Part shown: positions 1 through 64,000 of the stretch, in pieces
Numbering within the stretch: position 1 is the first letter of the stretch
Layout of the letters: every line of letters begins with the position of its first letter
DNA from: Thermoanaerobacter kivui
Lineage (GTDB): Bacteria > Bacillota > Thermoanaerobacteria > Thermoanaerobacterales > Thermoanaerobacteraceae
Reading direction: 5' to 3'
Length of the DNA: 64,000 bases
Assembly (NCBI RefSeq): GCF_000763575.1
Contig: NZ_CP009170.1
Coordinates: 1,367,501-1,431,500 of the forward strand
Program-made: the position numbers and the translations under genes
The notes under the pieces: model-generated
What the model was told of the DNA's origin: nothing
Databases searched by the model: none
The model's input: only the letters and a program-made list of their open reading frames with translations

Positions 1-477
1 GCCCTACACTATGGAGCAAAAAGAGTCGAGACAGTCGACATCTCTGAGGAAGCCATTGAAATGGCCAAAAAGAATGTAGAACTCAATGGTTATCAAGAAA
101 GATGTAATTTCGTATGTGACAATGCCTTTGATTTGCTGAGGAAATACGACAAAGAAAATAGAAAATTTGACACTGTAATATTAGACCCTCCTGCCTTTAC
201 AAAAAGCAAAGAAACTGTAAAAGACGCTTTGAGAGGATATAAAGAAATAAATTTAAGAGCATTAAAAATTTTAAAAAGTGGAGGTTTCCTCATCACCTGT
301 TCTTGTTCACAGCACATAAAACCTGATATGTTTTTAAATATAATTAAAGAAGCAGCCAATGATGCCAAAAAAACAGTAAGATTTGTAGAACAACGTACTC
401 AATCAAAAGACCATCCAATATTATTAGCCTCTGAAGAAACTCAATACTTAAAGTGCCTAATTCTACAAGTCTTATAA
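1..477 (+). CDS. Class I rRNA (cytosine-C5) methyltransferase, RlmI-like, 3' part
   Basis: The gene enters from the left edge; frame 1 is open from base 1, so the N-terminal PUA domain and SAM-binding motif I are outside the window. The visible 158 codons hold the second half of a Rossmann methyltransferase: an acidic motif II region (VETVDIS), motif IV as LDPPAFTKSK, and a GGFLITCSCSQH segment of the kind seen in the YwbD/RlmI family that methylates 23S rRNA cytosine. The stop is TAA at 475. The family assignment rests on the DPPAF signature and on the ending; the exact target nucleotide is inferred, not seen. No operon partner lies downstream on the same strand within 60 bases. Confidence 0.85.
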   Translation, partial: ALHYGAKRVETVDISEEAIEMAKKNVELNGYQERCNFVCDNAFDLLRKYDKENRKFDTVILDPPAFTKSKETVKDALRGYKEINLRALKILKSGGFLITCSCSQHIKPDMFLNIIKEAANDAKKTVRFVEQRTQSKDHPILLASEETQYLKCLILQVL

Positions 478-483
478 AAAAGA

Positions 484-526
484 ACACTTTCCCTATTTTT
501 ATCATATTGTGTAATAGTGAAAGTGT
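484..526 (+). terminator. Inverted repeat after the methyltransferase gene
   Basis: ACACTTTC (484-491) pairs with GAAAGTGT (519-526) around a 27-base AT-rich loop, seven bases after the methyltransferase stop. The loop is long and no clear T-run follows, so this may be a weak terminator or an operator for the next gene. Confidence 0.3.
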
Positions 527-543
527 ATAAATGAGGTGAAAAA

Positions 544-777
544 ATGGAGAGGCAACAATTAGGCTCCAGGCTTCTATACGAGGGTACCGTCGGATACGAT
601 GTCCTTCAGCTTCAGATGATTCTTCAAAGTTTAGGCTATGACCCTGGTCCAATAGAGGGCATTTTTGGGCCAAGAACCAAAAACGCCGTCATGAGATTTC
701 AAAGAGACAATGGTCTTAAAGTGGATGGAATTGTAGGACCTGAAACAATGAGAGTTATAAATATGCTTATACCTTAA
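544..777 (+). CDS. Small peptidoglycan-binding domain protein
   Basis: A 77-residue protein that is almost entirely one PG_binding_1 domain (about residues 12-75), with the typical G-x-D-V-x-x-L-Q start and a repeat-like ending ([13 protein letters not shown]). Such domains bind the peptide stems of cell-wall peptidoglycan. Here there is no signal peptide and no fused hydrolase, so export and partner enzyme are unknown. The start is supported by TGAGGTG five bases upstream of ATG 544. Its stop codon overlaps the stop of the convergent pyrE (shared bases 775-776), so the two transcripts collide with no room for a terminator between them. Stand-alone one-domain versions are common in Clostridia and some are spore-associated, but nothing here shows that. 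Confidence 0.85.
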
Positions 778-1346
778 AATTTCCTGCTTCCCGGCTTTAC
801 AAGAGGAATGCCTTCTTTGCAAAGAGGACATTCCTCTTTTTCAAATGCTTCAACATACAAGCTTACCACAGACTTAAAAAGAACTTCAAAATTTACCTTT
901 CCGTCGCTTCTATCAACTATACTTCCAACTCCTACTACATTACCTTTTAAGGAATTGACTAACTTTATAACTTCTTTTACGGAGCCCCCTGTTGTCACTA
1001 CATCTTCTACTACAAGCACATTTTCTCCTTCTTTGATCTCAAACCCTCTTCTTAGCTTCATCACTCCTTCTTCTCTTTCTGCAAAAAGAGCTTTTGCTCC
1101 AACCTGACGAGCAACTTCATAGGCCAATATAATTCCTCCAATTGCAGGTCCTATTACAACATCTATTTTGTAATCCTTAAATTTTAGCGCCAATTCGTTA
1201 CTAAAAATTTCGCTGTATTTAGGATATTGAAATATTTTCGCACACTGCAAATAGGTGTCGCTGTGTTTTCCTGATGTCAATAAAAAATGTCCTTTGTTAA
1301 TTACTCCTAACTTGCTAAAAATCTCTAAGACTTCTTCTCTTTCCAT
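774..1346 (-). CDS. pyrE: Orotate phosphoribosyltransferase
   Basis: Converts orotate and PRPP to OMP, the fifth step of UMP synthesis. The PRPP-binding signature is clear as [13 protein letters not shown] (about residues 110-122), and the YxxCA..FQYP segment near residue 40 fits the clostridial PyrE branch. I take ATG 1346 as start because GGGGATG sits 5-8 bases before it; a TTG seven codons earlier would overlap the pyrD stop and has no ribosome binding site. That gives 190 residues, normal for the family. Last gene of the pyrRBCFKDE operon, 13 bases after pyrD, ending in a stop-codon overlap with the convergent peptidoglycan-binding gene. Confidence 0.97.
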
Positions 1347-1359
1347 TTTCTCATCCCCT

Positions 1360-2268
1360 TTAATCAACCTTTAAAGAACCTATAATATCATTTATGTCTT
1401 CTATATTGTTTAAAACCATATATTGTTTTATGCCCTCAATAACCTCAATTGTGCAATTGGGATTTACAAAATTACAAGTGCCAATTGCCACTGCCTTCGC
1501 CCCCGCAATCATAAATTCTAATGCATCTTTAAATGAACTTATACCGCCCATACCTATAACAGGAATTTTCACGGCTCTCGCTGCCTCATACACCATCCTA
1601 AGGGCAATAGGCTTTATAGCAGGTCCAGACAAACCCGCAATCACGTTCTTAAAAACAGGGGTTCTTGTATCAATATTTATAGCCATTCCTGCAATTGTAT
1701 TAATTAAAGATACAGCATCTGCTCCTCCATCTTCTGCTGCTTTAGCACAAACCCCAATATCCGTCACATTTGGTGTTAATTTTACAATAACAGTTTTTTG
1801 TGTAACTTTTTTTACTTCTTTTGTTATATTAAATATATCATCAGGATTTATTCCAAAAGCCATACCACCTTTTTTCACATTTGGACAAGAGACATTTATT
1901 TCAATTCCATCAACACCATCTATATCAAGCTTCTTTGCCATGTAAGCAAATTCCTCAATGGTTTCTCCTGCAATATTTACTATTACAGCAACATCATAAT
2001 CTCTTAAAAAGGGCAGCTCTTTCTCAATGAAAGCATCTACACCCGGATTTTGAAGCCCTACACTGTTTAGCATTCCACAAGGAGTTTCATAAACTCGTGG
2101 AGGTGGATTACCTTCTTTAGGTTTTACTGTAAGTCCTTTTACAACTATTGCCCCTAATTGATTTAAATCAATATATTCTCCGTACTCTCTTCCAAACCCA
2201 AAAGTACCTGAAGCTGTCATCACCGGATTTTTTAACTTAAGTCCTCCAACTTCAACTTGTAAATTCAA
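1360..2268 (-). CDS. pyrD: Dihydroorotate dehydrogenase, catalytic subunit, class 1B
   Basis: FMN-containing catalytic subunit oxidising dihydroorotate to orotate; class 1B enzymes work with PyrK and pass electrons to NAD+. Visible marks: the [14 protein letters not shown]-terminus, EINVSCPNV with the class 1 catalytic cysteine (about residue 130), and the FMN-phosphate loop IPVIGMGGI near residue 247. The best start is TTG 2268, whose bases overlap the pyrK stop (TTTTGA) and which follows GAGGAGGTGGAG; this gives 302 residues. A longer reading would begin inside pyrK and add 14 unconserved residues. Tight coupling with pyrK fits the 1:1 heterotetramer of the two subunits. Confidence 0.96.
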
Positions 2269-2996
2269 AACTCCACCTCCTCTGCCCAAAAGACGGGACC
2301 ATCTTTGCACACTCTTTTGTACTCAAAACCACCATCTTTTTTCACTTTGCAAGCGCATACAAGACAAGCTCCTATGCCACAAGCCATCCTTTCTTCTACA
2401 GATATTTGACAAGGAATGTTATTTTTAAGAGAAATATCTTGTAATATCTTTAGCATAGGTTTTGGTCCACAGCCATATATTATGTCAATCTTATCAATTA
2501 TATCCTCAATTACTTGTGTCACCATTCCTTTTTTCCCAAAACTTCCGTCCTCTGTCGTGACAATAACTTCTCCTAAATTTTTAAACTCCTCCACAAGAAA
2601 AATTTCACTTTTAAATCCCAACGCAATATACGAATTTTTTGCTTTGATTTTTTTAACAAGGTATAGAAGGGGAGGAATGCCTATTCCCCCTCCTACTATT
2701 AACACATTTTTGTCCTCATATAGTTCAAAACCATGTCCGTGAGGACCTGTTACTTCAATTGTGTCTCCTTTTTTCATTTCGGATAAATTTTTAGTACCTT
2801 CCCCTTTAACCTGATATACAATTGTCATTGATTTGTCATCAGCAGAGCATACGCTTATAGGCCTTTTTAGAAAAGTCTTGTCTTTGCAGTCTACCATTAC
2901 AAATTGGCCTGGAGAGGGTATTCCCCCTTTCCACTCAAATACCAATTTATAAATGCCACTGGCTATCTTTTCATTAGACAATATCCTGCTCTTCAT
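2265..2996 (-). CDS. pyrK: Dihydroorotate dehydrogenase electron transfer subunit
   Basis: A 243-residue ferredoxin-reductase-like subunit that carries FAD and a [2Fe-2S] cluster and delivers electrons from PyrD to NAD+. The FAD part is marked by [10 protein letters not shown] (about residues 43-52), the NAD part by [13 protein letters not shown] (about 99-111), and the cluster by the C-terminal cysteines in [12 protein letters not shown] and VCKDGP. Start ATG 2996 follows GAGGTG. It lies eight bases after pyrF and overlaps pyrD, so the two subunits are probably made by coupled translation. Confidence 0.96.
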
Positions 2997-3004
2997 CTTT
3001 CACC

Positions 3005-3928
3005 TCAACAAGCAATGTATTTTCTTTTAACAAGCCCATTGTTAATCATGCCTGTCATAAGAATTACCTCTGCTCTCGCCGCTTGTGCATACTCATATTC
3101 AGAATATACATCTTTCCAGTAAGGACTTTGATATGCATAGATAACGCTCCGGGAAGAATTTATTATCGCGCCAAGTCCATTCTCATCAAAACAATCCATT
3201 ATACCTTCAACAGTCCCCCCTTGTGCCCCATAGCCTGGCACTAGAAAGAAACAATTTGGCATTTCCTTTCTTAGCACTTTTGCCTCCTCTGGATAAGTTG
3301 CACCTACTACTGCACCTATAGAACTATAGCCATATTTCCCAACTGCTGACTTTGAAATTTTATTTATTATTTTAGCAACTCGTTGATAGACGTATTCTCC
3401 TGTTGCAGTTTTTATATCCTGTATATCTTTAGAACCTTTATTTGAAGTTTTGACAAGTGCAAATATACCCTTATTGTATTTGATCGCATCTTCTACGTAA
3501 GGGATTATAGTATCTTCACCCATGTAAGGATTTACAGTAATCGCATCAAACAACTGGTTTTGCAAATAAGCTTTTGAATACATTTTTGCAACCTCTTGTA
3601 TATCTCCTCTTTTAACATCCGCTATTACCATAAGCCCTAAATTTTTAGCGTATTCAGCAGTTTTGAAGAAAGCTTTAAATCCTTCTATCCCATAAGCTTC
3701 ATAAAAAGCAACTTGGATTTTGACCGCAGGCACAACATCGTAGACTGCATCTATTATACCTTTGTTAAAAAGGTATAAAGCTTCAGATATGCCTTCAATA
3801 TTTTCTCCTTTTCTCTTAAAAGCAACGTCTTTTATAAATTGTGGAGTTTTTTCAATTCTGGGGTCAAGCCCCACTACAACAGGGCTTTTCTTAGCTTTTA
3901 TACTCTCAATTAATTTATCAATAAACAT
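3005..3928 (-). CDS. pyrF: Orotidine 5'-phosphate decarboxylase, type 2
   Basis: Final step, OMP to UMP. The catalytic Lys-Asp array is visible as ADVKRGDI (about residues 99-106), and VGLDPR near residue 20 is the substrate-binding start of the barrel. At 307 residues it belongs to the longer type 2 subfamily rather than the ~240-residue type found in Bacillus. Start ATG 3928 follows GAGGATGG. It lies 59 bases after pyrC, the largest gap inside this operon, with no terminator visible in it. Confidence 0.96.
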
Positions 3929-3987
3929 CTACACCATCCTCTTATTGAAAATTTATTCATTTTACCGCATAAATATTCCTTTATTAA

Positions 3988-5283
3988 TTATACCTCAATT
4001 TTTTCAATTTTTCTATCCCTTGCATATTTTATTTGACCTTCAACTATTGTGTATTCCACAACTCCTTTTAGCCTCATACCATGGAAAGGTGTGTTTTTCC
4101 CTTTTGATTTAAATTTATCTTTGTCAACTACATACTCTTCATAAGGGTCTACAATTACAATATCCGCTATCGCCCCTACCTTTATCCCACTGGATATACC
4201 TAATATTTTCGCAGGATTTATACTCATGTAATTGACTAACTCTTTTATGGTTATTTTACCTGTCTGTACAAGGAAAGTATTTATCACAGAGAAGGCTGTC
4301 TCTAAGCCCGATATTCCAAAAGCAGCCATGTCGTAAGGTACTTTTTTGTCATCCTTAGTGTGAGGGGCATGGTCTGTCGCGATTGCATCTATTGTGCCAT
4401 CTTTCAATCCTTCTATAAGGGCTTCTATGTCTTCCCTTGTTCTCAAAGGAGGATATGCCTTTGTGTTTGTATCATAGTTGTAAACTGCCTCATCTGTCAA
4501 TGTGAGATTGTGAGGAGTAACCTCCGCAGTTATTTTTACTCCCCTTTCTTTCGCTTCTCTTATAAGTTCGACACTTCCCTTTGTTGAGATATGCGCGATG
4601 TGAATCCTTACACCAGTTGACTTTGCAAGTATAATATTTCTTGCAAGCATGACTTCTTCTGCTTCTCTTGGTATGCCTTTTAATCCTATCATTGTGGAAA
4701 TTACTCCGCTATTCATTACACCTTCGCCACTCAATGTTCTGTCTTCACAGTGAGTTATCATGAGTAAGTCATACATTTTTCCATATGTCATTATCCTCTT
4801 CATAAGCCCTGCACTCATTATTGGAAAACCGTCATCAGATAAGGCAACAGCCCCTGCTTTTTTAAGTTTTGCCATCTCGGTTATCTCTTCACCTTTCATT
4901 CCCTTTGTCATAGCTCCTATAGGTAGTACTTTTACAACTCCTTCTCTTTGCGCAATGCTTTTTACATATTCTACTACTATTTCATTGTCTATAGTAGGAT
5001 TTGTATTTGGCATGCAGGCAACAGTAGTGTAACCTCCTGCTGCTGCAGCTTCTGTTCCTGTTTTAATAGTCTCTTTCTCTTCAAATCCCGGCTGCCTTAA
5101 ATGGGTGTGCATATCCACAAAACCTGGGAGTACATATTTGCCTGTCGCATCAATCACTATCCCGTCTGAGGCTTGTATATTTTTGTCAATCGCTTTTATG
5201 ATACCATAGTCTATCAATATATCCGCTTTAACTTCACTCCCAAACCCGTCTATTACAGTACCATTTTTTATAATCATCTTCAT
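3988..5283 (-). CDS. pyrC: Dihydroorotase, class I
   Basis: Zinc amidohydrolase that closes carbamoyl-aspartate to dihydroorotate. The metal-binding [10 protein letters not shown] (about residues 56-65), the IAHIST segment and [12 protein letters not shown] (about 297-308) are all intact, so the enzyme should be active. Start ATG 5283 follows AAAGGAG; a GTG six codons upstream sits inside pyrB and has no ribosome binding site. The start is one base after the pyrB stop, suggesting coupled translation; dihydroorotases of this class often interact with aspartate transcarbamoylase. 431 residues, normal. Confidence 0.97.
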
Positions 5284-5284
5284 T

Positions 5285-6199
5285 TTAATTTCTCCTTTCA
5301 CAAAGTATTTTTAAAAGTGCCATCCTGACAGCGACACCATTCGTTACCTGTTCTTCTATGGCAGAATACTCAGCATTTGCTGCTTCTGAAGTAACTTCAA
5401 TATTTCTGTTTATAGGTCCTGGATGCATCAATATCGCATCGGCTTTTGCAAGTTTCATTCTCTCTTTATTTATCCCAAAATATTCTCTGTATTCGTCAAT
5501 TGATGGGAATAGTCCACTTTTTTGCCTTTCCAATTGAATTCTTAGTCCCATCACTACATCCGCATCCTTTATAGCTTCTTCTACATTGTAGTAAGTTTTA
5601 ACTCCCATCTTTTCTATTTGGGGTGGCATCAAGGTGGAAGGGCCTGCAACTCTCACTTCCGCCCCCATCTTTTTAAGTCCCCATATATTTGACCGTGCAA
5701 CTCTGCTGTGCATAATGTCTCCTATTATCGCCACTTTTAATCCTTCAAAGCTTTCTTTCTTTTCTCTGATTGTCATCATGTCCAACAAGGCTTGGGTGGG
5801 ATGTTCATTTATACCATCTCCTGCGTTTATGATAGAGGCATCTGTGTATTTTGCCATAAGATGCGGCGCTCCACTCATGTTGTGCCTTGGTATTATCACA
5901 TCCGCCTTCATCATCTCAACAGTCCTTATGGTGTCTATTAAAGACTCCCCTTTAGCAACACTGCTGGTTGCCACTTCTATATTGCCGTAATGAGCGCCTA
6001 AATACTTTGCTGCCATCTCAAAAGATAGTCTTGTCCTCGTGCTAGGTTCGAAAAAAATCGTCACAACTGTCTTTCCCTTTAGTATCTGTGAATATTTTTC
6101 TCCATTTAGAATTTTTTTCATCTCCTTTGCAGTGTCTAAAACTTCCAGTATTTCTTCTTTCGATAAATCCTTAATGCCTAATAGGTCTTTTCTATCCAC
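5285..6199 (-). CDS. pyrB: Aspartate carbamoyltransferase, catalytic chain
   Basis: Makes carbamoyl-aspartate from carbamoyl phosphate and aspartate, the first committed pyrimidine step. The carbamoyl-phosphate loop [13 protein letters not shown] (about residues 50-62) and the aspartate-side motif HPGPINR (about 259-265) are intact. GTG 6199 is the start, eight bases after AGGAGG. No pyrI regulatory chain gene is present, as is usual in Gram-positive bacteria. Its first 22 bases overlap a short possible leader ORF that runs through the upstream attenuator, so part of pyrB translation could depend on that reading. Confidence 0.97.
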
Positions 6200-6318
6200 A
6201 TTACCTTCCTCCTTTTAAAAAAAAGAGTAGTCACCACATCACAATAATGTGAAATGGTACTACTCTTTTTGTATAAAATATTCTTTTCTGTTAAAATTAG
6301 GGTTTCAAATTTTGGCAT
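6178..6318 (-). CDS. Possible 46-residue leader peptide through the pyrB attenuator
   Basis: ATG 6318 follows AAAGGGAGG at a good distance and opens 46 codons (begins MPKFETLILT, ends WIEKTY). They run straight through both arms of the terminator hairpin at 6217-6270 and stop 22 bases inside pyrB in another frame. I do not recognise the peptide and it may have no function as a protein. Two things make it worth listing: the strong ribosome binding site, and the position, which resembles the E. coli pyrL leader in front of pyrBI. Ribosomes on it could block terminator folding. Chance cannot be excluded for an ORF this short in AT-rich DNA. Confidence 0.35.
   Translation of the reverse strand: MPKFETLILTEKNILYKKSSTISHYCDVVTTLFFKRRKVMWIEKTY
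6217..6270 (-). terminator. Attenuator terminator in front of pyrB
   Basis: A 12-base perfect stem (6220-6231 with 6259-6270) read on the minus strand as AAAAAGAGTAGT...ACTACTCTTTTT followed by more T. It encloses a second small hairpin (TCACAATAATGTGA). It stands between pyrR and pyrB and is the stop/go point of the second PyrR attenuator. Confidence 0.85.
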
Positions 6319-6351
6319 AAAAAATCCTCCCTTTTTAGAGTTTAATACTCC

Positions 6352-6396
6352 GGGAGAATATCTATCATTCTCCCTTTTTAGCCTCGCTGGGCTAAA
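6352..6396 (-). promoter_or_regulatory. PyrR-binding anti-antiterminator loop and switch hairpin (pyrR-pyrB gap)
   Basis: On the minus strand TTTAGCC-CAGCGA-GGCTAAA (6377-6396) is a 7-base stem with the hexaloop CAGCGA, matching the CNGNGA loop known for PyrR-binding RNA. It is followed by GGGAGAAT...ATTCTCCC (6352-6374), a perfect 8-base hairpin. The ATTCTCCC arm could instead pair with GGGAGGAT at 6324-6331, which contains the leader ORF's ribosome binding site. PyrR with UMP is known to stabilise such loops and so favour the downstream terminator. Confidence 0.75.
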
Positions 6397-6405
6397 TTAA
6401 AGGTG

Positions 6406-6993
<588 letters not shown>

Positions 6994-7010
6994 CTACATA
7001 TAATTATGCC

Positions 7011-7090
7011 AACCTTGCCAGCCTCACAGGACTGCTTAAAGGACCTCGTCTTTTATAATATTATCACATTCTTTTCAACTTGTCTATAGG
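7011..7090 (-). promoter_or_regulatory. pyr operon promoter and first PyrR-binding loop
   Basis: Minus strand AGTCCTGTGAGGCTGGCAAG (about 7014-7033) is a near-perfect match to the PyrR loop consensus, with hexaloop CTGTGA inside an AGTC/GGCT stem. Upstream, TAGACA and TAATAT about 17 bases apart (7057-7086) are a plausible sigma-A promoter. The loop, an antiterminator-capable segment and the terminator at 6958-6990 form a standard PyrR attenuator. Confidence 0.75.
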
Positions 7091-7164
7091 AATGTTTAAA
7101 AAAAATAAAAATTGTGCTAAGATGATAGTATTGACACCAATATTTAAAAGAAGGATGTGACAAA

Positions 7165-8160
7165 ATGGAAGTAGGAAAAGTACCTGTAGAAATACTAAAA
7201 AGAAGTGTTTTCCCTTATCTTGGCGTTAAAAGAAAAGAAGTTTTAGTCCACTCCCAATTAGGAGAAGACAGTAGCATAATCGATTTCGGCGAATACGTGG
7301 CAGTCCTTTCAACAGACCCCATAACAGCATCAGAGAAATTAAGCGGCTTTTTATCTGTCATAATATCCTGTAATGATTTAGCTTCTTGTGGCGCAAAGCC
7401 AATTGGAATATTATCAACTATACTGCTTCCTGAAGGTACTGAAGAATCTACTTTACATGGCATCATGAAAGAAATAGATAGAGCAGCAAAAAAATTAAGC
7501 ATTGAAGTTTTAGGAGGCCACACAGAAATAACCACTACAGTAAACAAGCCTATTATAAGCACAACAGCAATTGGTATGGCTAAAAAAGGTGAGTACATAA
7601 CCACAAAAGGCGCAAAAATAGACGATGATGTCATAGTTACAAAAGCTTTAGGCCTTGAAGGCACAGCAATTTTAGCAACTGACTATAAAGATTTGCTGCT
7701 AAAGGGCTACGATAAAGATTTTATCTTAAAAGCACAAAGTTTTATAAACGAAATAAGTGTCATAGAAGAAGGACTTACTGCAGCACAAAATGGTGCAAAT
7801 GCAATGCACGATATAACAGAAGGAGGAATATTAGGAGCAGCCTATGAAATCGCAGAAGCATCAGGCCTTGGCATTGAAATATATGAGGAAAAATTGCCAG
7901 TACGCCCTGAAACAAAAGAAATTTGCCGTTTTTTTGGCATAAACCCTTTAAAGCTCATATCCAGCGGTTCAATGATAATTACTGCCAGTGATGGAGATAA
8001 AATAGTCAAATCTCTATCTGAAAAAGGAATACAAGCTACAATAATAGGTAAAATTATAAAAGAAGGGAAATATTTAATAACATCAAAAGGAAAAGAAGAA
8101 ATAACTCCACCAGAGCGAGATGAGATATATTTAGTAAATAGAGAGAGGATAAAAGTTTAA
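7165..8160 (+). CDS. AIR synthase-related / HypE-like protein
   Basis: A 331-residue protein of the PurM/HypE/SelD ATP-binding fold. It has a glycine-rich entry (QLGEDSSII, about residues 32-40), an acidic STDPIT loop (about 50-55) and the mid-domain NDLASCGAKP (about 70-79) that marks AIRS N-domains. The C-terminal half contains MHDITEGGILGA (about 214-225), the usual start of the AIRS C-domain. HypE makes the CN ligand of NiFe hydrogenase, but the typical C-terminal PRIC cysteine tail of HypE is absent (it ends ERIKV) and no other hyp gene is nearby. The safe call is AIR synthase-related protein of unknown substrate. Transcribed divergently from pyrR. Confidence 0.8.
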   Translation: MEVGKVPVEILKRSVFPYLGVKRKEVLVHSQLGEDSSIIDFGEYVAVLSTDPITASEKLSGFLSVIISCNDLASCGAKPIGILSTILLPEGTEESTLHGIMKEIDRAAKKLSIEVLGGHTEITTTVNKPIISTTAIGMAKKGEYITTKGAKIDDDVIVTKALGLEGTAILATDYKDLLLKGYDKDFILKAQSFINEISVIEEGLTAAQNGANAMHDITEGGILGAAYEIAEASGLGIEIYEEKLPVRPETKEICRFFGINPLKLISSGSMIITASDGDKIVKSLSEKGIQATIIGKIIKEGKYLITSKGKEEITPPERDEIYLVNRERIKV

Positions 8161-8273
8161 TTCTTGCCTGAAGTTGTTGACAAAATATTTATAAAAAGTC
8201 CAGCTTTTATGCTAGAGGGCAGCCTCACGTTTTGAGTCGTGTCTAATGCTCGTTTTGGACAGCCTTTCAAAAT

Positions 8274-8403
8274 GTCACCCTGAGGCGTAGCCGAAGGGTC
8301 TCAGACCTTAAAGCTTAGCTTATTGCATGTCTTTTTTGTCTGAGATCCTTCGCCAGACCCTTCGTTTCACTCAAGGCTCCGCTACGCTCCGGCTCAGGAT
8401 GAC
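8274..8403. repeat. Imperfect inverted-repeat element
   Basis: The 344-base gap 8161-8504 contains no gene. It holds a GC-richer, foldable unit: GTCACCCTGAGGCGTAGCC...AGGGTCTCAGACC on the left and GTCTGAGATCCTTCG...GGCTCAGGATGAC on the right, with an extra internal CTTCG-rich copy. This resembles the dispersed TCATCCTGAG...GAAGGATCT intergenic palindromes found in many bacteria. Base composition is clearly unlike the surroundings, which supports a mobile or repetitive origin. No transposase is present. Confidence 0.7.
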
Positions 8404-8504
8404 ATGTAAAAATGTTCTTGATGACATAAAAAATTAAACATAACATGCAAATATACAATTTCAATAGCTTCGCAATATACCCATAAACATAAAATCTAAA
8501 CTTT

Positions 8505-9428
8505 TTAATAAGTGGAACGTCTTAAAATTTCAATCAACCTTACAAAATACTCAGGAAGAGGAGCTTCAAACTCCATGTAAACTCCTTTCGTAGGATGAAC
8601 AAATCCTAAAATACTTGAATGTAATGCCTGCCCCTCCAATTTAAACTTTTGCTTTTTAAAACCATATACTGGGTCCCCTACAACAGGATGACCAATATAA
8701 GCCATATGCACTCTTATCTGATGAGTCCTACCTGTCTTTATAACCGCCTCTATCAACGTATTTTCTTTAAAACGCTCCAAAACTTTGTACAATGTAAGAG
8801 CATATCTTCCATCCTCTATTACAGCCATCTTTTTTCTGTCAACAGGGTGCCTTCCTATAGGTGCTTCAATCTTCCCCTCTTCATCTTTTATAACTCCCTC
8901 TACAATAGCAACATATTTTTTAAAAACACTTCTCTCTTTTATTTGATTAGAAAGGCTTATATGAGCCTTATCATTTTTAGCAACAACCATCACACCAGAG
9001 GTATCCTTATCAAGCCTGTGAACTATACCCGGCCTTAAAATGCCGTTAATTCCCGATAAATTTTTGCAGTGGTAAAGAAGTGCATTTACAAGTGTACCAC
9101 TGTAATTTCCCGGTGCCGGATGCACTACCATTCCCTGCGGCTTATTTATCACAATTATATCATCGTCTTCATAAAGAATATCCAAAGGTATATTTTCTGG
9201 CAGTACATCAATTTTCTCTGCCTCTGGGATATTTACAACAACCTCATCATTCTCTTTTACCTTATAACTGGGCTTTACCGTTTTACCATTTACAAAAACA
9301 AGCTCATCCACAATCAATTTTTTAATATAAGACCTTGTGTAATCTAACTCTGCCGCAAGAAAAACGTCTATTCTCTTTCCCTCATCCTCTTTTTCTCCTT
9401 GCAAAACTATCTTATCTACTACGTTCAT
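8505..9428 (-). CDS. rluD: RluA/RluD-family 23S rRNA pseudouridine synthase
   Basis: 307 residues: an N-terminal S4 RNA-binding domain (GKRIDVFLAAELDYTRS, about residues 17-33) followed by the pseudouridine synthase domain with the catalytic HRLDKDTSG (about residues 138-146; Asp is the nucleophile) and RTHQIRVHM (about 230-238). This architecture isomerises uridines of 23S rRNA helix 69 in RluD; paralogues with other targets look alike, so the exact site is inferred. ATG 9428 lies five bases after the lspA stop, and lspA-rluD is a common Firmicute gene pair that often precedes pyrR. Confidence 0.92.
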   Translation of the reverse strand: MNVVDKIVLQGEKEDEGKRIDVFLAAELDYTRSYIKKLIVDELVFVNGKTVKPSYKVKENDEVVVNIPEAEKIDVLPENIPLDILYEDDDIIVINKPQGMVVHPAPGNYSGTLVNALLYHCKNLSGINGILRPGIVHRLDKDTSGVMVVAKNDKAHISLSNQIKERSVFKKYVAIVEGVIKDEEGKIEAPIGRHPVDRKKMAVIEDGRYALTLYKVLERFKENTLIEAVIKTGRTHQIRVHMAYIGHPVVGDPVYGFKKQKFKLEGQALHSSILGFVHPTKGVYMEFEAPLPEYFVRLIEILRRSTY

Positions 9429-9432
9429 CCCA

Positions 9433-9867
9433 TCACGCCTTCTCCCTAAAAATCATAAGATATCCTAATATAATAGCTCCTATAACTATAAAAGAATCTG
9501 CAACATTAAAAACCGCAGGGAAAAATTTAAAATCAATAAAGTCTACAACATATCCGAGTCTAACTCTGTCTATAAGGTTTCCAATAGCGCCCCCCAGGAT
9601 CATAGCAAGTGTATAATTATACACACTATTCCCTGGCAGTTTAATCATAGAATAAATTAGCACAGCCCCTACAATTACTGTTATAACTATAAAAAAAAGA
9701 GTCTTATTCTGAAGCATACCAAATGCCGCACCTTTATTCTCCACATAAGTAAGATGAAAAAAATTCTTTATAACCGGATAACTTCCTATAAGCATAAGGT
9801 ACTTCACTGCAAGATACTTCGTCAATTGGTCAAGAAAAACCACAAAAGCTACAATAACTATCGCCAA
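9433..9867 (-). CDS. lspA: Lipoprotein signal peptidase (signal peptidase II)
   Basis: Membrane aspartyl protease that removes the signal peptide from lipoproteins. The sequence shows four hydrophobic segments, the conserved FLDQLTKY near the N-terminus, ENKGAAFGM (about residues 50-58), and the catalytic pair in GGAIGNLIDR (about 92-101) and VDFIDF...FNVADS (about 109-126). TTG 9867 is preferred because AGGAGG is then eight bases upstream; a TTG two codons earlier would leave only two bases. About 144 residues, normal for the family. Pairs with rluD. Confidence 0.93.
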   Translation of the reverse strand: MAIVIVAFVVFLDQLTKYLAVKYLMLIGSYPVIKNFFHLTYVENKGAAFGMLQNKTLFFIVITVIVGAVLIYSMIKLPGNSVYNYTLAMILGGAIGNLIDRVRLGYVVDFIDFKFFPAVFNVADSFIVIGAIILGYLMIFREKA

Positions 9868-10066
9868 TGCCAATTCCTCCTATGTATTCATTTGTTTTTC
9901 TAACCATATTGCTGTACGAATATATTATACAGAAAAATTACAAATTAAACTATAGCTTAATTTATAATTAAACTTTCTGCAAAATATTAATCTATGTCTG
10001 TAATGAATAATTAAAATTAAATATTTCCTTTAGACACAAAGAATATTCTAAATTTTATGCAAAACA

Positions 10067-10104
10067 AGCCATCCAATATAAGGCGCTTATTGCCTTAGAT
10101 GGCT
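10067..10104 (-). terminator. Hairpin terminator after the acetyltransferase gene
   Basis: AGCCATC (10067-10073) pairs with GATGGCT (10098-10104), with a second inner stem AAGGC/GCCTT. On the minus strand it is followed by TGTTTTG. It lies 32 bases after the stop of the acetyltransferase. The rest of the gap 9874-10135 is AT-rich with nothing recognisable. Confidence 0.55.
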
Positions 10105-10135
10105 AAAAAAACTGATTAATTTTCTAGTCTATAAT

Positions 10136-10693
10136 CTAATTATTTAATTCATACTCTCTTTTCAAAATAGAATACATCTTCATATCCCAAAATCTCCCTT
10201 TTATAAAAACTGTTTCTCTCAATATCCCTTCAAACTTCATACCAACTTTTTGCATTACTCTCTCAGAAGGTATATTTTCCACCTTGCACCTTGCCTGTAT
10301 TCTATTAAGATTCAACTTTTTAAAGCCAAACTCTATTACTTTTTTAACTGCCTCTGTCATAAGTCCTTTATTCCAGTATTTTTTGCCAAGCACATACCCT
10401 ATTTCTCCTGTCATATTCTTTTCATCAATAAATACATATCCACATGTTCCAATTAATTTGCCATTTTCTTTTAAATATAATCCCCAGTCTGAAGGCTCAC
10501 TATTTGCATATTTTGACAACAAAAGATTAATAAACTTTACAGAATCCTCAATACTTTTATGATATTCCCATGATACATATTTTGTAACTTCTGGATCCCT
10601 TGCGTATTCAAACATGTCTTCCGCATCTTCTAAACTTATTTTCTTTAATATAAGCCTTGGAGTCTCAAGAACAGGTTGATAAAACTTTTCCAT
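10136..10693 (-). CDS. GNAT N-acetyltransferase, RimJ/RimL type
   Basis: 185 residues with the RimJ/RimL-like beginning ETPRLILKKISLEDAEDM (about residues 9-26) and the acetyl-CoA segment IGYVLGKKYWNKGLMTEAV (about 96-114), followed by the usual NLNRIQARC and FEGILRE endings. Proteins of this branch acetylate alpha-amino groups of ribosomal proteins or, in other cases, small molecules; the substrate here cannot be told. ATG 10693 is chosen because AGGAAG precedes it; 11 earlier codons lack a ribosome binding site. It lies close after the YgjP-like gene and may be cotranscribed. Confidence 0.85.
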   Translation of the reverse strand: MEKFYQPVLETPRLILKKISLEDAEDMFEYARDPEVTKYVSWEYHKSIEDSVKFINLLLSKYANSEPSDWGLYLKENGKLIGTCGYVFIDEKNMTGEIGYVLGKKYWNKGLMTEAVKKVIEFGFKKLNLNRIQARCKVENIPSERVMQKVGMKFEGILRETVFIKGRFWDMKMYSILKREYELNN

Positions 10694-10737
10694 ATTTTTT
10701 ACTTCCTTCCTTAAAAATATATACAATTAATTTTCAC

Positions 10738-11412
10738 TTACAAATTCAGCAAATAACCATTTTTCTTGAGCCAGTCTTCCTGCTTTTTATAATCTGGCAT
10801 TAACATCTTTACTTTTATCCAGAAATTCTTTCCATGATTTCTTTCTTCCAAGTGTGCAAGCTCATGCACAACAACATAGTCTATTACAGAAATAGGAGCC
10901 ATTATAAGTCTCCATGAAAAGTTTAAGTTTCCATTTGAAGAACAAGAACCCCACCTTTTTTGTGCAGACGTAATATTTATCTTATTGTATTTTAAATTAC
11001 TCTTTTGTGCATACCACTTGACTCTTTCAGATATCTTCTTAAAAGCTTCTTTTTTATACCAATCAATAAAAACCTCTTTTGCTTTATTTAAAAAATCCCT
11101 TGAAAGATAAAAACCATCTTCAAGCTTAAGAGGAACCTCCTGATTATCTACTATATACAGCTTATAATACTTACCAAGATATAAAAACCCTTCCCCATTC
11201 ACAAATTCCTTTTTTAAAGCTTTAGGACCCCTTGCCTCTATCTCCTTCTTTTTCTCCTCAATCCACCTTGAATGCTTTTGTATCACATCAAAAATCGTCT
11301 TTTCATCTATACCAAAAGGTGCTTTCACTATAAGAGTAGCATTATCTGTAATCTGCAATGCTATTGTCTTTCTTTTTGAACGTATTATTTTCTCAATCTT
11401 TATGTCTACCAT
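10738..11412 (-). CDS. YgjP/WLM-type metal-dependent hydrolase (DUF45)
   Basis: 224 residues with the zinc metallopeptidase motif HELAHLEERNHGKNFW (HExxH plus a downstream His, about residues 183-198) and the family's characteristic QKRWGSCSSNGNLNFSWRL (about 150-168). The family (SprT-like fold, YgjP) is predicted to be a zinc hydrolase; UTP pyrophosphatase activity was reported for E. coli YgjP, while most members are uncharacterised. Such genes are often found beside restriction-modification loci, and here it directly precedes the McrBC-like pair. ATG 11412 follows GGAAGTGAT. Confidence 0.85.
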   Translation of the reverse strand: MVDIKIEKIIRSKRKTIALQITDNATLIVKAPFGIDEKTIFDVIQKHSRWIEEKKKEIEARGPKALKKEFVNGEGFLYLGKYYKLYIVDNQEVPLKLEDGFYLSRDFLNKAKEVFIDWYKKEAFKKISERVKWYAQKSNLKYNKINITSAQKRWGSCSSNGNLNFSWRLIMAPISVIDYVVVHELAHLEERNHGKNFWIKVKMLMPDYKKQEDWLKKNGYLLNL

Positions 11413-11463
11413 AATATCACTTCCTATAATGGTGATAAGATACTTAATTCTTTTTTAAATATA

Positions 11464-13938
11464 CTACATCTTATTTCTTATCCTCTTTATAATTGCATTA
11501 GGTCTTTTTGAAAATTCTTCTATAGGTATTTTGTCTCGTAAAATATCATCTTTATAGATATTATAATAACCCTCATTTATAAATATCGTTAAATTCCCTA
11601 TTTTAAAGCCTGTTATTTTTGTATTTTCGTCAATCACTTTACTATTAATATTGACTTTTAAAAATTCTTCTTGATGCTCATACAACCTCTTAAGTTCCAA
11701 ATAAAGTCTATAGTCTTCTTTTGTTTTTATACAAAGTTCTGATACGTTTTTTGCATTCTTAAGAAGAAACAAATTAGTATATATACGATTTGTAACTCCA
11801 AAAGGACCACAAGTAATAGGTCTTTCAAGCTTTTTCCATTCTTCTATTTCAAATTTCACATATAACTCATCAGAATCCTTTGGTATTTCTTTTATATCTT
11901 TCCTTTTTACTATTTCAAAACCTTTTATCCTCCCATAATAGTGTATCCCAGCTTCTTTATCAAATTTTTTGATTGACTGGTATATCGCAACATATTTAAA
12001 CTTCATACCGCTAGACTTAATATTTTTATAAGGTATATGATAAAAATTATATTTGAGATTTATATCAAGCTGCTCTTTACTTGACAACGGAGCAACAAGT
12101 ACTTCTTTATCATCAAACTTTACTTGATCAATGTATTCATATGTACCACCTTGAAAAACTGAATCTTCAAAAGCTGACTCAAAAGAATTATTTATAAGGT
12201 CATCTATGAATTTCTCAACAAGCTTAGTAGAACCAGGTAAAAATGGCAGTCCTCCCACATTAACTTTTTCAATACTTTTATAAAAATGATGTTCTTTATA
12301 TTTTTCTTCGTCAGAATATGGAAACAATACAAAAGCCCCAAAAACCATTCTCTCAAAATTTTTATTATTTTTATTTTCATACACAATGGCATCACGGTAT
12401 CTATGCATAGTGTTTATATCCTCTTCTTCCGGACCTGGAGAACGATATTTATTATAATAATCTGTATCAACAACTGCAGGATTTATTTTGTATTTTGCAT
12501 CAAGTACATATTTAAATATAGTGTTTGATCCAACTTTACTCAACGATAATATACTATCAGGCATTTGAGGTGTAGTTGGGATATTATCATATTTAAATTT
12601 CTTATTGTACACTAGGGAATATATCTCCCCATTTTTTGGATTTTGATATTCAACACGAGTCTCCTCGCCTTTTGTCAAAGTAACAGTAAGTCCTCGATTA
12701 TTAAATTTAATAATACCTTGCTTTACAAGATTATATTTTTCTCTCAATATTGAATTAAGTTTGATAAAACACCAATATTCATATAATATAGCCAAATCTT
12801 TCATAGATATTTTAAAAATGTATTCCCTTATCATAAGTCCCTTTAAAAGCATAATATAATATTTATAAACATCCTTGTATCCTGGTGCCATATTAAGCAC
12901 AAGGGAAAGTGAATTCATAGTATATATATCTCCAACATCTTTCAAAAAACTGTAATTTAAATGCCTTCCAAGCTTATATATCATCGCTTCAATGCTTTTT
13001 TTAATATTTTCATCAACAATACTTGATTCTTTTTCATAATTTTTCTTAACTAAATTAAGCTTTTTTATTATAGATTTTATAATGTATTTTACCAATCTGT
13101 TTTCATATGTATCATAGGTAATAGAACTCTTTACAGAGCAAACTTTGTCAACTATTATTTCCCCATTAATGTTCTTCACATATTGAGGATGCTTGTTAAT
13201 CCATTTTATTCCCTCTCTGTCAACCCTTTTTGCAGTATAATATTTGAGTATTTCCCTATCTTTTTTTAATACATGATGGGGCATATTTAGCACAATCATG
13301 ATCGATTTATTTAACTTATCAAACACTTGATTTATAATCGCAAAAAATTCAGTGAGGCTGTTTCCTACCTTGTTTTTAGTCATGCTATAAAAGTATGTCC
13401 TTTTATAAAAATCAAATATAAGATTGTATAATTCATTGTTAATATCTTGTAAAAGAGCATAATAATCCTTTTGATAGTCAATTTTAGAAGGAAAAACCTC
13501 AATAGTTACCTTTAGATATTCTCGATTATTCACTAGCATAATAAGCTCTGAATATCCAATATCATTTTTAAAGTTAATAATACCTGATAATACTCTTTTG
13601 GAAGCACCTACAAAACGTACTTTGTTCCTAATATTTATATTCTCATGCCAAAATGACACCTCATCATCAGTTTTTTTCTCAATCACAATTTCATAATTTT
13701 GCTGTTCATAAAAAAGAGGATAACTATCCCCCGCATATGACACCAACTTATCCTCTATTGGCGAATAAATTTTAGCAGTATATTCTGTACACGAGATATA
13801 TATTTTTGCCCTTACGTTTTCATTGATATTTAGAGCTCCAACATTAGGATGATAAGGATTGCCTTTTATTGAAAAATCAAATTTCGGAGTAGATATATAA
13901 ATAAGGTCAACATCAGAGCCAGTATGACGTAAATCCAT
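11464..13938 (-). CDS. DUF2357 nuclease partner of McrB-like GTPase (McrC-like)
   Basis: About 824 residues. The C-terminal half carries a PD-(D/E)xK nuclease signature: PDSILS (about residue 462) followed by a beta-hairpin and VLDAKYKI (about 477-484). The N-terminal half is the DUF2357 region, seen in large McrC-type partners of McrB ATPases. The gene overlaps the McrB-like gene by about 26 bases, so both subunits are probably made together. It would be the DNA-cutting subunit of a type IV-like restriction complex that attacks modified DNA. The start is uncertain: ATG 13947 sits only two bases after AAGGAG and ATG 13938 eleven bases after it. The 63-codon reading in another frame around 12204-12395 is a shadow. 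Confidence 0.8.
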   Translation of the reverse strand: MDLRHTGSDVDLIYISTPKFDFSIKGNPYHPNVGALNINENVRAKIYISCTEYTAKIYSPIEDKLVSYAGDSYPLFYEQQNYEIVIEKKTDDEVSFWHENINIRNKVRFVGASKRVLSGIINFKNDIGYSELIMLVNNREYLKVTIEVFPSKIDYQKDYYALLQDINNELYNLIFDFYKRTYFYSMTKNKVGNSLTEFFAIINQVFDKLNKSIMIVLNMPHHVLKKDREILKYYTAKRVDREGIKWINKHPQYVKNINGEIIVDKVCSVKSSITYDTYENRLVKYIIKSIIKKLNLVKKNYEKESSIVDENIKKSIEAMIYKLGRHLNYSFLKDVGDIYTMNSLSLVLNMAPGYKDVYKYYIMLLKGLMIREYIFKISMKDLAILYEYWCFIKLNSILREKYNLVKQGIIKFNNRGLTVTLTKGEETRVEYQNPKNGEIYSLVYNKKFKYDNIPTTPQMPDSILSLSKVGSNTIFKYVLDAKYKINPAVVDTDYYNKYRSPGPEEEDINTMHRYRDAIVYENKNNKNFERMVFGAFVLFPYSDEEKYKEHHFYKSIEKVNVGGLPFLPGSTKLVEKFIDDLINNSFESAFEDSVFQGGTYEYIDQVKFDDKEVLVAPLSSKEQLDINLKYNFYHIPYKNIKSSGMKFKYVAIYQSIKKFDKEAGIHYYGRIKGFEIVKRKDIKEIPKDSDELYVKFEIEEWKKLERPITCGPFGVTNRIYTNLFLLKNAKNVSELCIKTKEDYRLYLELKRLYEHQEEFLKVNINSKVIDENTKITGFKIGNLTIFINEGYYNIYKDDILRDKIPIEEFSKRPNAIIKRIRNKM

Positions 13939-15667
13939 CTTCTTCATATCTCCTTACCATATAAATAATTTTTTCTGCTGACCTTGGATATACACAATTA
14001 TCCATATCTTTAAGCATCTTATCACTAACATCCATATCCTCATATTCATACTTGCTTTCATAATTGCCAGAACATATTTTAAATAATTCGACAAGTATTT
14101 TCTTTATACTGATACTGCTTCCGTGTATCCTGGGCAAAATCTTTTGCAATATTTCTAAATCCATCGCTTCATCAAAATTCATTAAACCATTTAACTCATT
14201 GTGTATCATATAAAAACTTATTTCATCTCTTACCCTATAACCAAAATGCAAATTTCCTTCTCTTAGAACATCATTAATTTTTTTTAAAACCAAAATCACA
14301 TCATCAATAATTTCCCTATAATCAAGACAATCATTTAATGTTAGAAATTCACTCTTTAAAAAACTATTGTTTAATACTTTTTCAGTAATTTCTTCTGTAT
14401 CTCCAAAAAAATAATCGAGGTTTACATCAGAAAACTCAATAACATTTGCTCTATCAAGCACTTTTTTGCTAAAGGGAAACGTAGTCTCATCCATATTAAC
14501 AGTGCCAATGAAATATAAATTTTCAGGTATGTACAAATTGCCATATTCATGGAAAGAATCTTCATCTAACAGTTCTTTATTCAAAAGGGGATCTGTAACA
14601 ATTCTATCGCCATCCTTTTTTCGTGACTCTATAATTGAAAGAATATCGCTGAAATAATACTCTACCCGTGCAAGGTTCATTTCATCCAATACAAAAAAGT
14701 AAGGTCTATTTATATCGTTTATAGCCCTTTTTATAAAATTTGTTAAAACTCCAGGATGAAATTTATTATGCATATCTTTGTAACCTAATAATTCCGTAGA
14801 ATCTGACCAGTCGGGTCTTACAGGTACCAACATAAATCGTCCATTCTTGGTATTGCAACCTATAGCCTCCGCAAAAAGTCTTGCAAGTTTGCTTTTCCCT
14901 GTACCTGAAATACCTGCAAGAATTAAAAATGGCTTTGACTTCAAAGATAAATAAAAATTTTCTATTAACTTATCATTGTAGCTAAACCCCTGATTTTTTA
15001 TGTAACTTTTTATGTAATCAAGTTCATCTTTGACGTTATAACTAGTATCGTTGTCAGGTATATAATCTTCCTTATTTTCATATATTTGATCATTATCTTC
15101 ACCGCTTAAAACAAAAACGGTTTTTTTATAAATATTTATCAAATCATGAAGGTCTTTTTTTAATGTTTCATCATCTGCTAAATCATCATTCTCATATTTT
15201 TTATAAAATATTGTCCCTTTTTCATAAAATTCATTGCCAATTGATAAATTATTATCTGTATTCCATCCCTTTGCCTCTATTTTATTCCTTATTTTTGAAG
15301 CAAGAGATAACATTTTTTCATTGGCCCCAAATTTGCCATATTTATCTTTTAACTTAGTATAGCCTTGATTCAAAGTTAAATATAGCCTTTTCATATCAGA
15401 AGAAAATAGATAAACAATATATACCCCTTCCATTGTAGTTTGTGTAATATTTTTGTCCATAATAGCAACCCAAGGAATTTCTGCCCAGTTACCTTGACCA
15501 TTAGAGCCTTTAATAAAATATTCATCACCTATAAAATCAAATTTTTGTATCTCCTGAGGTATTTCTTTTCGTAATATATCTCCTATTCTATTCCCTTTAA
15601 ATGGCTGTGAGGTTCTTACTTTTATATAATTATCCATAACCTCTTTAAAAAGAGTCTTTAGTGACAT
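13913..15667 (-). CDS. McrB-like AAA+ GTPase (type IV restriction motor)
   Basis: 584 residues. The N-terminal half (about 1-230) starts with a DUF3578-like DNA-recognition region found in McrB-type proteins. Then comes an AAA+ module: Walker A GISGTGKSK (about 250-258), RPDWSDSTELLGY (about 280-292), Walker B FVLDEMNLARVEYYF (about 321-335), and the McrB hallmark GTVNMDETTFPFSKKVLDRA (about 388-407), which helps define GTP specificity. McrB hexamers translocate DNA and drive the McrC nuclease, here the overlapping DUF2357 protein. ATG 15667 follows AAAGG. What modification it senses cannot be read from the sequence. Confidence 0.85.
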   Translation of the reverse strand: MSLKTLFKEVMDNYIKVRTSQPFKGNRIGDILRKEIPQEIQKFDFIGDEYFIKGSNGQGNWAEIPWVAIMDKNITQTTMEGVYIVYLFSSDMKRLYLTLNQGYTKLKDKYGKFGANEKMLSLASKIRNKIEAKGWNTDNNLSIGNEFYEKGTIFYKKYENDDLADDETLKKDLHDLINIYKKTVFVLSGEDNDQIYENKEDYIPDNDTSYNVKDELDYIKSYIKNQGFSYNDKLIENFYLSLKSKPFLILAGISGTGKSKLARLFAEAIGCNTKNGRFMLVPVRPDWSDSTELLGYKDMHNKFHPGVLTNFIKRAINDINRPYFFVLDEMNLARVEYYFSDILSIIESRKKDGDRIVTDPLLNKELLDEDSFHEYGNLYIPENLYFIGTVNMDETTFPFSKKVLDRANVIEFSDVNLDYFFGDTEEITEKVLNNSFLKSEFLTLNDCLDYREIIDDVILVLKKINDVLREGNLHFGYRVRDEISFYMIHNELNGLMNFDEAMDLEILQKILPRIHGSSISIKKILVELFKICSGNYESKYEYEDMDVSDKMLKDMDNCVYPRSAEKIIYMVRRYEEDGFTSYWL

Positions 15668-15797
15668 TTTTATCTTACCTTTCTCAAAAATATAAATTTC
15701 TCTAGTTATTACTCAAAATATCCCATTTTTATTTAATTAAACACTTTATATATTTCGACATGTATTTTAAAAATTCCTTCTTAAGCCTTTTTTAACT

Positions 15798-18700
15798 TCA
15801 TTTCACTACATTATTTTTTTGAATACTTCTATTTACAATATCTTTAAATCTTTCATAGCTATTGACCCAATCAAAAACTACATCACTGGATACGGTGGCA
15901 AAATGTTTACGGGCACATTCAATTTTGGCTTTTTCCACATCGGTTAAATTAATTCTTTCTTTATCAAATTTTGACTCTACAATAAAATACAACTTTGCCT
16001 TATGATCATCAACTTTATGAATTATTGCCCAGTCAGGAGTATAATTTCCATAAGGGGTTTCAATGACAAGCCCTCCCTTTTTCAATTTGGTAAAGAGAAG
16101 AACATCAGGATCTTCATCAAGGCTTCTTGCAAATTCATACTCCCCATAGCTATCTACCCGGATATATTTCTGGAGAGCTTTTTGGTATTCTTCTTTTGTT
16201 TTATATGCTTTTTTAGCACTTTCATTTAGCATCCATTGTTCAATTTCATCCACAGCAAAAATATTCTTCTCTTCAAACACAACCCCTTCTAAAACCTCAT
16301 ATTCTATATTCTTAGCTTGGAATTCATTCAATTTATTCTGAAGAATCTTAATTACTTCATCTAAAATCTCCTGTTTCTGCAATAAAATTTTATTTTCTAA
16401 AGCTGAATAAATTCTGATTAAAGCTTTCCTTGGTAAGAAAGTTTGATGCATGAGATAATTTATTATTTCAAAATCACTCTTATTCTTTTCTATTCCTTCT
16501 TTTCCAAGATTAATTGTAAATTTAGCAGGATCATGTATTTGCAACTCATTAGATTTTTTGAAATCTATACCTCCTGTTGCTACTTCATATTGACGATAAA
16601 TAGATTTATAAGTAAGATGTTTATTAATTTCTTCTATACTTTGCTTAATAAACTCCTCTTTATCAATGTTTACATGGTAAATTGTTCTTTTGTTTATTCG
16701 TTCACGTAATTCTGCTAAAAGCTTTTGAAATTCTTTTTCCGTTACAAAACTGTGGTATCCATTTTCTACAGGTTCTTCATCACCATTTTTAATCTCAATT
16801 CGTTTACTACCTTTTGCTTTCATATTTTCTATAAATTTCTCTTTAATAGCTTCCTGATACGGTTGTAAAATTGCATTTGTAAACTCATGATATATTATCT
16901 CTGCTGCATCTTTCGTTAGTTGGTTAGTTTTAGCATTAATAATTCCAGCATTAATAAGTTCAGTCCTAAAAGCTTCTACGGTATCTGCTACAAGAAATTC
17001 CTCTGGCATCCCTGCATCTGCCAATGTTTGGTAAATAACTTCAAAAGTAACTTCTTCCTGATCTAATCCTTCCTCCAATCTAAAATCTTTTTGCAAGGCT
17101 TCAGCGAAGTGATCGTAATAGTCATTGGCAATTACAGTCAAAACATTTATTTCACTGTCAAAACATCGGTTTCCATAAATATCCACTGGCAGTCGCAAGC
17201 CTCGTCCTATTTCTTGTTTTTTAGCGATTTCCGAACTTCCTTTTTTTAATGTACACAGTTGAAAAACATTAGGGTTATCCCAGCCTTCTCTTAAAGCTGA
17301 ATGGGAAAAAATAAATGCCAATGGTTCATCAAAAGAAATTAGTTCATCCTTTTTCTCTAAAATAAGTTGTATTCCACGTTCAATATCTTCCTGAGATTTA
17401 GCTTTTACCTCCAGTTCATCTTTCCCCCAGTCCCAATCTTCTATTTCAGTTTCATTATTTTTCTTATCCCGTGCAAAATAACCTTCTCTTACCTTTTGCA
17501 CATTTTTGTATTCAGGAAATAAATCAGGATATTTTTTAAAAAGTTCATTATATCTTGGATCTTTAATTACTTTCTCATATTCCTCATCAAAAATGCGGGC
17601 ATAAATTCCTCGACCGTCAGGTGCTTCACTATCTCTAAAATTTTTAACCCGATCTATAAAGAAAAGTGATAAAACTTTGATTTTATAGCCTTTTTCTAAA
17701 ATTTTTAGTTGCTTTGTTAAATGCGTTTGTATAGTTAAACGGATTAATATTCTGATTAAGTCCAGTTCATCTAAGTTATAATTATTTTCTCCTTCTTTTA
17801 ATATTAAGATACCTTCCTTATAACCAATTTTCAATCCGTTAATTTTGTGCGGGTCTTCCAATACAATCATATCTTTATATTGGGATAATTCTCCGGATAA
17901 TTCATAAAGGCTTACCCCTTTTTGCACATTGAAGGTACGTAATTTAACTTGCCCGCCCGGTTCACGATAGAAAATTTCAATTTTTGCTTTTAAGTCCCGG
18001 GTAAATTCTATATAACGAACATAAGGGTAGTCTTTACTGATATTGCCATAAACAGTTTTAACCTCAATTTTCTTTACTAAATCCTGTTTATAAGCCTGGT
18101 ACGAATCAAGTTTATATACTTGATGGTAAAGCTTTTTATGAGTTGCTGAATACCTTAAAATGAATAGCGGATCCAATTCTTCAATAGCCTTTAAAGAAGC
18201 ACTTTTCTTTTTCCCATTTCCTTCAAGTCGCTGTGGTTCATCTATAATGACAATTGGTTTAGTATATTTTATTAGGTCCCACAAAACTCGCCCTCTTTCA
18301 TCTTCTCTGCGAATTTTATTGCTGTCTTTATTAAATGCCTGTATATTCATAATTACAATGCGTAAATCCCTAGCTTCCACAAAGTCCATTAACTTATTTA
18401 AGTTATTTGAATCATAAACGAAAGCATAATTTGAAATGTCAAGGTCATAAAGGGTTTTTAAATGTTCTTTCAAAATTTCAATATTTTTTTCTACTCCTTT
18501 ACGAATGGCCACTGTAGGCACTACAATTATAAACTTTAAAAAATTATAATTTTTATAGAGCTCCAAAATAGTCCGCAAATATACGTAAGTTTTGCCAGTA
18601 CCTGTTTCCATCTCTACAGAAAAATTATATATAGGCTGTAAATCAGTAGAGGGAAAGAGCATGTTCTGAGTTTGTATTTCTCGTAAATTTTCTAGAATAA

Positions 18701-18890
18701 CATTTCTTCCTATGTCCAATCTATTCCTTATAATTTCCTCAGATATACGTCCTATATGTCGGGTTTTCCCACGATAAATTACATCCCCCAGCTCCCGATC
18801 TTGTCCTCTAAAGAGGGCTACAACTGAGTTGATAGCTTTCTTTTGGTATTCTAAATTATCATCAAAGTTAAATATAACTTTCCTTGTCAT
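15798..18890 (-). CDS. Type III restriction enzyme, Res subunit
   Basis: 1030 residues. An SF2 helicase core with METGTGKTYVYLR (Walker A, about residues 92-104), IIDEPQRL (DEAD-like, about 213-220), SHSALREGWDNPNVFQ (about 525-540) and EIGRGLRLPV (motif VI, about 556-565). Near the C-terminus the type III endonuclease domain is intact: TPDWAII...FIVESKF (about 950-974), a PD-ExK site. Res forms a complex with Mod, hydrolyses ATP to communicate between two unmethylated sites, and cuts about 25 bases from one. ATG 18890 follows AAGGAG, 12 bases after mod. All motifs are present, so the enzyme looks functional. Confidence 0.93.
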   Translation of the reverse strand: MTRKVIFNFDDNLEYQKKAINSVVALFRGQDRELGDVIYRGKTRHIGRISEEIIRNRLDIGRNVILENLREIQTQNMLFPSTDLQPIYNFSVEMETGTGKTYVYLRTILELYKNYNFLKFIIVVPTVAIRKGVEKNIEILKEHLKTLYDLDISNYAFVYDSNNLNKLMDFVEARDLRIVIMNIQAFNKDSNKIRREDERGRVLWDLIKYTKPIVIIDEPQRLEGNGKKKSASLKAIEELDPLFILRYSATHKKLYHQVYKLDSYQAYKQDLVKKIEVKTVYGNISKDYPYVRYIEFTRDLKAKIEIFYREPGGQVKLRTFNVQKGVSLYELSGELSQYKDMIVLEDPHKINGLKIGYKEGILILKEGENNYNLDELDLIRILIRLTIQTHLTKQLKILEKGYKIKVLSLFFIDRVKNFRDSEAPDGRGIYARIFDEEYEKVIKDPRYNELFKKYPDLFPEYKNVQKVREGYFARDKKNNETEIEDWDWGKDELEVKAKSQEDIERGIQLILEKKDELISFDEPLAFIFSHSALREGWDNPNVFQLCTLKKGSSEIAKKQEIGRGLRLPVDIYGNRCFDSEINVLTVIANDYYDHFAEALQKDFRLEEGLDQEEVTFEVIYQTLADAGMPEEFLVADTVEAFRTELINAGIINAKTNQLTKDAAEIIYHEFTNAILQPYQEAIKEKFIENMKAKGSKRIEIKNGDEEPVENGYHSFVTEKEFQKLLAELRERINKRTIYHVNIDKEEFIKQSIEEINKHLTYKSIYRQYEVATGGIDFKKSNELQIHDPAKFTINLGKEGIEKNKSDFEIINYLMHQTFLPRKALIRIYSALENKILLQKQEILDEVIKILQNKLNEFQAKNIEYEVLEGVVFEEKNIFAVDEIEQWMLNESAKKAYKTKEEYQKALQKYIRVDSYGEYEFARSLDEDPDVLLFTKLKKGGLVIETPYGNYTPDWAIIHKVDDHKAKLYFIVESKFDKERINLTDVEKAKIECARKHFATVSSDVVFDWVNSYERFKDIVNRSIQKNNVVK

Positions 18891-18902
18891 TTAGCCCACT
18901 CC

Positions 18903-20831
18903 TTAAATAAACTCTACTCTGTAAGTCTGGTCTTTTCCCTGGTTAAAAAGCTTTATTTGTGTATCAAGTCTGTGCAAAATATTTAACTTCAAAGAAATAT
19001 CATCATCAAAAGCACTATCTCTAAAAATAATTTTTATCGGTTTTGGTTCTAAAGAAGCTATTTTATCCACAATATCACTGGTAATCGTTTCTTCAAGACA
19101 TACTACTACACTATCGGCAAACATATATGTTCGATTCCCTATATTGGTAAGTTTTTCAATTTTAGATGTAAGTGGGAAATCTCTGTGACGTAGCATAATC
19201 TCATAAACTACATCAATATCAGTAAAGCCAGGATTAAAGTCTAAAGCATCCTTAACAGAAAGAGCGCTTTCGCTTAAAGTAATCTGCTCACCGTCAAAAA
19301 CCTCATCATTCCATCGAATATTTGTTTCAGCTACCTTAAAAACTTTAAAACCAATATCAAGGTCATCAATCCACTCCTTATCTTTAAATTCTTCTTTAAT
19401 CTTTTCTCCAGCCCTACGAATCCTTTCTTTACCAATATCGGCAATAGTTTTAAAGCCGGCTTTATAAGCTTCTGATTCTTCATCTACCTTTTCAGGAAGT
19501 TGCACCATTATAAATTTTCGTTTACCACCATCTTCTGCATTAAGCTGCATAACTGCATGAGCTGTGGTAGCTGAGCCAGAGAAAAAGTCTAAAATTATAG
19601 AGTCATAGTCAAATGCGGTTGCTATTTTGATTAAGTATTTTATTAAACTGGATGGTTTTGGAAAGTTAAATAATTTAACCCCAAATAATTCTTTAATTTC
19701 CTTTGTTCCATCTTCTGTTAACCCTACTCCATCAGGCAAAAGTGTACTTACTGCCTTGTAACCAAATTTTTCTCCTGCTTTTTCTTCATCTTCGTCTTTA
19801 AAATATCTTAAAACCGGTTTTGATATTCTTAGAAAATCATAATCGCCAGGGAATACTATTTTGTTTTCTTTATAATATTTTTTGAAAGTATCCTTTGTTA
19901 CCCTCCAAACATTATTTGGATCAGCAGGATATTCTTCACCTGTTTTGGGATTTATTATAGTAAAATAGCTATTTGGCCGTTCACTTGCACTTTTTTGTTG
20001 AGTTAAGTCGTGAATTCTCCACGGTCTGCCATTAAAGTCAGGCGTTTCATAGTATTTTCTTTTTCTTTCAATACCCGCAACAAACAATTCACTTTTTGCA
20101 TAACATAATATCCACTCATAGTCTTGCGATATTCCAAAAGGTACATCCGATTTTGCTGTTCTTTTTCTCCATGGAAAACAAGCAATAAAATTTTTTTCCC
20201 CAAATATTTCGTTCGCCAACAACTTAAGATTATCCACTTCATTATCATCAATACTAATAAAAATGACTCCATCATCGGAAAGCAAATCCTTAGCTACTTT
20301 TAAGCGTGGATACATCATATTCAACCAGTTGGAATGGAAGCGTGCAGAACTTCTCTGGTTTTTAATTAATCGTTCACCGTTTTCATCCAGTTCTCCTTCT
20401 TCCTTATCACTTTCTTCTTTTAATTTTTTGAAATCATCTTTATAAATAAAATCATTGCCAGTATTATAAGGTGGATCTATGTAAATCATCTTTATTTTGC
20501 CATAATACGAATTTCTGAGAAGTTTTAAAACTTCCAAGTTATCTCCTTCTATATAAAGATTTTCTGTAGTGTCCGGATTTTTGCTCTCTTCAGGTACATA
20601 CTTTAAGGTTTTTCCAACTACATCGGTTAAGGCAAGCTGTTTAGCTAATGTCTTCCCTGGCCAGGTAAGCTCATATTTTTCCTTTCCTACCTCTTCAACT
20701 TGGCCAAGTTCCTGTTTTAGTGCTTCAAAATCTACCTGGCCATCTTTTACAACAGTAGGAAATAATTCAGCAAGCTTTTTGATATTATCTTGGACTGGAT
20801 TAAATATTTCCTTTGACACTTTATTTTCCAT
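18903..20831 (-). CDS. Type III restriction-modification methyltransferase, Mod subunit
   Basis: 642 residues. Beta-class N6-adenine methyltransferase order: catalytic IYIDPPYNTGNDF (about residues 117-129), target-recognition region in the middle (about 170-390), then the SAM motif ILDFFSGSATT (about 408-418). Mod recognises an asymmetric site and methylates one strand, both for self-protection and as the recognition subunit for Res. ATG 20831 follows AGGAGGGGC; eight earlier codons are untranslated leader. The target-recognition part cannot be converted into a recognition sequence by eye. It lies in an operon with Res and, upstream, DUF4391 and a large helicase. Confidence 0.93.
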   Translation of the reverse strand: MENKVSKEIFNPVQDNIKKLAELFPTVVKDGQVDFEALKQELGQVEEVGKEKYELTWPGKTLAKQLALTDVVGKTLKYVPEESKNPDTTENLYIEGDNLEVLKLLRNSYYGKIKMIYIDPPYNTGNDFIYKDDFKKLKEESDKEEGELDENGERLIKNQRSSARFHSNWLNMMYPRLKVAKDLLSDDGVIFISIDDNEVDNLKLLANEIFGEKNFIACFPWRKRTAKSDVPFGISQDYEWILCYAKSELFVAGIERKRKYYETPDFNGRPWRIHDLTQQKSASERPNSYFTIINPKTGEEYPADPNNVWRVTKDTFKKYYKENKIVFPGDYDFLRISKPVLRYFKDEDEEKAGEKFGYKAVSTLLPDGVGLTEDGTKEIKELFGVKLFNFPKPSSLIKYLIKIATAFDYDSIILDFFSGSATTAHAVMQLNAEDGGKRKFIMVQLPEKVDEESEAYKAGFKTIADIGKERIRRAGEKIKEEFKDKEWIDDLDIGFKVFKVAETNIRWNDEVFDGEQITLSESALSVKDALDFNPGFTDIDVVYEIMLRHRDFPLTSKIEKLTNIGNRTYMFADSVVVCLEETITSDIVDKIASLEPKPIKIIFRDSAFDDDISLKLNILHRLDTQIKLFNQGKDQTYRVEFI

Positions 20832-20844
20832 TTTATTGCCCCTC

Positions 20845-21570
20845 CTAAATAGCAATTATTTCATTTAACCTTAAAAAACTACTTTTTATTTTTGAATTAA
20901 GGCTTGCTTTTTCTGCTAATGTGATCGACTTGCTCAGATGATTTTGAAGATTTATGATTTTCTTTAAAAGAGTCCTTATTTTATTCATTTTTTCGATATC
21001 ATAGAAGATATTGGTATCTAATGCCCTTAAAGCTCCGGTCCACAAATGTTTATAGGTAATAAGATAAGCTTTAGTTATAATTTCTGTGTAAAATGTGAGC
21101 TTGTTAGCAGTGTTTAATATTTTAGTAAAAGCTAAATATCGATCAAGTAATGTTGCATTTTCATCTGGGAAAAATAAAGAACTTCTCTGAGTAAAAATTA
21201 TATCATCTATGACAATTTCCTGCGAATCAATTTTACTTAATCTTTTTAAAGCAAAACAGTACAGGTAATTGCCTTTATTATCAATAAACCGTAACACCGC
21301 AGGAGGTTTAACTGTTTTTTGTAAAATTCCGCCAATAAAATTAGAATACTTTAAGTCATTAGCTTTTATATCAAAATAAAGAATAGCTTGATAGTTATAA
21401 TCATTGTTTATTAATGACGGTATTTCTTCTCCAATTATTTGGTGAGTTAAAGTTATTCCTTTAACATCTTCTTTAAATTTTTGTTTCTCTTGTTTTGTTA
21501 GTTCCCCGGTTAAAAAGGTTTTTATATCGAAATTTTTATCAATCTTATATCTCTCAGGTACTCCAAGCAT
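20845..21570 (-). CDS. DUF4391 protein of the helicase/type III R-M operon
   Basis: 241 residues, recognised as DUF4391 from its overall sequence: the LGVPERYKIDKNFDIKTF start, a beta-rich core with AILYFDIKANDLKYSNF and KPPAVLRF, and a helical C-terminus (NLQNHLSKSITLAEKASLNSK may form a coiled coil). The function is unknown; the family is known mainly as a neighbour of SNF2-type helicases and type III R-M genes. ATG 21570 directly follows the helicase stop (TAAATG) and mod starts 14 bases downstream, so translation is tightly coupled. It could be an adaptor between helicase and Mod-Res; that is inference. Confidence 0.75.
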   Translation of the reverse strand: MLGVPERYKIDKNFDIKTFLTGELTKQEKQKFKEDVKGITLTHQIIGEEIPSLINNDYNYQAILYFDIKANDLKYSNFIGGILQKTVKPPAVLRFIDNKGNYLYCFALKRLSKIDSQEIVIDDIIFTQRSSLFFPDENATLLDRYLAFTKILNTANKLTFYTEIITKAYLITYKHLWTGALRALDTNIFYDIEKMNKIRTLLKKIINLQNHLSKSITLAEKASLNSKIKSSFLRLNEIIAI

Positions 21571-24500
21571 TTACATCACCACAAGAAAGGATACTAACTC
21601 AAAATCATCAGCACTTGTATGGGCAAATTCATTTTCGTAGCCACCAAAGTCAAAAATACTTGTTTCAGCTTTTCTTTCTTCCTCACCTTTAATACTATCA
21701 ATTGCCTTATTCAAAAGATTTGAATAAAAGCTCATATCAGTTGCATTTTTAGTTTGCTGATTAAACAAATCAATTAGTTCGGTATTTGGTTTATTTTTCC
21801 CATAAGAAAGCTTTCTAAATTGCATTAAAGTCTCTCGTGAACTACCGCTTCCAAAATATATTTCACCGTCATGGGTAACATAAATTAAGTAATAGGGGTA
21901 AAGAGAACTATTACTTTCAGGCTTAGTATTATCTTCAAGATGCCTAAAGCAAAAGATACAACCTGGTTTTTCCCCTTTAACCACAGAATAAATTCCTCTC
22001 GGTACTCTTTTTATTTCAGGATGACTACGCACATACATGGACAACTCATATAGGTAATCGTTCATATTTAGGTCTGTTATAGAAATATTATCTGATAATT
22101 CATCAATATCAACTATTTCATTTTGCAATCGTTCCAATTGCTTTTTACGAAAGTCGAAGTCATTTAAATCTGGATTTAATATATCATCTTCTCCGGTTGC
22201 AGTCAAATTTACCGCCAGCATTTTTTGTTTGACACGGTATTCTAATTGAAGATATTCATTTAGTTCTAAATTCGGGAAAAAATTTATCATAGCTATTCGT
22301 TCATTTTTGCTTCCAATCCTATCAATACGACCAAAGCGTTGAATTAAAATAACTGGATTCCATTGAATATCATAATTTACCACGCAATCAGCATCTTGAA
22401 GGTTTTGTCCTTCGGAAATACAATCAGTAGCAATAAGAATATCTATTTGTTCATTTTCGGGTAATTTTCTCCCTAATTTAGAATTGGGAGAGAAATAAGA
22501 TAGTATAGTATTAAATTCTTTAGAAATATTTAGCGTTGTTTTAGGTTCGCCTGTCCCAGTTACAAGCGCGGTATGAATTCCATGTTTTTTCATTTCTTGT
22601 GCAATAGTATCATAAAGATAATATGCGGTATCAGCAAAAGCAGTAAAAATTAATACTTTTTTATTGCCTGGATTATAAGGTATCTTAGTTATTTTTTCTT
22701 CTAAAAAGTTTAATAAAGTTTTTAATTTTTCATCTCTCTGTTCTTGCAGAACAATATCAACACTTTTCAATAATTCTTCTATTTTCCCTTTATCGTGATA
22801 TAAGTCAGCCAAATATATTCCTTTCATTAAATGATTAACATTTATTTCATACTTATAATCCAATAATAATTCTTCATCGTCATCTGATTCTTCAAATTCT
22901 ACTTCTAAATCTTCACTACTTTTTTCAAGCAATTCTATATATCTATCAATTCTCTGAAGAAGACGTTGTAAAGTCTCCCTAAAAGCATAAACAGAGCTTT
23001 CTAATCTTTTAAATAAATTGAATCGGTGTAGTACGGAAACAAAATATTCTCTTTCTTCATGATTAAATAGCACTCTATCACCACGAACTGTTTGGAATTT
23101 TTCTACATAATATTGCTTGTATTCAGGTTTAATGTATTTCATAGGTTGATAAACTGCAAGTGTTAACATATCAAGCTTTTCATCTGTATCATAAAATTTT
23201 AGTAATTCTCCTTTGCTATCAATTTCTGGTTTATAAGTTTTTGGTAGAAGTTTTTCAGGAAAACTACCTATTTCATCATTGCCATAATACATAGTGATAT
23301 GCTTACGACTTCTCGAAATTGTAACCATTTCAAGAAGTTTAAAAAATTCTGATGGAAGATTATCCAATAAATCCTTTTTATTTCTATTCGGCTCTTTAAT
23401 CCAATCATTTATTACTTTTTGCGCTTTTTTTAATACCCCTTCAATGCTTGAAATACCATCTTCCTTAAAAGCTTCGTCATTATCTATAGTAATTGTGCTC
23501 AACTGATTTTTTAAGTCATTTAGAGAATTGTTTACAGGTGTAGCTGTCAGCATTAAAACTTTTGTTCTAACCCCTTTTTTAATAATTTCATTTATCAATC
23601 TTCCATAACGTGAAAGTCTTTCTGGATTATTATTGCGATTTCTAAAGTTATGGGACTCATCGATAACAAGCAAATCATAATTTCCCCAATTTATTCTGGA
23701 TAAATCAAGGCCGCTACGGGATCTCCCAAAACGACGACTTAAATCACTATGACAAAGAATATCAAATGCAAACCGATCTCTGGCAAAACGGTTATCTATG
23801 TAAGAATTTCTGAATGAATCCCAGTTATCATACAACTTCGCCGGTGTTAAAACTAAAACTCTATGTTGTCGTAACTCATAATATTTTATTATAGCTAATG
23901 CTTCAAAAGTTTTTCCAAGCCCTACGCTATCAGCAATAATGCAGCCATTATATTTTTCAATTTTGCGTATAGCAGAAACCACTGCATCTTTTTGAAATCG
24001 AAAAAGACTTTTCCAAATCTCAGTATCTTTAAAACCAATATGATCGCTTTCAAATCGCTCTATATCGGAATCTAATTGGTCTCCAAAAAGTTCATAAAGG
24101 GTAAAAAAATAAAGAAATTCCGGATCGTATTCTTTATAAATGAAATTAAGATTTTCCAAAAGTTGTTCCTTAAAATCTTCTGTATACCCCTTATTATTCC
24201 AAATAAATTCAAACCTTCTTTTAAGCTCTTTGACCTGTATCGAATCAGTAATTTCTATATTAAAATTCATTGGAACTATACCATTTTTCCTGGTTTTGCG
24301 GATAATTTCCAAAGAAGAATCCCCAAAAACTCCATAGTTTTCATCTATTAATATGAAATTGCTTTTTAAAAGCTCTTTCTTTTTTATCCTTTTTACATTC
24401 ACGTGTTTTTCAATAAAATTATACATACTACGAGCTTTGCTTAGATGCCCCAATTTATTTTTTTCAACTATTTCATAGGAGTTAAAAAATATATTATCAG

Positions 24501-24732
24501 CAATTCTACCAATTTCAAATTCCCGAGAAATTTCTTTGCCAGTAGGAATATAAGTAGAATCTCTCAAAACAAGATTTATTTCTTTGACTTTTTCCATGTC
24601 GAATTGCAATTCACTAAAAACAGAAAGTGTTAATTTATCATTAACAATGTTTATTGTACTATTCTTTTTATTTTTAAGTATAGTTTTTATCCGTTGTATT
24701 AAAACATCATTGGAATTTATTACTTCAGCCAT
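21571..24732 (-). CDS. SNF2/SF2 helicase with N-terminal PLD-like domain
   Basis: 1053 residues. About 1-200 resembles the degenerate phospholipase-D-like domain often found in front of this helicase type (FGDSSLE near 130), but without a clear HKD motif. The motor has Walker A ADSVGLGKTFEA (about 264-275), DESHNFRNR (about 355-363), MLTATPVNNSLNDL (about 390-403), ATDCISEGQNLQDAD (about 765-779) and QRFGRIDRIGSKNE (about 792-805). This is the SNF2-like branch that translocates on double-stranded DNA. ATG 24732 is chosen (GGTGAGG upstream); a GTG five codons earlier is possible. It leads the helicase-DUF4391-mod-res operon, immediately downstream of mrr fragments. Confidence 0.85.
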   Translation of the reverse strand: MAEVINSNDVLIQRIKTILKNKKNSTINIVNDKLTLSVFSELQFDMEKVKEINLVLRDSTYIPTGKEISREFEIGRIADNIFFNSYEIVEKNKLGHLSKARSMYNFIEKHVNVKRIKKKELLKSNFILIDENYGVFGDSSLEIIRKTRKNGIVPMNFNIEITDSIQVKELKRRFEFIWNNKGYTEDFKEQLLENLNFIYKEYDPEFLYFFTLYELFGDQLDSDIERFESDHIGFKDTEIWKSLFRFQKDAVVSAIRKIEKYNGCIIADSVGLGKTFEALAIIKYYELRQHRVLVLTPAKLYDNWDSFRNSYIDNRFARDRFAFDILCHSDLSRRFGRSRSGLDLSRINWGNYDLLVIDESHNFRNRNNNPERLSRYGRLINEIIKKGVRTKVLMLTATPVNNSLNDLKNQLSTITIDNDEAFKEDGISSIEGVLKKAQKVINDWIKEPNRNKKDLLDNLPSEFFKLLEMVTISRSRKHITMYYGNDEIGSFPEKLLPKTYKPEIDSKGELLKFYDTDEKLDMLTLAVYQPMKYIKPEYKQYYVEKFQTVRGDRVLFNHEEREYFVSVLHRFNLFKRLESSVYAFRETLQRLLQRIDRYIELLEKSSEDLEVEFEESDDDEELLLDYKYEINVNHLMKGIYLADLYHDKGKIEELLKSVDIVLQEQRDEKLKTLLNFLEEKITKIPYNPGNKKVLIFTAFADTAYYLYDTIAQEMKKHGIHTALVTGTGEPKTTLNISKEFNTILSYFSPNSKLGRKLPENEQIDILIATDCISEGQNLQDADCVVNYDIQWNPVILIQRFGRIDRIGSKNERIAMINFFPNLELNEYLQLEYRVKQKMLAVNLTATGEDDILNPDLNDFDFRKKQLERLQNEIVDIDELSDNISITDLNMNDYLYELSMYVRSHPEIKRVPRGIYSVVKGEKPGCIFCFRHLEDNTKPESNSSLYPYYLIYVTHDGEIYFGSGSSRETLMQFRKLSYGKNKPNTELIDLFNQQTKNATDMSFYSNLLNKAIDSIKGEEERKAETSIFDFGGYENEFAHTSADDFELVSFLVVM

Positions 24733-24736
24733 TCTC

Positions 24737-25133
24737 CTATCCCTCACCTTTTAGTAACCTATCATATATAATAACATACTGCATAATAATATTACATAAA
24801 CCTCTATAAATCAAAAAATGTATTTTAGCGCGCCTTTCTACTTCTTTTAGTTTTTGTAGCAATTCGTCTATTAGAGAACCTTTTATCTCATCATAATCGT
24901 TACTAATTCTTTCAAATGGGGTCATATTGTCATTTTTTTAAATATGTAGCCGCCCATCCAATTCTATTATAAAAAATTTTAACACCACTTTCACGTCTTG
25001 AATTTACTTCTTCTTCTGTCAAGTTAAATACATTTTTAAGTTTTTCTTCTAACTCTTTATATTTGTGTATTTCACCATCAAAAAGAATTTTAAGTAAGGG
25101 TAACATAATCTCTTCATATGTAGGTATAGCCAT
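24737..25133 (-). pseudogene. Remnant of mrr restriction endonuclease
   Basis: Two pieces of one gene. 25133-24930 encodes the Mrr N-terminal winged-helix domain (begins MAIPTYEEIMLP, ends NRIGWAATYLKK) and stops at TGA inside a seven-A tract. 24925-24737 then reads TPFERISNDYDEIKGSLIDE, which corresponds to the linker just before the Mrr nuclease domain. The intervening part of the N-domain is missing, and the catalytic PD-(D/E)xK domain is absent after it. So an internal deletion and a 3' truncation have destroyed the gene. ATG 25133 has a good ribosome binding site (GGGAG), so the N-domain might still be made. The break abuts the helicase start, suggesting that the helicase operon replaced the rest of mrr. 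Confidence 0.75.
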
Positions 25134-25163
25134 TTTATCAACTCCCATGCAAAGCATCTTTAT

Positions 25164-25204
25164 ATATATTCAACAAAACTTTGCAAAATCCTTTAAAACT
25201 ATAT
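25164..25204 (-). promoter_or_regulatory. Recurring upstream motif, copy B (before mrr)
   Basis: Plus strand reads ATATTCAACAAAACTTTG then CAAAATCCTTTAAAAC. It closely matches segments at 35842-35888 (upstream of cmr1) and 47245-47284 (upstream of the nitroreductase), always the same way round relative to a minus-strand gene. Its role is unknown; see findings. Confidence 0.5.
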
Positions 25205-25268
25205 ATGAAAATAAAAACAGGCAATATGCATTAATGGATGCCTGTTTTTATAGTATATAATTTTATAG

Positions 25269-25696
25269 TTAATCTATCTTTGTAAATTTGCCCTTAATAA
25301 ACCGATATTTACCCAAATCAATTCCATTAAAGTTTAAAATTTTACTTCCTACATTTATAAAATAGGCTGCTTCTTGAACTCTTGGTATATTCTGTGTAAA
25401 ATCAAATTCTGAAAGAAGTTTGAGTTCCCCCTTCAAATTTTATTTCATTAGAAAATTTGAAAAATTGTCTTAATGGAAAATTAGGTTTTATACTTGCTGT
25501 ACCATTTCCAGTAATGTTCCATTCACTAAGTTTTTCTTCACTCATTTTTCAATTTTTGTGAATTCTAATTCACCAAAGCCATATTTTGTATCTCCAGCAA
25601 TATAAACTTCAGAAAAAACATTTAATAAAAAATCATTATAATCTTTGTACCAAGTATTTAACCGTTGGTTTGAAAAAATAACAAATGCGAGTGTTT
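25269..25696 (-). pseudogene. Relic of a cmr3-like cas RAMP gene
   Basis: Read with two frame corrections, this region encodes the C-terminal half of a protein related to the intact cas gene at 27551-28432. YIAGDTKYGFGELEF matches its YIGGDSKYGFGELEL, FKFSNEIKFEG matches FEFSHEVRFEG, SEFDFTQNIPRVQEAAYFINVGSKI matches the same block near its end, and it finishes KFTKID against KLIKNR. The breaks are an extra G in a G-run near 25433 and a one-base change in an A-run near 25548. The 5' half is gone, replaced at about 25697 by a transposase scrap. It shows that a second related RAMP gene once stood here. Not functional. Confidence 0.8.
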
Positions 25697-25699
25697 CCC

Positions 25700-25816
25700 T
25701 ACACTAATTCTGTAACAGAAGGTTATAACAATAAAATTAAAGTACTAAGAAAGCTTGCATATGGCTACAAAATTTTTTATCGATTCAGGAAAAGGATACT
25801 ATATTGCAATGCTTGA
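25700..25816 (+). pseudogene. C-terminal scrap of an ISL3-family transposase
   Basis: 39 codons reading NSVTEGYNNKIKVLRKLAYG then YKIFYRFRKRILY before a stop. This is the usual ending of ISL3 (DDE, TnpA) transposases, where TEGxNNKIKxLKR is the most conserved block with the catalytic Glu. Nothing of the rest of the element is visible. It joins directly to the broken cas relic, so the insertion or a later deletion removed that gene's 5' half. The sequence from 25817 to 25913 has no gene. Confidence 0.75.
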
Positions 25817-25913
25817 TGCAATGCTATTTTTAGAGATTATGTGATAAGATTTATAGGTGGGCATTCAGAAAAAACACCCACCCCAACTATTTACAAAAAG
25901 CCAAATTTTAACT

Positions 25914-26018
25914 TTATGACTTTTTTAACTTTAGGAGTTTAGTCACTTCCTCATCTCTACCTAAAAAGTAATTTTCAATTACATTCCATCTTTCTTTATC
26001 AGATAAATCGCTACTCAT
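25914..26018 (-). CDS. Short ORF of 34 residues, unrecognised
   Basis: ATG 26018 with a weak GATAGGA upstream opens 34 codons (starts MSSDLSDKERWNVIENYF, ends KLLKLKKS). The residue mix is that of a real charged helical protein rather than random AT-rich translation, and it may be the stump of a longer gene lost in this scrap zone. No family recognised. Confidence 0.3.
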   Translation of the reverse strand: MSSDLSDKERWNVIENYFLGRDEEVTKLLKLKKS

Positions 26019-26070
26019 AAATCCTATCAGCATTTTTATAAAATATAATAAAAGCAAGCAAAAACATTTT

Positions 26071-26433
26071 TTAGCATTCTTTAATTAAGTCTATTAATAA
26101 TTTTTTAATATCTTCTAATACGTCACTGCGGACTTTGCCTATATACGCCTTAATTCGCCGAACATCCATTGCTCTGACTTGGTCAATTAATGCTATTGAA
26201 TCTTGCGGAAGGCCTCCTTCTCCGGCAGGAATTTTTCTATATAATTTTGTATTGTGAGCCCACTCTCCACTTTGCGTTGTCAAAGGAATTACAATAGTAA
26301 CAGGATATCGTGAATTTTCTTTTGGTGGCACTATAACAATAGCAGGCCTTATTCCCTCTTGCTCATGACCTTTGGGATTGTTCTTGGGGAAGACAAACAA
26401 TAGTATATCTCCTGGTTGAATATGATTTGTCAT
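26071..26433 (-). CDS. MazF/PemK-type endoribonuclease toxin
   Basis: 120 residues with the PemK/MazF beginning QPGDILLFVFP and the RPAIVIVPP strand (about residues 29-37), then VIPLTTQ and the family's DSIALIDQVRAMDVRRI (about 77-93). These toxins cut single-stranded mRNA at short motifs. The protein has a rather long loop (ENSRYPVTIV) and a GHEQEG insert compared with Bacillus MazF, which suggests the PemK-like branch. ATG 26433 follows GGGAGG. The probable antitoxin gene lies two bases upstream, so the pair would form an autoregulated toxin-antitoxin module. Confidence 0.85.
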   Translation of the reverse strand: MTNHIQPGDILLFVFPKNNPKGHEQEGIRPAIVIVPPKENSRYPVTIVIPLTTQSGEWAHNTKLYRKIPAGEGGLPQDSIALIDQVRAMDVRRIKAYIGKVRSDVLEDIKKLLIDLIKEC

Positions 26434-26435
26434 TA

Positions 26436-26693
26436 TTATTTGCCTCCCTCAACAATTAAGCCGATACCCGGAATATACTTAACTGGTTTCCCTTTCGGTA
26501 AACCATTAGTGCCCCAATCGTAGTCAGGTAGGTCAGCAAGGTCTGCATCTAACCAATCTCTATCTTCTTCATACATTTTTTCTTTTTCTTCCTTTAATTT
26601 AAGATATTCGATAAAATCAATAACTTCAGCAATTTTATCTTCCGGAAGCTTTTCAATAGCATCTATCACTTTCTTTTTTAATGTGTTATCCAT
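26436..26693 (-). CDS. Probable antitoxin for the adjacent MazF-type toxin
   Basis: 85 residues. The N-terminal half is a helical LEKLPEDKIAEVIDFIEYLK type (DUF2281-like; here IEKLPEDKIAEVIDFIEYLK at about 14-33), common in antitoxins. The C-terminal half is acidic and proline/glycine-rich (WLDADLADLPDYDWGTNGLP), fitting a disordered tail that would wrap the toxin. ATG 26693 is chosen because GGTGG lies eight bases upstream; five earlier codons have no support. Two bases separate it from the toxin, antitoxin first, the standard order. Confidence 0.75.
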   Translation of the reverse strand: MDNTLKKKVIDAIEKLPEDKIAEVIDFIEYLKLKEEKEKMYEEDRDWLDADLADLPDYDWGTNGLPKGKPVKYIPGIGLIVEGGK

Positions 26694-26908
26694 ACCTAAC
26701 ACCACCATTTTTTATTCTTCTTTTTATTATACAATTTTTTCTCTAAACTATAAATATCAAATCTCATCTAACCCCTATAAAATCTTGCTTTTTTATTTGT
26801 TTGGCTTGTGTTACCATTATTTAACCTGATTTTTGTTTTGAGCGGAGCGAAAATGAAAAATCTGTACCGAATTTACATATTCAAAATTTTAACATACTTT
26901 TCTATTTT

Positions 26909-27424
26909 TTAAAATATCCCTTTTTGTAGAAATTTCCTTAAATATACCCTGATCTTTTCATCATCCCAATTGGTTGTTTCTTTTAATCCTTTCTCAATAA
27001 CTTTTAGATATTTTTCTGATGGACTTTGTATTTCATTGGTCCAACGTCCAGTTATTGTTTTGATTTTAACTCCATCTTTTTCACCAAGTTCCAAAATATG
27101 GTCATACCAGCTTTCGCCTTCTTGTTCCTGAATATCATAAAATTGCTCTACAGTTATTTTCCATAATCTAATAACAGAATAAAATTCGGGGTTTTTCTCT
27201 TTCTCACAAGATAAGAAGGCTACCCCTTTATTTTCCCATCTTGAAGAACTTTTTGCAAAATACAGCCGGTAAGGAACATACATCCATCCCATATCTACCG
27301 GTTCTGTTTTGTCCCTGCATCCTTCATACTTTTTGCCTTCATATACTCCGCCTTTTATATAGACTAGAAATCTTTCTCTAAGTAAATTTGAACCATATGC
27401 ACCATAATAAATAACTTCGCTCAT
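26909..27424 (-). CDS. Gamma-glutamylcyclotransferase-like (GGCT-fold) protein
   Basis: 171 residues starting with IYYGAYGSNL (about residues 5-14), the glycine-loop YGSN motif of the GGCT/AIG2 fold, and continuing with strands FYSVIRLWKITVEQF and YDHILELG that fit the fold. The catalytic acid of true cyclotransferases is usually a Glu in the middle third; several acidic residues are possible here, so activity is not assured. It sits between the toxin-antitoxin pair and the cas operon on the same strand, 126 bases after the last cas gene; a role in defence is only a suspicion. ATG 27424 follows GGGAGG. No terminator is seen before it. Confidence 0.65.
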   Translation of the reverse strand: MSEVIYYGAYGSNLLRERFLVYIKGGVYEGKKYEGCRDKTEPVDMGWMYVPYRLYFAKSSSRWENKGVAFLSCEKEKNPEFYSVIRLWKITVEQFYDIQEQEGESWYDHILELGEKDGVKIKTITGRWTNEIQSPSEKYLKVIEKGLKETTNWDDEKIRVYLRKFLQKGIF

Positions 27425-27550
27425 TTTGCTTTTTACCTCCCTACCTCCAAAGATTGTATATTTATATTTTCACTAATCCAAAAATTCCATTTGCAAAAGA
27501 AGTTTAGTCAATGATAAAAAACATCCAGTTAACTAGCTTCATATTGTTTT

Positions 27551-28432
27551 TCATCTATTTTTTATTAATTTTCCCTTAAAAAGTTGATGATTTTTTAATA
27601 TATTTTTATCATCTATAATTATTTGACTACCTATATTCACAAAATAACCTGCATTTTCGACTTTGGGATTATTTTGGGTAAAATCAAATTCTGCAAGTAA
27701 CTTAACCTCTCCTTCAAATCTCACTTCATGTGAAAACTCAAAAAAGTGCTTTAAAATTAAACTATTATCATTGTCATCTAAAAACAAATGACCATCCTCA
27801 TCTAAATCCCATTTTTTAACTTCTTCAGGTGTGTTTCCTCCCTCGCTTTTTAGTTCATCAAGGGAAAATAATTCTAATTCACCAAAACCATATTTAGAAT
27901 CTCCACCAATATATATCTTAAGAGAAATTTTTAAAAAGTCTTTAGCTTTTTCAATTACATCATCCTCGAACCCAATTAATCCTATCCAATAAAGTTGTTT
28001 CGAACTGCTTATATCCTGTTTTGATTTTGGCAGTATAAACTCAAATTCATGTAAGCTTTCATCTTTTGTACTTCTTAATAGTGGTTCTATAGCTGTTGAT
28101 ACAATAGTATCAACAAATTCAAATTTAAATTTTTCCTCAGGATAATCTCCAAGGTAAAAATCGCCTTTTTCATATTTAGGAAATAAAGGGTCAGTATTTG
28201 AACATCTAACTTTTTCACACTCTACAGCAGGATAAAAGTTTGTAATATGTTCAAATAATTTTTTAGCTCTTTCAATTTCACTAAACCCAATTGTCCTTAA
28301 AAATTGATTAGTTAAAGCGCCCCACATTGTCCAGCCAGGAATAAAAATTTCAGTTTCATTAATTACTCCCCACTTAACAGAGCCTATATGTATTGGCTGG
28401 TTTTGCTTAAAAATTAGTTTATACCATTTCAT
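27551..28432 (-). CDS. Type III CRISPR RAMP protein, Cas5/Cmr3-like
   Basis: 293 residues. A RAMP protein (ferredoxin-like fold) with QPIHIG near the start, GVINETEIFIPGWTMWGAL (about residues 20-38), where Cmr-type proteins place their substrate-facing loop, and the glycine-rich GGDSKYGFGELELF (about 194-207) typical of the RAMP G-loop. By position as last gene of the operon and by size it is the best candidate for the Cas5 subunit that caps the crRNA 5' handle. ATG 28432 follows GGGGGAAT. A decayed paralogue is present at 25269-25696. Assignment to Cas5/Cmr3 rather than another RAMP is by gene order. Confidence 0.7.
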   Translation of the reverse strand: MKWYKLIFKQNQPIHIGSVKWGVINETEIFIPGWTMWGALTNQFLRTIGFSEIERAKKLFEHITNFYPAVECEKVRCSNTDPLFPKYEKGDFYLGDYPEEKFKFEFVDTIVSTAIEPLLRSTKDESLHEFEFILPKSKQDISSSKQLYWIGLIGFEDDVIEKAKDFLKISLKIYIGGDSKYGFGELELFSLDELKSEGGNTPEEVKKWDLDEDGHLFLDDNDNSLILKHFFEFSHEVRFEGEVKLLAEFDFTQNNPKVENAGYFVNIGSQIIIDDKNILKNHQLFKGKLIKNR

Positions 28433-28436
28433 TTTT

Positions 28437-28796
28437 TTATTCCCCCATAGCCTTTGCATGGTATCGGGCATAGATTAGAGCTTTTTCTAATGATTCTTTG
28501 AAAAATAACAATTCGTAAATATCTTTAGACAATTCCTGAAAAAACTCTTCAGCTTTATCACTATATTCAGATTGGAAAAAAGGTTTTAAAGTTTTTATTG
28601 GCTTATTAATAAATATGTTGCTGTATTTCCCATCATTTTTGCTTAAACAAAAAACATAATAAGCATACACACCGTCATTAGATAAAACTCCTAACGCTTT
28701 ATCTATGAACCTTAAAATTTCTTTATCCTTTTGAGAACTGTTTGCTATATCGAAACCCAATTTATTTAATGTATACTCAAGATTATTTTCATTCAT
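28437..28796 (-). CDS. Type III CRISPR small subunit, Cas11/Cmr5-like
   Basis: 119 residues, predicted all-helical, ending KALIYARYHAKAMGE, which has the look of Cmr5-type small subunits. Contents of interest: GVYAYYVFCLSKN and a helical C-terminal half. Small subunits line the belly of the type III complex and touch the target RNA. It overlaps the Cmr4-like gene by four bases (ATGA) and ends four bases before the Cmr3-like start. The sequence alone is weak evidence; size and position between cmr4- and cmr3-like genes decide the call. Confidence 0.65.
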   Translation of the reverse strand: MNENNLEYTLNKLGFDIANSSQKDKEILRFIDKALGVLSNDGVYAYYVFCLSKNDGKYSNIFINKPIKTLKPFFQSEYSDKAEEFFQELSKDIYELLFFKESLEKALIYARYHAKAMGE

Positions 28797-30001
28797 TTTT
28801 GTCCACCCCCATTAGGGTTATTATTGCTTTCTTCTGATTTACCTTGAGTATCTTTATCACAATTATTTGTATTTTTATCATTAATCTCTAATACAATTCT
28901 CCCAAACCCTCTTGTCGTCATACCGCCAATACCTAATGTTTCAAAGAAGTGTTTGGAATCACATAAAGCATTTTTTAGCATGCTATAATTAGGCAGATCC
29001 CCGACTTTGTCCGATAACCCATCAAAAACTGATCTATCAAAGATTCTTAAATCTCCATAAAATATTGTCCCTCTTGGTATTGCCTCAGAAGTAAAAAGCG
29101 CACCTTCTTTTGCAGCTCCCGTTATTGGATCTATTGAAACAGATGTTCTCACTTCGAGATTAGAGTTAACAATTTGAGAGAATAAGCTTTCAGGGACAAT
29201 AACAATTTTATCTTCAGTAAGCTCAAAATTACCAATCTTTATTTCTTTTAGGTTGATTGAAAGATTTCCTACTTTATAAGGTAAATAAATCCATCCAAGA
29301 TTTATATGCCCATCTACTTTTCCATCCTCTATTTTTTCTAAAATTATACAAACCAAATCTTTGTTCTCATCTTGCTCATTTTCTGGCTCTTCACCGTATA
29401 AATTTGCATTTTTTAACATCTCTTTTGTTGTTATCCACTTGGTACCAAAGCGTGTAAAAACAGGGAAAAACAAAATATTTAAATCACTAAAAAAAATCAT
29501 ACCTTGCCAGCTTAAATCTTTCTTTGAAAATCCAAATCCTTTACAAACAATACAATGTCCGCAGTGTCCAGTCTTACCTTCTTTATTAGTTGCATCCGGT
29601 GAATTCGATAGTTCTTCTTGCGGAGTATTATCCTGTCCTGCACAGGTAATTTTCGCTACAACATTGCCATTAAAATATTCCCACCTATTATTGGGCCAAT
29701 TACTGGAATTTTGTTTAATCCACTCTTTTATTTTATCATTTAAAGTATTCCCATTAAGATTTTTGATATCACTAAATTTAGGCTGTTTATCCTTTATCTT
29801 AGATAAAAGTTCCAACGTCGCATAATACCTCCAAGTCCCTGCCAAACTTGAACCGGGAATTTTAGGAAGTTTTGTTATTGGGTCTCTTACAATGGTATTG
29901 TCAACCCTTCCTGTAGTGTATCCGCCTGTCCCAATATAAATTGGATCTGTTGCCATTCCATAAATTTTAAATTCCTTAACAAAATCATTACTTTTATCCA
30001 T
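28793..30001 (-). CDS. Type III CRISPR RAMP protein, Cas7/Cmr4-like
   Basis: 402 residues. Near the start it has the Cmr4-type pattern DPIYIGTGGYTTGRVD followed by IVRDPITKLPKIPGSSLAG (about residues 18-56), the Cas7 backbone signature that binds crRNA. A C-x2-C-x2-C cluster (HCGHCIVCKGFGFS, about 144-157) may hold zinc. G-rich GIGGMTTRGFGRIVL (about 356-370) is the RAMP G-loop. Cas7/Cmr4 subunits normally carry the Asp that cuts target RNA every six bases; a candidate is Asp34 in the GRVDNTIVRD region. GGAGG precedes ATG 30001, three bases after the cas10 stop. Confidence 0.8.
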   Translation of the reverse strand: MDKSNDFVKEFKIYGMATDPIYIGTGGYTTGRVDNTIVRDPITKLPKIPGSSLAGTWRYYATLELLSKIKDKQPKFSDIKNLNGNTLNDKIKEWIKQNSSNWPNNRWEYFNGNVVAKITCAGQDNTPQEELSNSPDATNKEGKTGHCGHCIVCKGFGFSKKDLSWQGMIFFSDLNILFFPVFTRFGTKWITTKEMLKNANLYGEEPENEQDENKDLVCIILEKIEDGKVDGHINLGWIYLPYKVGNLSINLKEIKIGNFELTEDKIVIVPESLFSQIVNSNLEVRTSVSIDPITGAAKEGALFTSEAIPRGTIFYGDLRIFDRSVFDGLSDKVGDLPNYSMLKNALCDSKHFFETLGIGGMTTRGFGRIVLEINDKNTNNCDKDTQGKSEESNNNPNGGGQK

Positions 30002-30004
30002 TTT

Positions 30005-33000
30005 TTATACCTCCTTTAAAGCTGTATGCCAAAATTCAAACATATCCAAGAAAAGCTGTACATTATCTAAGGTCATCTTTTCTTTTAGTACCGCATGGAG
30101 CTTATCATTTTCTTTAGATTTATCTATGTCAAATAGATCTTTTATTCCATCTGCAAGCCCTATATCTTTTTTTAGGTCAAGAATATTTATAAAGCTTGAA
30201 GCAAGAAAAGCTTTTACCCCTTCAACATCACTATTTATTTTTGATTCAGCACTGGCTATGGCTTCCCAATTATCATAGATTACAGAGATTAATTTTTGAA
30301 GTTTTGTACTCCTCGCAACTCTATTTTTATTTTCTTTGCCAAACAGATCTTTAAATTTTTTAAATTTTCCCCAATTATCTAAGTCATAAGGTCGTGAGCT
30401 TTTAATTTTTATTTTTCTTTTCCATTTATTATCTCCGTCATAATAAATATCATTTCTTCTTGTATTTGTATCTAAAAACTCAAAATCAAAAGTATTTGGT
30501 ATTATATTGATTTTTTCATCTTCACCAATTTCGTCAATGTTTAATATCCAGTGTATACTTCCATCTTCGGGCTTAATATAAAATTTATATCCCTTGGAAT
30601 GATTACCCCAATATAAAGAATAGTATTTATGAGTATTATTTAGCGATTCCTCAATCTTTTGGCATTTTAATATCTCTCTGACTTTAGATGGTTTTTCTTC
30701 TATTGATAGTTTTTCTATTCCCTCAACATCCCTCCTAATTTTTCTTAAAGCTTTTATGCCTATATATAACGGCTTTTTATAATCCTGCACCACTACTCCT
30801 ATATGAAGTGGCAGTTTTCCATAAACAAATTTAAAACTTTCATTATATTTTTTCATAACATTATCAATCAAATTTGGCACATACTCAGCAGGTATAATAA
30901 ACTGCCAACTAATTGGTGTGGGATCAATGATAGAGATGTATGGAGTATAGTATTCAAAATCAGTATTATCTTTATACTTAACAGATGCTATTACATTTCC
31001 ATTGCCTGTAGATTCTTTGAGATTAAATTCCTTACCTGCTTTTAAATCTTTTATATAAGATATTAAATAAACTTTACCCTTATCAGCCCAAAAGAGAACA
31101 TCTCCATCCTGATATTCTCCATCCGGTATATTTTCATTTGAGTTTTTAACTTTAATATTTTCCCAATAAAATCTTTTTCTTCTATTCTCAGGAATACCTG
31201 CATAAGCACATATATTTTCCTTTATATCTTCAAAAAACTCTTGAGTACTCTCCCATATTCTTCTCAGCCGCGCCGGAGAAGGATTTTTTCTAAGAAGAAA
31301 TTGAAGGATAAGAGTAGATAAAAATTCTATATCATCCTTATTTAATTGAGACCAATTTATTTTTCTCCCATCAAAGTCTATCTTTGAATTCAAACTACTC
31401 TTTTTTATCCATTCTTCCCAATGCGTACCCATTATTGAACCGAAAAATATCTGTTTTATGAAATCGTCAAAAGATTCATTATTTATTTTACAACCTATAT
31501 AAGCTTCTGCAGCCAAATATTTTGGGAAAAAAGAAAAATTTTCTAGTAATGCTACCTTAAATTCACTTTTAATTTTCTGATACTCATTTTTTATCATATC
31601 AGCAAGTTCCTCAATCGTATTTTGGTAATCTAAAGTGTCTTTGTTTAAAGGTTTGTTTAAAGGTTCTTCACACCACTTGCTCTTACGTAAGTTTTCTATT
31701 AATTTTTTAATTTTTTCTATATTTCTTTTTAATGTTTCGAAAGTCCTTTTTTTCTTACCCAATTTACTTTTTTCTCCGGGAGGCGTCAAAGGACTTTTCA
31801 ACAATACATTTAATTCTGCAATATTCCTTTCAATCTCTTTTACATCAAAATACTCACTTACATCCAAATTAGACAACAATAATAAAATAAAATTTTTTAC
31901 CCATAAAATGCTCCTTTTAAAAGTTTCATTTCTAACTATCAAACTATTTAACATATCGCCATTTAACCAATCGTGAAGCTCAAATTTCATTGTTATAAGT
32001 GCAACTTTATCATTCTTGTCTTTCAATTCATCCATCCAGATAGTTTCATCGTTTCGATTGCTCAGCCATTTATCAATTCTACCTTTTGTTTTCTTTTCAT
32101 AACAAATATTGCATATATTTTTGTCTTCATCTCTTCTATCTGATTTGAAGACCAATCTTTGACCACAAACCTGACATATACCAATTGCTCTTTCACTTTC
32201 TGATTTTTCTATGTATATATCAGTTTCTTTCTTACTCCAGTCTGCTTTTAAGAAATTTTCTCTTGCTTTTTCAAGAAGATAACTTAAATTCATCAGACCT
32301 CTTGAAGCTTTAGTAAGAAAGATTGCAGGATAGAATTCTTCTAAAGATTTTTCTTTAAAAATTTCCAATATTTTATTTTTTATTTCACCTAAATCCTTAT
32401 GTAATTCAGCAAGAATGTTACCTTGTAAATCTACTCCTAAATCCTCACCAACTAAAAAATATATTCCTGTTTCATCACGATATACTTCATTTCCAATGGG
32501 ATACTCATATTCCAAAAGCTTTTTTATTTCCTCATCTATTTTCCTTGCAGTTTCCCTATACCATTGAATCTGGGCAGGTTTATAACCTTTTTCTGCAAGC
32601 CCAAGTTTATCGTACTGTATACCAAGAATACGCCATCTGATGTTATTAGGATTATTTTTATAATCATTCAGCTTTTTATCGCTGTCTTTAAGAATAGTTA
32701 ATTCAGCCAATACTGCTTTAAACATTGTAGCAGTCATATAGGCTTGATCCCAGAGAGTAACATCATTTACTGGAAAACGTGAGTCACTTAAAAGCCTTGA
32801 ATACCAATTTTTAATCTCAGTGAAGATAAATTCTCTTATTTTTTGCCAGTCAGGATTTGTGTAATAATTGTCACGAGATAAGAAGTTGTTAAGCTTATTG
32901 TAAAAGCAAATCCTTTGATCATCGAAATCATGCAATTCTACTTTTTTCTTAAAAGAACCAAAAGCATTAGAAAGCCATAACTTACTTTTTATTTGCTCTT

Positions 33001-33370
33001 TAGGAGAACCTTTATCTATACCAGAATTTATATTTTCGCAACCCCGAATGAAAACTTTTTTTACAACTTCTAAAGAACTTTCTTTACCCTGCATTATTTC
33101 TTTCAGTTTTAAAGATTCAAAACTTAACTTCACTTGTACACCATTTATAAAATCTTTAAGTTGTTTATTAACTCCTTCAAGTTCGGGATCCAGATATTTA
33201 TCAACATATTCTTTGTAACTTGCCCATTTATAGTCCGAATTTGGAAAATATGGACTCCAAAATGAAAATCCAACATGTGTTTTACCTAAATTAAACAATA
33301 ATGCCCCTATCTCAGCCTTTAAAATCTCATCCTTATATTCCTTTAAATTTTCTAAATTCAACTCTCCCAT
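30005..33370 (-). CDS. Divergent Cas10 large subunit (Csx11-like), no HD or GGDD visible
   Basis: 1121 residues, the large subunit of the complex. The N-terminus reads EIGALLFNLGKTH (about residues 20-32), the place where Cas10 HD nucleases have LHDxGK; the His-Asp pair is Phe-Asn here. A four-cysteine zinc finger follows (CQVCGQR...CNICYEKK, about 394-421). In the second palm region, where cyclase-active Cas10 has GGDD, the sequence reads SIIDPTPISWQFIIPAEYV (about 812-830). The downstream YGKLPLHIGVVVQDYKKPLY is a Cas10 palm hallmark. The size, lack of GGDD and gene order fit the Csx11/subtype III-C group. ATG 33370 follows AAAGGGTGG. Probably a structural or target-sensing subunit. Confidence 0.8.
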   Translation of the reverse strand: MGELNLENLKEYKDEILKAEIGALLFNLGKTHVGFSFWSPYFPNSDYKWASYKEYVDKYLDPELEGVNKQLKDFINGVQVKLSFESLKLKEIMQGKESSLEVVKKVFIRGCENINSGIDKGSPKEQIKSKLWLSNAFGSFKKKVELHDFDDQRICFYNKLNNFLSRDNYYTNPDWQKIREFIFTEIKNWYSRLLSDSRFPVNDVTLWDQAYMTATMFKAVLAELTILKDSDKKLNDYKNNPNNIRWRILGIQYDKLGLAEKGYKPAQIQWYRETARKIDEEIKKLLEYEYPIGNEVYRDETGIYFLVGEDLGVDLQGNILAELHKDLGEIKNKILEIFKEKSLEEFYPAIFLTKASRGLMNLSYLLEKARENFLKADWSKKETDIYIEKSESERAIGICQVCGQRLVFKSDRRDEDKNICNICYEKKTKGRIDKWLSNRNDETIWMDELKDKNDKVALITMKFELHDWLNGDMLNSLIVRNETFKRSILWVKNFILLLLSNLDVSEYFDVKEIERNIAELNVLLKSPLTPPGEKSKLGKKKRTFETLKRNIEKIKKLIENLRKSKWCEEPLNKPLNKDTLDYQNTIEELADMIKNEYQKIKSEFKVALLENFSFFPKYLAAEAYIGCKINNESFDDFIKQIFFGSIMGTHWEEWIKKSSLNSKIDFDGRKINWSQLNKDDIEFLSTLILQFLLRKNPSPARLRRIWESTQEFFEDIKENICAYAGIPENRRKRFYWENIKVKNSNENIPDGEYQDGDVLFWADKGKVYLISYIKDLKAGKEFNLKESTGNGNVIASVKYKDNTDFEYYTPYISIIDPTPISWQFIIPAEYVPNLIDNVMKKYNESFKFVYGKLPLHIGVVVQDYKKPLYIGIKALRKIRRDVEGIEKLSIEEKPSKVREILKCQKIEESLNNTHKYYSLYWGNHSKGYKFYIKPEDGSIHWILNIDEIGEDEKINIIPNTFDFEFLDTNTRRNDIYYDGDNKWKRKIKIKSSRPYDLDNWGKFKKFKDLFGKENKNRVARSTKLQKLISVIYDNWEAIASAESKINSDVEGVKAFLASSFINILDLKKDIGLADGIKDLFDIDKSKENDKLHAVLKEKMTLDNVQLFLDMFEFWHTALKEV

Positions 33371-34668
33371 TTTAACCACCCTTTTTCTTTCAGCCCATCA
33401 TTTATATTTAAATTTTTGTTGGTATAATAATACTTATCTTCACATAATTCAAATGTTCCCCAGCCAAGCTTCGTTTTTGCTCCTATTCCATTCTGTGATA
33501 CTTTTTCAATTGCCGATAAAAGATTTTCTAAATCTTTTTCTGCTTCCTTTTTTAATTCTTTATTTTCTTTTAATATCCCATCAAAAGGAATATATATAAT
33601 CTGCAAAATCCCTTCTGTACCCTCTGGAACCACTTCATAATAAATTGGCTGAGTCCCTGCTCTTTTTCTTCTGTCATGGGGATTTATTACTTCTAAAGAA
33701 AGTCTGTCAAAATATGTAGGATAAAATATGGCTCTTCCTTTATGTGTTTGAAATTCTATTGGTAGGTTTTTATTATCTTTTTGAAGTTTCTCAGAAATTT
33801 TCTCCTGAAGAATACCTTGAAGTTTCTCGTATGAATTTGTGTCTTTAATTTCACCTATAAAATTTTTGTCAACTTTCAACCCAAGTTCAAACAATATAAA
33901 TTCTAAAAGCTTTTCTTTAAATTTTACTAAATCTTTACTATTTTCCTTCAGATAATCCTCTACCACTTTTATACTTTCTGAGCCTGCACCAAATATTCGT
34001 AAGTAACTATCAACAATTTTTCCCCTTTTTTTAAGGTTAGCCTCTTCATTTATTAAATCTTTAAAGGCAGCAGCTAAAGAACCTTTCCAACTACTTCCCC
34101 GTATCATAGGCACTTTAAAGACTTTTTCCTTTAATACTGGATTTGAAATTATATAAAATTCGTCATCATCCTTTGAGAAGTATGGCTGTTTTAGTTTGAA
34201 ACTTACCTGAATTATAAATGAGTACGGCGGAAGTTTTTTTACATAATCATTAGCTATATTCTGAGCTAAAATCCCTGATATAGAATTTACATCTTCCAAT
34301 TGCTGGTCCTCTTTAAAAACAAAATCTTTATTTTCTTTCATGATTTCATCTTTTAACCAAGTTAACGGAAAATCCTTAGTTGTTTGATTGGAACGATTTC
34401 TTTTTAAATATTTAAACAACTTCCCATTTAAATTATTGTTTTTAAGTTCAGATTTATAATCTTCATTGGATAAAATAAATGGAAAGTCCTTTTTTAAACT
34501 TTCTACTTTATCTCTATTAATGCTTGTCGGGTTGTTGTCTCGCATTAAATAATCTTCTATTTTTTCTTCACTTTTTGGTTTAAAATAAAGCTTGCAGTAT
34601 GATATATACTGACTCAAGTTTTTCACTTCACCAATATTTACTTCTATTAAAGCGTCATACTTTGGCAT
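33358..34668 (-). CDS. Type III CRISPR RAMP protein, Cas7/Cmr6-like
   Basis: 436 residues. The RAMP core begins at about residue 150 with SFIIQVSFKLKQPYFSKDDDE, then the substrate loop FKVPMIRGSSWKGSLAAAF (about 188-206), which corresponds to the RGSSLRG-type loop of Cmr6/Csm3 proteins, and ends with NGIGAKTKLGWGTFEL (about 402-417), the G-rich loop. The first 150 residues are an extension rich in Lys and Asn with no recognised domain. ATG 34668 is chosen (AAGGAG upstream) and overlaps cmr1 by 14 bases. Cmr6-type subunits cap the crRNA 3' side of the complex. Confidence 0.7.
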   Translation of the reverse strand: MPKYDALIEVNIGEVKNLSQYISYCKLYFKPKSEEKIEDYLMRDNNPTSINRDKVESLKKDFPFILSNEDYKSELKNNNLNGKLFKYLKRNRSNQTTKDFPLTWLKDEIMKENKDFVFKEDQQLEDVNSISGILAQNIANDYVKKLPPYSFIIQVSFKLKQPYFSKDDDEFYIISNPVLKEKVFKVPMIRGSSWKGSLAAAFKDLINEEANLKKRGKIVDSYLRIFGAGSESIKVVEDYLKENSKDLVKFKEKLLEFILFELGLKVDKNFIGEIKDTNSYEKLQGILQEKISEKLQKDNKNLPIEFQTHKGRAIFYPTYFDRLSLEVINPHDRRKRAGTQPIYYEVVPEGTEGILQIIYIPFDGILKENKELKKEAEKDLENLLSAIEKVSQNGIGAKTKLGWGTFELCEDKYYYTNKNLNINDGLKEKGWLKWES

Positions 34669-35746
34669 TTTGTTCATCTCCTTCATATAGTTCTAATAAA
34701 TCAGCAATAGATAAAAATCCGCCACAGTAATTATCACCTTCTTTTATTATGTATGGTAAAATTTTAGACCCCTGAGGTAAATCTTCGCCTTTGATATTAC
34801 CTGTTTTCCCAAATTTAAAATGTCTTTCTTTTTTATCGTTTACAGTACTTCTTTTTTGTGCTTTTTGTTTTATTAATTCTTTAATAACTTTTCTTAAAGC
34901 TTCATCTGAATTTTGATTATTAGAATTTTGATTGACTGGAATCTTATTTAAAATTTTTATTTTTTTATTATTCTTTTGAACATGAATTAAATCATCAAAA
35001 TTACTAACTGATATCAAATATTTCTCTGAGTCAAATTTTTCACCATTCTTATTCTTAAATAAACTAAAATCAAACCACTTTCTGTCATTATTATTTTGCT
35101 CTTCTGTTATAACCCTCAACCTGCCATAACCAATATTCCATTTACCACCCCAGTAACCGTACTTATCCATGAAATTTAAAAGTGGATAAAATATACTGTT
35201 TAATATTTCTTCCTCAGCTAAAAATTTGACTTTTAACTTCCCATAGAAATATGGTTGTGATAAGTAAAAAACAGACCAATCTTGATTGCTACTTCTTGGA
35301 CAGTTATTATTCTCTTTAATTTCTCCATTTTGCTTAGAAATACAAATCCTTTCTGGTAAATTTAATTTGTTTCCAAAACAATAATCGTCCAACGTTTCTA
35401 TCTCTTTTATCTCAATTAATCCTTTCCATCCAGTTGTACCAAATATAATAGAAGGTATTGGAATTTTCATTTCTTTTAAAGTCTCAATTTGCGATTTAAT
35501 ATCTGTACCTTTTCCCATAAGCTTCGCTTTAAACTCTTTTTCTTCTACTTCTTTTTCAAATCGTCCTTTCCCCATGTCAAAATCATTTTTTGGAACAATT
35601 CCACTAAAATAACAAATCACTTCAAACCAAAACCTTAAACTCCCCATTAAAGAAGAAGGTCTACTTTTTGTGTTTTTCTGCCATGCATCACTGGTCCAGA
35701 GTGGAGTTATCGTCTCTAAATGAACAGTAACTTCCTTCTTGCTCAT
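34655..35746 (-). CDS. Type III CRISPR RAMP protein Cmr1-like
   Basis: 363 residues, first gene of the cas operon. TITPLWTSDAWQKNTKSRPS followed by SLMGSLRFWFEVICYF (about residues 12-47) is the classic Cmr1 opening. GGKWNIGYGRLRV (about 197-209) is the RAMP G-loop. The middle (about 270-310) is low-complexity and Asn/Lys-rich (NQNSNNQNSDEA). Cmr1 sits at the crRNA 3' end in Cmr complexes. ATG 35746 follows AAAGGAG. A sigma-A-like promoter is visible 28-56 bases upstream. The six genes overlap or nearly touch and will be one transcript. Confidence 0.8.
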   Translation of the reverse strand: MSKKEVTVHLETITPLWTSDAWQKNTKSRPSSLMGSLRFWFEVICYFSGIVPKNDFDMGKGRFEKEVEEKEFKAKLMGKGTDIKSQIETLKEMKIPIPSIIFGTTGWKGLIEIKEIETLDDYCFGNKLNLPERICISKQNGEIKENNNCPRSSNQDWSVFYLSQPYFYGKLKVKFLAEEEILNSIFYPLLNFMDKYGYWGGKWNIGYGRLRVITEEQNNNDRKWFDFSLFKNKNGEKFDSEKYLISVSNFDDLIHVQKNNKKIKILNKIPVNQNSNNQNSDEALRKVIKELIKQKAQKRSTVNDKKERHFKFGKTGNIKGEDLPQGSKILPYIIKEGDNYCGGFLSIADLLELYEGDEQNAKV

Positions 35747-35773
35747 ATCAAAAACTCCTTTACATGCTTTTTA

Positions 35774-35802
35774 ATAATATAATTTAAAAACAATAATGTA
35801 AA
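35774..35802 (-). promoter_or_regulatory. Promoter of the cas operon
   Basis: On the minus strand TTTACA (35802-35797) and TATTAT (35779-35774) are separated by 17 bases, 28 bases before the cmr1 start. A small hairpin (AGCATAAACATGCT, 35813-35826) precedes the -35 box and could be an operator. Confidence 0.6.
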
Positions 35803-35841
35803 AAAATATTGTAGCATAAACATGCTAACCAATATTTTCTC

Positions 35842-35888
35842 ATATATCAATATTCTACATAACTTTTCAAAATCCTTCTAAAAAACTG
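35842..35888 (-). promoter_or_regulatory. Recurring upstream motif, copy A (before cmr1)
   Basis: Plus strand CAATATTCTACATAACTTTT then CAAAATCCTTCTAAAAA. Matches copies at 25164-25204 and 47245-47284. It lies about 40 bases upstream of the cas promoter. Confidence 0.5.
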
Positions 35889-35993
35889 TATTTTTTATAG
35901 AAAAATGTCGTCGAATGCCATAATAAAATAAGGAAAAATTCAACGCTAGTATAATTTTTTAAAATATTGATTATATATAATTTCCTAAAACAA

Positions 35994-36034
35994 AAAACAG
36001 ATGGGCAATAACATTAGTAGCCCAATCTGTTTTA
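35994..36034 (-). terminator. Terminator of the degraded gene at 36079-36265
   Basis: AAAACAGAT-GGGC (35994-36006) pairs with GCCC-A-ATCTGTTTT (36020-36034), one bulged base. On the minus strand it runs into TTTTTTG; it could also act for the plus strand. The stretch 35890-35993 shows no gene. Confidence 0.6.
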
Positions 36035-36078
36035 AACAAATTTAAATGATTATGGTATTAAAGTTAAAATTAGATATT

Positions 36079-36265
36079 TTAAGGAATGTATTGATAATGT
36101 ATCGTGCCATTATTATCAATTGTATAAGGCATATTTGCTTTCTTAAGTATCTCTACAATATTATTTTTTTCGCGGTTTTTTCATTAAATTGATTTATTAA
36201 CTCATTTATTCTTTGTGCATTTGCATTATTCCTATTTTCTTTAAAAGCAATATAAGCATCAACTC
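36079..36265 (-). pseudogene. Degraded small gene of unknown family
   Basis: Reading the minus strand with one base restored in the A-run at about 36165 gives VDAYIAFKENRNNANAQRIN...KNNIVEILKKANMPYTIDNN then GTIHYQYIP and a stop. Codon usage and residue mix look protein-like, and a terminator follows. The 5' end is lost towards the IS110 region, so no start can be given. I do not recognise the family. Confidence 0.55.
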
Positions 36266-36319
36266 TTCACCAGCCGCTATACTAATTATACATCAAAAAT
36301 GGTATTTTCATCCTCTGAT

Positions 36320-36640
36320 GGTGCCGTAGTTACGGCATAGAGGTCTATAAGGAATTGAAACATCGCACCGGCCTTGTGCTTATCACAATATCTGGATTTT
36401 TTGGATGTGGCTGAAATTTTCAATGATATGGAATTATTATGGAATACATATGCATAAGGTCGTTCTTACCTTGGTGCTTTGAGCCCGACTCATAGACAGA
36501 CTCCAACGACCAGGTGCACCACAGATTGTTGCTCCCTTTACACGGGAAGCACGCAGGATAGAATAACCCCTTATGGTTGTTGCACCAGCTATTCAATTTT
36601 ACAGTCGCTATCGTTCAAATTTTAAAAAAGGAGTTGGCTC
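36320..36640 (+). ncRNA. Candidate bridge RNA region of the IS110 element
   Basis: IS110-group elements are known to encode a bridge RNA in the non-coding end upstream of the recombinase. This stretch has no ORF and several foldable parts: TGCCGTAGTTACGGCA (perfect 7-base stem), GGTGC/GCACC enclosing it, and GGTGCACC-type complementarities further right (CTTGGTGC, CAGGTGCACC, GTTGCACC). No boundaries or guides can be proven by eye. Confidence 0.35.
36345..36361 (-). repeat. Isolated half CRISPR repeat, inverted
   Basis: CTATAAGGAATTGAAAC is the exact reverse complement of positions 1-17 of the 30-base CRISPR repeat of the main array. A 17-base exact match by chance is very unlikely in this window. 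It is in the opposite orientation to the array and lies inside the left non-coding part of the IS110 element. Confidence 0.85.
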
Positions 36641-36644
36641 TTTC

Positions 36645-37866
36645 ATGGATTTAGTTTACTCTCACGTTTGCGGATTAGATGTCCATAAAAAGAGCGTCGT
36701 AGCTTGTATAATAACACCGGAAGGTAAAGAAATCCGAACTTTTTCAACCATGACCGATGACCTTATTGCATTAAAAGAATTTATTAAAAGCAAAGGTTGC
36801 TCTGTTGTTGCTATGGAAAGTACCGGTTCTTATTGGAAACCTATTTACAATCTACTTGAGCTTGAGAGCATTAAAATCCTACTCGTCAATGCTAAGCATA
36901 TTAAAAATGTCCCTGGTAGAAAAACCGATGTAAAAGATGCTGAGTGGATAAGCAAGTCTCTTACAACATGGCCTTTTGCAAGGCAGCTTTGTGCCAGATC
37001 GTGAACAAAGAGAACTTCGCGAGCATGTCCGCTATAGAAAAAGCCTCATTGAAGAAAAATCAAGAGAACTTAATCGCATACAAAAGGTTTTAGAAGGAGC
37101 TAATATCAAACTGTCTTCGGTAGTCTCTGATATCAACGGGGCATCCAGTCGTTCTATACTTGAGGCTATTATAAATGGTGAAGAAAATCCCGAAACCCTG
37201 GCTGAGCTTTCTCAAGGCAAGCTAAAAAATAAAATGGATGAACTAAAACGCGCTTTAAAAGGCTTGATCAATCATCACCAAAGGATGCTTCTGGAAATAC
37301 AGCTTAGACATATTGATTACCTTGATGAAGAAATAGCAAAATTAGACGAAGAAATTAAAAATCGAATGCTCCCTTTTGAAAAAGACCTGGCACTGCTGGA
37401 TACAATCCCTGGAGTCGGAAGAAGAACTGCAGAACAAATAATAGCCGAAATCGGCACGAATATGGAACAGTTCCCCTCTGCTGCCCATTTGTGTTCTTGG
37501 GCAGGGTTGTGTCCAGGTCATAATGAAAGTGCTGGTAAACAAAAGTCTGCAAGAACTCGAAAAGGTAACCAAAAATTGCGAAGCTCTCTTATTGAAGCTG
37601 CCAGAGCTGCCTCAAGGGCAAAAGATACTTATCTTTCAAGTCAGTACCACCGCATCGCTGCTCGAAGAGGAGCAAACCGTGCAGCAGTTGCAGTGGCACA
37701 TAGCATTTTAATTATAGTTTATCATATTCTCAAGCAAAAGCAACCATATATTGAATTAGGTCCTACTTATTATGAAGAGAAAAAACGTAATATGATTATT
37801 CGTCAATCTTTAAAAAAGCTAGAGTCTTTAGGTCTTAAGGTCACGGTCGAATCTGCAGCGTCTTAA
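36645..37866 (+). pseudogene. IS110-family transposase with frameshift
   Basis: The first frame (36645-37004) encodes the RuvC-like DEDD domain: GLDVHKKSVVA, AMESTGSYW and the KTDVKDAEWI end. At about 36963 the reading must change frame: the first frame runs into TTWPFARQLCARS and stops, while the second frame continues as QHGLLQGSFVPDREQRELRE and on to 37866. It contains DTIPGVGRRTAEQIIAEIG (helix-hairpin-helix) and the Tnp domain PGHNESAGK...KGNQKLRSSLIEAAR with the catalytic Ser. Everything else is intact, so a single indel (two bases lost or one gained) inactivated it recently. IS110 transposases are normally one ORF, so programmed shifting is unlikely. ATG 36645 follows AAAGGAG. Confidence 0.85.
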
Positions 37867-37964
37867 CTTTTAATTTAACTTTATTAACCATTCATTTATC
37901 CCATATTTTTACATCGGTATGGGTTTAGTTTTTTGTTGCCTTTTTGAGAGACACTATTTTCAGG

Positions 37965-38046
37965 ATAGGTAGGCTAAAAACGACGAAGACATTGTGAAAA
38001 TATGGAGTTTATTTGCGTTTCAATCCCTCTTAGGTAGGCTAAAAAC
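37965..38046 (+). CRISPR. Relic of CRISPR array: half repeat, spacer, variant repeat
   Basis: 37965-37981 is positions 14-30 of the repeat (ATAGGTAGGCTAAAAAC). 37982-38016 is a 35-base spacer. 38017-38046 is a whole repeat with three changes (positions 9, 13 and 14). It has the same orientation as the main array, which starts 2.4 kb to the right. The left half repeat borders the IS110 element and the right repeat borders the cut end of tnpB. Confidence 0.85.
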
Positions 38047-39089
38047 TATTCTGCTTCCTTTTTTAACATGCCTATTATTGAGGTGTAAGAAGGATTGACT
38101 TCTATTACTTCTATCCCTTCCTTTTTTGCTAAAATTTTTATCTTTTTTAAAAGGGATTTGTAGCTAAAGTTATGTCTTATTCTCCTTGACTTTTTGCCTG
38201 AAAAGTCTCCTTTTTCTCCTTTGTTTTTTATGTCTAATTTTTCAATTACTATTGCTTTTCTTTTTTCTTTTGCTATCTTTACTATCTCATGAGCATACTG
38301 CCATCTGAAATACTCTCTTTTATCTGAATTGCCGCTTGCAAGTTCCGGCATTGGTATACTGCCATAGCTTATTAGATTTCCTTTTTCATCTACCTCTGCC
38401 CATGATATGTTGTCCGGATATGCATTTATGTCTATTCCTATGACTCCTTTTTCTTTTGTTATTTTTATTTCTGGATATTGTTCTTCAATGGCAATGTAGG
38501 CGTATATGCTGCCATTTTTGAGTTTTAATTCTACAGAGTATGGTATGTTTGATTGGGCGATTTCCTGCAGGAGTTCTTTTCTTTTTTTATTCTTTTTATA
38601 GCCTGCTTCTATTCTGGCGTATACATATTTTCTTTCCCCTACATTTATCCTTAAGAAAGTGCCATTTTCTTTTATTTCTATTCTTGTGTTGAGATTTCCT
38701 TTTTTGCTTTTATCCCCTCTTGAATAGAGATTTCCTTTTCTTTTCTCCTGCCACCTAATTTTTTATTTTTCATATGCTTTACCATTTAAATGATGTTTTT
38801 GAAGTTTTCTAAACAGTTTTTTCCCGCCAAAAATGACTTTTCTTGGACTTTTACCTAGTTCTTTCGCAGATTCCAGTGTACTCCTTGCTTTCATTATTGC
38901 ATCATCTACATATCTTGAGTTTAAATTGAATACCTGGGGTAACTTTCTTTTTAAATCTGCTCTTTTTTCTCCTTCTAAAAGTCTGTTATATGCAAATCTC
39001 ATGCAGGATGACCATCTTCTCATTAAGTCTAATACTATTTGTTTGGCTTGTTGATTTAGAAAAATAAGTTTAGCCTGTATCACTATCAT
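38046..39089 (-). pseudogene. Truncated tnpB of an IS607-type element
   Basis: TnpB family protein, ancestor-like to Cas12: the N-terminal part has RRWSSCMRFAYNRLLEG, the RuvC part GIDINAYPDNISWAEV (first Asp) and AIVIEKLDIKNKG (Glu). Two lesions: an in-frame TAA at 38763-38765 after about 108 codons, and loss of the C-terminus. The reading follows the family up to NPSYTSIIGMLK, then gives four foreign residues and a stop made from the first base of a CRISPR repeat. The zinc ribbon, third RuvC Asp and the element's right end are missing. Cannot be an active nuclease. It overlaps tnpA by 20 bases. Confidence 0.85.
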
Positions 39090-39660
39090 GTTTTTTGCCC
39101 CTTTGCCCGTAAATTCTTGCTGCGAAAGATGTTACTATTGCTATTAAGTCTTCTGCTAGCTCTTTATTTGTATCTTCTTCGTTTTCTTTCCCGTTTAAAA
39201 CTATAAGTTCCACTCCAAAGCTTTCCATGAAAAATTTGAGATATTCAAAGCCAAATCTCGCTAGTCTATCAGGATATTCTATTACAACTTTTTCAACTTC
39301 CCCTCTTTTGATTTTGTTTAGAAGCTTTAATAAACCTCTCCTGTTTTCATTTACCCCACTTGCTATTTCGAATATAACTTCATACTGCCAACCCTGAGAA
39401 TTAGCATACTCTTCAAGCCTTCTAATCTGATTTTTGAGATATTCTTCTTGCTTTTTTGTGGATACTCTTGCATATAAAACTACTTTAGGTTTCGGTTTTT
39501 CTCCCAGCATACCTAATAACTTCTCTATGTCTTCTTTTTTGTATCTTCTTCTCCCTTTTGGTGTCCTAACTGGAGTTATTAATCCTTCCTTTTCCCAGTT
39601 TATTAAAGTAATTCTGCTTATATCATATAGCTCTTTAACCTTTTTTATAGTTAACAACAT
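39070..39660 (-). CDS. IS607-family serine recombinase TnpA
   Basis: 196 residues. MerR-like helix-turn-helix (TIKKVKELYDISRITLINWE, about residues 3-22) followed by the serine recombinase domain: VVLYARVSTKKQ with the catalytic Ser (about 60-71), RLARFGFEYL (about 132-141). This is the IS607 transposase, which moves through a circular intermediate and inserts at GG-like cores. The gene is intact, from ATG 39660 (GGTGAT upstream) to the TGA at 39070, but its partner tnpB and the element's right end are broken, so the element is probably stuck. The left end should lie between 39661 and about 39745. Confidence 0.88.
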   Translation of the reverse strand: MLLTIKKVKELYDISRITLINWEKEGLITPVRTPKGRRRYKKEDIEKLLGMLGEKPKPKVVLYARVSTKKQEEYLKNQIRRLEEYANSQGWQYEVIFEIASGVNENRRGLLKLLNKIKRGEVEKVVIEYPDRLARFGFEYLKFFMESFGVELIVLNGKENEEDTNKELAEDLIAIVTSFAARIYGQRGKKHDSDTG

Positions 39661-39745
39661 TCATTATCACCAAATTAGAATTATATCATTTTTTACTATT
39701 AATTTCAACTGTTTTAACCTCCCAATGAAAGATATGCTTTTTTTA

Positions 39746-39955
39746 TTACCAATCTTCGCTTATATAAATTATCGCACCTACTTTACAGCTTTTCTGGCAA
39801 TCTCTGCATCCATAAATACAATTTTGAGGATTTTCAACCACAGGTTTCCCTGATGTTTGCTTAAACACCCCACGGTTGCAAATATTTTTGCATGCTCCAC
39901 AGCTTGTACATTTGCTGTAATCAATGATCGGATACCAAACTTTTTCCATTGTCAT
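39746..39955 (-). CDS. Small 4Fe-4S ferredoxin-type protein
   Basis: 69 residues with two cysteine groups: CTSCGACKNIC (about residues 16-26) and CIYGCRDCQKSC (about 46-57), each close to the CxxCxxCxxxC pattern of [4Fe-4S] ferredoxins. In the second group the spacing is C-x3-C-x2-C-x3-C, slightly unusual. Likely an electron carrier or cluster donor. It starts eight bases after the NifX-like gene, so the two are one unit; NifX/NifB-domain proteins with small ferredoxins are common in anaerobes, often near Mrp/ParA-type scaffold genes, which are absent here. Start: ATG 39955, or the ATG two codons later with better spacing to TAGGGT. Confidence 0.85.
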   Translation of the reverse strand: MTMEKVWYPIIDYSKCTSCGACKNICNRGVFKQTSGKPVVENPQNCIYGCRDCQKSCKVGAIIYISEDW

Positions 39956-39962
39956 ACCCTAA

Positions 39963-40319
39963 TCAGCTTTCGTAATGTCCTTTATGTTCATGTTTTTCAC
40001 AGACACTGCCCGTGGAAATAAGAGTCCCTTCAATGTACCTTTTTACAAGATTTTTAATAAAACCTGATGCACCGGTTATTACGTTTATACCATTCTGATT
40101 GAAAAGTCCTACGGCACTCGCACCCATACCTCCTGCAATTACACATTCTGCACCTTGTTCTTTTAAGAATCCGGGCAGAAAACCAAGTCTGTGCCCTGGA
40201 TTTGGTATAAACAATTCATTTTTAATTTCTCCGTTTTCTATATCAAATAAAGCAAATCTCTCACAATGTCCAAAATGCATAGATACATTTTTACTCTCTG
40301 CAGCTACTACTATCCTCAT
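39963..40319 (-). CDS. NifX/NifB-domain (dinitrogenase iron-molybdenum cofactor family) protein
   Basis: 118 residues of the NifX-like fold: MRIVVAAESKNVSMHFGHCERFALFDIE at the start, CVIAGGMGASAVGLFNQNGINVITG (about 59-83) in the middle, and a His/Cys tail (CEKHEHKGHYES) that may bind metal. Family members carry iron-sulfur or FeMo-cofactor precursors; in organisms without nitrogenase, as seems likely here, they are of unknown role. ATG 40319 follows AAAGGAG. It stands between the IS607 remnant and the trailer end of the CRISPR array, with no functional link to either visible. Confidence 0.88.
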   Translation of the reverse strand: MRIVVAAESKNVSMHFGHCERFALFDIENGEIKNELFIPNPGHRLGFLPGFLKEQGAECVIAGGMGASAVGLFNQNGINVITGASGFIKNLVKRYIEGTLISTGSVCEKHEHKGHYES

Positions 40320-40403
40320 TTTTTCTTACTCCTTTCTTTCAAATAATTTTCTATTTTGTTCTCTACGCTTCACATCTTCTTTATCCTTGCATTTCATTAT
40401 ATT

Positions 40404-43400
40404 ACTGTTTTGTTAATTAGGTAGGCTAAAAACCTAAATGTTGCAAAAGACGCATACCACTGTGTAAGATGGTTTCAATTCCTTACAGGTAGGCTAAAAA
40501 CAACCTCCTCTATTTCAATTTCTAACCTCGGAATATTGTTTCAATTCCTTATAGGTAGGCTAAAAACTAATGAATTTAAAGCTAAGCCATCTCAGTTTTT
40601 TTGGTTTCAATTCCTTATAGGTAGGCTAAAAACTATAGACGTGCTTTTAGCAAGGTCAGGTGTTAAAAGGTTTCAATTCCTTATAGGTAGGCTAAAAACC
40701 AATTTGGCAGAAAAGGAGGATACAGATGGACATGAGGTTTCAATTCCTTATAGGTAGGCTAAAAACCCTGCTGCGATTTTAGCAGCAATAGACATTCTTT
40801 GTTGTTTCAATTCCTTATAGGTAGGCTAAAAACTCTTGACACTCCAGAACCAGTGCCTGCAGGAGTGTAGTTTCAATTCCTTATAGGTAGGCTAAAAACC
40901 CTGCTTTGACGGTATGTAAACGGCAATCCTCCTGGTGTTTCAATTCCTTATAGGTAGGCTAAAAACATGCTCCCGACTTCAGCCATTGCCTTCACCATCC
41001 CAAGTTTCAATTCCTTATAGGTAGGCTAAAAACTCTGCAGAGCTAATCATCAGCCCAGAGCCGTTGTGCGGTTTCAATTCCTTATAGGTAGGCTAAAAAC
41101 CTTTATCTTTCAAAAGCAGTGCATCGTTCAAATTGTGTTTCAATTCCTTATAGGTAGGCTAAAAACGGTTTAACACCGCTGTTTAAAGTCAACAAAAGCG
41201 ATAGTTTCAATTCCTTATAGGTAGGCTAAAAACAACCAGAGCCAACCAGTTTACGGCTTGTATCTACCGGTTTCAATTCCTTATAGGTAGGCTAAAAACT
41301 GCTTTCATTTCATGTGTTGCACCTATGATGGCATAGTTTCAATTCCTTATAGGTAGGCTAAAAACGCACATGTGGGGCGCGTAAGAAATACCCCACCCGG
41401 CAGTTTCAATTCCTTATAGGTAGGCTAAAAACTTCTGCATATCCGCCCCATTCTAAATAGCTGCCACTACGTTTCAATTCCTTATAGGTAGGCTAAAAAC
41501 CACTTCAAACGACAAGTCACGCATTTTCATCACCCGTTTCAATTCCTTATAGGTAGGCTAAAAACCCCGTCCAGGAGGGAGTTTATTACATCGTCTCCCT
41601 CCGTTTCAATTCCTTATAGGTAGGCTAAAAACCTGTATATGACTTCCATGTATGCCCTTTGGGTAGTAGTTTCAATTCCTTATAGGTAGGCTAAAAACCA
41701 CAATGATTAAAGAACCACTCTGATGGGCGCCCTGGTTTCAATTCCTTATAGGTAGGCTAAAAACACCAAGAAGCGCGCAGGCGCTTCTTGGTAGATTTCC
41801 GTTTCAATTCCTTATAGGTAGGCTAAAAACGGTGCTTCGTTTGTCAAGGGACACCTTTCCGGTAGCGTTTCAATTCCTTATAGGTAGGCTAAAAACAGTC
41901 CTCCCACTCCGGAGGAACATCCGGAGGTAGGCGTTTCAATTCCTTATAGGTAGGCTAAAAACTAGCAGGTCCGCCAGTATGGGGAAAATTGTCAAAGTCG
42001 TTTCAATTCCTTATAGGTAGGCTAAAAACTCGCTTTTTCAGCCTTTCTTAATGCTATGTCGCTAGTTTCAATTCCTTATAGGTAGGCTAAAAACTTTTTC
42101 TTGCAATGCGTTGCACAAGCTGTCATGACAGTTTCAATTCCTTATAGGTAGGCTAAAAACAAGGAGGTAGAGCAGTCATGAAGTACCGCGTTTTTAGTTT
42201 CAATTCCTTATAGGTAGGCTAAAAACGGATAAAACCGCAGGACCTTTTTGCCGTGCTGCAGAGGTTTCAATTCCTTATAGGTAGGCTAAAAACAAGCGTG
42301 GTGCGGGGTGCCCGGAGGGTGCGAACGTGGGTTTCAATTCCTTATAGGTAGGCTAAAAACAATTTCAAGGTTATATAAGTCAAACAGATTATTTGGTTTC
42401 AATTCCTTATAGGTAGGCTAAAAACCCTTCATGGCGCAGGATAGCAAAATGCATTCTCAGAAAGTTTCAATTCCTTATAGGTAGGCTAAAAACTTGTTTT
42501 GCTCCTGAGATTTTCGCTCCATCGTTCTTGTTTCAATTCCTTATAGGTAGGCTAAAAACGAAGCTAAGCTGGGAAACATCGGCTGGGGCATTGCTGGTTT
42601 CAATTCCTTATAGGTAGGCTAAAAACACACCGCACGTGGGAGCCCGGCACTGGGTACAGGGGTTGTTTCAATTCCTTATAGGTAGGCTAAAAACCAACGT
42701 AATCGCTGTGGTAGGTGAGGCGGCTTGGATGGCGTTTCAATTCCTTATAGGTAGGCTAAAAACTTCCTTTACTCAGCTTTTACTTTATCTCTTCCCATTG
42801 TTTCAATTCCTTATAGGTAGGCTAAAAACAGAAAGCCCGCCAAGCTTTGTTGAAAATTCTTGTACGTTTCAATTCCTTATAGGTAGGCTAAAAACGAGGA
42901 AGAGGAAGCAGAAGCGGAAGTATTTGCAGACGTTTCAATTCCTTATAGGTAGGCTAAAAACTCGTATGCTCTGCTCATAAAAGGATTAGCCCGCATTTGT
43001 TTCAATTCCTTATAGGTAGGCTAAAAACTGACCATGCTAAGGGTACGGTGACGGTAAAGATGGAGTTTCAATTCCTTATAGGTAGGCTAAAAACTACATG
43101 GTGCTACAGGAAGAAAACGGAGACTGGGTGCGTTTCAATTCCTTATAGGTAGGCTAAAAACTCTATCGCCGCGTTACGCAGAGTTTCTTCCGTTACAGTT
43201 TCAATTCCTTATAGGTAGGCTAAAAACTATGGCTGCTTAGCTCCTATAAGGTTACATTTATAAAAAGTTTCAATTCCTTATAGGTAGGCTAAAAACCCAA
43301 GGACATTTGGAATATGCAGGGAATATTCTTCAGTTTCAATTCCTTATAGGTAGGCTAAAAACTTGTTATTAAGTTTATAGGCGTTAAAGGAATTCCACGT

Positions 43401-45026
43401 TTCAATTCCTTATAGGTAGGCTAAAAACTGGGGCGACTTGAATACCCTTGGGCTAACCTGGGAAGTTTCAATTCCTTATAGGTAGGCTAAAAACGGTTGG
43501 CAAGACCCGTAAAGCGTTTTGCCAAAGAATGGGTTTCAATTCCTTATAGGTAGGCTAAAAACAGGCTTACAGAAGCAGGAAGAGGCATCTTGTTTCTGGA
43601 GTTTCAATTCCTTATAGGTAGGCTAAAAACCGTCCTGTATCCAGAAAGGAGGACGAGCCAGATACGTTTCAATTCCTTATAGGTAGGCTAAAAACGAGCT
43701 TTTGCATCAAGAACAATAATAGGTTCATCATTGTTTCAATTCCTTATAGGTAGGCTAAAAACCAGTATCCATCGCTATCCTTATTTTCACTTCTTCCCCA
43801 GTTTCAATTCCTTATAGGTAGGCTAAAAACTTGGTTCGCTACCTGTTCTAAAGAAAACGTACAAAGGTTTCAATTCCTTATAGGTAGGCTAAAAACTGGT
43901 TATGGAACAGTTACTAAGGGTATAGCAGATATATGTTTCAATTCCTTATAGGTAGGCTAAAAACTAGCCCGGATAACAAAGCCCTCTGCTCCTAATTCCT
44001 GTTTCAATTCCTTATAGGTAGGCTAAAAACAGCCGTCGGCCATAATTTCTTTTGCCTCTTCTACAGGTTTCAATTCCTTATAGGTAGGCTAAAAACTTAT
44101 TTAAGTTCTCCTTCTATTTCTGAGTCTCTTTCGTTTCAATTCCTTATAGGTAGGCTAAAAACCAGGCTTATTAAGTGAAAGATGAAACATAATATCATGT
44201 TTCAATTCCTTATAGGTAGGCTAAAAACATTTCTGCGCCTGTCTATGCACCTGACTTGCCTGGGTTTCAATTCCTTATAGGTAGGCTAAAAACTATAATG
44301 TAAAATAGGAAAATATAAAATCTCCTCCCGTTTCAATTCCTTATAGGTAGGCTAAAAACGTAGATAAGTTGCCACAGATTCACTTTGGCGCTGTGGGTTT
44401 CAATTCCTTATAGGTAGGCTAAAAACTTGATAGAAGCAGCGGTTTTTGAGATGAATATTGTATTGTTTCAATTCCTTATAGGTAGGCTAAAAACTTCTTT
44501 TATTCATGGGAGGTTCATTCTTCTATGAAAGGTTTCAATTCCTTATAGGTAGGCTAAAAACACGTTTCTAAAGCTAGGAATACTAGGATCAGAATAGGTT
44601 TCAATTCCTTATAGGTAGGCTAAAAACGGTGGAAGGAGTACAGTAATCCTAACCGTTCTATTCGTTTCAATTCCTTATAGGTAGGCTAAAAACGCCCTGA
44701 TTTGCCTATCCAGCATTCTATCATATTGTGGTTTCAATTCCTTATAGGTAGGCTAAAAACGCAGTTAGGTGCTACCACTGCTTTTTCGGCCTCTCAGGGT
44801 TTCAATTCCTTATAGGTAGGCTAAAAACCTGATATCCTGCGAAAGTAGCAGGTCTACCTGCTTGGTTTCAATTCCTTATAGGTAGGCTAAAAACTAAAGG
44901 TTCAGTTTTTATAAAACAGGCGAAAAATTAGTTTCAATTCCTTATAGGTAGGCTAAAAACGTAAGACAAATTGCCATGGCTGTTGCTGGTATATCAGTTT
45001 CAATTCCTTATAGGTAGGCTAAAAAC
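40404..45026 (-). CRISPR. CRISPR array, 70 repeats and 69 spacers
   Basis: Repeat of 30 bases; on the plus strand it begins GTTTCAATTCCTTATA and ends GGTAGGCTAAAAAC. I count 70 units from 40404 to 45026, spacers mostly 35-39 bases. On the minus strand the repeat ends ATTGAAAC, the handle typical of type I-B/III crRNAs, so transcription should run right to left from the AT-rich leader at 45027. The leftmost copy (40404-40433) has lost its first half, as expected for the old trailer end, and the next (40472-40501) has one change (TTACAG). The other 68 look identical. No cas1, cas2 or cas6 is in the window, so processing and spacer uptake must use genes elsewhere. Confidence 0.97.
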
Positions 45027-45146
45027 CCATTATAATCAAATATAATAAAGAACAAATTTTTCTTTTTTCATCTTATCTGTCAAGTATTTTAACTTTATTA
45101 TACCATATTGTTTGACAAAATCAACTATTTTATAAAATTGAAAAAA
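45027..45146 (-). promoter_or_regulatory. CRISPR leader and promoter
   Basis: About 120 bases of very AT-rich DNA next to the first repeat. On the minus strand TTGATT (45124-45119) and TATAAT (45102-45097) are 16 bases apart, a good sigma-A promoter; a second possible -35, TTGACA, lies closer to the array (around 45080). No ORF. Confidence 0.75.
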
Positions 45147-45147
45147 T

Positions 45148-45201
45148 AATTTGTCGTCGATCCTCAACATTTTTTGCATTATCTTAGGTCGACGACAAAT
45201 T
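45148..45201 (-). terminator. Long inverted repeat between mscL and the CRISPR leader
   Basis: AATTTGTCGTCGA (45148-45160) pairs perfectly with TCGACGACAAATT (45189-45201), extended by CCT/AGG with one bulge. On the minus strand the right side runs into ATTTTTTC, so it can terminate mscL transcription. The nine bases TGTCGTCGA recur at about 35905-35913 upstream of the cas operon, so a regulatory role is also possible. Confidence 0.6.
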
Positions 45202-45223
45202 TATATTAATCAATATTCTTACC

Positions 45224-45659
45224 TTACTTTTCCTTTAATACCTCTAATATTTCTCTTAAAAGTTTTACTTCCTCTGATGGTTCAGGTGGTGTTTGTTCTT
45301 TTTCTTTTGCTTTTCGCAGTCTAATAGCATTCATAGGAGCTACTATGAAAAAATATATGGCTGCAGATACGATAATAAAGTTAACAACAGCATTAAGGAA
45401 ATTACCTATGGCTATTGGTCCTAATTTAAGGGCAGAAAAATCAGGAGCTCCAAATATTGCTCCAATCAGTGGAGTTAAAACATCCACAACTAATGAATTT
45501 ACTACTTTGTTAAAAGCTGCACCTATTATTACAGCTACTGCTAAATCCAAAACATTTCCACGCAATAATGAATTCTTTAAACCGATAACCCTCACAAACA
45601 CACTTAGCTACCCGTTCAACATTTCCACGCATAATGAATTCTTTAAACCCTTTTAACAC
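45224..45659 (-). pseudogene. mscL: Large-conductance mechanosensitive channel, 5' end disrupted by duplication
   Basis: The body is a normal MscL: RGNVLDLAVAVIIGAAFNKVVNSLV (first membrane helix), NFLNAVVNFIIVSAAIYFFIVAP (second helix) and a helical C-terminal bundle (EEVKLLREILEVLKEK). The start is damaged. From GTG 45659 (AAAGGAG upstream) the reading is the expected LKGFKEFIMRGNV, then it runs into a second copy of the same 32 bases (45618-45649 and 45551-45583, period 66-67), which carries an extra base and throws the frame off. The in-frame reading from GTG 45601 has FVRVIGLKNSLL instead and no ribosome binding site. Removing one copy would restore a canonical protein. Confidence 0.8.
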
Positions 45660-45796
45660 ATTTTTCTCCTTTCAACAAGTGATTGATTGTCCACACTTTA
45701 TATTTTATCACTAAAATGTTAGTTGTTAAGTCAAAAAATTGGCAAAATAATACACTACAAAGTTATCTCCCTTCAGTTCAATAACTATCTACTTTC

Positions 45797-46553
45797 CTAC
45801 ACTCCTCTAACCCAAAACGCTATTGCCAATGCAATTCCCCATAAAACTACAAAATTCTTTACTTTCTTATTGTCAAACCTTTGTGATACTTTTGCTCCCC
45901 AATATCCTCCTAAAGCAAATCCTATCATCAGAATAAAAGCAAAAGGCCATACTACTTTTCCACTAAAGAGTAAAATTAAACCGGAAGTGACATTTATAAA
46001 AAGTGAAAGAAGGTTTTTTATACCATTTGCTGTGTGTATATCAGTAATACCTGCTATGCCTAAAGTGGCAAGCATTAAAATGCCAATTCCTGCTGCAAAA
46101 TATCCACCATAAAGAGAAGTAAGAAATTGAAGTATAAAAACTATTACTAAAGAGCTTTTTATTTCACCTCTATCTCCATTTAAATTAAATTTATGTATTC
46201 TGTCATTTAATGCTAAAACCATAGTAGCGAACAAAACTAAAAAAGGCACAATAAAATCAAAGACTTTGTGAGGAGTTATCATAAGAAGATAAGCTCCTAA
46301 GATACCCCCCAAGTAAAGAAGGCAATGTCAGAAACCTTAAAAGCTCTTTCGTCTGATACAGTCTTTCTTTAAATGCCCATGCACCTGTGACATAACCAGT
46401 CCAAAGAGCAACAGTATTTGTTATATTGGCAGATAGAGGATTTATTCCAACCCATACAAGAGCAGGAAAGGTTATTAAAGTACCCCCTCCTGCTATTGCA
46501 TTAGTAGCTCCTGCTAAAATAGAAGCCACTAAAATTATTACGTAATTACTCAT
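45797..46553 (-). pseudogene. TauE/SafE-family membrane exporter with frameshift
   Basis: Two frames join into one protein of about 251 residues. The first (46553 down to about 46305) has SILAGATNAIAGGGTLITFP, the TauE/SafE opening, and GYVTGAWAFKERL. The second (about 46312 to 45797) has GAYLLMITPHKVFDFIVPFL and SLYGGYFAAGIGILMLA. The switch point is a run of six G (minus strand CTTGGGGGGTAT, around 46304-46309); five G would read SLLGGILGAYLL in one frame. The family moves anions such as sulfite or sulfoacetate. Start ATG 46553 overlaps the nitroreductase stop, so they are one operon. Either decayed or a base-calling error. Confidence 0.8.
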
Positions 46554-47172
46554 TAGATTATCTCTCCAAATTCATCAAATTTAAATCTATAAGCCCTTGG
46601 AAGAAGCTCTTTTTCAGGGTCTTTGTATCCAATTGCTATTATCATAGGTACATACATATCCTCATCAATATTTAAAAATTCTTTTAGTTTTTCCTCATCA
46701 AAGCCGTCCATCGGATGAGTTTCAAGACCATACACTTTTGCAGCAATCATTATGTTCATCGCAAAAAGAGCTGAGTCTCTTATGGCCTTTCTTTTAGCCT
46801 GTTCTTCATCCTGCCAAACTGATAAAATTCTTTTTTTTGATGCCTCTTTTCTCTCTTTCTTCATGTATCCAAGTTCACTAGAGCTGTCTAAAACTCTGTC
46901 TATATTTTCTAATGCCGCCTTAGGATTTGCTATTATTACAATTACAGCAGAGGCATCTTCTACTTTTTGCTGATTAAAAGCTATTTCTTTGAGAACTTTT
47001 TTCTTTTCTTTGCTTTTTACTACAATCACTTTCCAAGGCTGAAGGTTATAAGCTGAAGGAGCAGTAGATGAAATCTCAAGAACTTCTTTTATAATGTCAT
47101 CGGATATTTCTTTTGTGGAATCAAAAAGGTGATAGCTCTTCTTTCTGTTATAAGTTTTTTACACTCTTTCAT
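46553..47172 (-). pseudogene. Nitroreductase-family protein with frameshift
   Basis: From ATG 47172 (AAGGAG upstream) the reading KECKKLITERRAITFF begins a normal nitroreductase. At about 47130 a T-run of five (ACCTTTTTGATTCC) breaks the frame; with six T it continues DSTKEISDDIIKEVLEISST then APSAYNLQPWKVIVVKS and on to the stop at 46553. That gives about 206 residues with FMN-binding RRA and PSAYNLQPW, and a C-terminal GYKDPEKELLPRAYRF. Flavin-dependent reduction of nitro-compounds or quinones. As it stands only the part after about residue 50 is open. Confidence 0.8.
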
Positions 47173-47244
47173 ATTTGTTCATCTCCTTAAAACGAATTTA
47201 AATTTTTAATAAAATATTTATCAAATGATAATTACTTTCTAATG

Positions 47245-47284
47245 TTTATATTCTTCAAAAATTATAAAATTCCTTCTAAAAACA
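47245..47284 (-). promoter_or_regulatory. Recurring upstream motif, copy C (before the nitroreductase)
   Basis: Plus strand TATATTCTTCAAAAATTATA then AAATTCCTTCTAAAAACA; the third copy of the element at 25164-25204 and 35842-35888. Confidence 0.45.
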
Positions 47285-47306
47285 AAAAATAATCCCTCAA
47301 AAAGGG
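47284..47306 (-). terminator. Terminator after the EAL-GGDEF gene
   Basis: Minus strand CCCTTTTTGAGGGATTATTTTTTG: a short CCCT/AGGG stem with a T-rich tail, 20 bases after the stop. Short stem, so moderate support. Confidence 0.5.
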
Positions 47307-47326
47307 AAGAAACTTTTTTGATGATT

Positions 47327-49083
47327 TTATGAAATTGTGTTAGCTCTTTTTTCTTGAAAATTTTCTATTATATAATGACTTTTGCCATATTTTTTACATT
47401 CCATTTTTACCTTAGAAACAAGCCCTGTAATCTCATCAATATCCGAAAATTTCTTGTTAGAATTATTTACAACAGCAATAGATATTCCCATAATAGGAAA
47501 GTCATCTTCATTCCCTAATCTATCAGTTGCATGTATGTATCCCCTCTTTACATCTAATTCATTATAAAACCTTACAATATTATAATCAAACTCTTCTATT
47601 ATATTTTTACAAAGTTTCTCTACATCATAACTTTTTACAATAGCAACAAAATCGTCTCCACCTATGTGCCCTAAAAAGCTATCTTTATAAAAATATAAGT
47701 GCCTTTCTAAAATGTTCGCCACATATTTTAAAACCTTATCTCCCTTTTCAAATCCATACACATCATTATAAGCTTTAAAATTGTTTAAATCCAAATATAA
47801 CAGTGAAAAAGGCTCATTTTTTGATATGACTTCTCTTATCTTTTCTTCAATCACAAAATTACCTGGAAGTCCTGTTAAAGGATTTGAATATTTAGCGATG
47901 TTTAATTCTAGTTGCATAGACTTTTCAAGAAGAGTAATTACAGGAACAATTCCATAATAAACTCCATCTTTTTCAATAATTATATAATCATATAATTTCT
48001 CTTCTTCTCTTGTTGTAACAGCTTTAACAACTTCACTTATGGGGACATCATAATCGAATATAAGGGGATTTGGGTCCATCAATTTATAAATAGGTCTTTT
48101 CATATAAACAGCCCATCCATACTGAGTGCCAATATGAGAAAAAAACTCTTTTCTCATCACAAGCCCCACTGCCTTTTTATCATTAACTACAGTTATACCT
48201 TGAATATTTGGATTATCAGCAAAAATCTTCTCTACTTCAGACCCTAATACAAAAGGAGAAATGGATTGGTCCATCCTTGCTATTTCCCCAATTTTAATCG
48301 TATATACTGATGCAAATTTTAACCTTTCAACATATAAATTCCTGTCAACTATCAATTTTTTAATTTCTTCATCTGGATAAGCAAGAGTTTTACAAGGTTT
48401 AGCCAGTAAAAAACCTTGACCTAAGGGAACTCCAATTTCAATTACTGTATATAATTCGTCAATTGTTTCAATGCCTTCAGCTATTAGTTTTATATTAGTA
48501 TTATTAGCAAATTCTATCAAAGCTTTTACTATAGCCTTCTTAAAATTATCTTTATCAAAGACATATCAATTTTTACATAATAGGGCTTTATTTGAGCAAT
48601 TGCAGAAAGCCCAGAATATCCTGCTCCAACATCATCTATAGCTATTTTATAACCTTGACTTTTGTAGTGGTCTATGACATTTTTAAAAGCCTTATAATCT
48701 TCAATTGCAGTCTTTTCTGTAATTTCAAAAATCAAGTTAGAAGGGTTTATCCCATAAAATTGCAATACTTCTTTTGTTGTGCCTCTTATAAAATGCTCAT
48801 CTTTTATTATCTCTGGATCTACGTTTAAAAATAAAAGTCTGTCACTTTTAAAGCTATTAAAAGTTTCAATAGCTTTAATCCTTGTAACCATTTCTAAATC
48901 CCATAAAAGATTAGCTTTTTTTGCCTCTTCAAATAGAACTTCGGGATTATAGAAATAACTTCCTTCAGGACCTCTTGTTAAAGCCTCATACCCAATCACT
49001 TTTCCGTCTGATAGAGAAATTATTGGTTGGAAAAATATATTAAATTTTTTCTCACTAACTATCTTCTTTAGTTCTTCTTCCAA
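47327..49083 (-). pseudogene. EAL-CBS-GGDEF cyclic-di-GMP protein with frameshift
   Basis: A protein of about 585 residues in two frames. First frame (49083 to 48529): EAL domain with EALTRG (about residue 37), NVDP, EITEKT and DDVGAGYSGL. Frame change near 48546, where one A is missing (ATAAAGATAAT; four A would give SLIKDNFKKAIVKA). Second frame: AEGIET ends the EAL domain, then two CBS-like motifs (about residues 240-380), then GGDEF with GGDDF (intact cyclase-type signature). This order resembles known Firmicute cyclic-di-GMP enzymes of the YkuI/YhcK type. TTG 49083 (AGAGGTGG upstream) is the likely start. If the shift is real, only a lone EAL part and an untranslated rest remain. Confidence 0.8.
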
Positions 49084-49201
49084 TTTTACCACCTCTTGAT
49101 ATAATTATACATAAACAATGTTAAAATCTTGTTAATTTTATGTAAAATTTCGATAATAATTTAAAAGGGAACTTTTTATCAATTTTCCCGACTTATATAG
49201 T

Positions 49202-49357
49202 AGAGGTGGCTCCGAAAGAAGAGGTGACAACACATTGGATATAACAGATGTTATTAAAAAAGTACAAAAATTAGATAGACCGTTTGTATATGCAATTATT
49301 GACAATAAGACAAATTTACCTATTTTCATTGGCACAGTGATGAGTATAAAAAATTGA
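49202..49357 (+). pseudogene. C-terminal fragment of a serpin (protease inhibitor)
   Basis: The last 31 codons before TGA 49355 read KVQKLDRPFVYAIIDNKTN then LPIFIGTVMSIKN. This is the C-terminal serpin signature (F-x-A-D/R-R-P-F-x-x-x-I-x-D-x-x-T-x-x-x-x-F-x-G). The rest of the serpin, including the reactive loop, is absent upstream; the codons before it (from about 49202) are not serpin-like, and a stop closes the frame at 49157. Serpins are rare in bacteria but are known from Thermoanaerobacter relatives (tengpin). TTG 49235 with AGAGGTG upstream could still express 40 residues, probably without function. Confidence 0.7.
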
Positions 49358-49401
49358 AATAATTAATATTAATAAGGGTTTAAGCAATCGCTTAACCCCT
49401 C

Positions 49402-50673
49402 TCATTTATAATCAAAATATTTTTCCAAAAATTTTTCTTTATCCCAGCTATGGTCTTTTGCTAACTGCTCCTCTGTTACATTGAAATAATCATATCTTAC
49501 ATTATCCCCTTGATCTGGAACAGGATCATCCCATGTAACATCTACGTAACTGATTTTGCCGTCAATTCTTATCATATTCCAAGCATGGGGCATAGACCCA
49601 CTATAATTAAAACCTGTACCAGCTACTCCAAGGCTATCAATCCTAGCTAGTTGAGCAAGTAAATTAAAAGCAGCAGTATATCCTTGGCACACCCCTACTC
49701 CTTTTATCAAAACTCCATAAGCAGTATAAGATTCTGGTGGTATAGTGTTATTTATCAAATTTTCATAATCATATTTAGTATTTTTTACAATATAGTCGTG
49801 GATTGCTTTGACTTTATCTATATCAGACATATCCGGTTTTATTATTTGGTCAATAATTTCTTTAGCTTTAATATTTATTTCATCTTTCATTTTTCCCAAT
49901 TTATCTTTAGGATATATATATTCAAATTTTATACTTACTTTACTTATGACGTTGTTAAAACCATTTGCAGAAATAGTCCACTTATTAGCATAGCCAATTT
50001 CAGGATGATGTGCCAATACCAGATCTACAATATCCGATATACTGTTTAAGATATCATTAATTGTACAGCTACTTCCTGCAGAATTGCAGAAAGAATTGCT
50101 AAGGGTAAAAGTTATCTCATCTTCATTGTTTTCAAGAGCATTTTTAATTAAAAGATACAAATCTTTTTCACTGGTTATATTAGAAGATGAAAAAGTATTA
50201 GTTTCGCTAACTGTGTTTTTTGGTGCAGTTATTGAACTTACCCTCGTTCTTTGGTTGGAAGAATTGATTATTATGTGCCCATTATCGTATATTACTTCAT
50301 CTCCAAGGGCTTTACAAACAAATCTTAAAGGCACATAGGTATAGCCATTTATAATTTGCGGCGCCACTACTAATTCATAACTTTTTCCATTAACTTTTGC
50401 AATTTTGTGGCCAATTATAAGTTGTACAGTCGTTTCGCCGCGAAAGGCTGTAACCGTTTTAGTTTTCTCTTCCCAGTTTACCTTAGTACCTAATGCTTCA
50501 AAAAATGCCCGCATAGGGACTAAAGTTGTGTCGTTTTTTATAACAGGCTTTTGTTCAAAAACTACACTTTGTCCATTAATTGTAATTGTTATATTTGCCC
50601 CTTGTGCTGAAATAGGAATGAATATAGAAAAGACTACAAAAACTAATAGTATTAAAGATATCTTTTTAAGCAT
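49402..50673 (-). CDS. Secreted copper-amine-oxidase-stalk / transglutaminase-like protein
   Basis: 423 residues. Signal peptide (LKKISLILLVFVVFSIFIPI, cleavage after SAQG-A). A copper amine oxidase N-terminal (stalk) repeat domain follows (about residues 28-140: VPMRAFFEALG and VPLRFVCKALG are its paired hallmark strands). After a Ser/Thr-rich linker (about 145-170) and a helical region comes a transglutaminase-like domain with its triad visible: Cys in GVGVCQGYTAAF, His in MPHAWNMIRI and Asp in YVDVTWDDP (about 320-395). Such proteins are surface-located in Clostridia; proteolytic or cross-linking activity is inferred. ATG 50673 follows AGAGGTGAT. Confidence 0.88.
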   Translation of the reverse strand: MLKKISLILLVFVVFSIFIPISAQGANITITINGQSVVFEQKPVIKNDTTLVPMRAFFEALGTKVNWEEKTKTVTAFRGETTVQLIIGHKIAKVNGKSYELVVAPQIINGYTYVPLRFVCKALGDEVIYDNGHIIINSSNQRTRVSSITAPKNTVSETNTFSSSNITSEKDLYLLIKNALENNEDEITFTLSNSFCNSAGSSCTINDILNSISDIVDLVLAHHPEIGYANKWTISANGFNNVISKVSIKFEYIYPKDKLGKMKDEINIKAKEIIDQIIKPDMSDIDKVKAIHDYIVKNTKYDYENLINNTIPPESYTAYGVLIKGVGVCQGYTAAFNLLAQLARIDSLGVAGTGFNYSGSMPHAWNMIRIDGKISYVDVTWDDPVPDQGDNVRYDYFNVTEEQLAKDHSWDKEKFLEKYFDYK

Positions 50674-50802
50674 TAATATCACCTCTGAACTTTCTAGAGA
50701 CTAATATTAAACTATACAACAATATTTCTCTATCTCTTTAATAATTATACTAAATCTCAAAAAATTTTCTATGAATAATTCAACAAAAAAGGATATAAAT
50801 TA

Positions 50803-50832
50803 TTGACGAGGATTTGTTTCGTATGTTATAAT
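50803..50832 (+). promoter_or_regulatory. Promoter of tRNA-Trp
   Basis: TTGACG (50803-50808) and TATAAT (50827-50832) with an 18-base spacer, 11 bases before the mature tRNA start. Confidence 0.8.
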
Positions 50833-50843
50833 AAAAAGCGCGC

Positions 50844-50919
<76 letters not shown>

Positions 50920-50948
50920 TTATTGAAAAGTTAATGTTTCCAGCAAAC

Positions 50949-50990
50949 GAACCCTCTCAAAAAATCCGAAGTTGTTGGGAGGGGTTTTAT
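50949..50990 (+). terminator. Terminator after tRNA-Trp
   Basis: AACCCTCTC pairs with GGGAGGGGTT (imperfect) and is followed by TTATTATT, 30 bases after the tRNA. Confidence 0.5.
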
Positions 50991-51050
50991 TATTCCTAAA
51001 TCGCTACCATTCAGAAATTTAAAACTAATAAACTTATCTTAACGTTAATT

Positions 51051-51236
51051 TTACGGTTCTTCTGGTATAATTATCCATGCAATTAAATAAGCTAAAAGTC
51101 CAGTTCCCCAAAATATTATTAGAAATGCCCAAATGAGTCTTATAATTGTTGGGTCTACATTAAAATACTCTGCTATTCCTCCACATACGCCTCCTATCAT
51201 TCTTTGTGTTCTTGAGCGATAAAGTTTTTTTGACAT
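51051..51236 (-). CDS. PspC-domain membrane protein
   Basis: 61 residues, a bare PspC domain: KKLYRSRTQRMIGGVCGGIAEYF then NVDPTIIRLIW and one membrane helix (AFLIIFWGTGLLAYLIAWIIIP). In enterobacteria PspC helps the membrane-stress response; in Firmicutes stand-alone versions are common and poorly understood. ATG 51236 is chosen because AGGAG lies nine bases upstream. No psp partner nearby. Confidence 0.88.
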   Translation of the reverse strand: MSKKLYRSRTQRMIGGVCGGIAEYFNVDPTIIRLIWAFLIIFWGTGLLAYLIAWIIIPEEP

Positions 51237-51416
51237 TATACACACTCCTTAATTTTTTATTTTCTTCTCTAATATGACCTTCAAATACCAATTTTTTGTG
51301 GCCTTTTTACAACACCTCTTCCTCTTAAAATTAATATACCAGAGTATTATTACTCTTGCAAACAATTTATTTGTGATAAAATATAATTAAAAATAACCAA
51401 TGTGGGAGGTATCATC

Positions 51417-51833
51417 GTGAAAAGCTATAGAAAAGAGTTGTGGTTTGAAACAAAAAAGAGAAGAGAATTTATAAACATTACACCTCTTATAGAGGAATGC
51501 TTAAGAGAAAGCGGAATCAAGGAAGGGCTTCTTTTATGTAATGCAATGCACATTACCTCAAGTGTTTTTATAAATGACGATGAACCAGGCTTACATAAAG
51601 ACTTTGAAAATTTCTTGGAAAAATTAGCCCCCGAAAAACCCTATGACCAATATTATCATAATACTTATGAAGATAATGCAGACGCTCATTTAAAGCGTAC
51701 AATAATGGGTCGAGAAGTTGTAGTAGCTATAACAGATGGAAAATTAGATTTTGGTCCATGGGAACAAATCTTTTACGGTGAATTTGACGGAAGAAGGAAA
51801 AAGAGAGTGTTGGTCAAAATTATAGGTGAATAA
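51417..51833 (+). CDS. YjbQ family protein (secondary thiamine-phosphate synthase-like)
   Basis: 138 residues of the UPF0047/YjbQ family. It has [22 protein letters not shown] (about residues 46-67), [18 protein letters not shown] (about 82-99) and the ending [24 protein letters not shown]. The conserved Cys, Asp and His residues of the family ([16 protein letters not shown]) are present. Some members can form thiamine phosphate at a low rate in vitro, but the physiological role is open. GTG 51417 follows GGGAGG; the GTG five codons earlier overlaps that site. Divergent from PspC. Confidence 0.9.
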
Positions 51834-51835
51834 AA

Positions 51836-51858
51836 AATCTCCAGTTTCCCGGAGATTT
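51836..51858. terminator. Bidirectional terminator between yjbQ and the DksA-type gene
   Basis: AAATCTCC (51836-51843) pairs with GGAGATTT (51851-51858), with A-runs on the left and T-richness on either strand. It serves both convergent genes and overlaps the last bases of the DksA-type gene. Confidence 0.7.
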
Positions 51859-52480
51859 ACAAAGTCCTTTTATAATCTTCATTACTTATCTTGTCAGTTT
51901 CCTCTACATAACCAGCATTTTCATCATCATAGTCATCATCATAATTGTCCAAACCGCTTTTTGTCTTATTAAATCGTGCAACCTCTTGATAAGAATCCTC
52001 TGCATCAAATTGAATTTCTTCTTTTAAATCCTTATACCCCCATCCAAAGGGGTATTTTATCATTCTCTCTTCATTCGGCCTTGAATTCCTTAAATCTTTT
52101 AATTTCAAATCATTATTTTTAGCGCATTCTGCACAAAGAGCAGTATAAGGAAGGGCTTCTAATCGTTCTTCTTCAATTGGCTTATGGCAGTGAGTACATA
52201 TCCCGTAAGTACCCATTTCCATCCTCTTAAAAGCATCTTCTATTTGCCTTAAAATATGTTTTTCGTTGTTTTTGAGAGCATAATTTTTCTCTACTTCATA
52301 AACTTCAGAAGCAAAATCTGCCGGATGATTATCCAAAAGAGAAAGTTCTTGATAATACTCTCTCTGTGCAATTCCGCCAATGCCATCATTGTAATTCATT
52401 TGATTTATTGTGCTTAAGACCTTTCCCTTTTCTTTTAATAGTAATTGTCTAAAGTGTTCCAGCTTTTCACTATCCATCAT
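51857..52480 (-). CDS. DksA/TraR-type zinc finger protein (YteA-like)
   Basis: 207 residues. A coiled-coil N-terminal part (about 1-90; LEHFRQLLLKEKGKVLSTIN) and a C4 zinc finger YGICTHCHKPIEEERLEALPYTALCAECA (cysteines at about 106, 109, 127 and 130), as in the Bacillus YteA/YlyA branch. These proteins may bind RNA polymerase like DksA. After the finger comes an acidic tail (NYDDDYDDENAGYVEE). ATG 52480 follows AGGAG; a second ATG is next to it. It may be cotranscribed with the DUF5665 gene 13 bases upstream. Confidence 0.88.
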   Translation of the reverse strand: MMDSEKLEHFRQLLLKEKGKVLSTINQMNYNDGIGGIAQREYYQELSLLDNHPADFASEVYEVEKNYALKNNEKHILRQIEDAFKRMEMGTYGICTHCHKPIEEERLEALPYTALCAECAKNNDLKLKDLRNSRPNEERMIKYPFGWGYKDLKEEIQFDAEDSYQEVARFNKTKSGLDNYDDDYDDENAGYVEETDKISNEDYKRTL

Positions 52481-52492
52481 ACCAACTCCTAT

Positions 52493-52804
52493 TTAATATA
52501 ACTTTTGATTTACCATCTTAACTATATCCGCTATAATACTGCCAATTAGAGGTAAATTTAACATCACCAATTTTTGAAGTATATAAAGAACTATCGCACC
52601 AAGTATTGTAAAACCTACTGCTATTCCAAAACCTCTTGCTACCCCGCCTATAAAGTTTAACCACAAAAGCCTATAAGGGCTTTGCATAAGCTCGACGTAA
52701 TCAGCAATTTTCATCTTCTCCATCATCTCTGACATTTGGTCCAACTGCTTTTTTATTGCAGTTAACATAATATTATTATTGTTTTTATATTCGTCTTTAT
52801 TCAA
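52493..52804 (-). CDS. DUF5665 membrane protein
   Basis: 103 residues. A hydrophilic helical N-terminus (AIKKQLDQMSEMMEKMKIADYVELM), then a glycine-containing hydrophobic region (LLWLNFIGGVARGFGIAVGF) leading into TILGAIVLYILQKLVM, so one long or two short membrane helices. This pattern is that of the DUF5665 family of sporulating Firmicutes; no function is known. ATG 52804 is preceded by AGGAGG. Confidence 0.8.
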   Translation of the reverse strand: MNKDEYKNNNNIMLTAIKKQLDQMSEMMEKMKIADYVELMQSPYRLLWLNFIGGVARGFGIAVGFTILGAIVLYILQKLVMLNLPLIGSIIADIVKMVNQKLY

Positions 52805-52951
52805 GACTTTTTCCTCCTTACATTTAATTTTTCCAGTATCGTTTTCTTTATTACTGTAAAATAAAGCCTTTATAAACGTTTATTTATTCATTAGAAAAAA
52901 TATGAAATCAATCTTGTATTTAATAATATTTTACCTCAAAATGTACTGTAA

Positions 52952-53008
52952 ATAGAAGAGATAGAAGATATTATAAAAGACTTTAAACAAGCTCTTGACA
53001 AGATATAA
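52952..53008 (+). pseudogene. Possible C-terminal scrap of a PLP-dependent sulfhydrylase/lyase
   Basis: 19 codons reading IEEIEDIIKDFKQALDKI and a stop. This looks like the end of the cystathionine gamma-synthase/O-acetylhomoserine sulfhydrylase family (GIEDxEDLIxDLxQAL). Nothing else of the gene is present upstream, and the match is short. Followed by a good terminator. The remaining gap 52805-52951 shows no feature. Confidence 0.35.
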
Positions 53009-53010
53009 GA

Positions 53011-53040
53011 AAAAAGTTTAGGGCTTTCCCTAAACTTTTT
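53011..53040. terminator. Bidirectional terminator next to bcp
   Basis: AAAAAGTTTAGGG (53011-53023) pairs perfectly with CCCTAAACTTTTT (53028-53040), with A/T runs on both sides. It ends the bcp-trp transcript on the minus strand and may have ended the vanished plus-strand gene. Confidence 0.85.
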
Positions 53041-53501
53041 TATATTTCATCTAACGCCTTTAATACCTCTTCAACGTGTCCATCTACTTTTACCCTTCTA
53101 AATATTTTCCTAACAATTCCTTCAGAGTCAATGATAAAAGTTGACCTTTCTATTCCCATTTTCTTTTTGCCATACATGTTTTTTTCTTTGTATACCCCAT
53201 ATTCTGTAGACACATTCGCATCTTTGTCACTTAGAAGAATAAAAGGAAGATTGAATTTTTCAATAAACTTTTTATGAGAAGTTTCATCATCTAAACTTAT
53301 ACCTATTACGACAGCATTTTTCTCTTCTATTGACTTTATGTTGTCCCTAAAAGAAACAGCTTCTTTTGTACAACCTGGAGTGTTATCTTTTGGATAAAAG
53401 TATAAAACAACCTTTTTACCTAAAAAATCTGAAAGGGAAACTTGTTTTCCATCATGAGTATTTAAAGTAAAGTCAGGAGCTTTTTTATTTAGCTCTACCA
53501 T
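53040..53501 (-). CDS. bcp: Peroxiredoxin, Bcp/AhpE type
   Basis: Thiol peroxidase reducing hydroperoxides. KAPDFTL at the start, FYPKDNTPGCTKEAVSFRD (about residues 36-54) with the peroxidatic Cys, and R near residue 120 (IERSTFIID) are all present. The second Cys that Bcp enzymes often have five residues later (PGCTxExC) is Val/Ala here, so this is a one-Cys type needing an outside thiol. I choose ATG 53501 (GTAGGGA upstream), giving 153 residues; the longer reading from 53585 adds 28 unconserved residues. It may be read together with the trp operon upstream. Confidence 0.88.
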   Translation of the reverse strand: MVELNKKAPDFTLNTHDGKQVSLSDFLGKKVVLYFYPKDNTPGCTKEAVSFRDNIKSIEEKNAVVIGISLDDETSHKKFIEKFNLPFILLSDKDANVSTEYGVYKEKNMYGKKKMGIERSTFIIDSEGIVRKIFRRVKVDGHVEEVLKALDEI

Positions 53502-53581
53502 GCTATCCCTACTTTCTAAAATTATTTTCTTTAGATAATTATTTTCTGTTACTTCTATTATATATTTTCTCACGCAAAATT

Positions 53582-54364
53582 TCAATAGCTTTTTATCTCT
53601 CTCATCAATTCTTCAAATTGTGAAAAATCAAGGGACTGCTCTCCATCAGATAAAGCTTTATCGGGCTCAGGGTGAACTTCCACCATTATTCCGTCTGCGC
53701 CAGCAGCTATTGAAGCTTTTGCCATCGGTATGATTAAGCTTCTTTTCCCTGTACCATGGCTTACATCTGCGATAATAGGCAAGTTTGAAAGTTCATGAAT
53801 TACTAAAATTGCAGCAATATCCAGCGTATTTCGTGTATAAGTTTCAAAAGTCCTTATACCTCTTTCACACATGATGATGTTGGTGTTTCCTTCAACTGCA
53901 ATATATTCCGCTGCATAAAGCCATTCTTCATAGGTAGCTGAAAATCCCCTTTTTAACAAAACAGGCTTTTTGGTTTTTCCTACTTCTTTGAGAAGCGAAA
54001 AATTCTGCATATTTCTTGAACCTATTTGAAGAACATCAACATATCTTTCCACAATTTCAACATCTCTCACATCTAAAACTTCAGTTACAACTGGCAAATT
54101 AAACATATCTCCCACATTCTTAAGCATTTTAAGTCCATCAATCCCTAAACCTTGAAAAGAATAAGGGGAGGTGCGGGGCTTATAAGCTCCTCCTCTTAAA
54201 GCATTTGCACCCCAGCTTTTAACTTTTTCTGCAATTTTTATAAGCATATCCTCATTTTCAACAGCACAGGGACCAGCTATTATAAGCTTATCTTTTCCAA
54301 TAGTTATATTCCCTATTTTTATTGATACTTTATTGTTTTTATCGCCAACTATTTTAAATTCCAT
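53582..54364 (-). CDS. aroF: 3-deoxy-D-arabino-heptulosonate 7-phosphate (DAHP) synthase
   Basis: First enzyme of the shikimate pathway, joining PEP and erythrose 4-phosphate. Type I-beta form: IIAGPCAVENEDML (about residues 23-36), GGAYKPRTSPYSFQGLG (about 53-69), PVLLKRG (about 135-141) and DVSHGTGKRSLI (about 202-213). It lacks the N-terminal ferredoxin-like regulatory domain (compare about 338 residues in Thermotoga), so it may not be inhibited by aromatic acids through that route; 260 residues. ATG 54364 follows AAGGTGG and overlaps the trpA stop. Placed in the trp operon, so precursor supply rises together with tryptophan synthesis. Confidence 0.95.
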   Translation of the reverse strand: MEFKIVGDKNNKVSIKIGNITIGKDKLIIAGPCAVENEDMLIKIAEKVKSWGANALRGGAYKPRTSPYSFQGLGIDGLKMLKNVGDMFNLPVVTEVLDVRDVEIVERYVDVLQIGSRNMQNFSLLKEVGKTKKPVLLKRGFSATYEEWLYAAEYIAVEGNTNIIMCERGIRTFETYTRNTLDIAAILVIHELSNLPIIADVSHGTGKRSLIIPMAKASIAAGADGIMVEVHPEPDKALSDGEQSLDFSQFEELMREIKSY

Positions 54365-54375
54365 TTTTACCACCT

Positions 54376-55164
54376 TCATAGCACTTCCTTTAAGCTTGCT
54401 ACAAAATTTTTGACCTCCTGTAACATTTCAGATTTATTATACCCTTTAGCAATTCTTTCTACAAGAGCACTTCCTACGATGATGCCATCACTGAAATCTT
54501 TTAATTTTTTCGCCATCTCCGGAGTAGATATGCCAAACCCTATTGCCTTTGGCATATTGGTATATTGAGAGACCATTTTCATATATTCTTCAATGTCAGT
54601 TTCAATGTCTTCTCTTGCTCCTGTGACACCTGTAATTGATACGCAATATACAAATCCTTTCCCGTTTTGCGTAATTAATTTTATCCTCTCTTTTGATGTT
54701 GGGGCAACTAAAGGTATTAAATAAATATCGTATTTATCTGCTTCTTCAGTAATATCTTTTCTCTCTTCAATAGGCAAGTCTGGAATGATAAGTCCATCTA
54801 TCCCTACATCTTTTGACTCTTTTAAAAATTTTTGTATGCCATATTTGAATATAGAGTTATAGTAGACAAGGTAAACCAGAGGGATATCACTTTTTAACCT
54901 TATTTTTTCTACTATTTTCATTATATCAGGAATTTTTACACCTTTATTTAAAGCTCTTTGTGAAGAAGCCTGTATTGTAGGCCCATCAGCTAATGGATCA
55001 GAATAAGGTATTCCCAGTTCTATTATATCCGCTCCTGTTTCTTCCAAAGCCAAGACTATATCATAAGTCGTCTCTATATCCGGGTCTCCTGCTGTTATAA
55101 AGGTTATTAAGGCTTTGCGCCCTTCTCCTTTTAAGGCTTCAAACTTTTTGTCAATCCTATTCAT
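54376..55164 (-). CDS. trpA: Tryptophan synthase alpha chain
   Basis: Splits indole-3-glycerol phosphate to indole and glyceraldehyde 3-phosphate. Catalytic Glu in [14 protein letters not shown] (about residues 48-61) and Asp in that loop, plus [12 protein letters not shown] (about 121-132) and GFGISTPE (about 209-216). 262 residues. ATG 55164 overlaps the trpB stop (ATGA), the usual coupled arrangement for the alpha2-beta2 complex with its indole tunnel. Confidence 0.97.
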
Positions 55165-56336
55165 AACTCCACCCCCAATACTTTCGCAACTGTATTTACG
55201 TCTTTATCTCCTCTGCCTGACAAATTTACAATGATAATATTGTCTTTCCTTAAATTTGGAGCCAGTTTCATAGCATATGCCAAAGCGTGAGCGCTCTCCA
55301 AAGCTGGTATTATCCCTTCTGTTTGAGATAAGTCCATAAAAGCCGCCAATGCTTCTTTGTCTGTCGCATATACATATTGAGCTCTATTACTTTCTTTTAA
55401 AAAGGCATGTTCTGGACCTACCCCCGGGTAATCCAGTCCTGCAGATATAGAGTATACTGGCATTATTCTCCCCTCTTCATCCTGTAAAAGATAAGTCATC
55501 ATGCCGTGCAATACTCCTACAGAACCTTTTGCCATTGTAGCTGCATGTTTCCCTGTCTCAATTCCTTCACCTGCAGCTTCCACGCCTATCAATTTTACCT
55601 CTTTATCTTCAATGAAGGGATAGAAAATTCCCATGGCATTACTGCCTCCGCCGACACAAGCAATCACATAATCAGGAAGTCTTCCTTCTTTTTGAAGTAT
55701 TTGCTCTTTTGCCTCATCCCCTATTACTCTTTGAAAATCTCTCACCATAGTAGGATAAGGATGAGGCCCAACAACAGAACCCATCACATAAAAAGTATTA
55801 TCTACATTTGTCACCCAATCTCTTATTGCTTCATTTATTGCATCTTTTAAGGTTCCCGTCCCTGATTTTACTGGTGTTACTTTTGCACCTAAAAGTTTCA
55901 TTCTAAAGACATTTAAAGATTGCCTTTTTATATCTTCTTCTCCCATGAATATTTCGCATTCCATTCCAAACATTGCAGCAGCTGTAGCAGTTGCCACTCC
56001 ATGCTGTCCTGCTCCTGTCTCAGCTATAACTCTCTTTTTATTCATCCGCTTTGCCAGTAAAATCTGTCCCAATACGTTGTTTATTTTATGGGCTCCTGTG
56101 TGGTTTAGGTCTTCCCTCTTTAGATAAATTTTCGCCCCGCCAAGCCTTTTAGTAAGATTCTCAGCATAATACAAAGGTGTAGGTCTTCCTGAATATTCCC
56201 TCAAGTAATACCTATATTCTTCCATGAAATCTTTATCCTGTTTAGCTTTTTCAAATTCCCTCTCTAATTCTATAAGCGCATTCATCACAGTCTCTGGCAC
56301 ATACTGACCTCCAAAACGTCCAAATCTTCCACTCAT
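55161..56336 (-). CDS. trpB: Tryptophan synthase beta chain
   Basis: PLP enzyme that joins indole and serine. The PLP lysine is in [11 protein letters not shown] (about residues 76-86), the phosphate-binding loop in [10 protein letters not shown] (about 226-235), and [10 protein letters not shown] marks the trpB1 type that works with TrpA. 391 residues. ATG 56336 follows GAGGGGT and overlaps the trpF stop. Confidence 0.97.
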
Positions 56337-56944
56337 CGAATACCCCTCACTTTTTCAATAAATGATTTCATTTTTTTAAAATCTTTATAACCTTCTGTCT
56401 CAACGCCACTGGAGACGTCAACAGCATAGGGATTTACTATTCTTATAGCTTCCTCTACATTGTTTTCGTTTAGCCCTCCTGCCAAAATTATTGGAACATT
56501 CAATTCAAATCCTTTTAAAACTTCCCAATTAAATGTTTTTCCTGTACCACCGTATTCGTTTTTTGTCAAAGTGTCAAATACAAAACTATTTACTCTAAAT
56601 TCTTTTGTTTTTTCCAAATCTTCTTTGTCTTTTATGCGTATTGCCTTCCACACTGTGAAATTTTTAAAATTATCTATATAATCCTGTGTTTCATCACCGT
56701 GAAACTGTAAAACATCGAGATTTAGTGTTTGAGCTATCTTTAATGCATTTTCCACTGGTTCATTTACAAAAACTCCCACTGTTTTAATCTCTTTATCAAG
56801 AAGGCTTATGAGGTATAAAGCCTGTTCTACCTCTACTTGTCTTTTGCTTTTTGCAAAGACAAATCCTACATAATCAGGTTTTAGCTCATTGGCATATTCA
56901 ATATCCTCTTTTCTTCTCAGTCCGCAAATTTTTACTTTTACCAA
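56333..56944 (-). CDS. trpF: Phosphoribosylanthranilate isomerase
   Basis: (beta-alpha)8 barrel enzyme of step three. KICGLRR with the catalytic Cys (about residues 4-10), [13 protein letters not shown] (about 25-37), LQFHGDE (about 79-85), and VDVSSGVET with the catalytic-side loop (about 174-182). 203 residues. TTG 56944 follows GGAGGAGG, one base after trpC, so translation is coupled. Confidence 0.96.
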
Positions 56945-56945
56945 T

Positions 56946-57728
56946 TTATCCTCCTCCTTTTGCCTCCCTTACAAAATCAGTGATTTTGTCAATATCATCT
57001 ATAATTTTCATAAAAGTCTCGCCAATTAATACGGCATCTACTCCCAAAGAAGCTAAATACCTTACATCTTCAGGTATTTTTATTCCACTTTCGGAAACAA
57101 TTATTGTACTTTGAGGTATATATTTAATCAAATTTTCTGTTGTGTTTATATCTACATTAAAAGTTTTGAGGTCTCTGTTATTTATACCTATTATGTCACA
57201 TTCAGCTTCCAATGCTATTTCAAGCTGTTGTCTGTCGTGAATTTCCACAAGCACATCTAAACCTACACTTTTAGATAAATTATAAAAATCTCTTAATTTG
57301 TCCCCTAATACGGAAACAATGAGAAGTACTGCGTCGGCTCCTAAAATTTTTGATTCATATATTTGGTATTCATCCACGATAAAATCTTTTCTCAAAATAG
57401 GTTTTGAACTCACTTTTTTTACTTCCCTGATATAGTTGTCATCCCCTTTAAAAAATTCCTTCTCTGTCAAAACGGAAATAGCGTCAATATCAACTTTCTC
57501 ATACACTTTTGCAATTTTTACTGAATCAAAGTCTTCTTTTATAATTCCTTTAGAGGGAGAGGCTTTTTTTATCTCTCCAATAATTGATATACCCTCTTTT
57601 TGAAGTACTTTCTTGAAATTGCCAGAATAGCCTCCTTTAATTTCGTTAATTAGTTCCTCTACTGGCTTTATTCTTTTTTTCTCTTCCACCTCCTTTTTTT
57701 TGTGTCTCACAATCTCATCTAATACCAT
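56946..57728 (-). CDS. trpC: Indole-3-glycerol phosphate synthase
   Basis: Closes the indole ring in step four. Catalytic Lys in IGEIKKASPSKG (about residues 50-61), KDFIVDEYQIYES (about 114-126), INNRDLKTFNVD (about 182-193) and SESGI (about 213-217). 260 residues. ATG 57728 shares its A with the trpD stop (TGATG) after AAAGGAGG. Monofunctional, not fused to trpF. Confidence 0.96.
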   Translation of the reverse strand: MVLDEIVRHKKKEVEEKKRIKPVEELINEIKGGYSGNFKKVLQKEGISIIGEIKKASPSKGIIKEDFDSVKIAKVYEKVDIDAISVLTEKEFFKGDDNYIREVKKVSSKPILRKDFIVDEYQIYESKILGADAVLLIVSVLGDKLRDFYNLSKSVGLDVLVEIHDRQQLEIALEAECDIIGINNRDLKTFNVDINTTENLIKYIPQSTIIVSESGIKIPEDVRYLASLGVDAVLIGETFMKIIDDIDKITDFVREAKGGG

Positions 57729-58744
57729 CAATTAAGCCTCCTTTGGTACTCCAAAATCTCTGTAAGCTTATCAAAAGCTAAACCCGTATCTATTAGATAA
57801 TTTGCGACTTTTATTCCCTCTTTTAAATCTTCCACAACTTTTCCTATATATAAGGCCGCTGCTGCGTTTAAAACGACTATATCTCTTTTAGGCCCTTTTT
57901 CACCTTTTAAGATGTTTAAGATTATTTGAGCATTCTCTTTTGCATCTTTGCCTTCTAAATCTTCAAGTTTTGCATAAGGGATACCGTAATCCTCTGGGTC
58001 TATCACATAATCAATGACTTTGCCTTCTTTTACTTCACTGACAAAAGTAGGAGAAGTAGTAGTTATTTCATCAAGGCCATCAAAGCCGTGGACCACCATA
58101 GCCTTTTCAGTTCCCAATCTTAAAAGTACTTCAGCGAGAGGATGAGTCAATTCTTTATCGTAAACTCCTAATACCTGTCCTTTTACAAATGCGGGATTTG
58201 TCAATGGTCCTAAAACATTAAATACCGTTCTTGTGCCTAACTCTTTTCTTATGCCTGCTACGTTTTTCATTGCGACGTGATATTTGGGCGCAAACAAAAA
58301 TCCCATACCCTTTTCTTCAATTAATCTTTTTGTTTTTTCTGGCACCATTTCAATGTCAAATCCCAATTCCATCAAAACATCTGCACTTCCGCTTTTGCTG
58401 GAAACAGCTCTGTTGCCGTGTTTTGCAACTTTTACTCCTGCAGCAGAGGCAATTATCGCCACTGCCGTTGAAATATTGAATGTCTTCCCACCATCGCCAC
58501 CTGTACCACAAGTATCTATTACATAATCCGAAGCAAGTTCTAATTTTATGGCGTTATCTCTCATTGCCTTTGCAAAACCTGTTATTTCTTCTACACTTTC
58601 CCCTTTTAATCGGAGTCCTATTAATATACCCCCTATTAAAGAAGGAGTTGCATTACCACTCATAATTTCATTCATAACAGCATAAGCTTCTCTCTCTTCA
58701 AGGTTCTCTTTTGAAACAATTTTTTTAATAGCTTCTTGTAACAT
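57728..58744 (-). CDS. trpD: Anthranilate phosphoribosyltransferase
   Basis: Transfers phosphoribose from PRPP to anthranilate. [17 protein letters not shown] (about residues 77-93) is the PRPP loop, [21 protein letters not shown] (about 106-126) the signature, and GPLTNPA follows. 338 residues. ATG 58744 with GGTGGGAT upstream lies 20 bases inside trpG, a strong overlap. Confidence 0.97.
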
Positions 58745-59312
58745 GGTATCCCACCTCCAAAAAATTTCTCAAAATTTCTTTACCCTGCTCTGTCAAGATA
58801 GACTCTGGATGAAACTGTAAACCATATACAGGGTATTTATTATGCCTTACTCCCATAATCACTCCTTCCTCTGTATAGGCTGTAATTTCTAAATTTCTTG
58901 GAAGAGTTTGTCTATCTATAACAAGAGAGTGATATCTCATTGCCTCTATAGGATTCTTAATATCTTTAAATATTTTTTCACCTTCGTGAAATACGAGAGA
59001 AGTTTTGCCATGCATTATCTTATCTGCTTTTACAATTTTTGCACCATATGCATATCCAATCGCTTGATGGCCAAGACATATTCCTAATATTGGAATTTTA
59101 TGCCCTAGATTTTTAATGACATCAACACATATACCAGCATTTTCAGGTCTTCCTGGTCCAGGGGATAATATAATTTTCTCAGGATTCAGTTTTTCAATCT
59201 CTTCAATATCCATTTCATCATTTCTTATTACAAATATTTCTTTGTTCATTTCTCCCACATATTGATAAAGATTATAGGTAAAGGAATCGTAATTATCTAT
59301 AATCAGAATCAT
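58725..59312 (-). CDS. trpG: Anthranilate synthase component II, glutamine amidotransferase
   Basis: Supplies ammonia to TrpE. Class I amidotransferase with [13 protein letters not shown] start, oxyanion loop [11 protein letters not shown] (about 51-61), nucleophile Cys in [15 protein letters not shown] (about 76-90) and His-Glu in GLQFHPES (about 168-175). In Gram-positive bacteria such a subunit may also serve PabB. 195 residues. ATG 59312 shares bases with the trpE stop (TTTGATG) after AAGGAGG. Confidence 0.96.
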
Positions 59313-60739
59313 CAAAGAACCTCCTTAAGAGCCATTGCCTTATTTAAAGTTTCACAGTATTCCATCTCAGGAATTGAATCATATACAATGCCTGCTCCCG
59401 CTTGAACGTAAGCATAACCTTCTTTGAAGAGAATAGTCCTTATTGCTATGCACATGTCCATATTGCCATTGTAGGAAAAATATCCAACAGCTCCTGCGTA
59501 AAAAGACCTTCTCACATTTTCAAGTTCGTCTATTATTTCCATCGCCCTTATTTTTGGTGCCCCAGAAACTGTACCTGCAGGAAGACAAGCTATAAGAGCA
59601 TCAAAAGCCGTAAGTCCTCTTTTTAGCTTTCCTGAAACAGTCGATACAATGTGCATTACATGAGAGTAAAAATCTACTTCCATAAAACGCTCTATTTTTA
59701 CACTTCCAAATTCACTAACTTTTCCTATGTCGTTTCTTCCAAGGTCAACTAACATCACATGCTCTGCCCTTTCCTTTTCATCTTTTAAAAGTTCCTCTTT
59801 AAGTCTTAAATCCTCTTCTTCATCTTTTCCTCTTCGTCTTGTACCCGCTATCGGATTTGTGGTTACTTTACCTTTAAAAACACTTACAAGGCTTTCAGGT
59901 GAAGAACCAAGAAGCTGAAAATCACCAAAATCGATGTAAAAAAGATATGGAGATGGATTTTTTGACCTTAATCTTCTGTATATCTCGAAAGGGTGGGAAC
60001 TTACTGCTGCTTTTAACCTTTGAGACAACACTACTTGGAATATGTCTCCTTTTTCGATGTATTCTTTTGCTTTTTCAACAATTTTACAAAACTCTTCTTT
60101 TGTAAAATTGTAATAAACTTCTTGATTTTGTTGTGGTGGAAGGTCATGGAATTGCGGAGTGGCTAATTTTATTTCTTGATAAAGTGTATTAATCTTTTGT
60201 AAAACTTTCTCATATTCCACATCTTCATTGGGATATACGTTATAAACAATGTAAATTCTGTGTTTAAAATGGTCATAGCAGACGAAGCTTTTGTAAAACA
60301 TAAAGTAAGCTTCCGGTATATTTATTTCATCAGGGTTTTTATCCGGCAGTCTTTCATAAAGCCTTATCGTATCGTAAGATACATAACCCACAGCACCTCC
60401 AACAAAAGGAATATCAAGTCCTAGAGAATTGTATTTGGCTTTCATAACTTTTCTTATTTCCTCAAGTACTAGCCCTTCCTTAGCTTCTTCTTTCTCGCCT
60501 ATAATTTTTATTCTTTTGCCATAACTTAAAATTGATAAATATGGGTCTTTTCCTATAAATGAATATCTCCCCCAGTTAATACCTCCATTTGCACTTTCCA
60601 GTAAAAATTTGTTTTTGCCTTCAAGACTATAAAAAATGTTTATTGGCGTCAATTCATCTCCGTTTATTTCTGCATAGACTGGGAAAACATATCCTCTTTT
60701 TTTGTGTTCGCAAAAATCTTCTTTAGAAATGTTTACCAC
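59312..60739 (-). CDS. trpE: Anthranilate synthase component I
   Basis: Converts chorismate and ammonia to anthranilate, first step of tryptophan synthesis. The N-terminal part has the tryptophan feedback site LESANGGINWGRYSFIG (LES type, about residues 47-63). The chorismate part has FQVVLSQRL (about 235-243), SPSPYLFYI-like NPSPYLFYIDF, GTRRRGKDEEED (about 297-308), HVMLVDLGRNDIGK (about 322-335) and PAGTVSGAPKIRAMEI (about 377-392). 475 residues, normal. GTG 60739 follows GGAGG, directly downstream of the T-box. First gene of the operon. Confidence 0.97.
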   Translation of the reverse strand: MVNISKEDFCEHKKRGYVFPVYAEINGDELTPINIFYSLEGKNKFLLESANGGINWGRYSFIGKDPYLSILSYGKRIKIIGEKEEAKEGLVLEEIRKVMKAKYNSLGLDIPFVGGAVGYVSYDTIRLYERLPDKNPDEINIPEAYFMFYKSFVCYDHFKHRIYIVYNVYPNEDVEYEKVLQKINTLYQEIKLATPQFHDLPPQQNQEVYYNFTKEEFCKIVEKAKEYIEKGDIFQVVLSQRLKAAVSSHPFEIYRRLRSKNPSPYLFYIDFGDFQLLGSSPESLVSVFKGKVTTNPIAGTRRRGKDEEEDLRLKEELLKDEKERAEHVMLVDLGRNDIGKVSEFGSVKIERFMEVDFYSHVMHIVSTVSGKLKRGLTAFDALIACLPAGTVSGAPKIRAMEIIDELENVRRSFYAGAVGYFSYNGNMDMCIAIRTILFKEGYAYVQAGAGIVYDSIPEMEYCETLNKAMALKEVL

Positions 60740-60759
60740 TGTACCACCTCCTGAAAATT

Positions 60760-61063
60760 AAAAAAGTCACTCCGCCCATTGGGGCGAAGTGACTCGCGGT
60801 GCCACCCAATTTGTCCTGTATTACTAAAAAAAGCATTTCACCAAAAGGGCGAAATGCTCGCTTGTGCCACCTTTTTCACACAGGACCACTCTTTCGGGTA
60901 CGGAGATTTCTCGATACCCTGTCTTTTTAACGGTAGACCACCGGATACTGCTACTTAAAAGTTCGCATCTCACCTCGCGGGCCCATTCAATATCAGCTAC
61001 AGTACTCGGCTTTCACCCTCCCGAGCTCGCTTTGACTAAACGCTGATATCTACTCTTCCCGGT
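60760..61063 (-). promoter_or_regulatory. Tryptophan T-box riboswitch with duplicated antiterminator/terminator
   Basis: Minus strand. Stem I starts at about 61060 (AGAGTAGATATCAGCG, with the AGTA loop) and closes with GCTGATATTGAATGGGCC, which presents TGG as specifier codon for tRNA-Trp. Two T-box modules follow. Module 1: AAGGTGGCACAAGCG (60859-60873) and a terminator GAGCATTTCGCC...GGTGAAATGCTTTTTTT (60826-60858). Module 2: TTGGGTGGCACCGCG (60795-60808) and a terminator GAGTCACTTCGCC...GGCGGAGTGACTTTTTT (60760-60794). Uncharged tRNA-Trp should open the terminator and switch on trpEGDCFBA. Only one Stem I is visible, so it is a partly duplicated T-box. Confidence 0.9.
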
Positions 61064-61078
61064 CATTGGTTTTCACAC

Positions 61079-61336
61079 CTATTTAAGTTGTGTTATTTTA
61101 ATTCTATAACGCATTAAATTATTTGTCAATATATCTTTATGCATTTCAAAATTAATTATACGTATTTTTTTTCTTGAATTGTAACAAAGTTCTCCTTCCA
61201 TGGTAGTTTCCATTGGACCTACCACATATTTTACACCTGTACTCTTTATATATTCTATGACTTTATCTACAATTGGATATATGTCTTCTTCTGAAACTAC
61301 TGGCAATACTTAGAGGCTTACATTTGATAAAGGCAT
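61079..61336 (-). pseudogene. Thiamine-binding protein (MTH1187/YkoF-like) relic
   Basis: From ATG 61336 (GAGGTGAT upstream) the reading is MPLSNVSL, a TAA stop, then VLPVVSEEDIYPIVDKVIEY and IKSTGVKYVVGPMETTMEGE. The family normally has SLQVLP, so CAA has changed to TAA. After TMEGE the remaining 36 codons do not resemble the family, whose members have about 100 residues, so the 3' end is lost too. Such proteins bind thiamine in the cytoplasm or as part of ECF transport. It lies just upstream of the trp T-box, and its 3' end may have been replaced by the trp region. A TTG 61306 restart has no ribosome binding site. Confidence 0.7.
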
Positions 61337-61345
61337 TCTATCACC

Positions 61346-62041
61346 TCATAAAAGCTTTATCATCTCTTTAACAATCTTGCTAGAAATATTAGCAGCATGT
61401 TCTACAAATGCACTAAAATCAACAGAAGCTTCATCGTTAGCGTTATCCGAAATACTCCTTATTATGACAAAAGGTATATTATTTAAATACGCTACATGGC
61501 CAATAGCTGCTCCTTCCATTTCCACTGCATAGGCATTAAACATTTCTCCCAATCTTTTTGCTTCCTCTTTTGAGGAAACAAATTTGTCTCCTGAAATGAT
61601 TCTCCCTACGTATACATCGCTCTCTGCAATATTTTCTGCCGTTTTTTTGGCTAATTCTACTAATTTTCCGTCGGCTCTAAAAATACTTTCCTCCATCCTC
61701 GGTATAATTCCCAATTCATAGCCAAAAGCCGTTACATCAATATCATATTCCATAGCATCTGAAGATATAACTATGTCTCCCACCTTTACGCCCGGTTTTA
61801 TTCCACCAGCTACACCAGTATTTATGAGTATATCTATATTAAAATTAGAAATCAAAATTTGAGCTGCCATGGCTGCATTTACCTTGCCAATCCCGGATTG
61901 CACTACAACAATATCGCTACCATTTAAACTGCCTATATAAAAATCTAATTTGCCTTTTGTCACAATTTCCTTTAAAGACATTTCATTTTTTAAAATATTG
62001 ACTTCTTCCTCCATAGCACCTATTAGTCCAATCTTTTTCAC
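61346..62041 (-). CDS. mtnN: 5'-methylthioadenosine/S-adenosylhomocysteine nucleosidase
   Basis: Splits MTA and SAH into adenine and the thio-sugar, recycling by-products of methylation and polyamine synthesis. KIGLIGAMEEEVNIL at the start with the catalytic Glu (about residue 11), VVQSGIGKVNAAM (about 49-61), NTGVAGGI (about 73-80), AVEMEGAAIGHV (about 171-182) and the catalytic Asp in ISDNANDEA (about 197-205). 231 residues, normal. ATG 62041 follows GGGGGTTGTG. It lies 49 bases after ileS, separated by a terminator, and the thiamine-protein relic begins nine bases after it. Confidence 0.96.
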   Translation of the reverse strand: MKKIGLIGAMEEEVNILKNEMSLKEIVTKGKLDFYIGSLNGSDIVVVQSGIGKVNAAMAAQILISNFNIDILINTGVAGGIKPGVKVGDIVISSDAMEYDIDVTAFGYELGIIPRMEESIFRADGKLVELAKKTAENIAESDVYVGRIISGDKFVSSKEEAKRLGEMFNAYAVEMEGAAIGHVAYLNNIPFVIIRSISDNANDEASVDFSAFVEHAANISSKIVKEMIKLL

Positions 62042-62067
62042 ATCACAACCCCCTAATGTTTTAATTT

Positions 62068-62092
62068 AAAAAGGGGAAAAAATCCCCTTTTT
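62068..62092 (-). terminator. Terminator after ileS
   Basis: Minus strand AAAAAGGGGATTTTTTCCCCTTTTTAA: a stem AAAAGGGG/CCCCTTTT around a six-T loop. It overlaps the last bases of ileS and separates it from mtnN. Confidence 0.75.
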
Positions 62093-64000
62093 AAACTTGT
62101 GTTTGCTGCTCGATATGAGAAGCACATCTTGCACAAATAGTGGGATGCTCCTTTATAGTTCCTACTGTTTCACTGTACATCCAACAACGCTCACACTTTT
62201 CTCCTGGCGCATGAGTCACTACAATTTTTAAGTCATAATCTTCGCTAGCATAAGAATTTTGCGGAGCCAATTCTCCAGGTTGATGGAGGACAACCTTTGA
62301 GACTATGAACACATAATCAAGGTCATTAAATCCTTTGAAGAAATCGTAAAGCTCTTTGGAAGGATATATGTCTACCTGCGCCTCTAGAGAATGACCTATT
62401 TTTTTGTCATTTCTTGCTATCTCAAGAGCTTTTGAAATGTCTTTTCTTACATCAAAGAGTTTTTCCCATTTCTCTATGATGTATGGATTATTATACTTTT
62501 CTTGTACTTTAGGCCAATCAGCTAACTGTATACTTTCAACATTGTTTTTGCTGTCATGTTTCATGTATGACCATATTTCTTCAGAAGTAAAAGTAAGCAC
62601 CGGTGCTATCAATCTTACAAGAGTGTCTAAAATGATATACAGTGTCGTCTGAGCAGCCCTTCTCTCTTTAGAAGAAGCAGGATAAGTATACAACCTGTCT
62701 TTCAAGATGTCAAGGTAGAAGCTGCTCATATCTACAACACAGAAGGTGTGAACTTCATGGAGAAAATCATAGTACCTGTACTCATCAAAAGACTCCGTAA
62801 GGTCTTTTACCAGCCTGTCAAGCCTGTACAAAGCCCATTTATCTATTTCAAGCAATTCTTCGTATGGCAACATATCCTTGTCAGGGTCAAAATCGTAAAG
62901 ATTGCTTAACAAAAACTTGCTGGTATTGCGTATTTTTCTGTAAGCTTCTGTCATCTGTTTTAAAATCTCTTGCGAAATTCTCATATCAGAAGTAAAGTCT
63001 GCAGAAACAGTCCACAGTCTCAAAATATCTGCCCCGTATTCTTTTATCACATCTGCCGGATCAATGCCATTTCCTAAGGATTTTGACATTTTTCTTCCTT
63101 CACCATCTACCACAAACCCATGCGTCAACACGTTTTTATAAGGTGCTTTGCCACGGGTTGCCACAGATGTCAAAAGAGAAGATTGGAACCAACCTCTGTG
63201 CTGGTCTGAACCTTCAAGGTAAAGCTCTGCTGGCCATTTTAAGTCCGGATGAGTCTCTAACACAGCTGCATGGCTGGAGCCTGAATCAAACCACACATCC
63301 ATTATGTCTGTCTCTTTCCTAAACTTTGTAGAACCACATTCACAGACAGTTCCTTTTGGCAATATCTCCTCAGCTGACATTTCAAACCAAGCATCTGAAC
63401 CTCTTTGCCTAAAAATTTCTTTAACTGCATTTATTGTATCGTCATTTATCAATTCTTTCCCGCACTTTTCACAGTAAAATATAGGAATTGGAACACCCCA
63501 TACCCTTTGCCTTGAGATACACCAGTCGCGTCTATCTCTTACCATATTGGTTATACGTTCTTCTCCCCATGCAGGATACCACTTGACCTCTTTAATTGCT
63601 TTTAAAGCCTCTTGTCTAAAACCTTCAACTGACGCAAACCACTGTTCTGTTGCCCTGAATATTATAGGACTTTTACACCTCCAGCAGTGAGGGTATGAGT
63701 GAGTTATATGTTTTGAAGCAAGAAGTGCATTAACCTTTTTTAAGTCTTCCTTTATGACCTTATTAGCATCTTCATAATACAGACCAGCATAGCCCGGCGC
63801 TTTATCTGTAAAATACCCTTTATCATCTATTGGGTTTAAAGCCTCAAGGCCATATTCCTGCCCTACCAAAAAGTCCTCTTCACCATGACCCGGCGCAGTG
63901 TGAACACATCCAGTACCTGCTTCTAAAGTTACATGCTCTCCTAAGATTATTAAAGAATCTCTGTCATATAAAGGATGGGTAGCCTTCATGCCCTCCAAAT
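62091..64000 (-). CDS. ileS: Isoleucyl-tRNA synthetase, C-terminal two thirds
   Basis: The gene runs off the right edge, so the N-terminal HIGH motif and the first part of the editing domain are outside. Visible from the edge: the end of the editing (CP1) domain (GTGCVHTAPGHGEEDF), WFASVEGFR, RDWCISRQRVWGVPIP, WFDSGSSHAAVLE, GSDQHRGWF, the ATP-binding KMSKSLGNG (around 63075-63095), and the C-terminal zinc finger CERCW...CARCASHIE, close to the end. This is the bacterial IleRS form with the zinc finger near its C-terminus. A T-box for tRNA-Ile would be expected upstream but is out of view. Confidence 0.96.
   Translation of the reverse strand, partial: LEGMKATHPLYDRDSLIILGEHVTLEAGTGCVHTAPGHGEEDFLVGQEYGLEALNPIDDKGYFTDKAPGYAGLYYEDANKVIKEDLKKVNALLASKHITHSYPHCWRCKSPIIFRATEQWFASVEGFRQEALKAIKEVKWYPAWGEERITNMVRDRRDWCISRQRVWGVPIPIFYCEKCGKELINDDTINAVKEIFRQRGSDAWFEMSAEEILPKGTVCECGSTKFRKETDIMDVWFDSGSSHAAVLETHPDLKWPAELYLEGSDQHRGWFQSSLLTSVATRGKAPYKNVLTHGFVVDGEGRKMSKSLGNGIDPADVIKEYGADILRLWTVSADFTSDMRISQEILKQMTEAYRKIRNTSKFLLSNLYDFDPDKDMLPYEELLEIDKWALYRLDRLVKDLTESFDEYRYYDFLHEVHTFCVVDMSSFYLDILKDRLYTYPASSKERRAAQTTLYIILDTLVRLIAPVLTFTSEEIWSYMKHDSKNNVESIQLADWPKVQEKYNNPYIIEKWEKLFDVRKDISKALEIARNDKKIGHSLEAQVDIYPSKELYDFFKGFNDLDYVFIVSKVVLHQPGELAPQNSYASEDYDLKIVVTHAPGEKCERCWMYSETVGTIKEHPTICARCASHIEQQTQV

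Follow-up and report, generated by a model that had tools for sequence, protein, structure and literature searches.

A complete CRISPR subtype III-C operon in Thermoanaerobacter kivui whose Csx11 lacks both canonical Cas10 motifs

The window (the whole 64,000-nucleotide stretch of Thermoanaerobacter kivui DNA that was analysed, from a genome of 2.4 Mb in a single contig) carries a complete CRISPR subtype III-C operon, in which a Csx11-family Cas10 is encoded together with five Cmr-type partners. This Csx11 has lost both the His-Asp pair of the HD nuclease and the GGDD motif of the cyclase, a double loss that is ordinary for III-C and not peculiar to the present genome; the Cas7 backbone subunit retains its predicted RNA-cleaving aspartate. 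We consider it likely that the III-C complex is a crRNA-guided RNA endonuclease, with Csx11 serving as a scaffold without canonical Cas10 catalysis.

The III-C operon and its subtype

Six intact ORFs, mutually overlapping or almost abutting, occupy positions 27551-35746 on the minus strand. All six genes of the original prediction were confirmed, in the order in which it had placed them:

34655..35746, minus strand: cmr1, a RAMP gene (363 aa; PADLOC Cmr1, E 5.7e-129; Pfam RAMPs)
33358..34686, minus strand: cmr6-like RAMP gene (442 aa; PADLOC Cmr6, E 1.7e-98)
30005..33379, minus strand: cas10c / csx11 (1124 aa from GTG; TIGR02682, 615.5 bits; PADLOC Cas10c, E 3e-139)
28793..30001, minus strand: cmr4-like gene for the Cas7 backbone subunit (402 aa; TIGR02580, 103.2 bits, cut-off 87)
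28437..28796, minus strand: cmr5-like gene for the small subunit (119 aa; PADLOC Cmr5, E 2.1e-34)
27551..28471, minus strand: cmr3-like gene for the Cas5 subunit (306 aa; PADLOC Cmr3, E 1.8e-81)

The cut-off of the Csx11 model TIGR02682 is 248.95 bits, well below the score of the window Cas10, and the Cmr2 family model TIGR02577 gave no match to this protein, which places the operon outside III-B; the genome's own Cmr2 is encoded at a different locus. The gene order was strictly kept in the relatives' III-C loci that were compared. The window operon shares with III-C systems (Csx11, MTH326-like) the signature Csx11, the gene set, the dead cyclase and the lack of a known effector nearby; it departs from III-C generally in that the HD pair and a second HD-domain His position are both lost and in having a large array close by. 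Its Cmr1, 3, 4, 5 and 6-type subunits and its Cas10 fold are those of III-B (Cmr), whereas its Cas10, besides failing to match TIGR02577, has neither HD nor GGDD. Another system with an inactivated palm has, as here, lost its cyclic-oligoadenylate effector genes (PMC12669027), but the two are not closely related and their gene sets differ.

Loss of the HD and GGDD sites

Residues of Csx11 are numbered from the GTG start (1124 aa); an ATG three codons downstream gives a protein of 1121 aa. The positions at which the catalytic motifs would be expected are as follows:

33290..33295, minus strand: codons of F29-N30, which take the place of the HD nuclease pair (alignment of 73 Csx11)
33035..33037, minus strand: codon of E115, aligned with the downstream HD-domain His position (Glu in 23/23 clade members)
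30908..30919, minus strand: codons of T821-P822-I823-S824, which take the place of GGDD (hhalign to canonical Cas10; hairpin in the structural model)

Phe-Asn had been predicted to replace His-Asp at about residues 26-27, and this was borne out, as residues 26-27 counted from the ATG are F29-N30 counted from the GTG; they lie within the sequence LLFNLGKTH. No HD dipeptide occurs in residues 1-130 of the window Csx11, where the sole His is H35. The E115 column holds His in 6/9 HD-bearing relatives and in 41/41 of the other rows from outside the clade defined below. With F29-N30 and E115, the window Csx11 lacks the N-terminal His-Asp pair by which an HD-active type III Cas10 is recognised.

Profile-profile alignment with 23 canonical GGDD Cas10s laid GGDD over T821-P822-I823-S824 (probability 97%, E 3.5e-11), and no GG[DE][DE] string occurs anywhere in the protein; Palm2, where cyclic-oligoadenylate signalling calls for GGDD, thus has T-P-I-S instead. 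The sequence IDPTPISW was correctly foreseen at this place, but its coordinates, given as 813-820, are actually 815-822 in the 1121-aa count and 818-825 in the 1124-aa count. Comparison of a structure prediction with known Cas10, one of the checks proposed at the outset, matched the Cas10 fold: in the AlphaFold model (mean pLDDT 87.9, pTM 0.88) the motif forms a beta hairpin (E815-818/E824-830) followed by a helix (831-852) and a strand (858-866), which is the palm topology, and the best PDB matches were all Csm1 or Cmr2. The TM-score of the top match was modest (0.37 by query length, 0.51 by target length), and we therefore regard the fold as that of Cas10 but Csx11 as diverged.

Two sources supplied Csx11 loci, 399 genomes of the phylum and a scan of 84,980 species genomes; the 73 Csx11 proteins having both the HD and the palm regions were aligned at both motifs, a second check that had been proposed. 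None of the aligned Csx11s that extend over the palm had GGDD at the palm position; stray GG[DE][DE] strings in nine sequences all lay away from it. The dipeptides at the HD place (n=73) were HM 36, FN 15, HD 9, AL 4, HN 3, IL 2, FL 2, HL 1 and HQ 1, counts that are biased because the scan patterns were tuned to the window's clade. An H-D dipeptide was missing from 64/73 Csx11s and, in a less biased within-phylum draw, from 16/25, the pair being kept in the other 9/25. Hoikkala et al. (2024) likewise describe III-C as without cyclase sites, as having a recognisable HD in only half, and as without known effectors (PMC11229360). Survey and counts agree, and therefore the double loss is of an already known kind; a prediction that III-C to III-F have neither DNase nor messenger synthesis has also been restated (PMC7192623). 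The view of III-C as a subtype with dead cyclase domains was hence upheld, both by the alignment and by the survey, whereas the added loss of the HD pair, which the original prediction held to be notable, proved commonplace.

When a Csx11 tree was built with the N-terminal columns removed, the window protein fell into a 23-member clade (SH-aLRT 100) in which the HD pair occurs in 0/23 members, its place being taken mostly by a conserved LLFNLGKTH. A shifted HD or DD pair, or close homologues with intact motifs, were sought, and none was found within this clade. The members come from Thermoanaerobacterales and other Firmicutes, Hydrogenothermaceae (Aquificota), Sulfurovum, Cloacimonadota, WOR-3 and Neomarinimicrobiota, and include the cultured thermophiles Thermoanaerobacterium butyriciformans, Thermosyntropha lipolytica and Caldicoprobacter oshimai. 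This names a clade of III-C systems that are complete and naturally lack both canonical Cas10 sites, a clean natural experiment on whether cutting target RNA is by itself enough to protect cells, with no need for artificial HD or GGDD mutants. A scan of viral contigs with patterns from the broad Csx11 alignment gave no confirmed relative, and plasmid sequences held only distant Csx11 fragments, of under 31% identity.

Retained residues and the proposed mode of action

Three further sites, one in Cmr4 and two in Csx11, bear upon what the complex may still do:

29900..29902, minus strand: codon of D34 in Cmr4, the predicted RNA-cleaving backbone Asp (Asp in 89/89 III-C loci, and likewise in the Csm3 of this genome)
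32102..32176, minus strand: four-Cys zinc-binding stretch C402/C405/C423/C426 of Csx11 (conserved in 75-77 of 77 rows)
32474..32482, minus strand: codons of Y300-R301-D302 of Csx11, in a hairpin assigned to Palm1 (D302 in 75/77 Csx11)

D34 sits in the sequence GRVDN of the Cmr4 loop and is aligned to an Asp in the Csm3 of the same genome, so that the window has the loop Asp that marks an RNA-cleaving Cas7 backbone. We take D34 to be the cleaving residue, following established work on Csm3 and Cmr4; the 89 loci in which it was scored include a few duplicate records of one locus, and its conservation could in part reflect structure. In a comparison of the window with a relative of the same genus, dN/dS was 0.265 for cas10 and 0.18-0.34 for the other five subunits; Csx11 is therefore still constrained by purifying selection, and this constraint, taken with the conserved zinc-binding cysteines, gives it the look of a maintained scaffold.

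The same values bear on the idea that the operon is decaying and by now does little. Its presence in the genus is patchy, and several copies are broken: the genome's second III-C locus (L037 5824-12893) has a cas10 split by a frameshift, a shortened cmr6, no cmr1 and an adjoining transposase gene, and broken III-C copies are also found in other members of the genus and in Thermoanaerobacter thermocopriae. Alongside the window operon lies a further remnant:

25339..25628, minus strand: remnant of another cmr3-like gene (stretches of 73% and 79% identity to cmr3 at 27621-27937; no intact ORF)

However, six intact ORFs, the low dN/dS throughout, the large adjoining array and the conservation of the dead motif as LLFNLGKTH across phyla all speak against decay of the window operon, which we regard as improbable.

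In the mechanism that we favor, Cmr1, Cmr6, Cmr4, Cmr5, Cmr3 and Csx11 would assemble on crRNAs bearing the AUUGAAAC repeat tag; these crRNAs would probably derive from the adjacent array and be trimmed by a Cas6 whose gene lies at another genomic locus. Complementary transcripts would be cut by Cmr4 through Asp34, and Csx11, its fold preserved, would serve as the scaffold at the complex's 5' end, neither cutting DNA via the canonical HD site nor making cyclic oligoadenylate via the canonical GGDD site. Reliance on target-RNA cleavage only, one of two possibilities first raised, is the reading best supported by the Cmr4 Asp in 89/89 loci and the missing Cas10 sites. In other type III systems, cells are often only weakly protected by RNA cleavage alone, and this, like the frequent decay of III-C copies, counts against the RNA-only reading. 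Type III-E gRAMP (Cas7-11) cuts RNA under the direction of a guide with no catalysis by Cas10 and in this resembles the mode proposed here, but it is a single fused protein without Cas10, whereas the window has genes for a predicted six-subunit complex.

It is also conceivable, if quite unlikely, that Csx11 has a non-canonical enzymatic or ligand-binding site, for which the Palm1-attributed hairpin with Tyr300-x-Asp302, together with Lys221 and Glu290, would be the likeliest candidate. These residues are nearly invariant (D302 in 75/77, Y300 in 76/77, E290 and K221 each in 77/77) and the GGDD position is variable; such conservation could, however, be purely structural, and III-C is without known effectors (PMC11229360). 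The more specific proposal, that in Csx11 proteins the site has left the GGDD hairpin of Palm2 for the Tyr300-x-Asp302 hairpin of Palm1 and has brought III-C a new nucleotide-dependent activity, we hold to be a long shot.

Neighboring genes and the CRISPR array

Among the window proteins scanned, which were part of the window ORFs, none matched a CARF or HEPN family; within this scope the claim that no such effector is near was supported, and no CARF/SAVED effector was found among the same proteins. At other loci the genome encodes a III-B Cas10 that has both HD and GGDD, and a III-A Cas10 that has GGDD; an ORF beside the III-B Cas10 appears CARF-like by eye. The genes next to the operon and the array lie as follows:

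26909-27424 of the window: AIG2-like gene next to cmr3
40404..45026, minus strand: CRISPR array of 69 repeats GTTTTTAGCCTACCTATAAGGAATTGAAAC and 68 spacers, the likely guide source

Target binding by the III-C complex might instead switch on a separate partner, either an unknown effector or the genome's III-B/III-A systems, with III-C contributing recognition or target-RNA clearance to a response that the systems share. GGDD Cas10s are indeed available in the genome, and the array near the III-B locus has a repeat, GTTTCAATCCCTCTTAGGTAGGCTAAAAAC, closely similar to that of the window, so that guides could be shared. On the other hand, in the III-C loci compared, no neighboring gene other than the core six was conserved. 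The AIG2-like gene, which adjoins cmr3 in the genome's other III-C locus as well (L037 5199-5807), was rejected as an accessory effector; among the loci compared it was limited to the two III-C loci of this genome, and it is also present in a relative without csx11. On this evidence, action through a partner seems unlikely to us, and the scaffold reading, with RNA cleavage by Cmr4, is retained.

The window array probably supplies the III-C guides, to judge by its position and repeat. The 3' portion of the repeat, ATTGAAAC, is a typical type III crRNA tag; from this repeat end and the AT-rich upstream side, we infer that the array is transcribed leftward. The exact repeat was not found elsewhere in the genome searched, and the two cas6 genes both lie elsewhere in the genome. 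Between the operon and the array are IS110-like and IS607/TnpB-like genes, assigned from sequence. Several loci of the clade have arrays close to the operon, and in many of these arrays TTGAAAC closes the repeat; most III-C loci have been described as lacking arrays (PMC12669027). The window array gave no match to plasmid records, and the one array match in phage records was discarded as a target, being mostly repeat sequence with no clear target.

Other defense genes were seen in the window and in relatives. A defense island at 11464-24747 of the window holds an SNF2 helicase (PADLOC C3a139), a type III restriction-modification pair and McrBC-like genes. In five relatives III-C lies within or adjoining a BREX operon (brxC, pglX, brxHI, pglZ and brxA by PADLOC), a raw co-occurrence; the two were on the same strand in 4/4 loci mapped, and the position of the III-C block varied. 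Adjacency of III-C and BREX is not mentioned in the searched passages of a 2026 BREX survey (PMC12839542).

Parageobacillus phage JGon-2020a (CP063417.1) carries, at L171 1497-1560, a solitary CRISPR repeat that is identical to the window repeat at 24/30 positions, along with a short stretch resembling a spacer, a second, incomplete repeat and a hairpin resembling a terminator. By its layout this site looks like a phage RNA anti-CRISPR.

What the first reader, a model, noticed from the sequence alone, without database searches (positions are those of the whole stretch)
38046..39660. IS607 tnpB cut off at a CRISPR repeat
The tnpB reading follows the family up to MLK, then four foreign codons lead into a stop codon made with the first base of the repeat at 38017-38046. 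So the 3' part of tnpB, its guide RNA and the element's right end are lost at, or within about 17 bases of, a CRISPR repeat. A premature TAA lies further upstream. The junction suggests recombination or deletion that ended in a spacer, possibly the same event series that brought in IS110.
Basis: partly seen in the sequence, partly recalled or inferred. Interest (0 to 1): 0.55.

Follow-up and report, generated by a model that had tools for sequence, protein, structure and literature searches.

The report
Broken IS607 fragment interrupting CRISPR array
A jumping-gene fragment and two small genes sit inside an old part of a bacterial CRISPR array; the jumping gene is cut short where it meets a spacer, which is a genomic scar and not a new system.

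Summary
tnpB reads like the family to codon 343 (…GMLK, last family base 38061). Then 14 foreign bases (38047-38060) lead into a TAG completed by the edge base of CRISPR repeat 38017-38046. All 8 other copies in the genome and all 11 relatives' copies read continue [YF][AS][PL]Q instead. About 547 bp are missing: 135 codons and the right end.

The interpretation needs changing. In three related genomes the same two flanks enclose one CRISPR array without IS607. Here a 2,356-bp segment (38061-40416: truncated IS607, ferredoxin gene, NifX-like gene) lies between two stretches of CRISPR DNA: its left edge in a spacer, its right edge at a half repeat (40417-40433). The tnpB break is therefore most likely the edge of a segment joined into the oldest part of one array, perhaps trimmed later. 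Non-homologous joining fits (Ku is encoded); no reciprocal tnpB 3' piece was found. Nearness to a repeat means little: 88% of positions in such an array are that close. IS110 stands in orthologous arrays without IS607, so it is probably a separate event. A two-array deletion remains possible. Ordinary genome decay; low interest.

The parts
36264..36362 (-). IS110 left end plus left half of a CRISPR repeat (36345-36361), inverted relative to the IS110 body
   Evidence: matches IS110 left ends of relatives in opposite orientation
36456..37964 (+). IS110 body and right end; the transposase is split into two frames
   Evidence: 97-98% DNA identity to copies in G001, G008, G009; NF033542 182 bits on the second frame; two overlapping ORFs
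37965..37981 (+). right half of the CRISPR repeat interrupted by IS110 (ATAG core + GTAGGCTAAAAAC)
37982..38016 (+). 35-nt spacer, found nowhere else in 20 family genomes at up to 3 mismatches
38017..38046 (+). CRISPR repeat of second type (GTTTCAATCCCTCTTAGGTAGGCTAAAAAC)
   Evidence: Rfam CRISPR-DR2 44.6 bits; 62 exact copies in the genome, 61 of them in the 2.27-Mb array
38047..38060 (+). 14-nt remnant of a spacer; its first bases complete the TAG stop of the tnpB reading
38061..39089 (-). tnpB remnant, codons 1-343 of 478, premature TAA at 38763-38765
   Evidence: (TIGR01766)
39070..39660 (-). IS607 tnpA (MerR + serine recombinase), frame open
   Evidence: NF033518 229 bits, cut-off 110; PF00376, PF00239
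39714..39719 (-). IS607 left end next to a GGGAGG motif downstream of the ferredoxin gene
39746..39955 (-). ferredoxin-like gene, 69 aa
   Evidence: Fer4 families; no hit better than 49% aa identity in 20 relatives
39963..40319 (-). NifX/NifB-type gene, 118 aa
   Evidence: PF02579 72 bits; best relatives about 64% aa identity
40417..40433 (+). right half of a CRISPR repeat (TTAGGTAGGCTAAAAAC): right edge of the segment
   Evidence: identical to 38030-38046
40472..45026 (+). main array, 69 repeats of first type (68 exact)
45027..45220 (-). leader side of the array
   Evidence: 96-99% identity to the leader side of arrays in G001 and G009

Best explanation
A 2,356-bp piece of DNA (38061-40416), holding a NifX-like gene, a ferredoxin gene and the left 1.65 kb of an IS607 element, was joined into the leader-distal part of one type III-associated CRISPR array. 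The tnpB break is the piece's left edge, and its right edge falls inside a repeat. If the array was contiguous, at least about 34-40 bp (the rest of one spacer and the left half of the next repeat) were lost. Shown: the truncation; CRISPR DNA at both edges; one array between the same flanks in three relatives; no reciprocal 3' piece. Inferred: that this was one array; that joining was non-homologous, with at most a few bases of shared T at the left edge; that it happened in one step and not as an insertion later trimmed by a deletion. The tnpB remnant cannot be a working nuclease: it has a premature stop and lacks the last 135 codons, which by the known TnpB layout (recalled) hold the third RuvC acid, and the right end is missing. 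tnpA is open, but this copy cannot move without a right end (inference).
For: Family continuation past codon 343 in 8 of 8 other copies of the genome and 11 of 11 relatives. Synteny: in G001, G002 and G008 distal flank, one array, leader side and mscL follow each other, and in G009 the array, leader side and mscL do; none of these stretches matched IS607, ferredoxin or NifX DNA. Both edges are CRISPR DNA, and 17 nt at the right edge are identical to the second-type repeat. No NifX-CRISPR or tnpB-CRISPR junction in 60 relatives. The other right ends in the genome belong to their own copies; the one orphan piece (2072791-2073042) starts 67 bp past the break point and has no CRISPR repeat near it. 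Ku is encoded (PF02735, 194.7 bits).
Against: The half repeat at 40417 also resembles a naturally decayed last repeat: in G002 the orthologous array ends in TTTTTAGGTAGGCTAAAAAC, so it may be an array end and not a cut repeat. The repeat at 38017 is of another type than the main array (3 differences), which one array does not predict by itself. No donor of the segment was found. The spacer that held the 14 nt was not found elsewhere.
Confidence: 0.7

Rival explanations
1. Two arrays in tandem: the unit at 37965-38060 is the oldest end of a second-type array, 40417-45026 is a separate array with its own decayed last repeat, and a large deletion from tnpB into a spacer removed the rest of the first array, its leader and the IS607 right end.
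For: Repeat type differs; 40417-40433 resembles the decayed last repeat of G002; the genome has a second array of that repeat type, beside another cas10-like gene.
Against: Three relatives have a single array between these flanks; no second leader was seen in the window.
Confidence: 0.2
2. The second-type repeat and its spacer were copied here from the 2.27-Mb array by recombination between arrays; the tnpB junction is a by-product.
For: Exact repeat identity.
Against: Neither the 35-nt spacer nor the 14-nt remnant is in that array.
Confidence: 0.06
3. Assembly artefact joining multicopy IS607 to a multicopy repeat.
For: Both partners are multicopy.
Against: The junction is in 14 unique bases, not at shared sequence; the copy carries private changes including a stop; the genome is one contig.
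Confidence: 0.03
4. A natural short C-terminus of this IS607 tnpB.
For: None found.
Against: 0 of 19 copies read end or diverge there.
Confidence: 0.01

Closest known systems
CRISPR arrays split by IS elements in Thermoanaerobacter (PMC4852346, passages read)
   Same: Mobile DNA interrupting CRISPR repeats in this genus; IS110, and an ATAG duplication for an IS in a repeat
   Different: Here a multi-gene segment with a broken IS607 at one edge, and no clean element end at either edge
IS607 elements with RNA-guided TnpB (PMC11061315, passages read)
   Same: tnpA serine recombinase plus tnpB; left flanks AGGAGG in 5 of 7 copies of the genome, as the published AGGAG motif
   Different: This copy lacks the 3' part of tnpB and the right end; even an intact copy gave no RAGATH-18 match in Rfam
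CRISPR-DR2 repeat family, type III-B-like cas locus
   Same: Repeats match RF01315; Csx11, Cmr4 and RAMP genes beside it
   Different: Array interrupted by 2.36 kb

Membership tests
IS607 family | tnpA: MerR-type HTH plus serine recombinase domain | tested here: met
   NF033518 229.4 bits, cut-off 110; PF00376 and PF00239
IS607 family | tnpB of the TnpB family after tnpA | tested here: met
   TIGR01766 78.7 bits on the remnant, cut-off 32; NF040570 only 59.7 bits, below its cut-off of 100
IS607 family | complete right end with guide-RNA region | tested here: not met
   546-547 bp missing against 7 of 7 copies
IS607 family | no terminal inverted repeats, no target duplication | tested here: inconclusive
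   flanks of 7 copies viewed side by side, no empty sites compared
RAGATH-18-guided TnpB group | RAGATH-18 RNA downstream of tnpB | tested here: not met
   no match at gathering score on 5 other copies or at E up to 5 on L002
CRISPR array | repeat with regular spacing next to cas genes | tested here: met
   the interrupted unit has one full repeat, one half repeat and one spacer
IS110 family | IS110 recombinase with a fixed insertion core | tested here: met
   NF033542 182 bits, cut-off 140; CAGG|ATAG in 20 of 20 right junctions read

The most novel reading that the evidence does not exclude
The ferredoxin and NifX-like genes were captured into the array by repair of a break in it, and now ride on the array's own transcript: they lie on the strand expected for pre-crRNA, downstream of the 69-repeat part, so a CRISPR leader would drive metabolic genes.
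Probability: 0.05. Interest if true: 0.45.

Novelty: new member of a known kind. Interest (0 to 1): 0.18.

Why it matters
It shows how an old CRISPR array decays: mobile elements and foreign DNA settle in its leader-distal end. It also corrects the reading of the junction from 'a transposon cut at a repeat' to 'a segment joined into an array'. It does not point to a TnpB-CRISPR interaction.

Tried and rejected
Reciprocal product: the right-end region searched in the genome gave 8 right ends belonging to their own copies, one internal orphan piece at 2072791-2073042 starting 67 bp past the break, and the window's own 34 bases; no partner of the junction.

Spacer origin: the repeat edge plus the 14 nt gave 0 matches in genome contigs (records near the window's own genome may be left out there); the 35-nt spacer gave 0 in phages and only the window itself in 20 family genomes. 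No spacer of the two arrays compared equals the 35-nt or 14-nt sequence.

Spacers against IS607, IS110 and the segment: I looked for long matches; the part of the output in view showed only short ones (longest exact one 15 nt), and the middle of the output was cut, so this is not a complete negative.

Cas1-Cas2-like insertion: no repeat duplication at the edges. IS110-driven insertion: the right edge reads TTAG, not the ATAG seen at 20 of 20 IS110 right junctions, and the left edge is in a spacer.

Donor of the NifX-ferredoxin pair: only distant relatives.

A solved-structure search with intact TnpB gave nothing at E <= 0.001, so the catalytic acids are placed from recalled family knowledge.

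Full report
What was checked. The window is G000:C1:1367501-1431500 of a single 2,397,824-base contig. The size and the CRISPR/type III-B layout resemble the published Thermoanaerobacter kivui chromosome (2.397 Mbp in PMC4320612, passages read; its table gives 2397289 bp, not identical). The species name is therefore an inference.

The observation. On the minus strand tnpA (39660-39070) overlaps tnpB (from 39089). tnpB has a TAA at 38763-38765 (codon 109) and then reads on to …NPSYTSIIGMLK KEAE stop. Seven other copies in the genome align up to window base 38061 and no further, and all continue TATGCGCCGCAGTA… = YAPQY. An eighth, 88% copy does the same. In 11 relatives' loci, one per genome, 11 of 11 continue [YF][AS][PL]Q (one search had read seven of these on the wrong strand). 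The 11 are loci that the search returned, not all its hits. The window's element has lost 546-547 bp to the conserved right end (…GGTAACCAG, 7 of 7 copies), including 135 of 478 codons. The foreign part is 14 bases, 38047-38060; the stop is TAG, with its G on the repeat's edge base 38046.

How special is the place? In a 66-nt unit of repeat and spacer, 88% of positions lie in a repeat or within 14 nt of one. The closeness to a repeat follows from the break being in an array and needs no other cause.

The repeats. The main array (40472-45026) has 69 repeats, 68 exactly GTTTCAATTCCTTATAGGTAGGCTAAAAAC. The repeat beside tnpB is GTTTCAATCCCTCTTAGGTAGGCTAAAAAC, the type of the 86-repeat array at 2.27 Mb. 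The genome has 62 exact copies, 61 in that array and this one. One of 19 other family genomes, G003, has it too (501 copies). The 35-nt spacer between this repeat and the IS110 half repeat was found only here among 20 family genomes.

Orthologous loci. In G001 the window's distal flank (35831-36267, 93%), an IS110 in a repeat, one array, the leader side (96%) and mscL follow each other. In G002 the distal flank, a 17-repeat array, the leader side and mscL follow each other without IS110. In G008 there is the distal flank, IS110, 43 repeats, the leader side and mscL. In G009 there is IS110, 42 repeats and the leader side at 99%; its distal flank was not detected in the stretch. G007 and G004 have the flanks without repeats in the stretches read, and G005's contig ends inside the array. 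None of these stretches matched the IS607, ferredoxin or NifX DNA. So the 2,356 bp 38061-40416 are an extra segment here. Its right edge is the half repeat TTAGGTAGGCTAAAAAC at 40417-40433, identical to 38030-38046. Against this: G002's natural last repeat is also only a right half (TTTTTAGGTAGGCTAAAAAC), so 40417 may be a true array end; this keeps the two-array rival alive.

The segment. The NifX-type gene (PF02579) and ferredoxin gene (Fer4) are open. Their best relatives in 60 genomes are about 71% in DNA over NifX only, and about 49% aa for the ferredoxin in 20 genomes. The IS607 left end follows GGGAGG behind the ferredoxin gene. In 7 of 7 other copies the left end follows GG (AGGAGG in 5 of 7) and the right end is followed by an ATG within 6-13 nt, i.e. 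the element sits in likely ribosome-binding sites. This agrees with the AGGAG target-adjacent motif published for IS607 TnpBs (PMC11061315, passages read). By analogy, a gene once followed the ferredoxin gene here and is lost with the right end (inference).

Mechanism. No reciprocal 3' piece was found in the genome and the left edge has at most a few T of ambiguity, so homologous exchange is unlikely. Ku is encoded, and the likely species is reported as naturally competent (PMC12056078, passages read), so end joining of a DNA piece into a broken array is plausible. One-step joining and insertion followed by trimming cannot be told apart with one genome.

IS110. Its right junction reads CAGG|ATAG in 20 of 20 junctions read, 15 of them in CRISPR repeats at one position (the set was chosen by a query that held the half repeat, so the proportion is biased). 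IS110 insertion in Thermoanaerobacter CRISPR repeats is in print (PMC4852346, passages read). Because it stands in orthologous arrays that lack IS607, it is probably independent of the tnpB break.

Literature on this junction. Searches for IS110 with CRISPR repeat, IS607 with CRISPR array and tnpB, and T. kivui with CRISPR and transposase gave no title or abstract start describing this junction. I read passages of PMC6352166, PMC4852346, PMC10883916, PMC11061315, PMC12056078 and PMC4320612 only, and the rest only as listings.

Verdict.

Noticed in passing
L002-L008 (seven IS607 copies of the genome): All seven insertions sit between a GG (AGGAGG in five) and an ATG 6-13 nt downstream: the element seems to target ribosome-binding sites, in line with the published AGGAG motif of IS607 TnpBs.
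   Followed up: partly
window 37965-37981 and relatives' loci (L063, L066, L067, L069, L119): One IS110 group inserts at one position of CRISPR repeats: 15 of 20 right junctions read lie in repeats, all 20 with ATAG. Insertion in repeats is published, but whether a bridge RNA matches the repeat was not tested.
   Followed up: partly
window 36264-36455: The IS110 left end with a half repeat and about 36 nt of spacer-like DNA is inverted against the IS110 body, and the transposase is frame-shifted.
   Followed up: partly
L072 11337-13110 (G000 about 2.266-2.268 Mb): The leader-distal end of the 2.27-Mb array has no decayed last repeat and abuts unrelated DNA (a 272-aa ORF) and an IS110-like transposase fragment.
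   Followed up: no
G003:C15: 501 exact copies of the second repeat type were counted in this one genome; those listed lie on contig C15.
   Followed up: no
G000:C1:2072791-2073042: Orphan 252-bp internal piece of the IS607 3' region, 93% identical, apart from the other IS607 right ends.
   Followed up: partly
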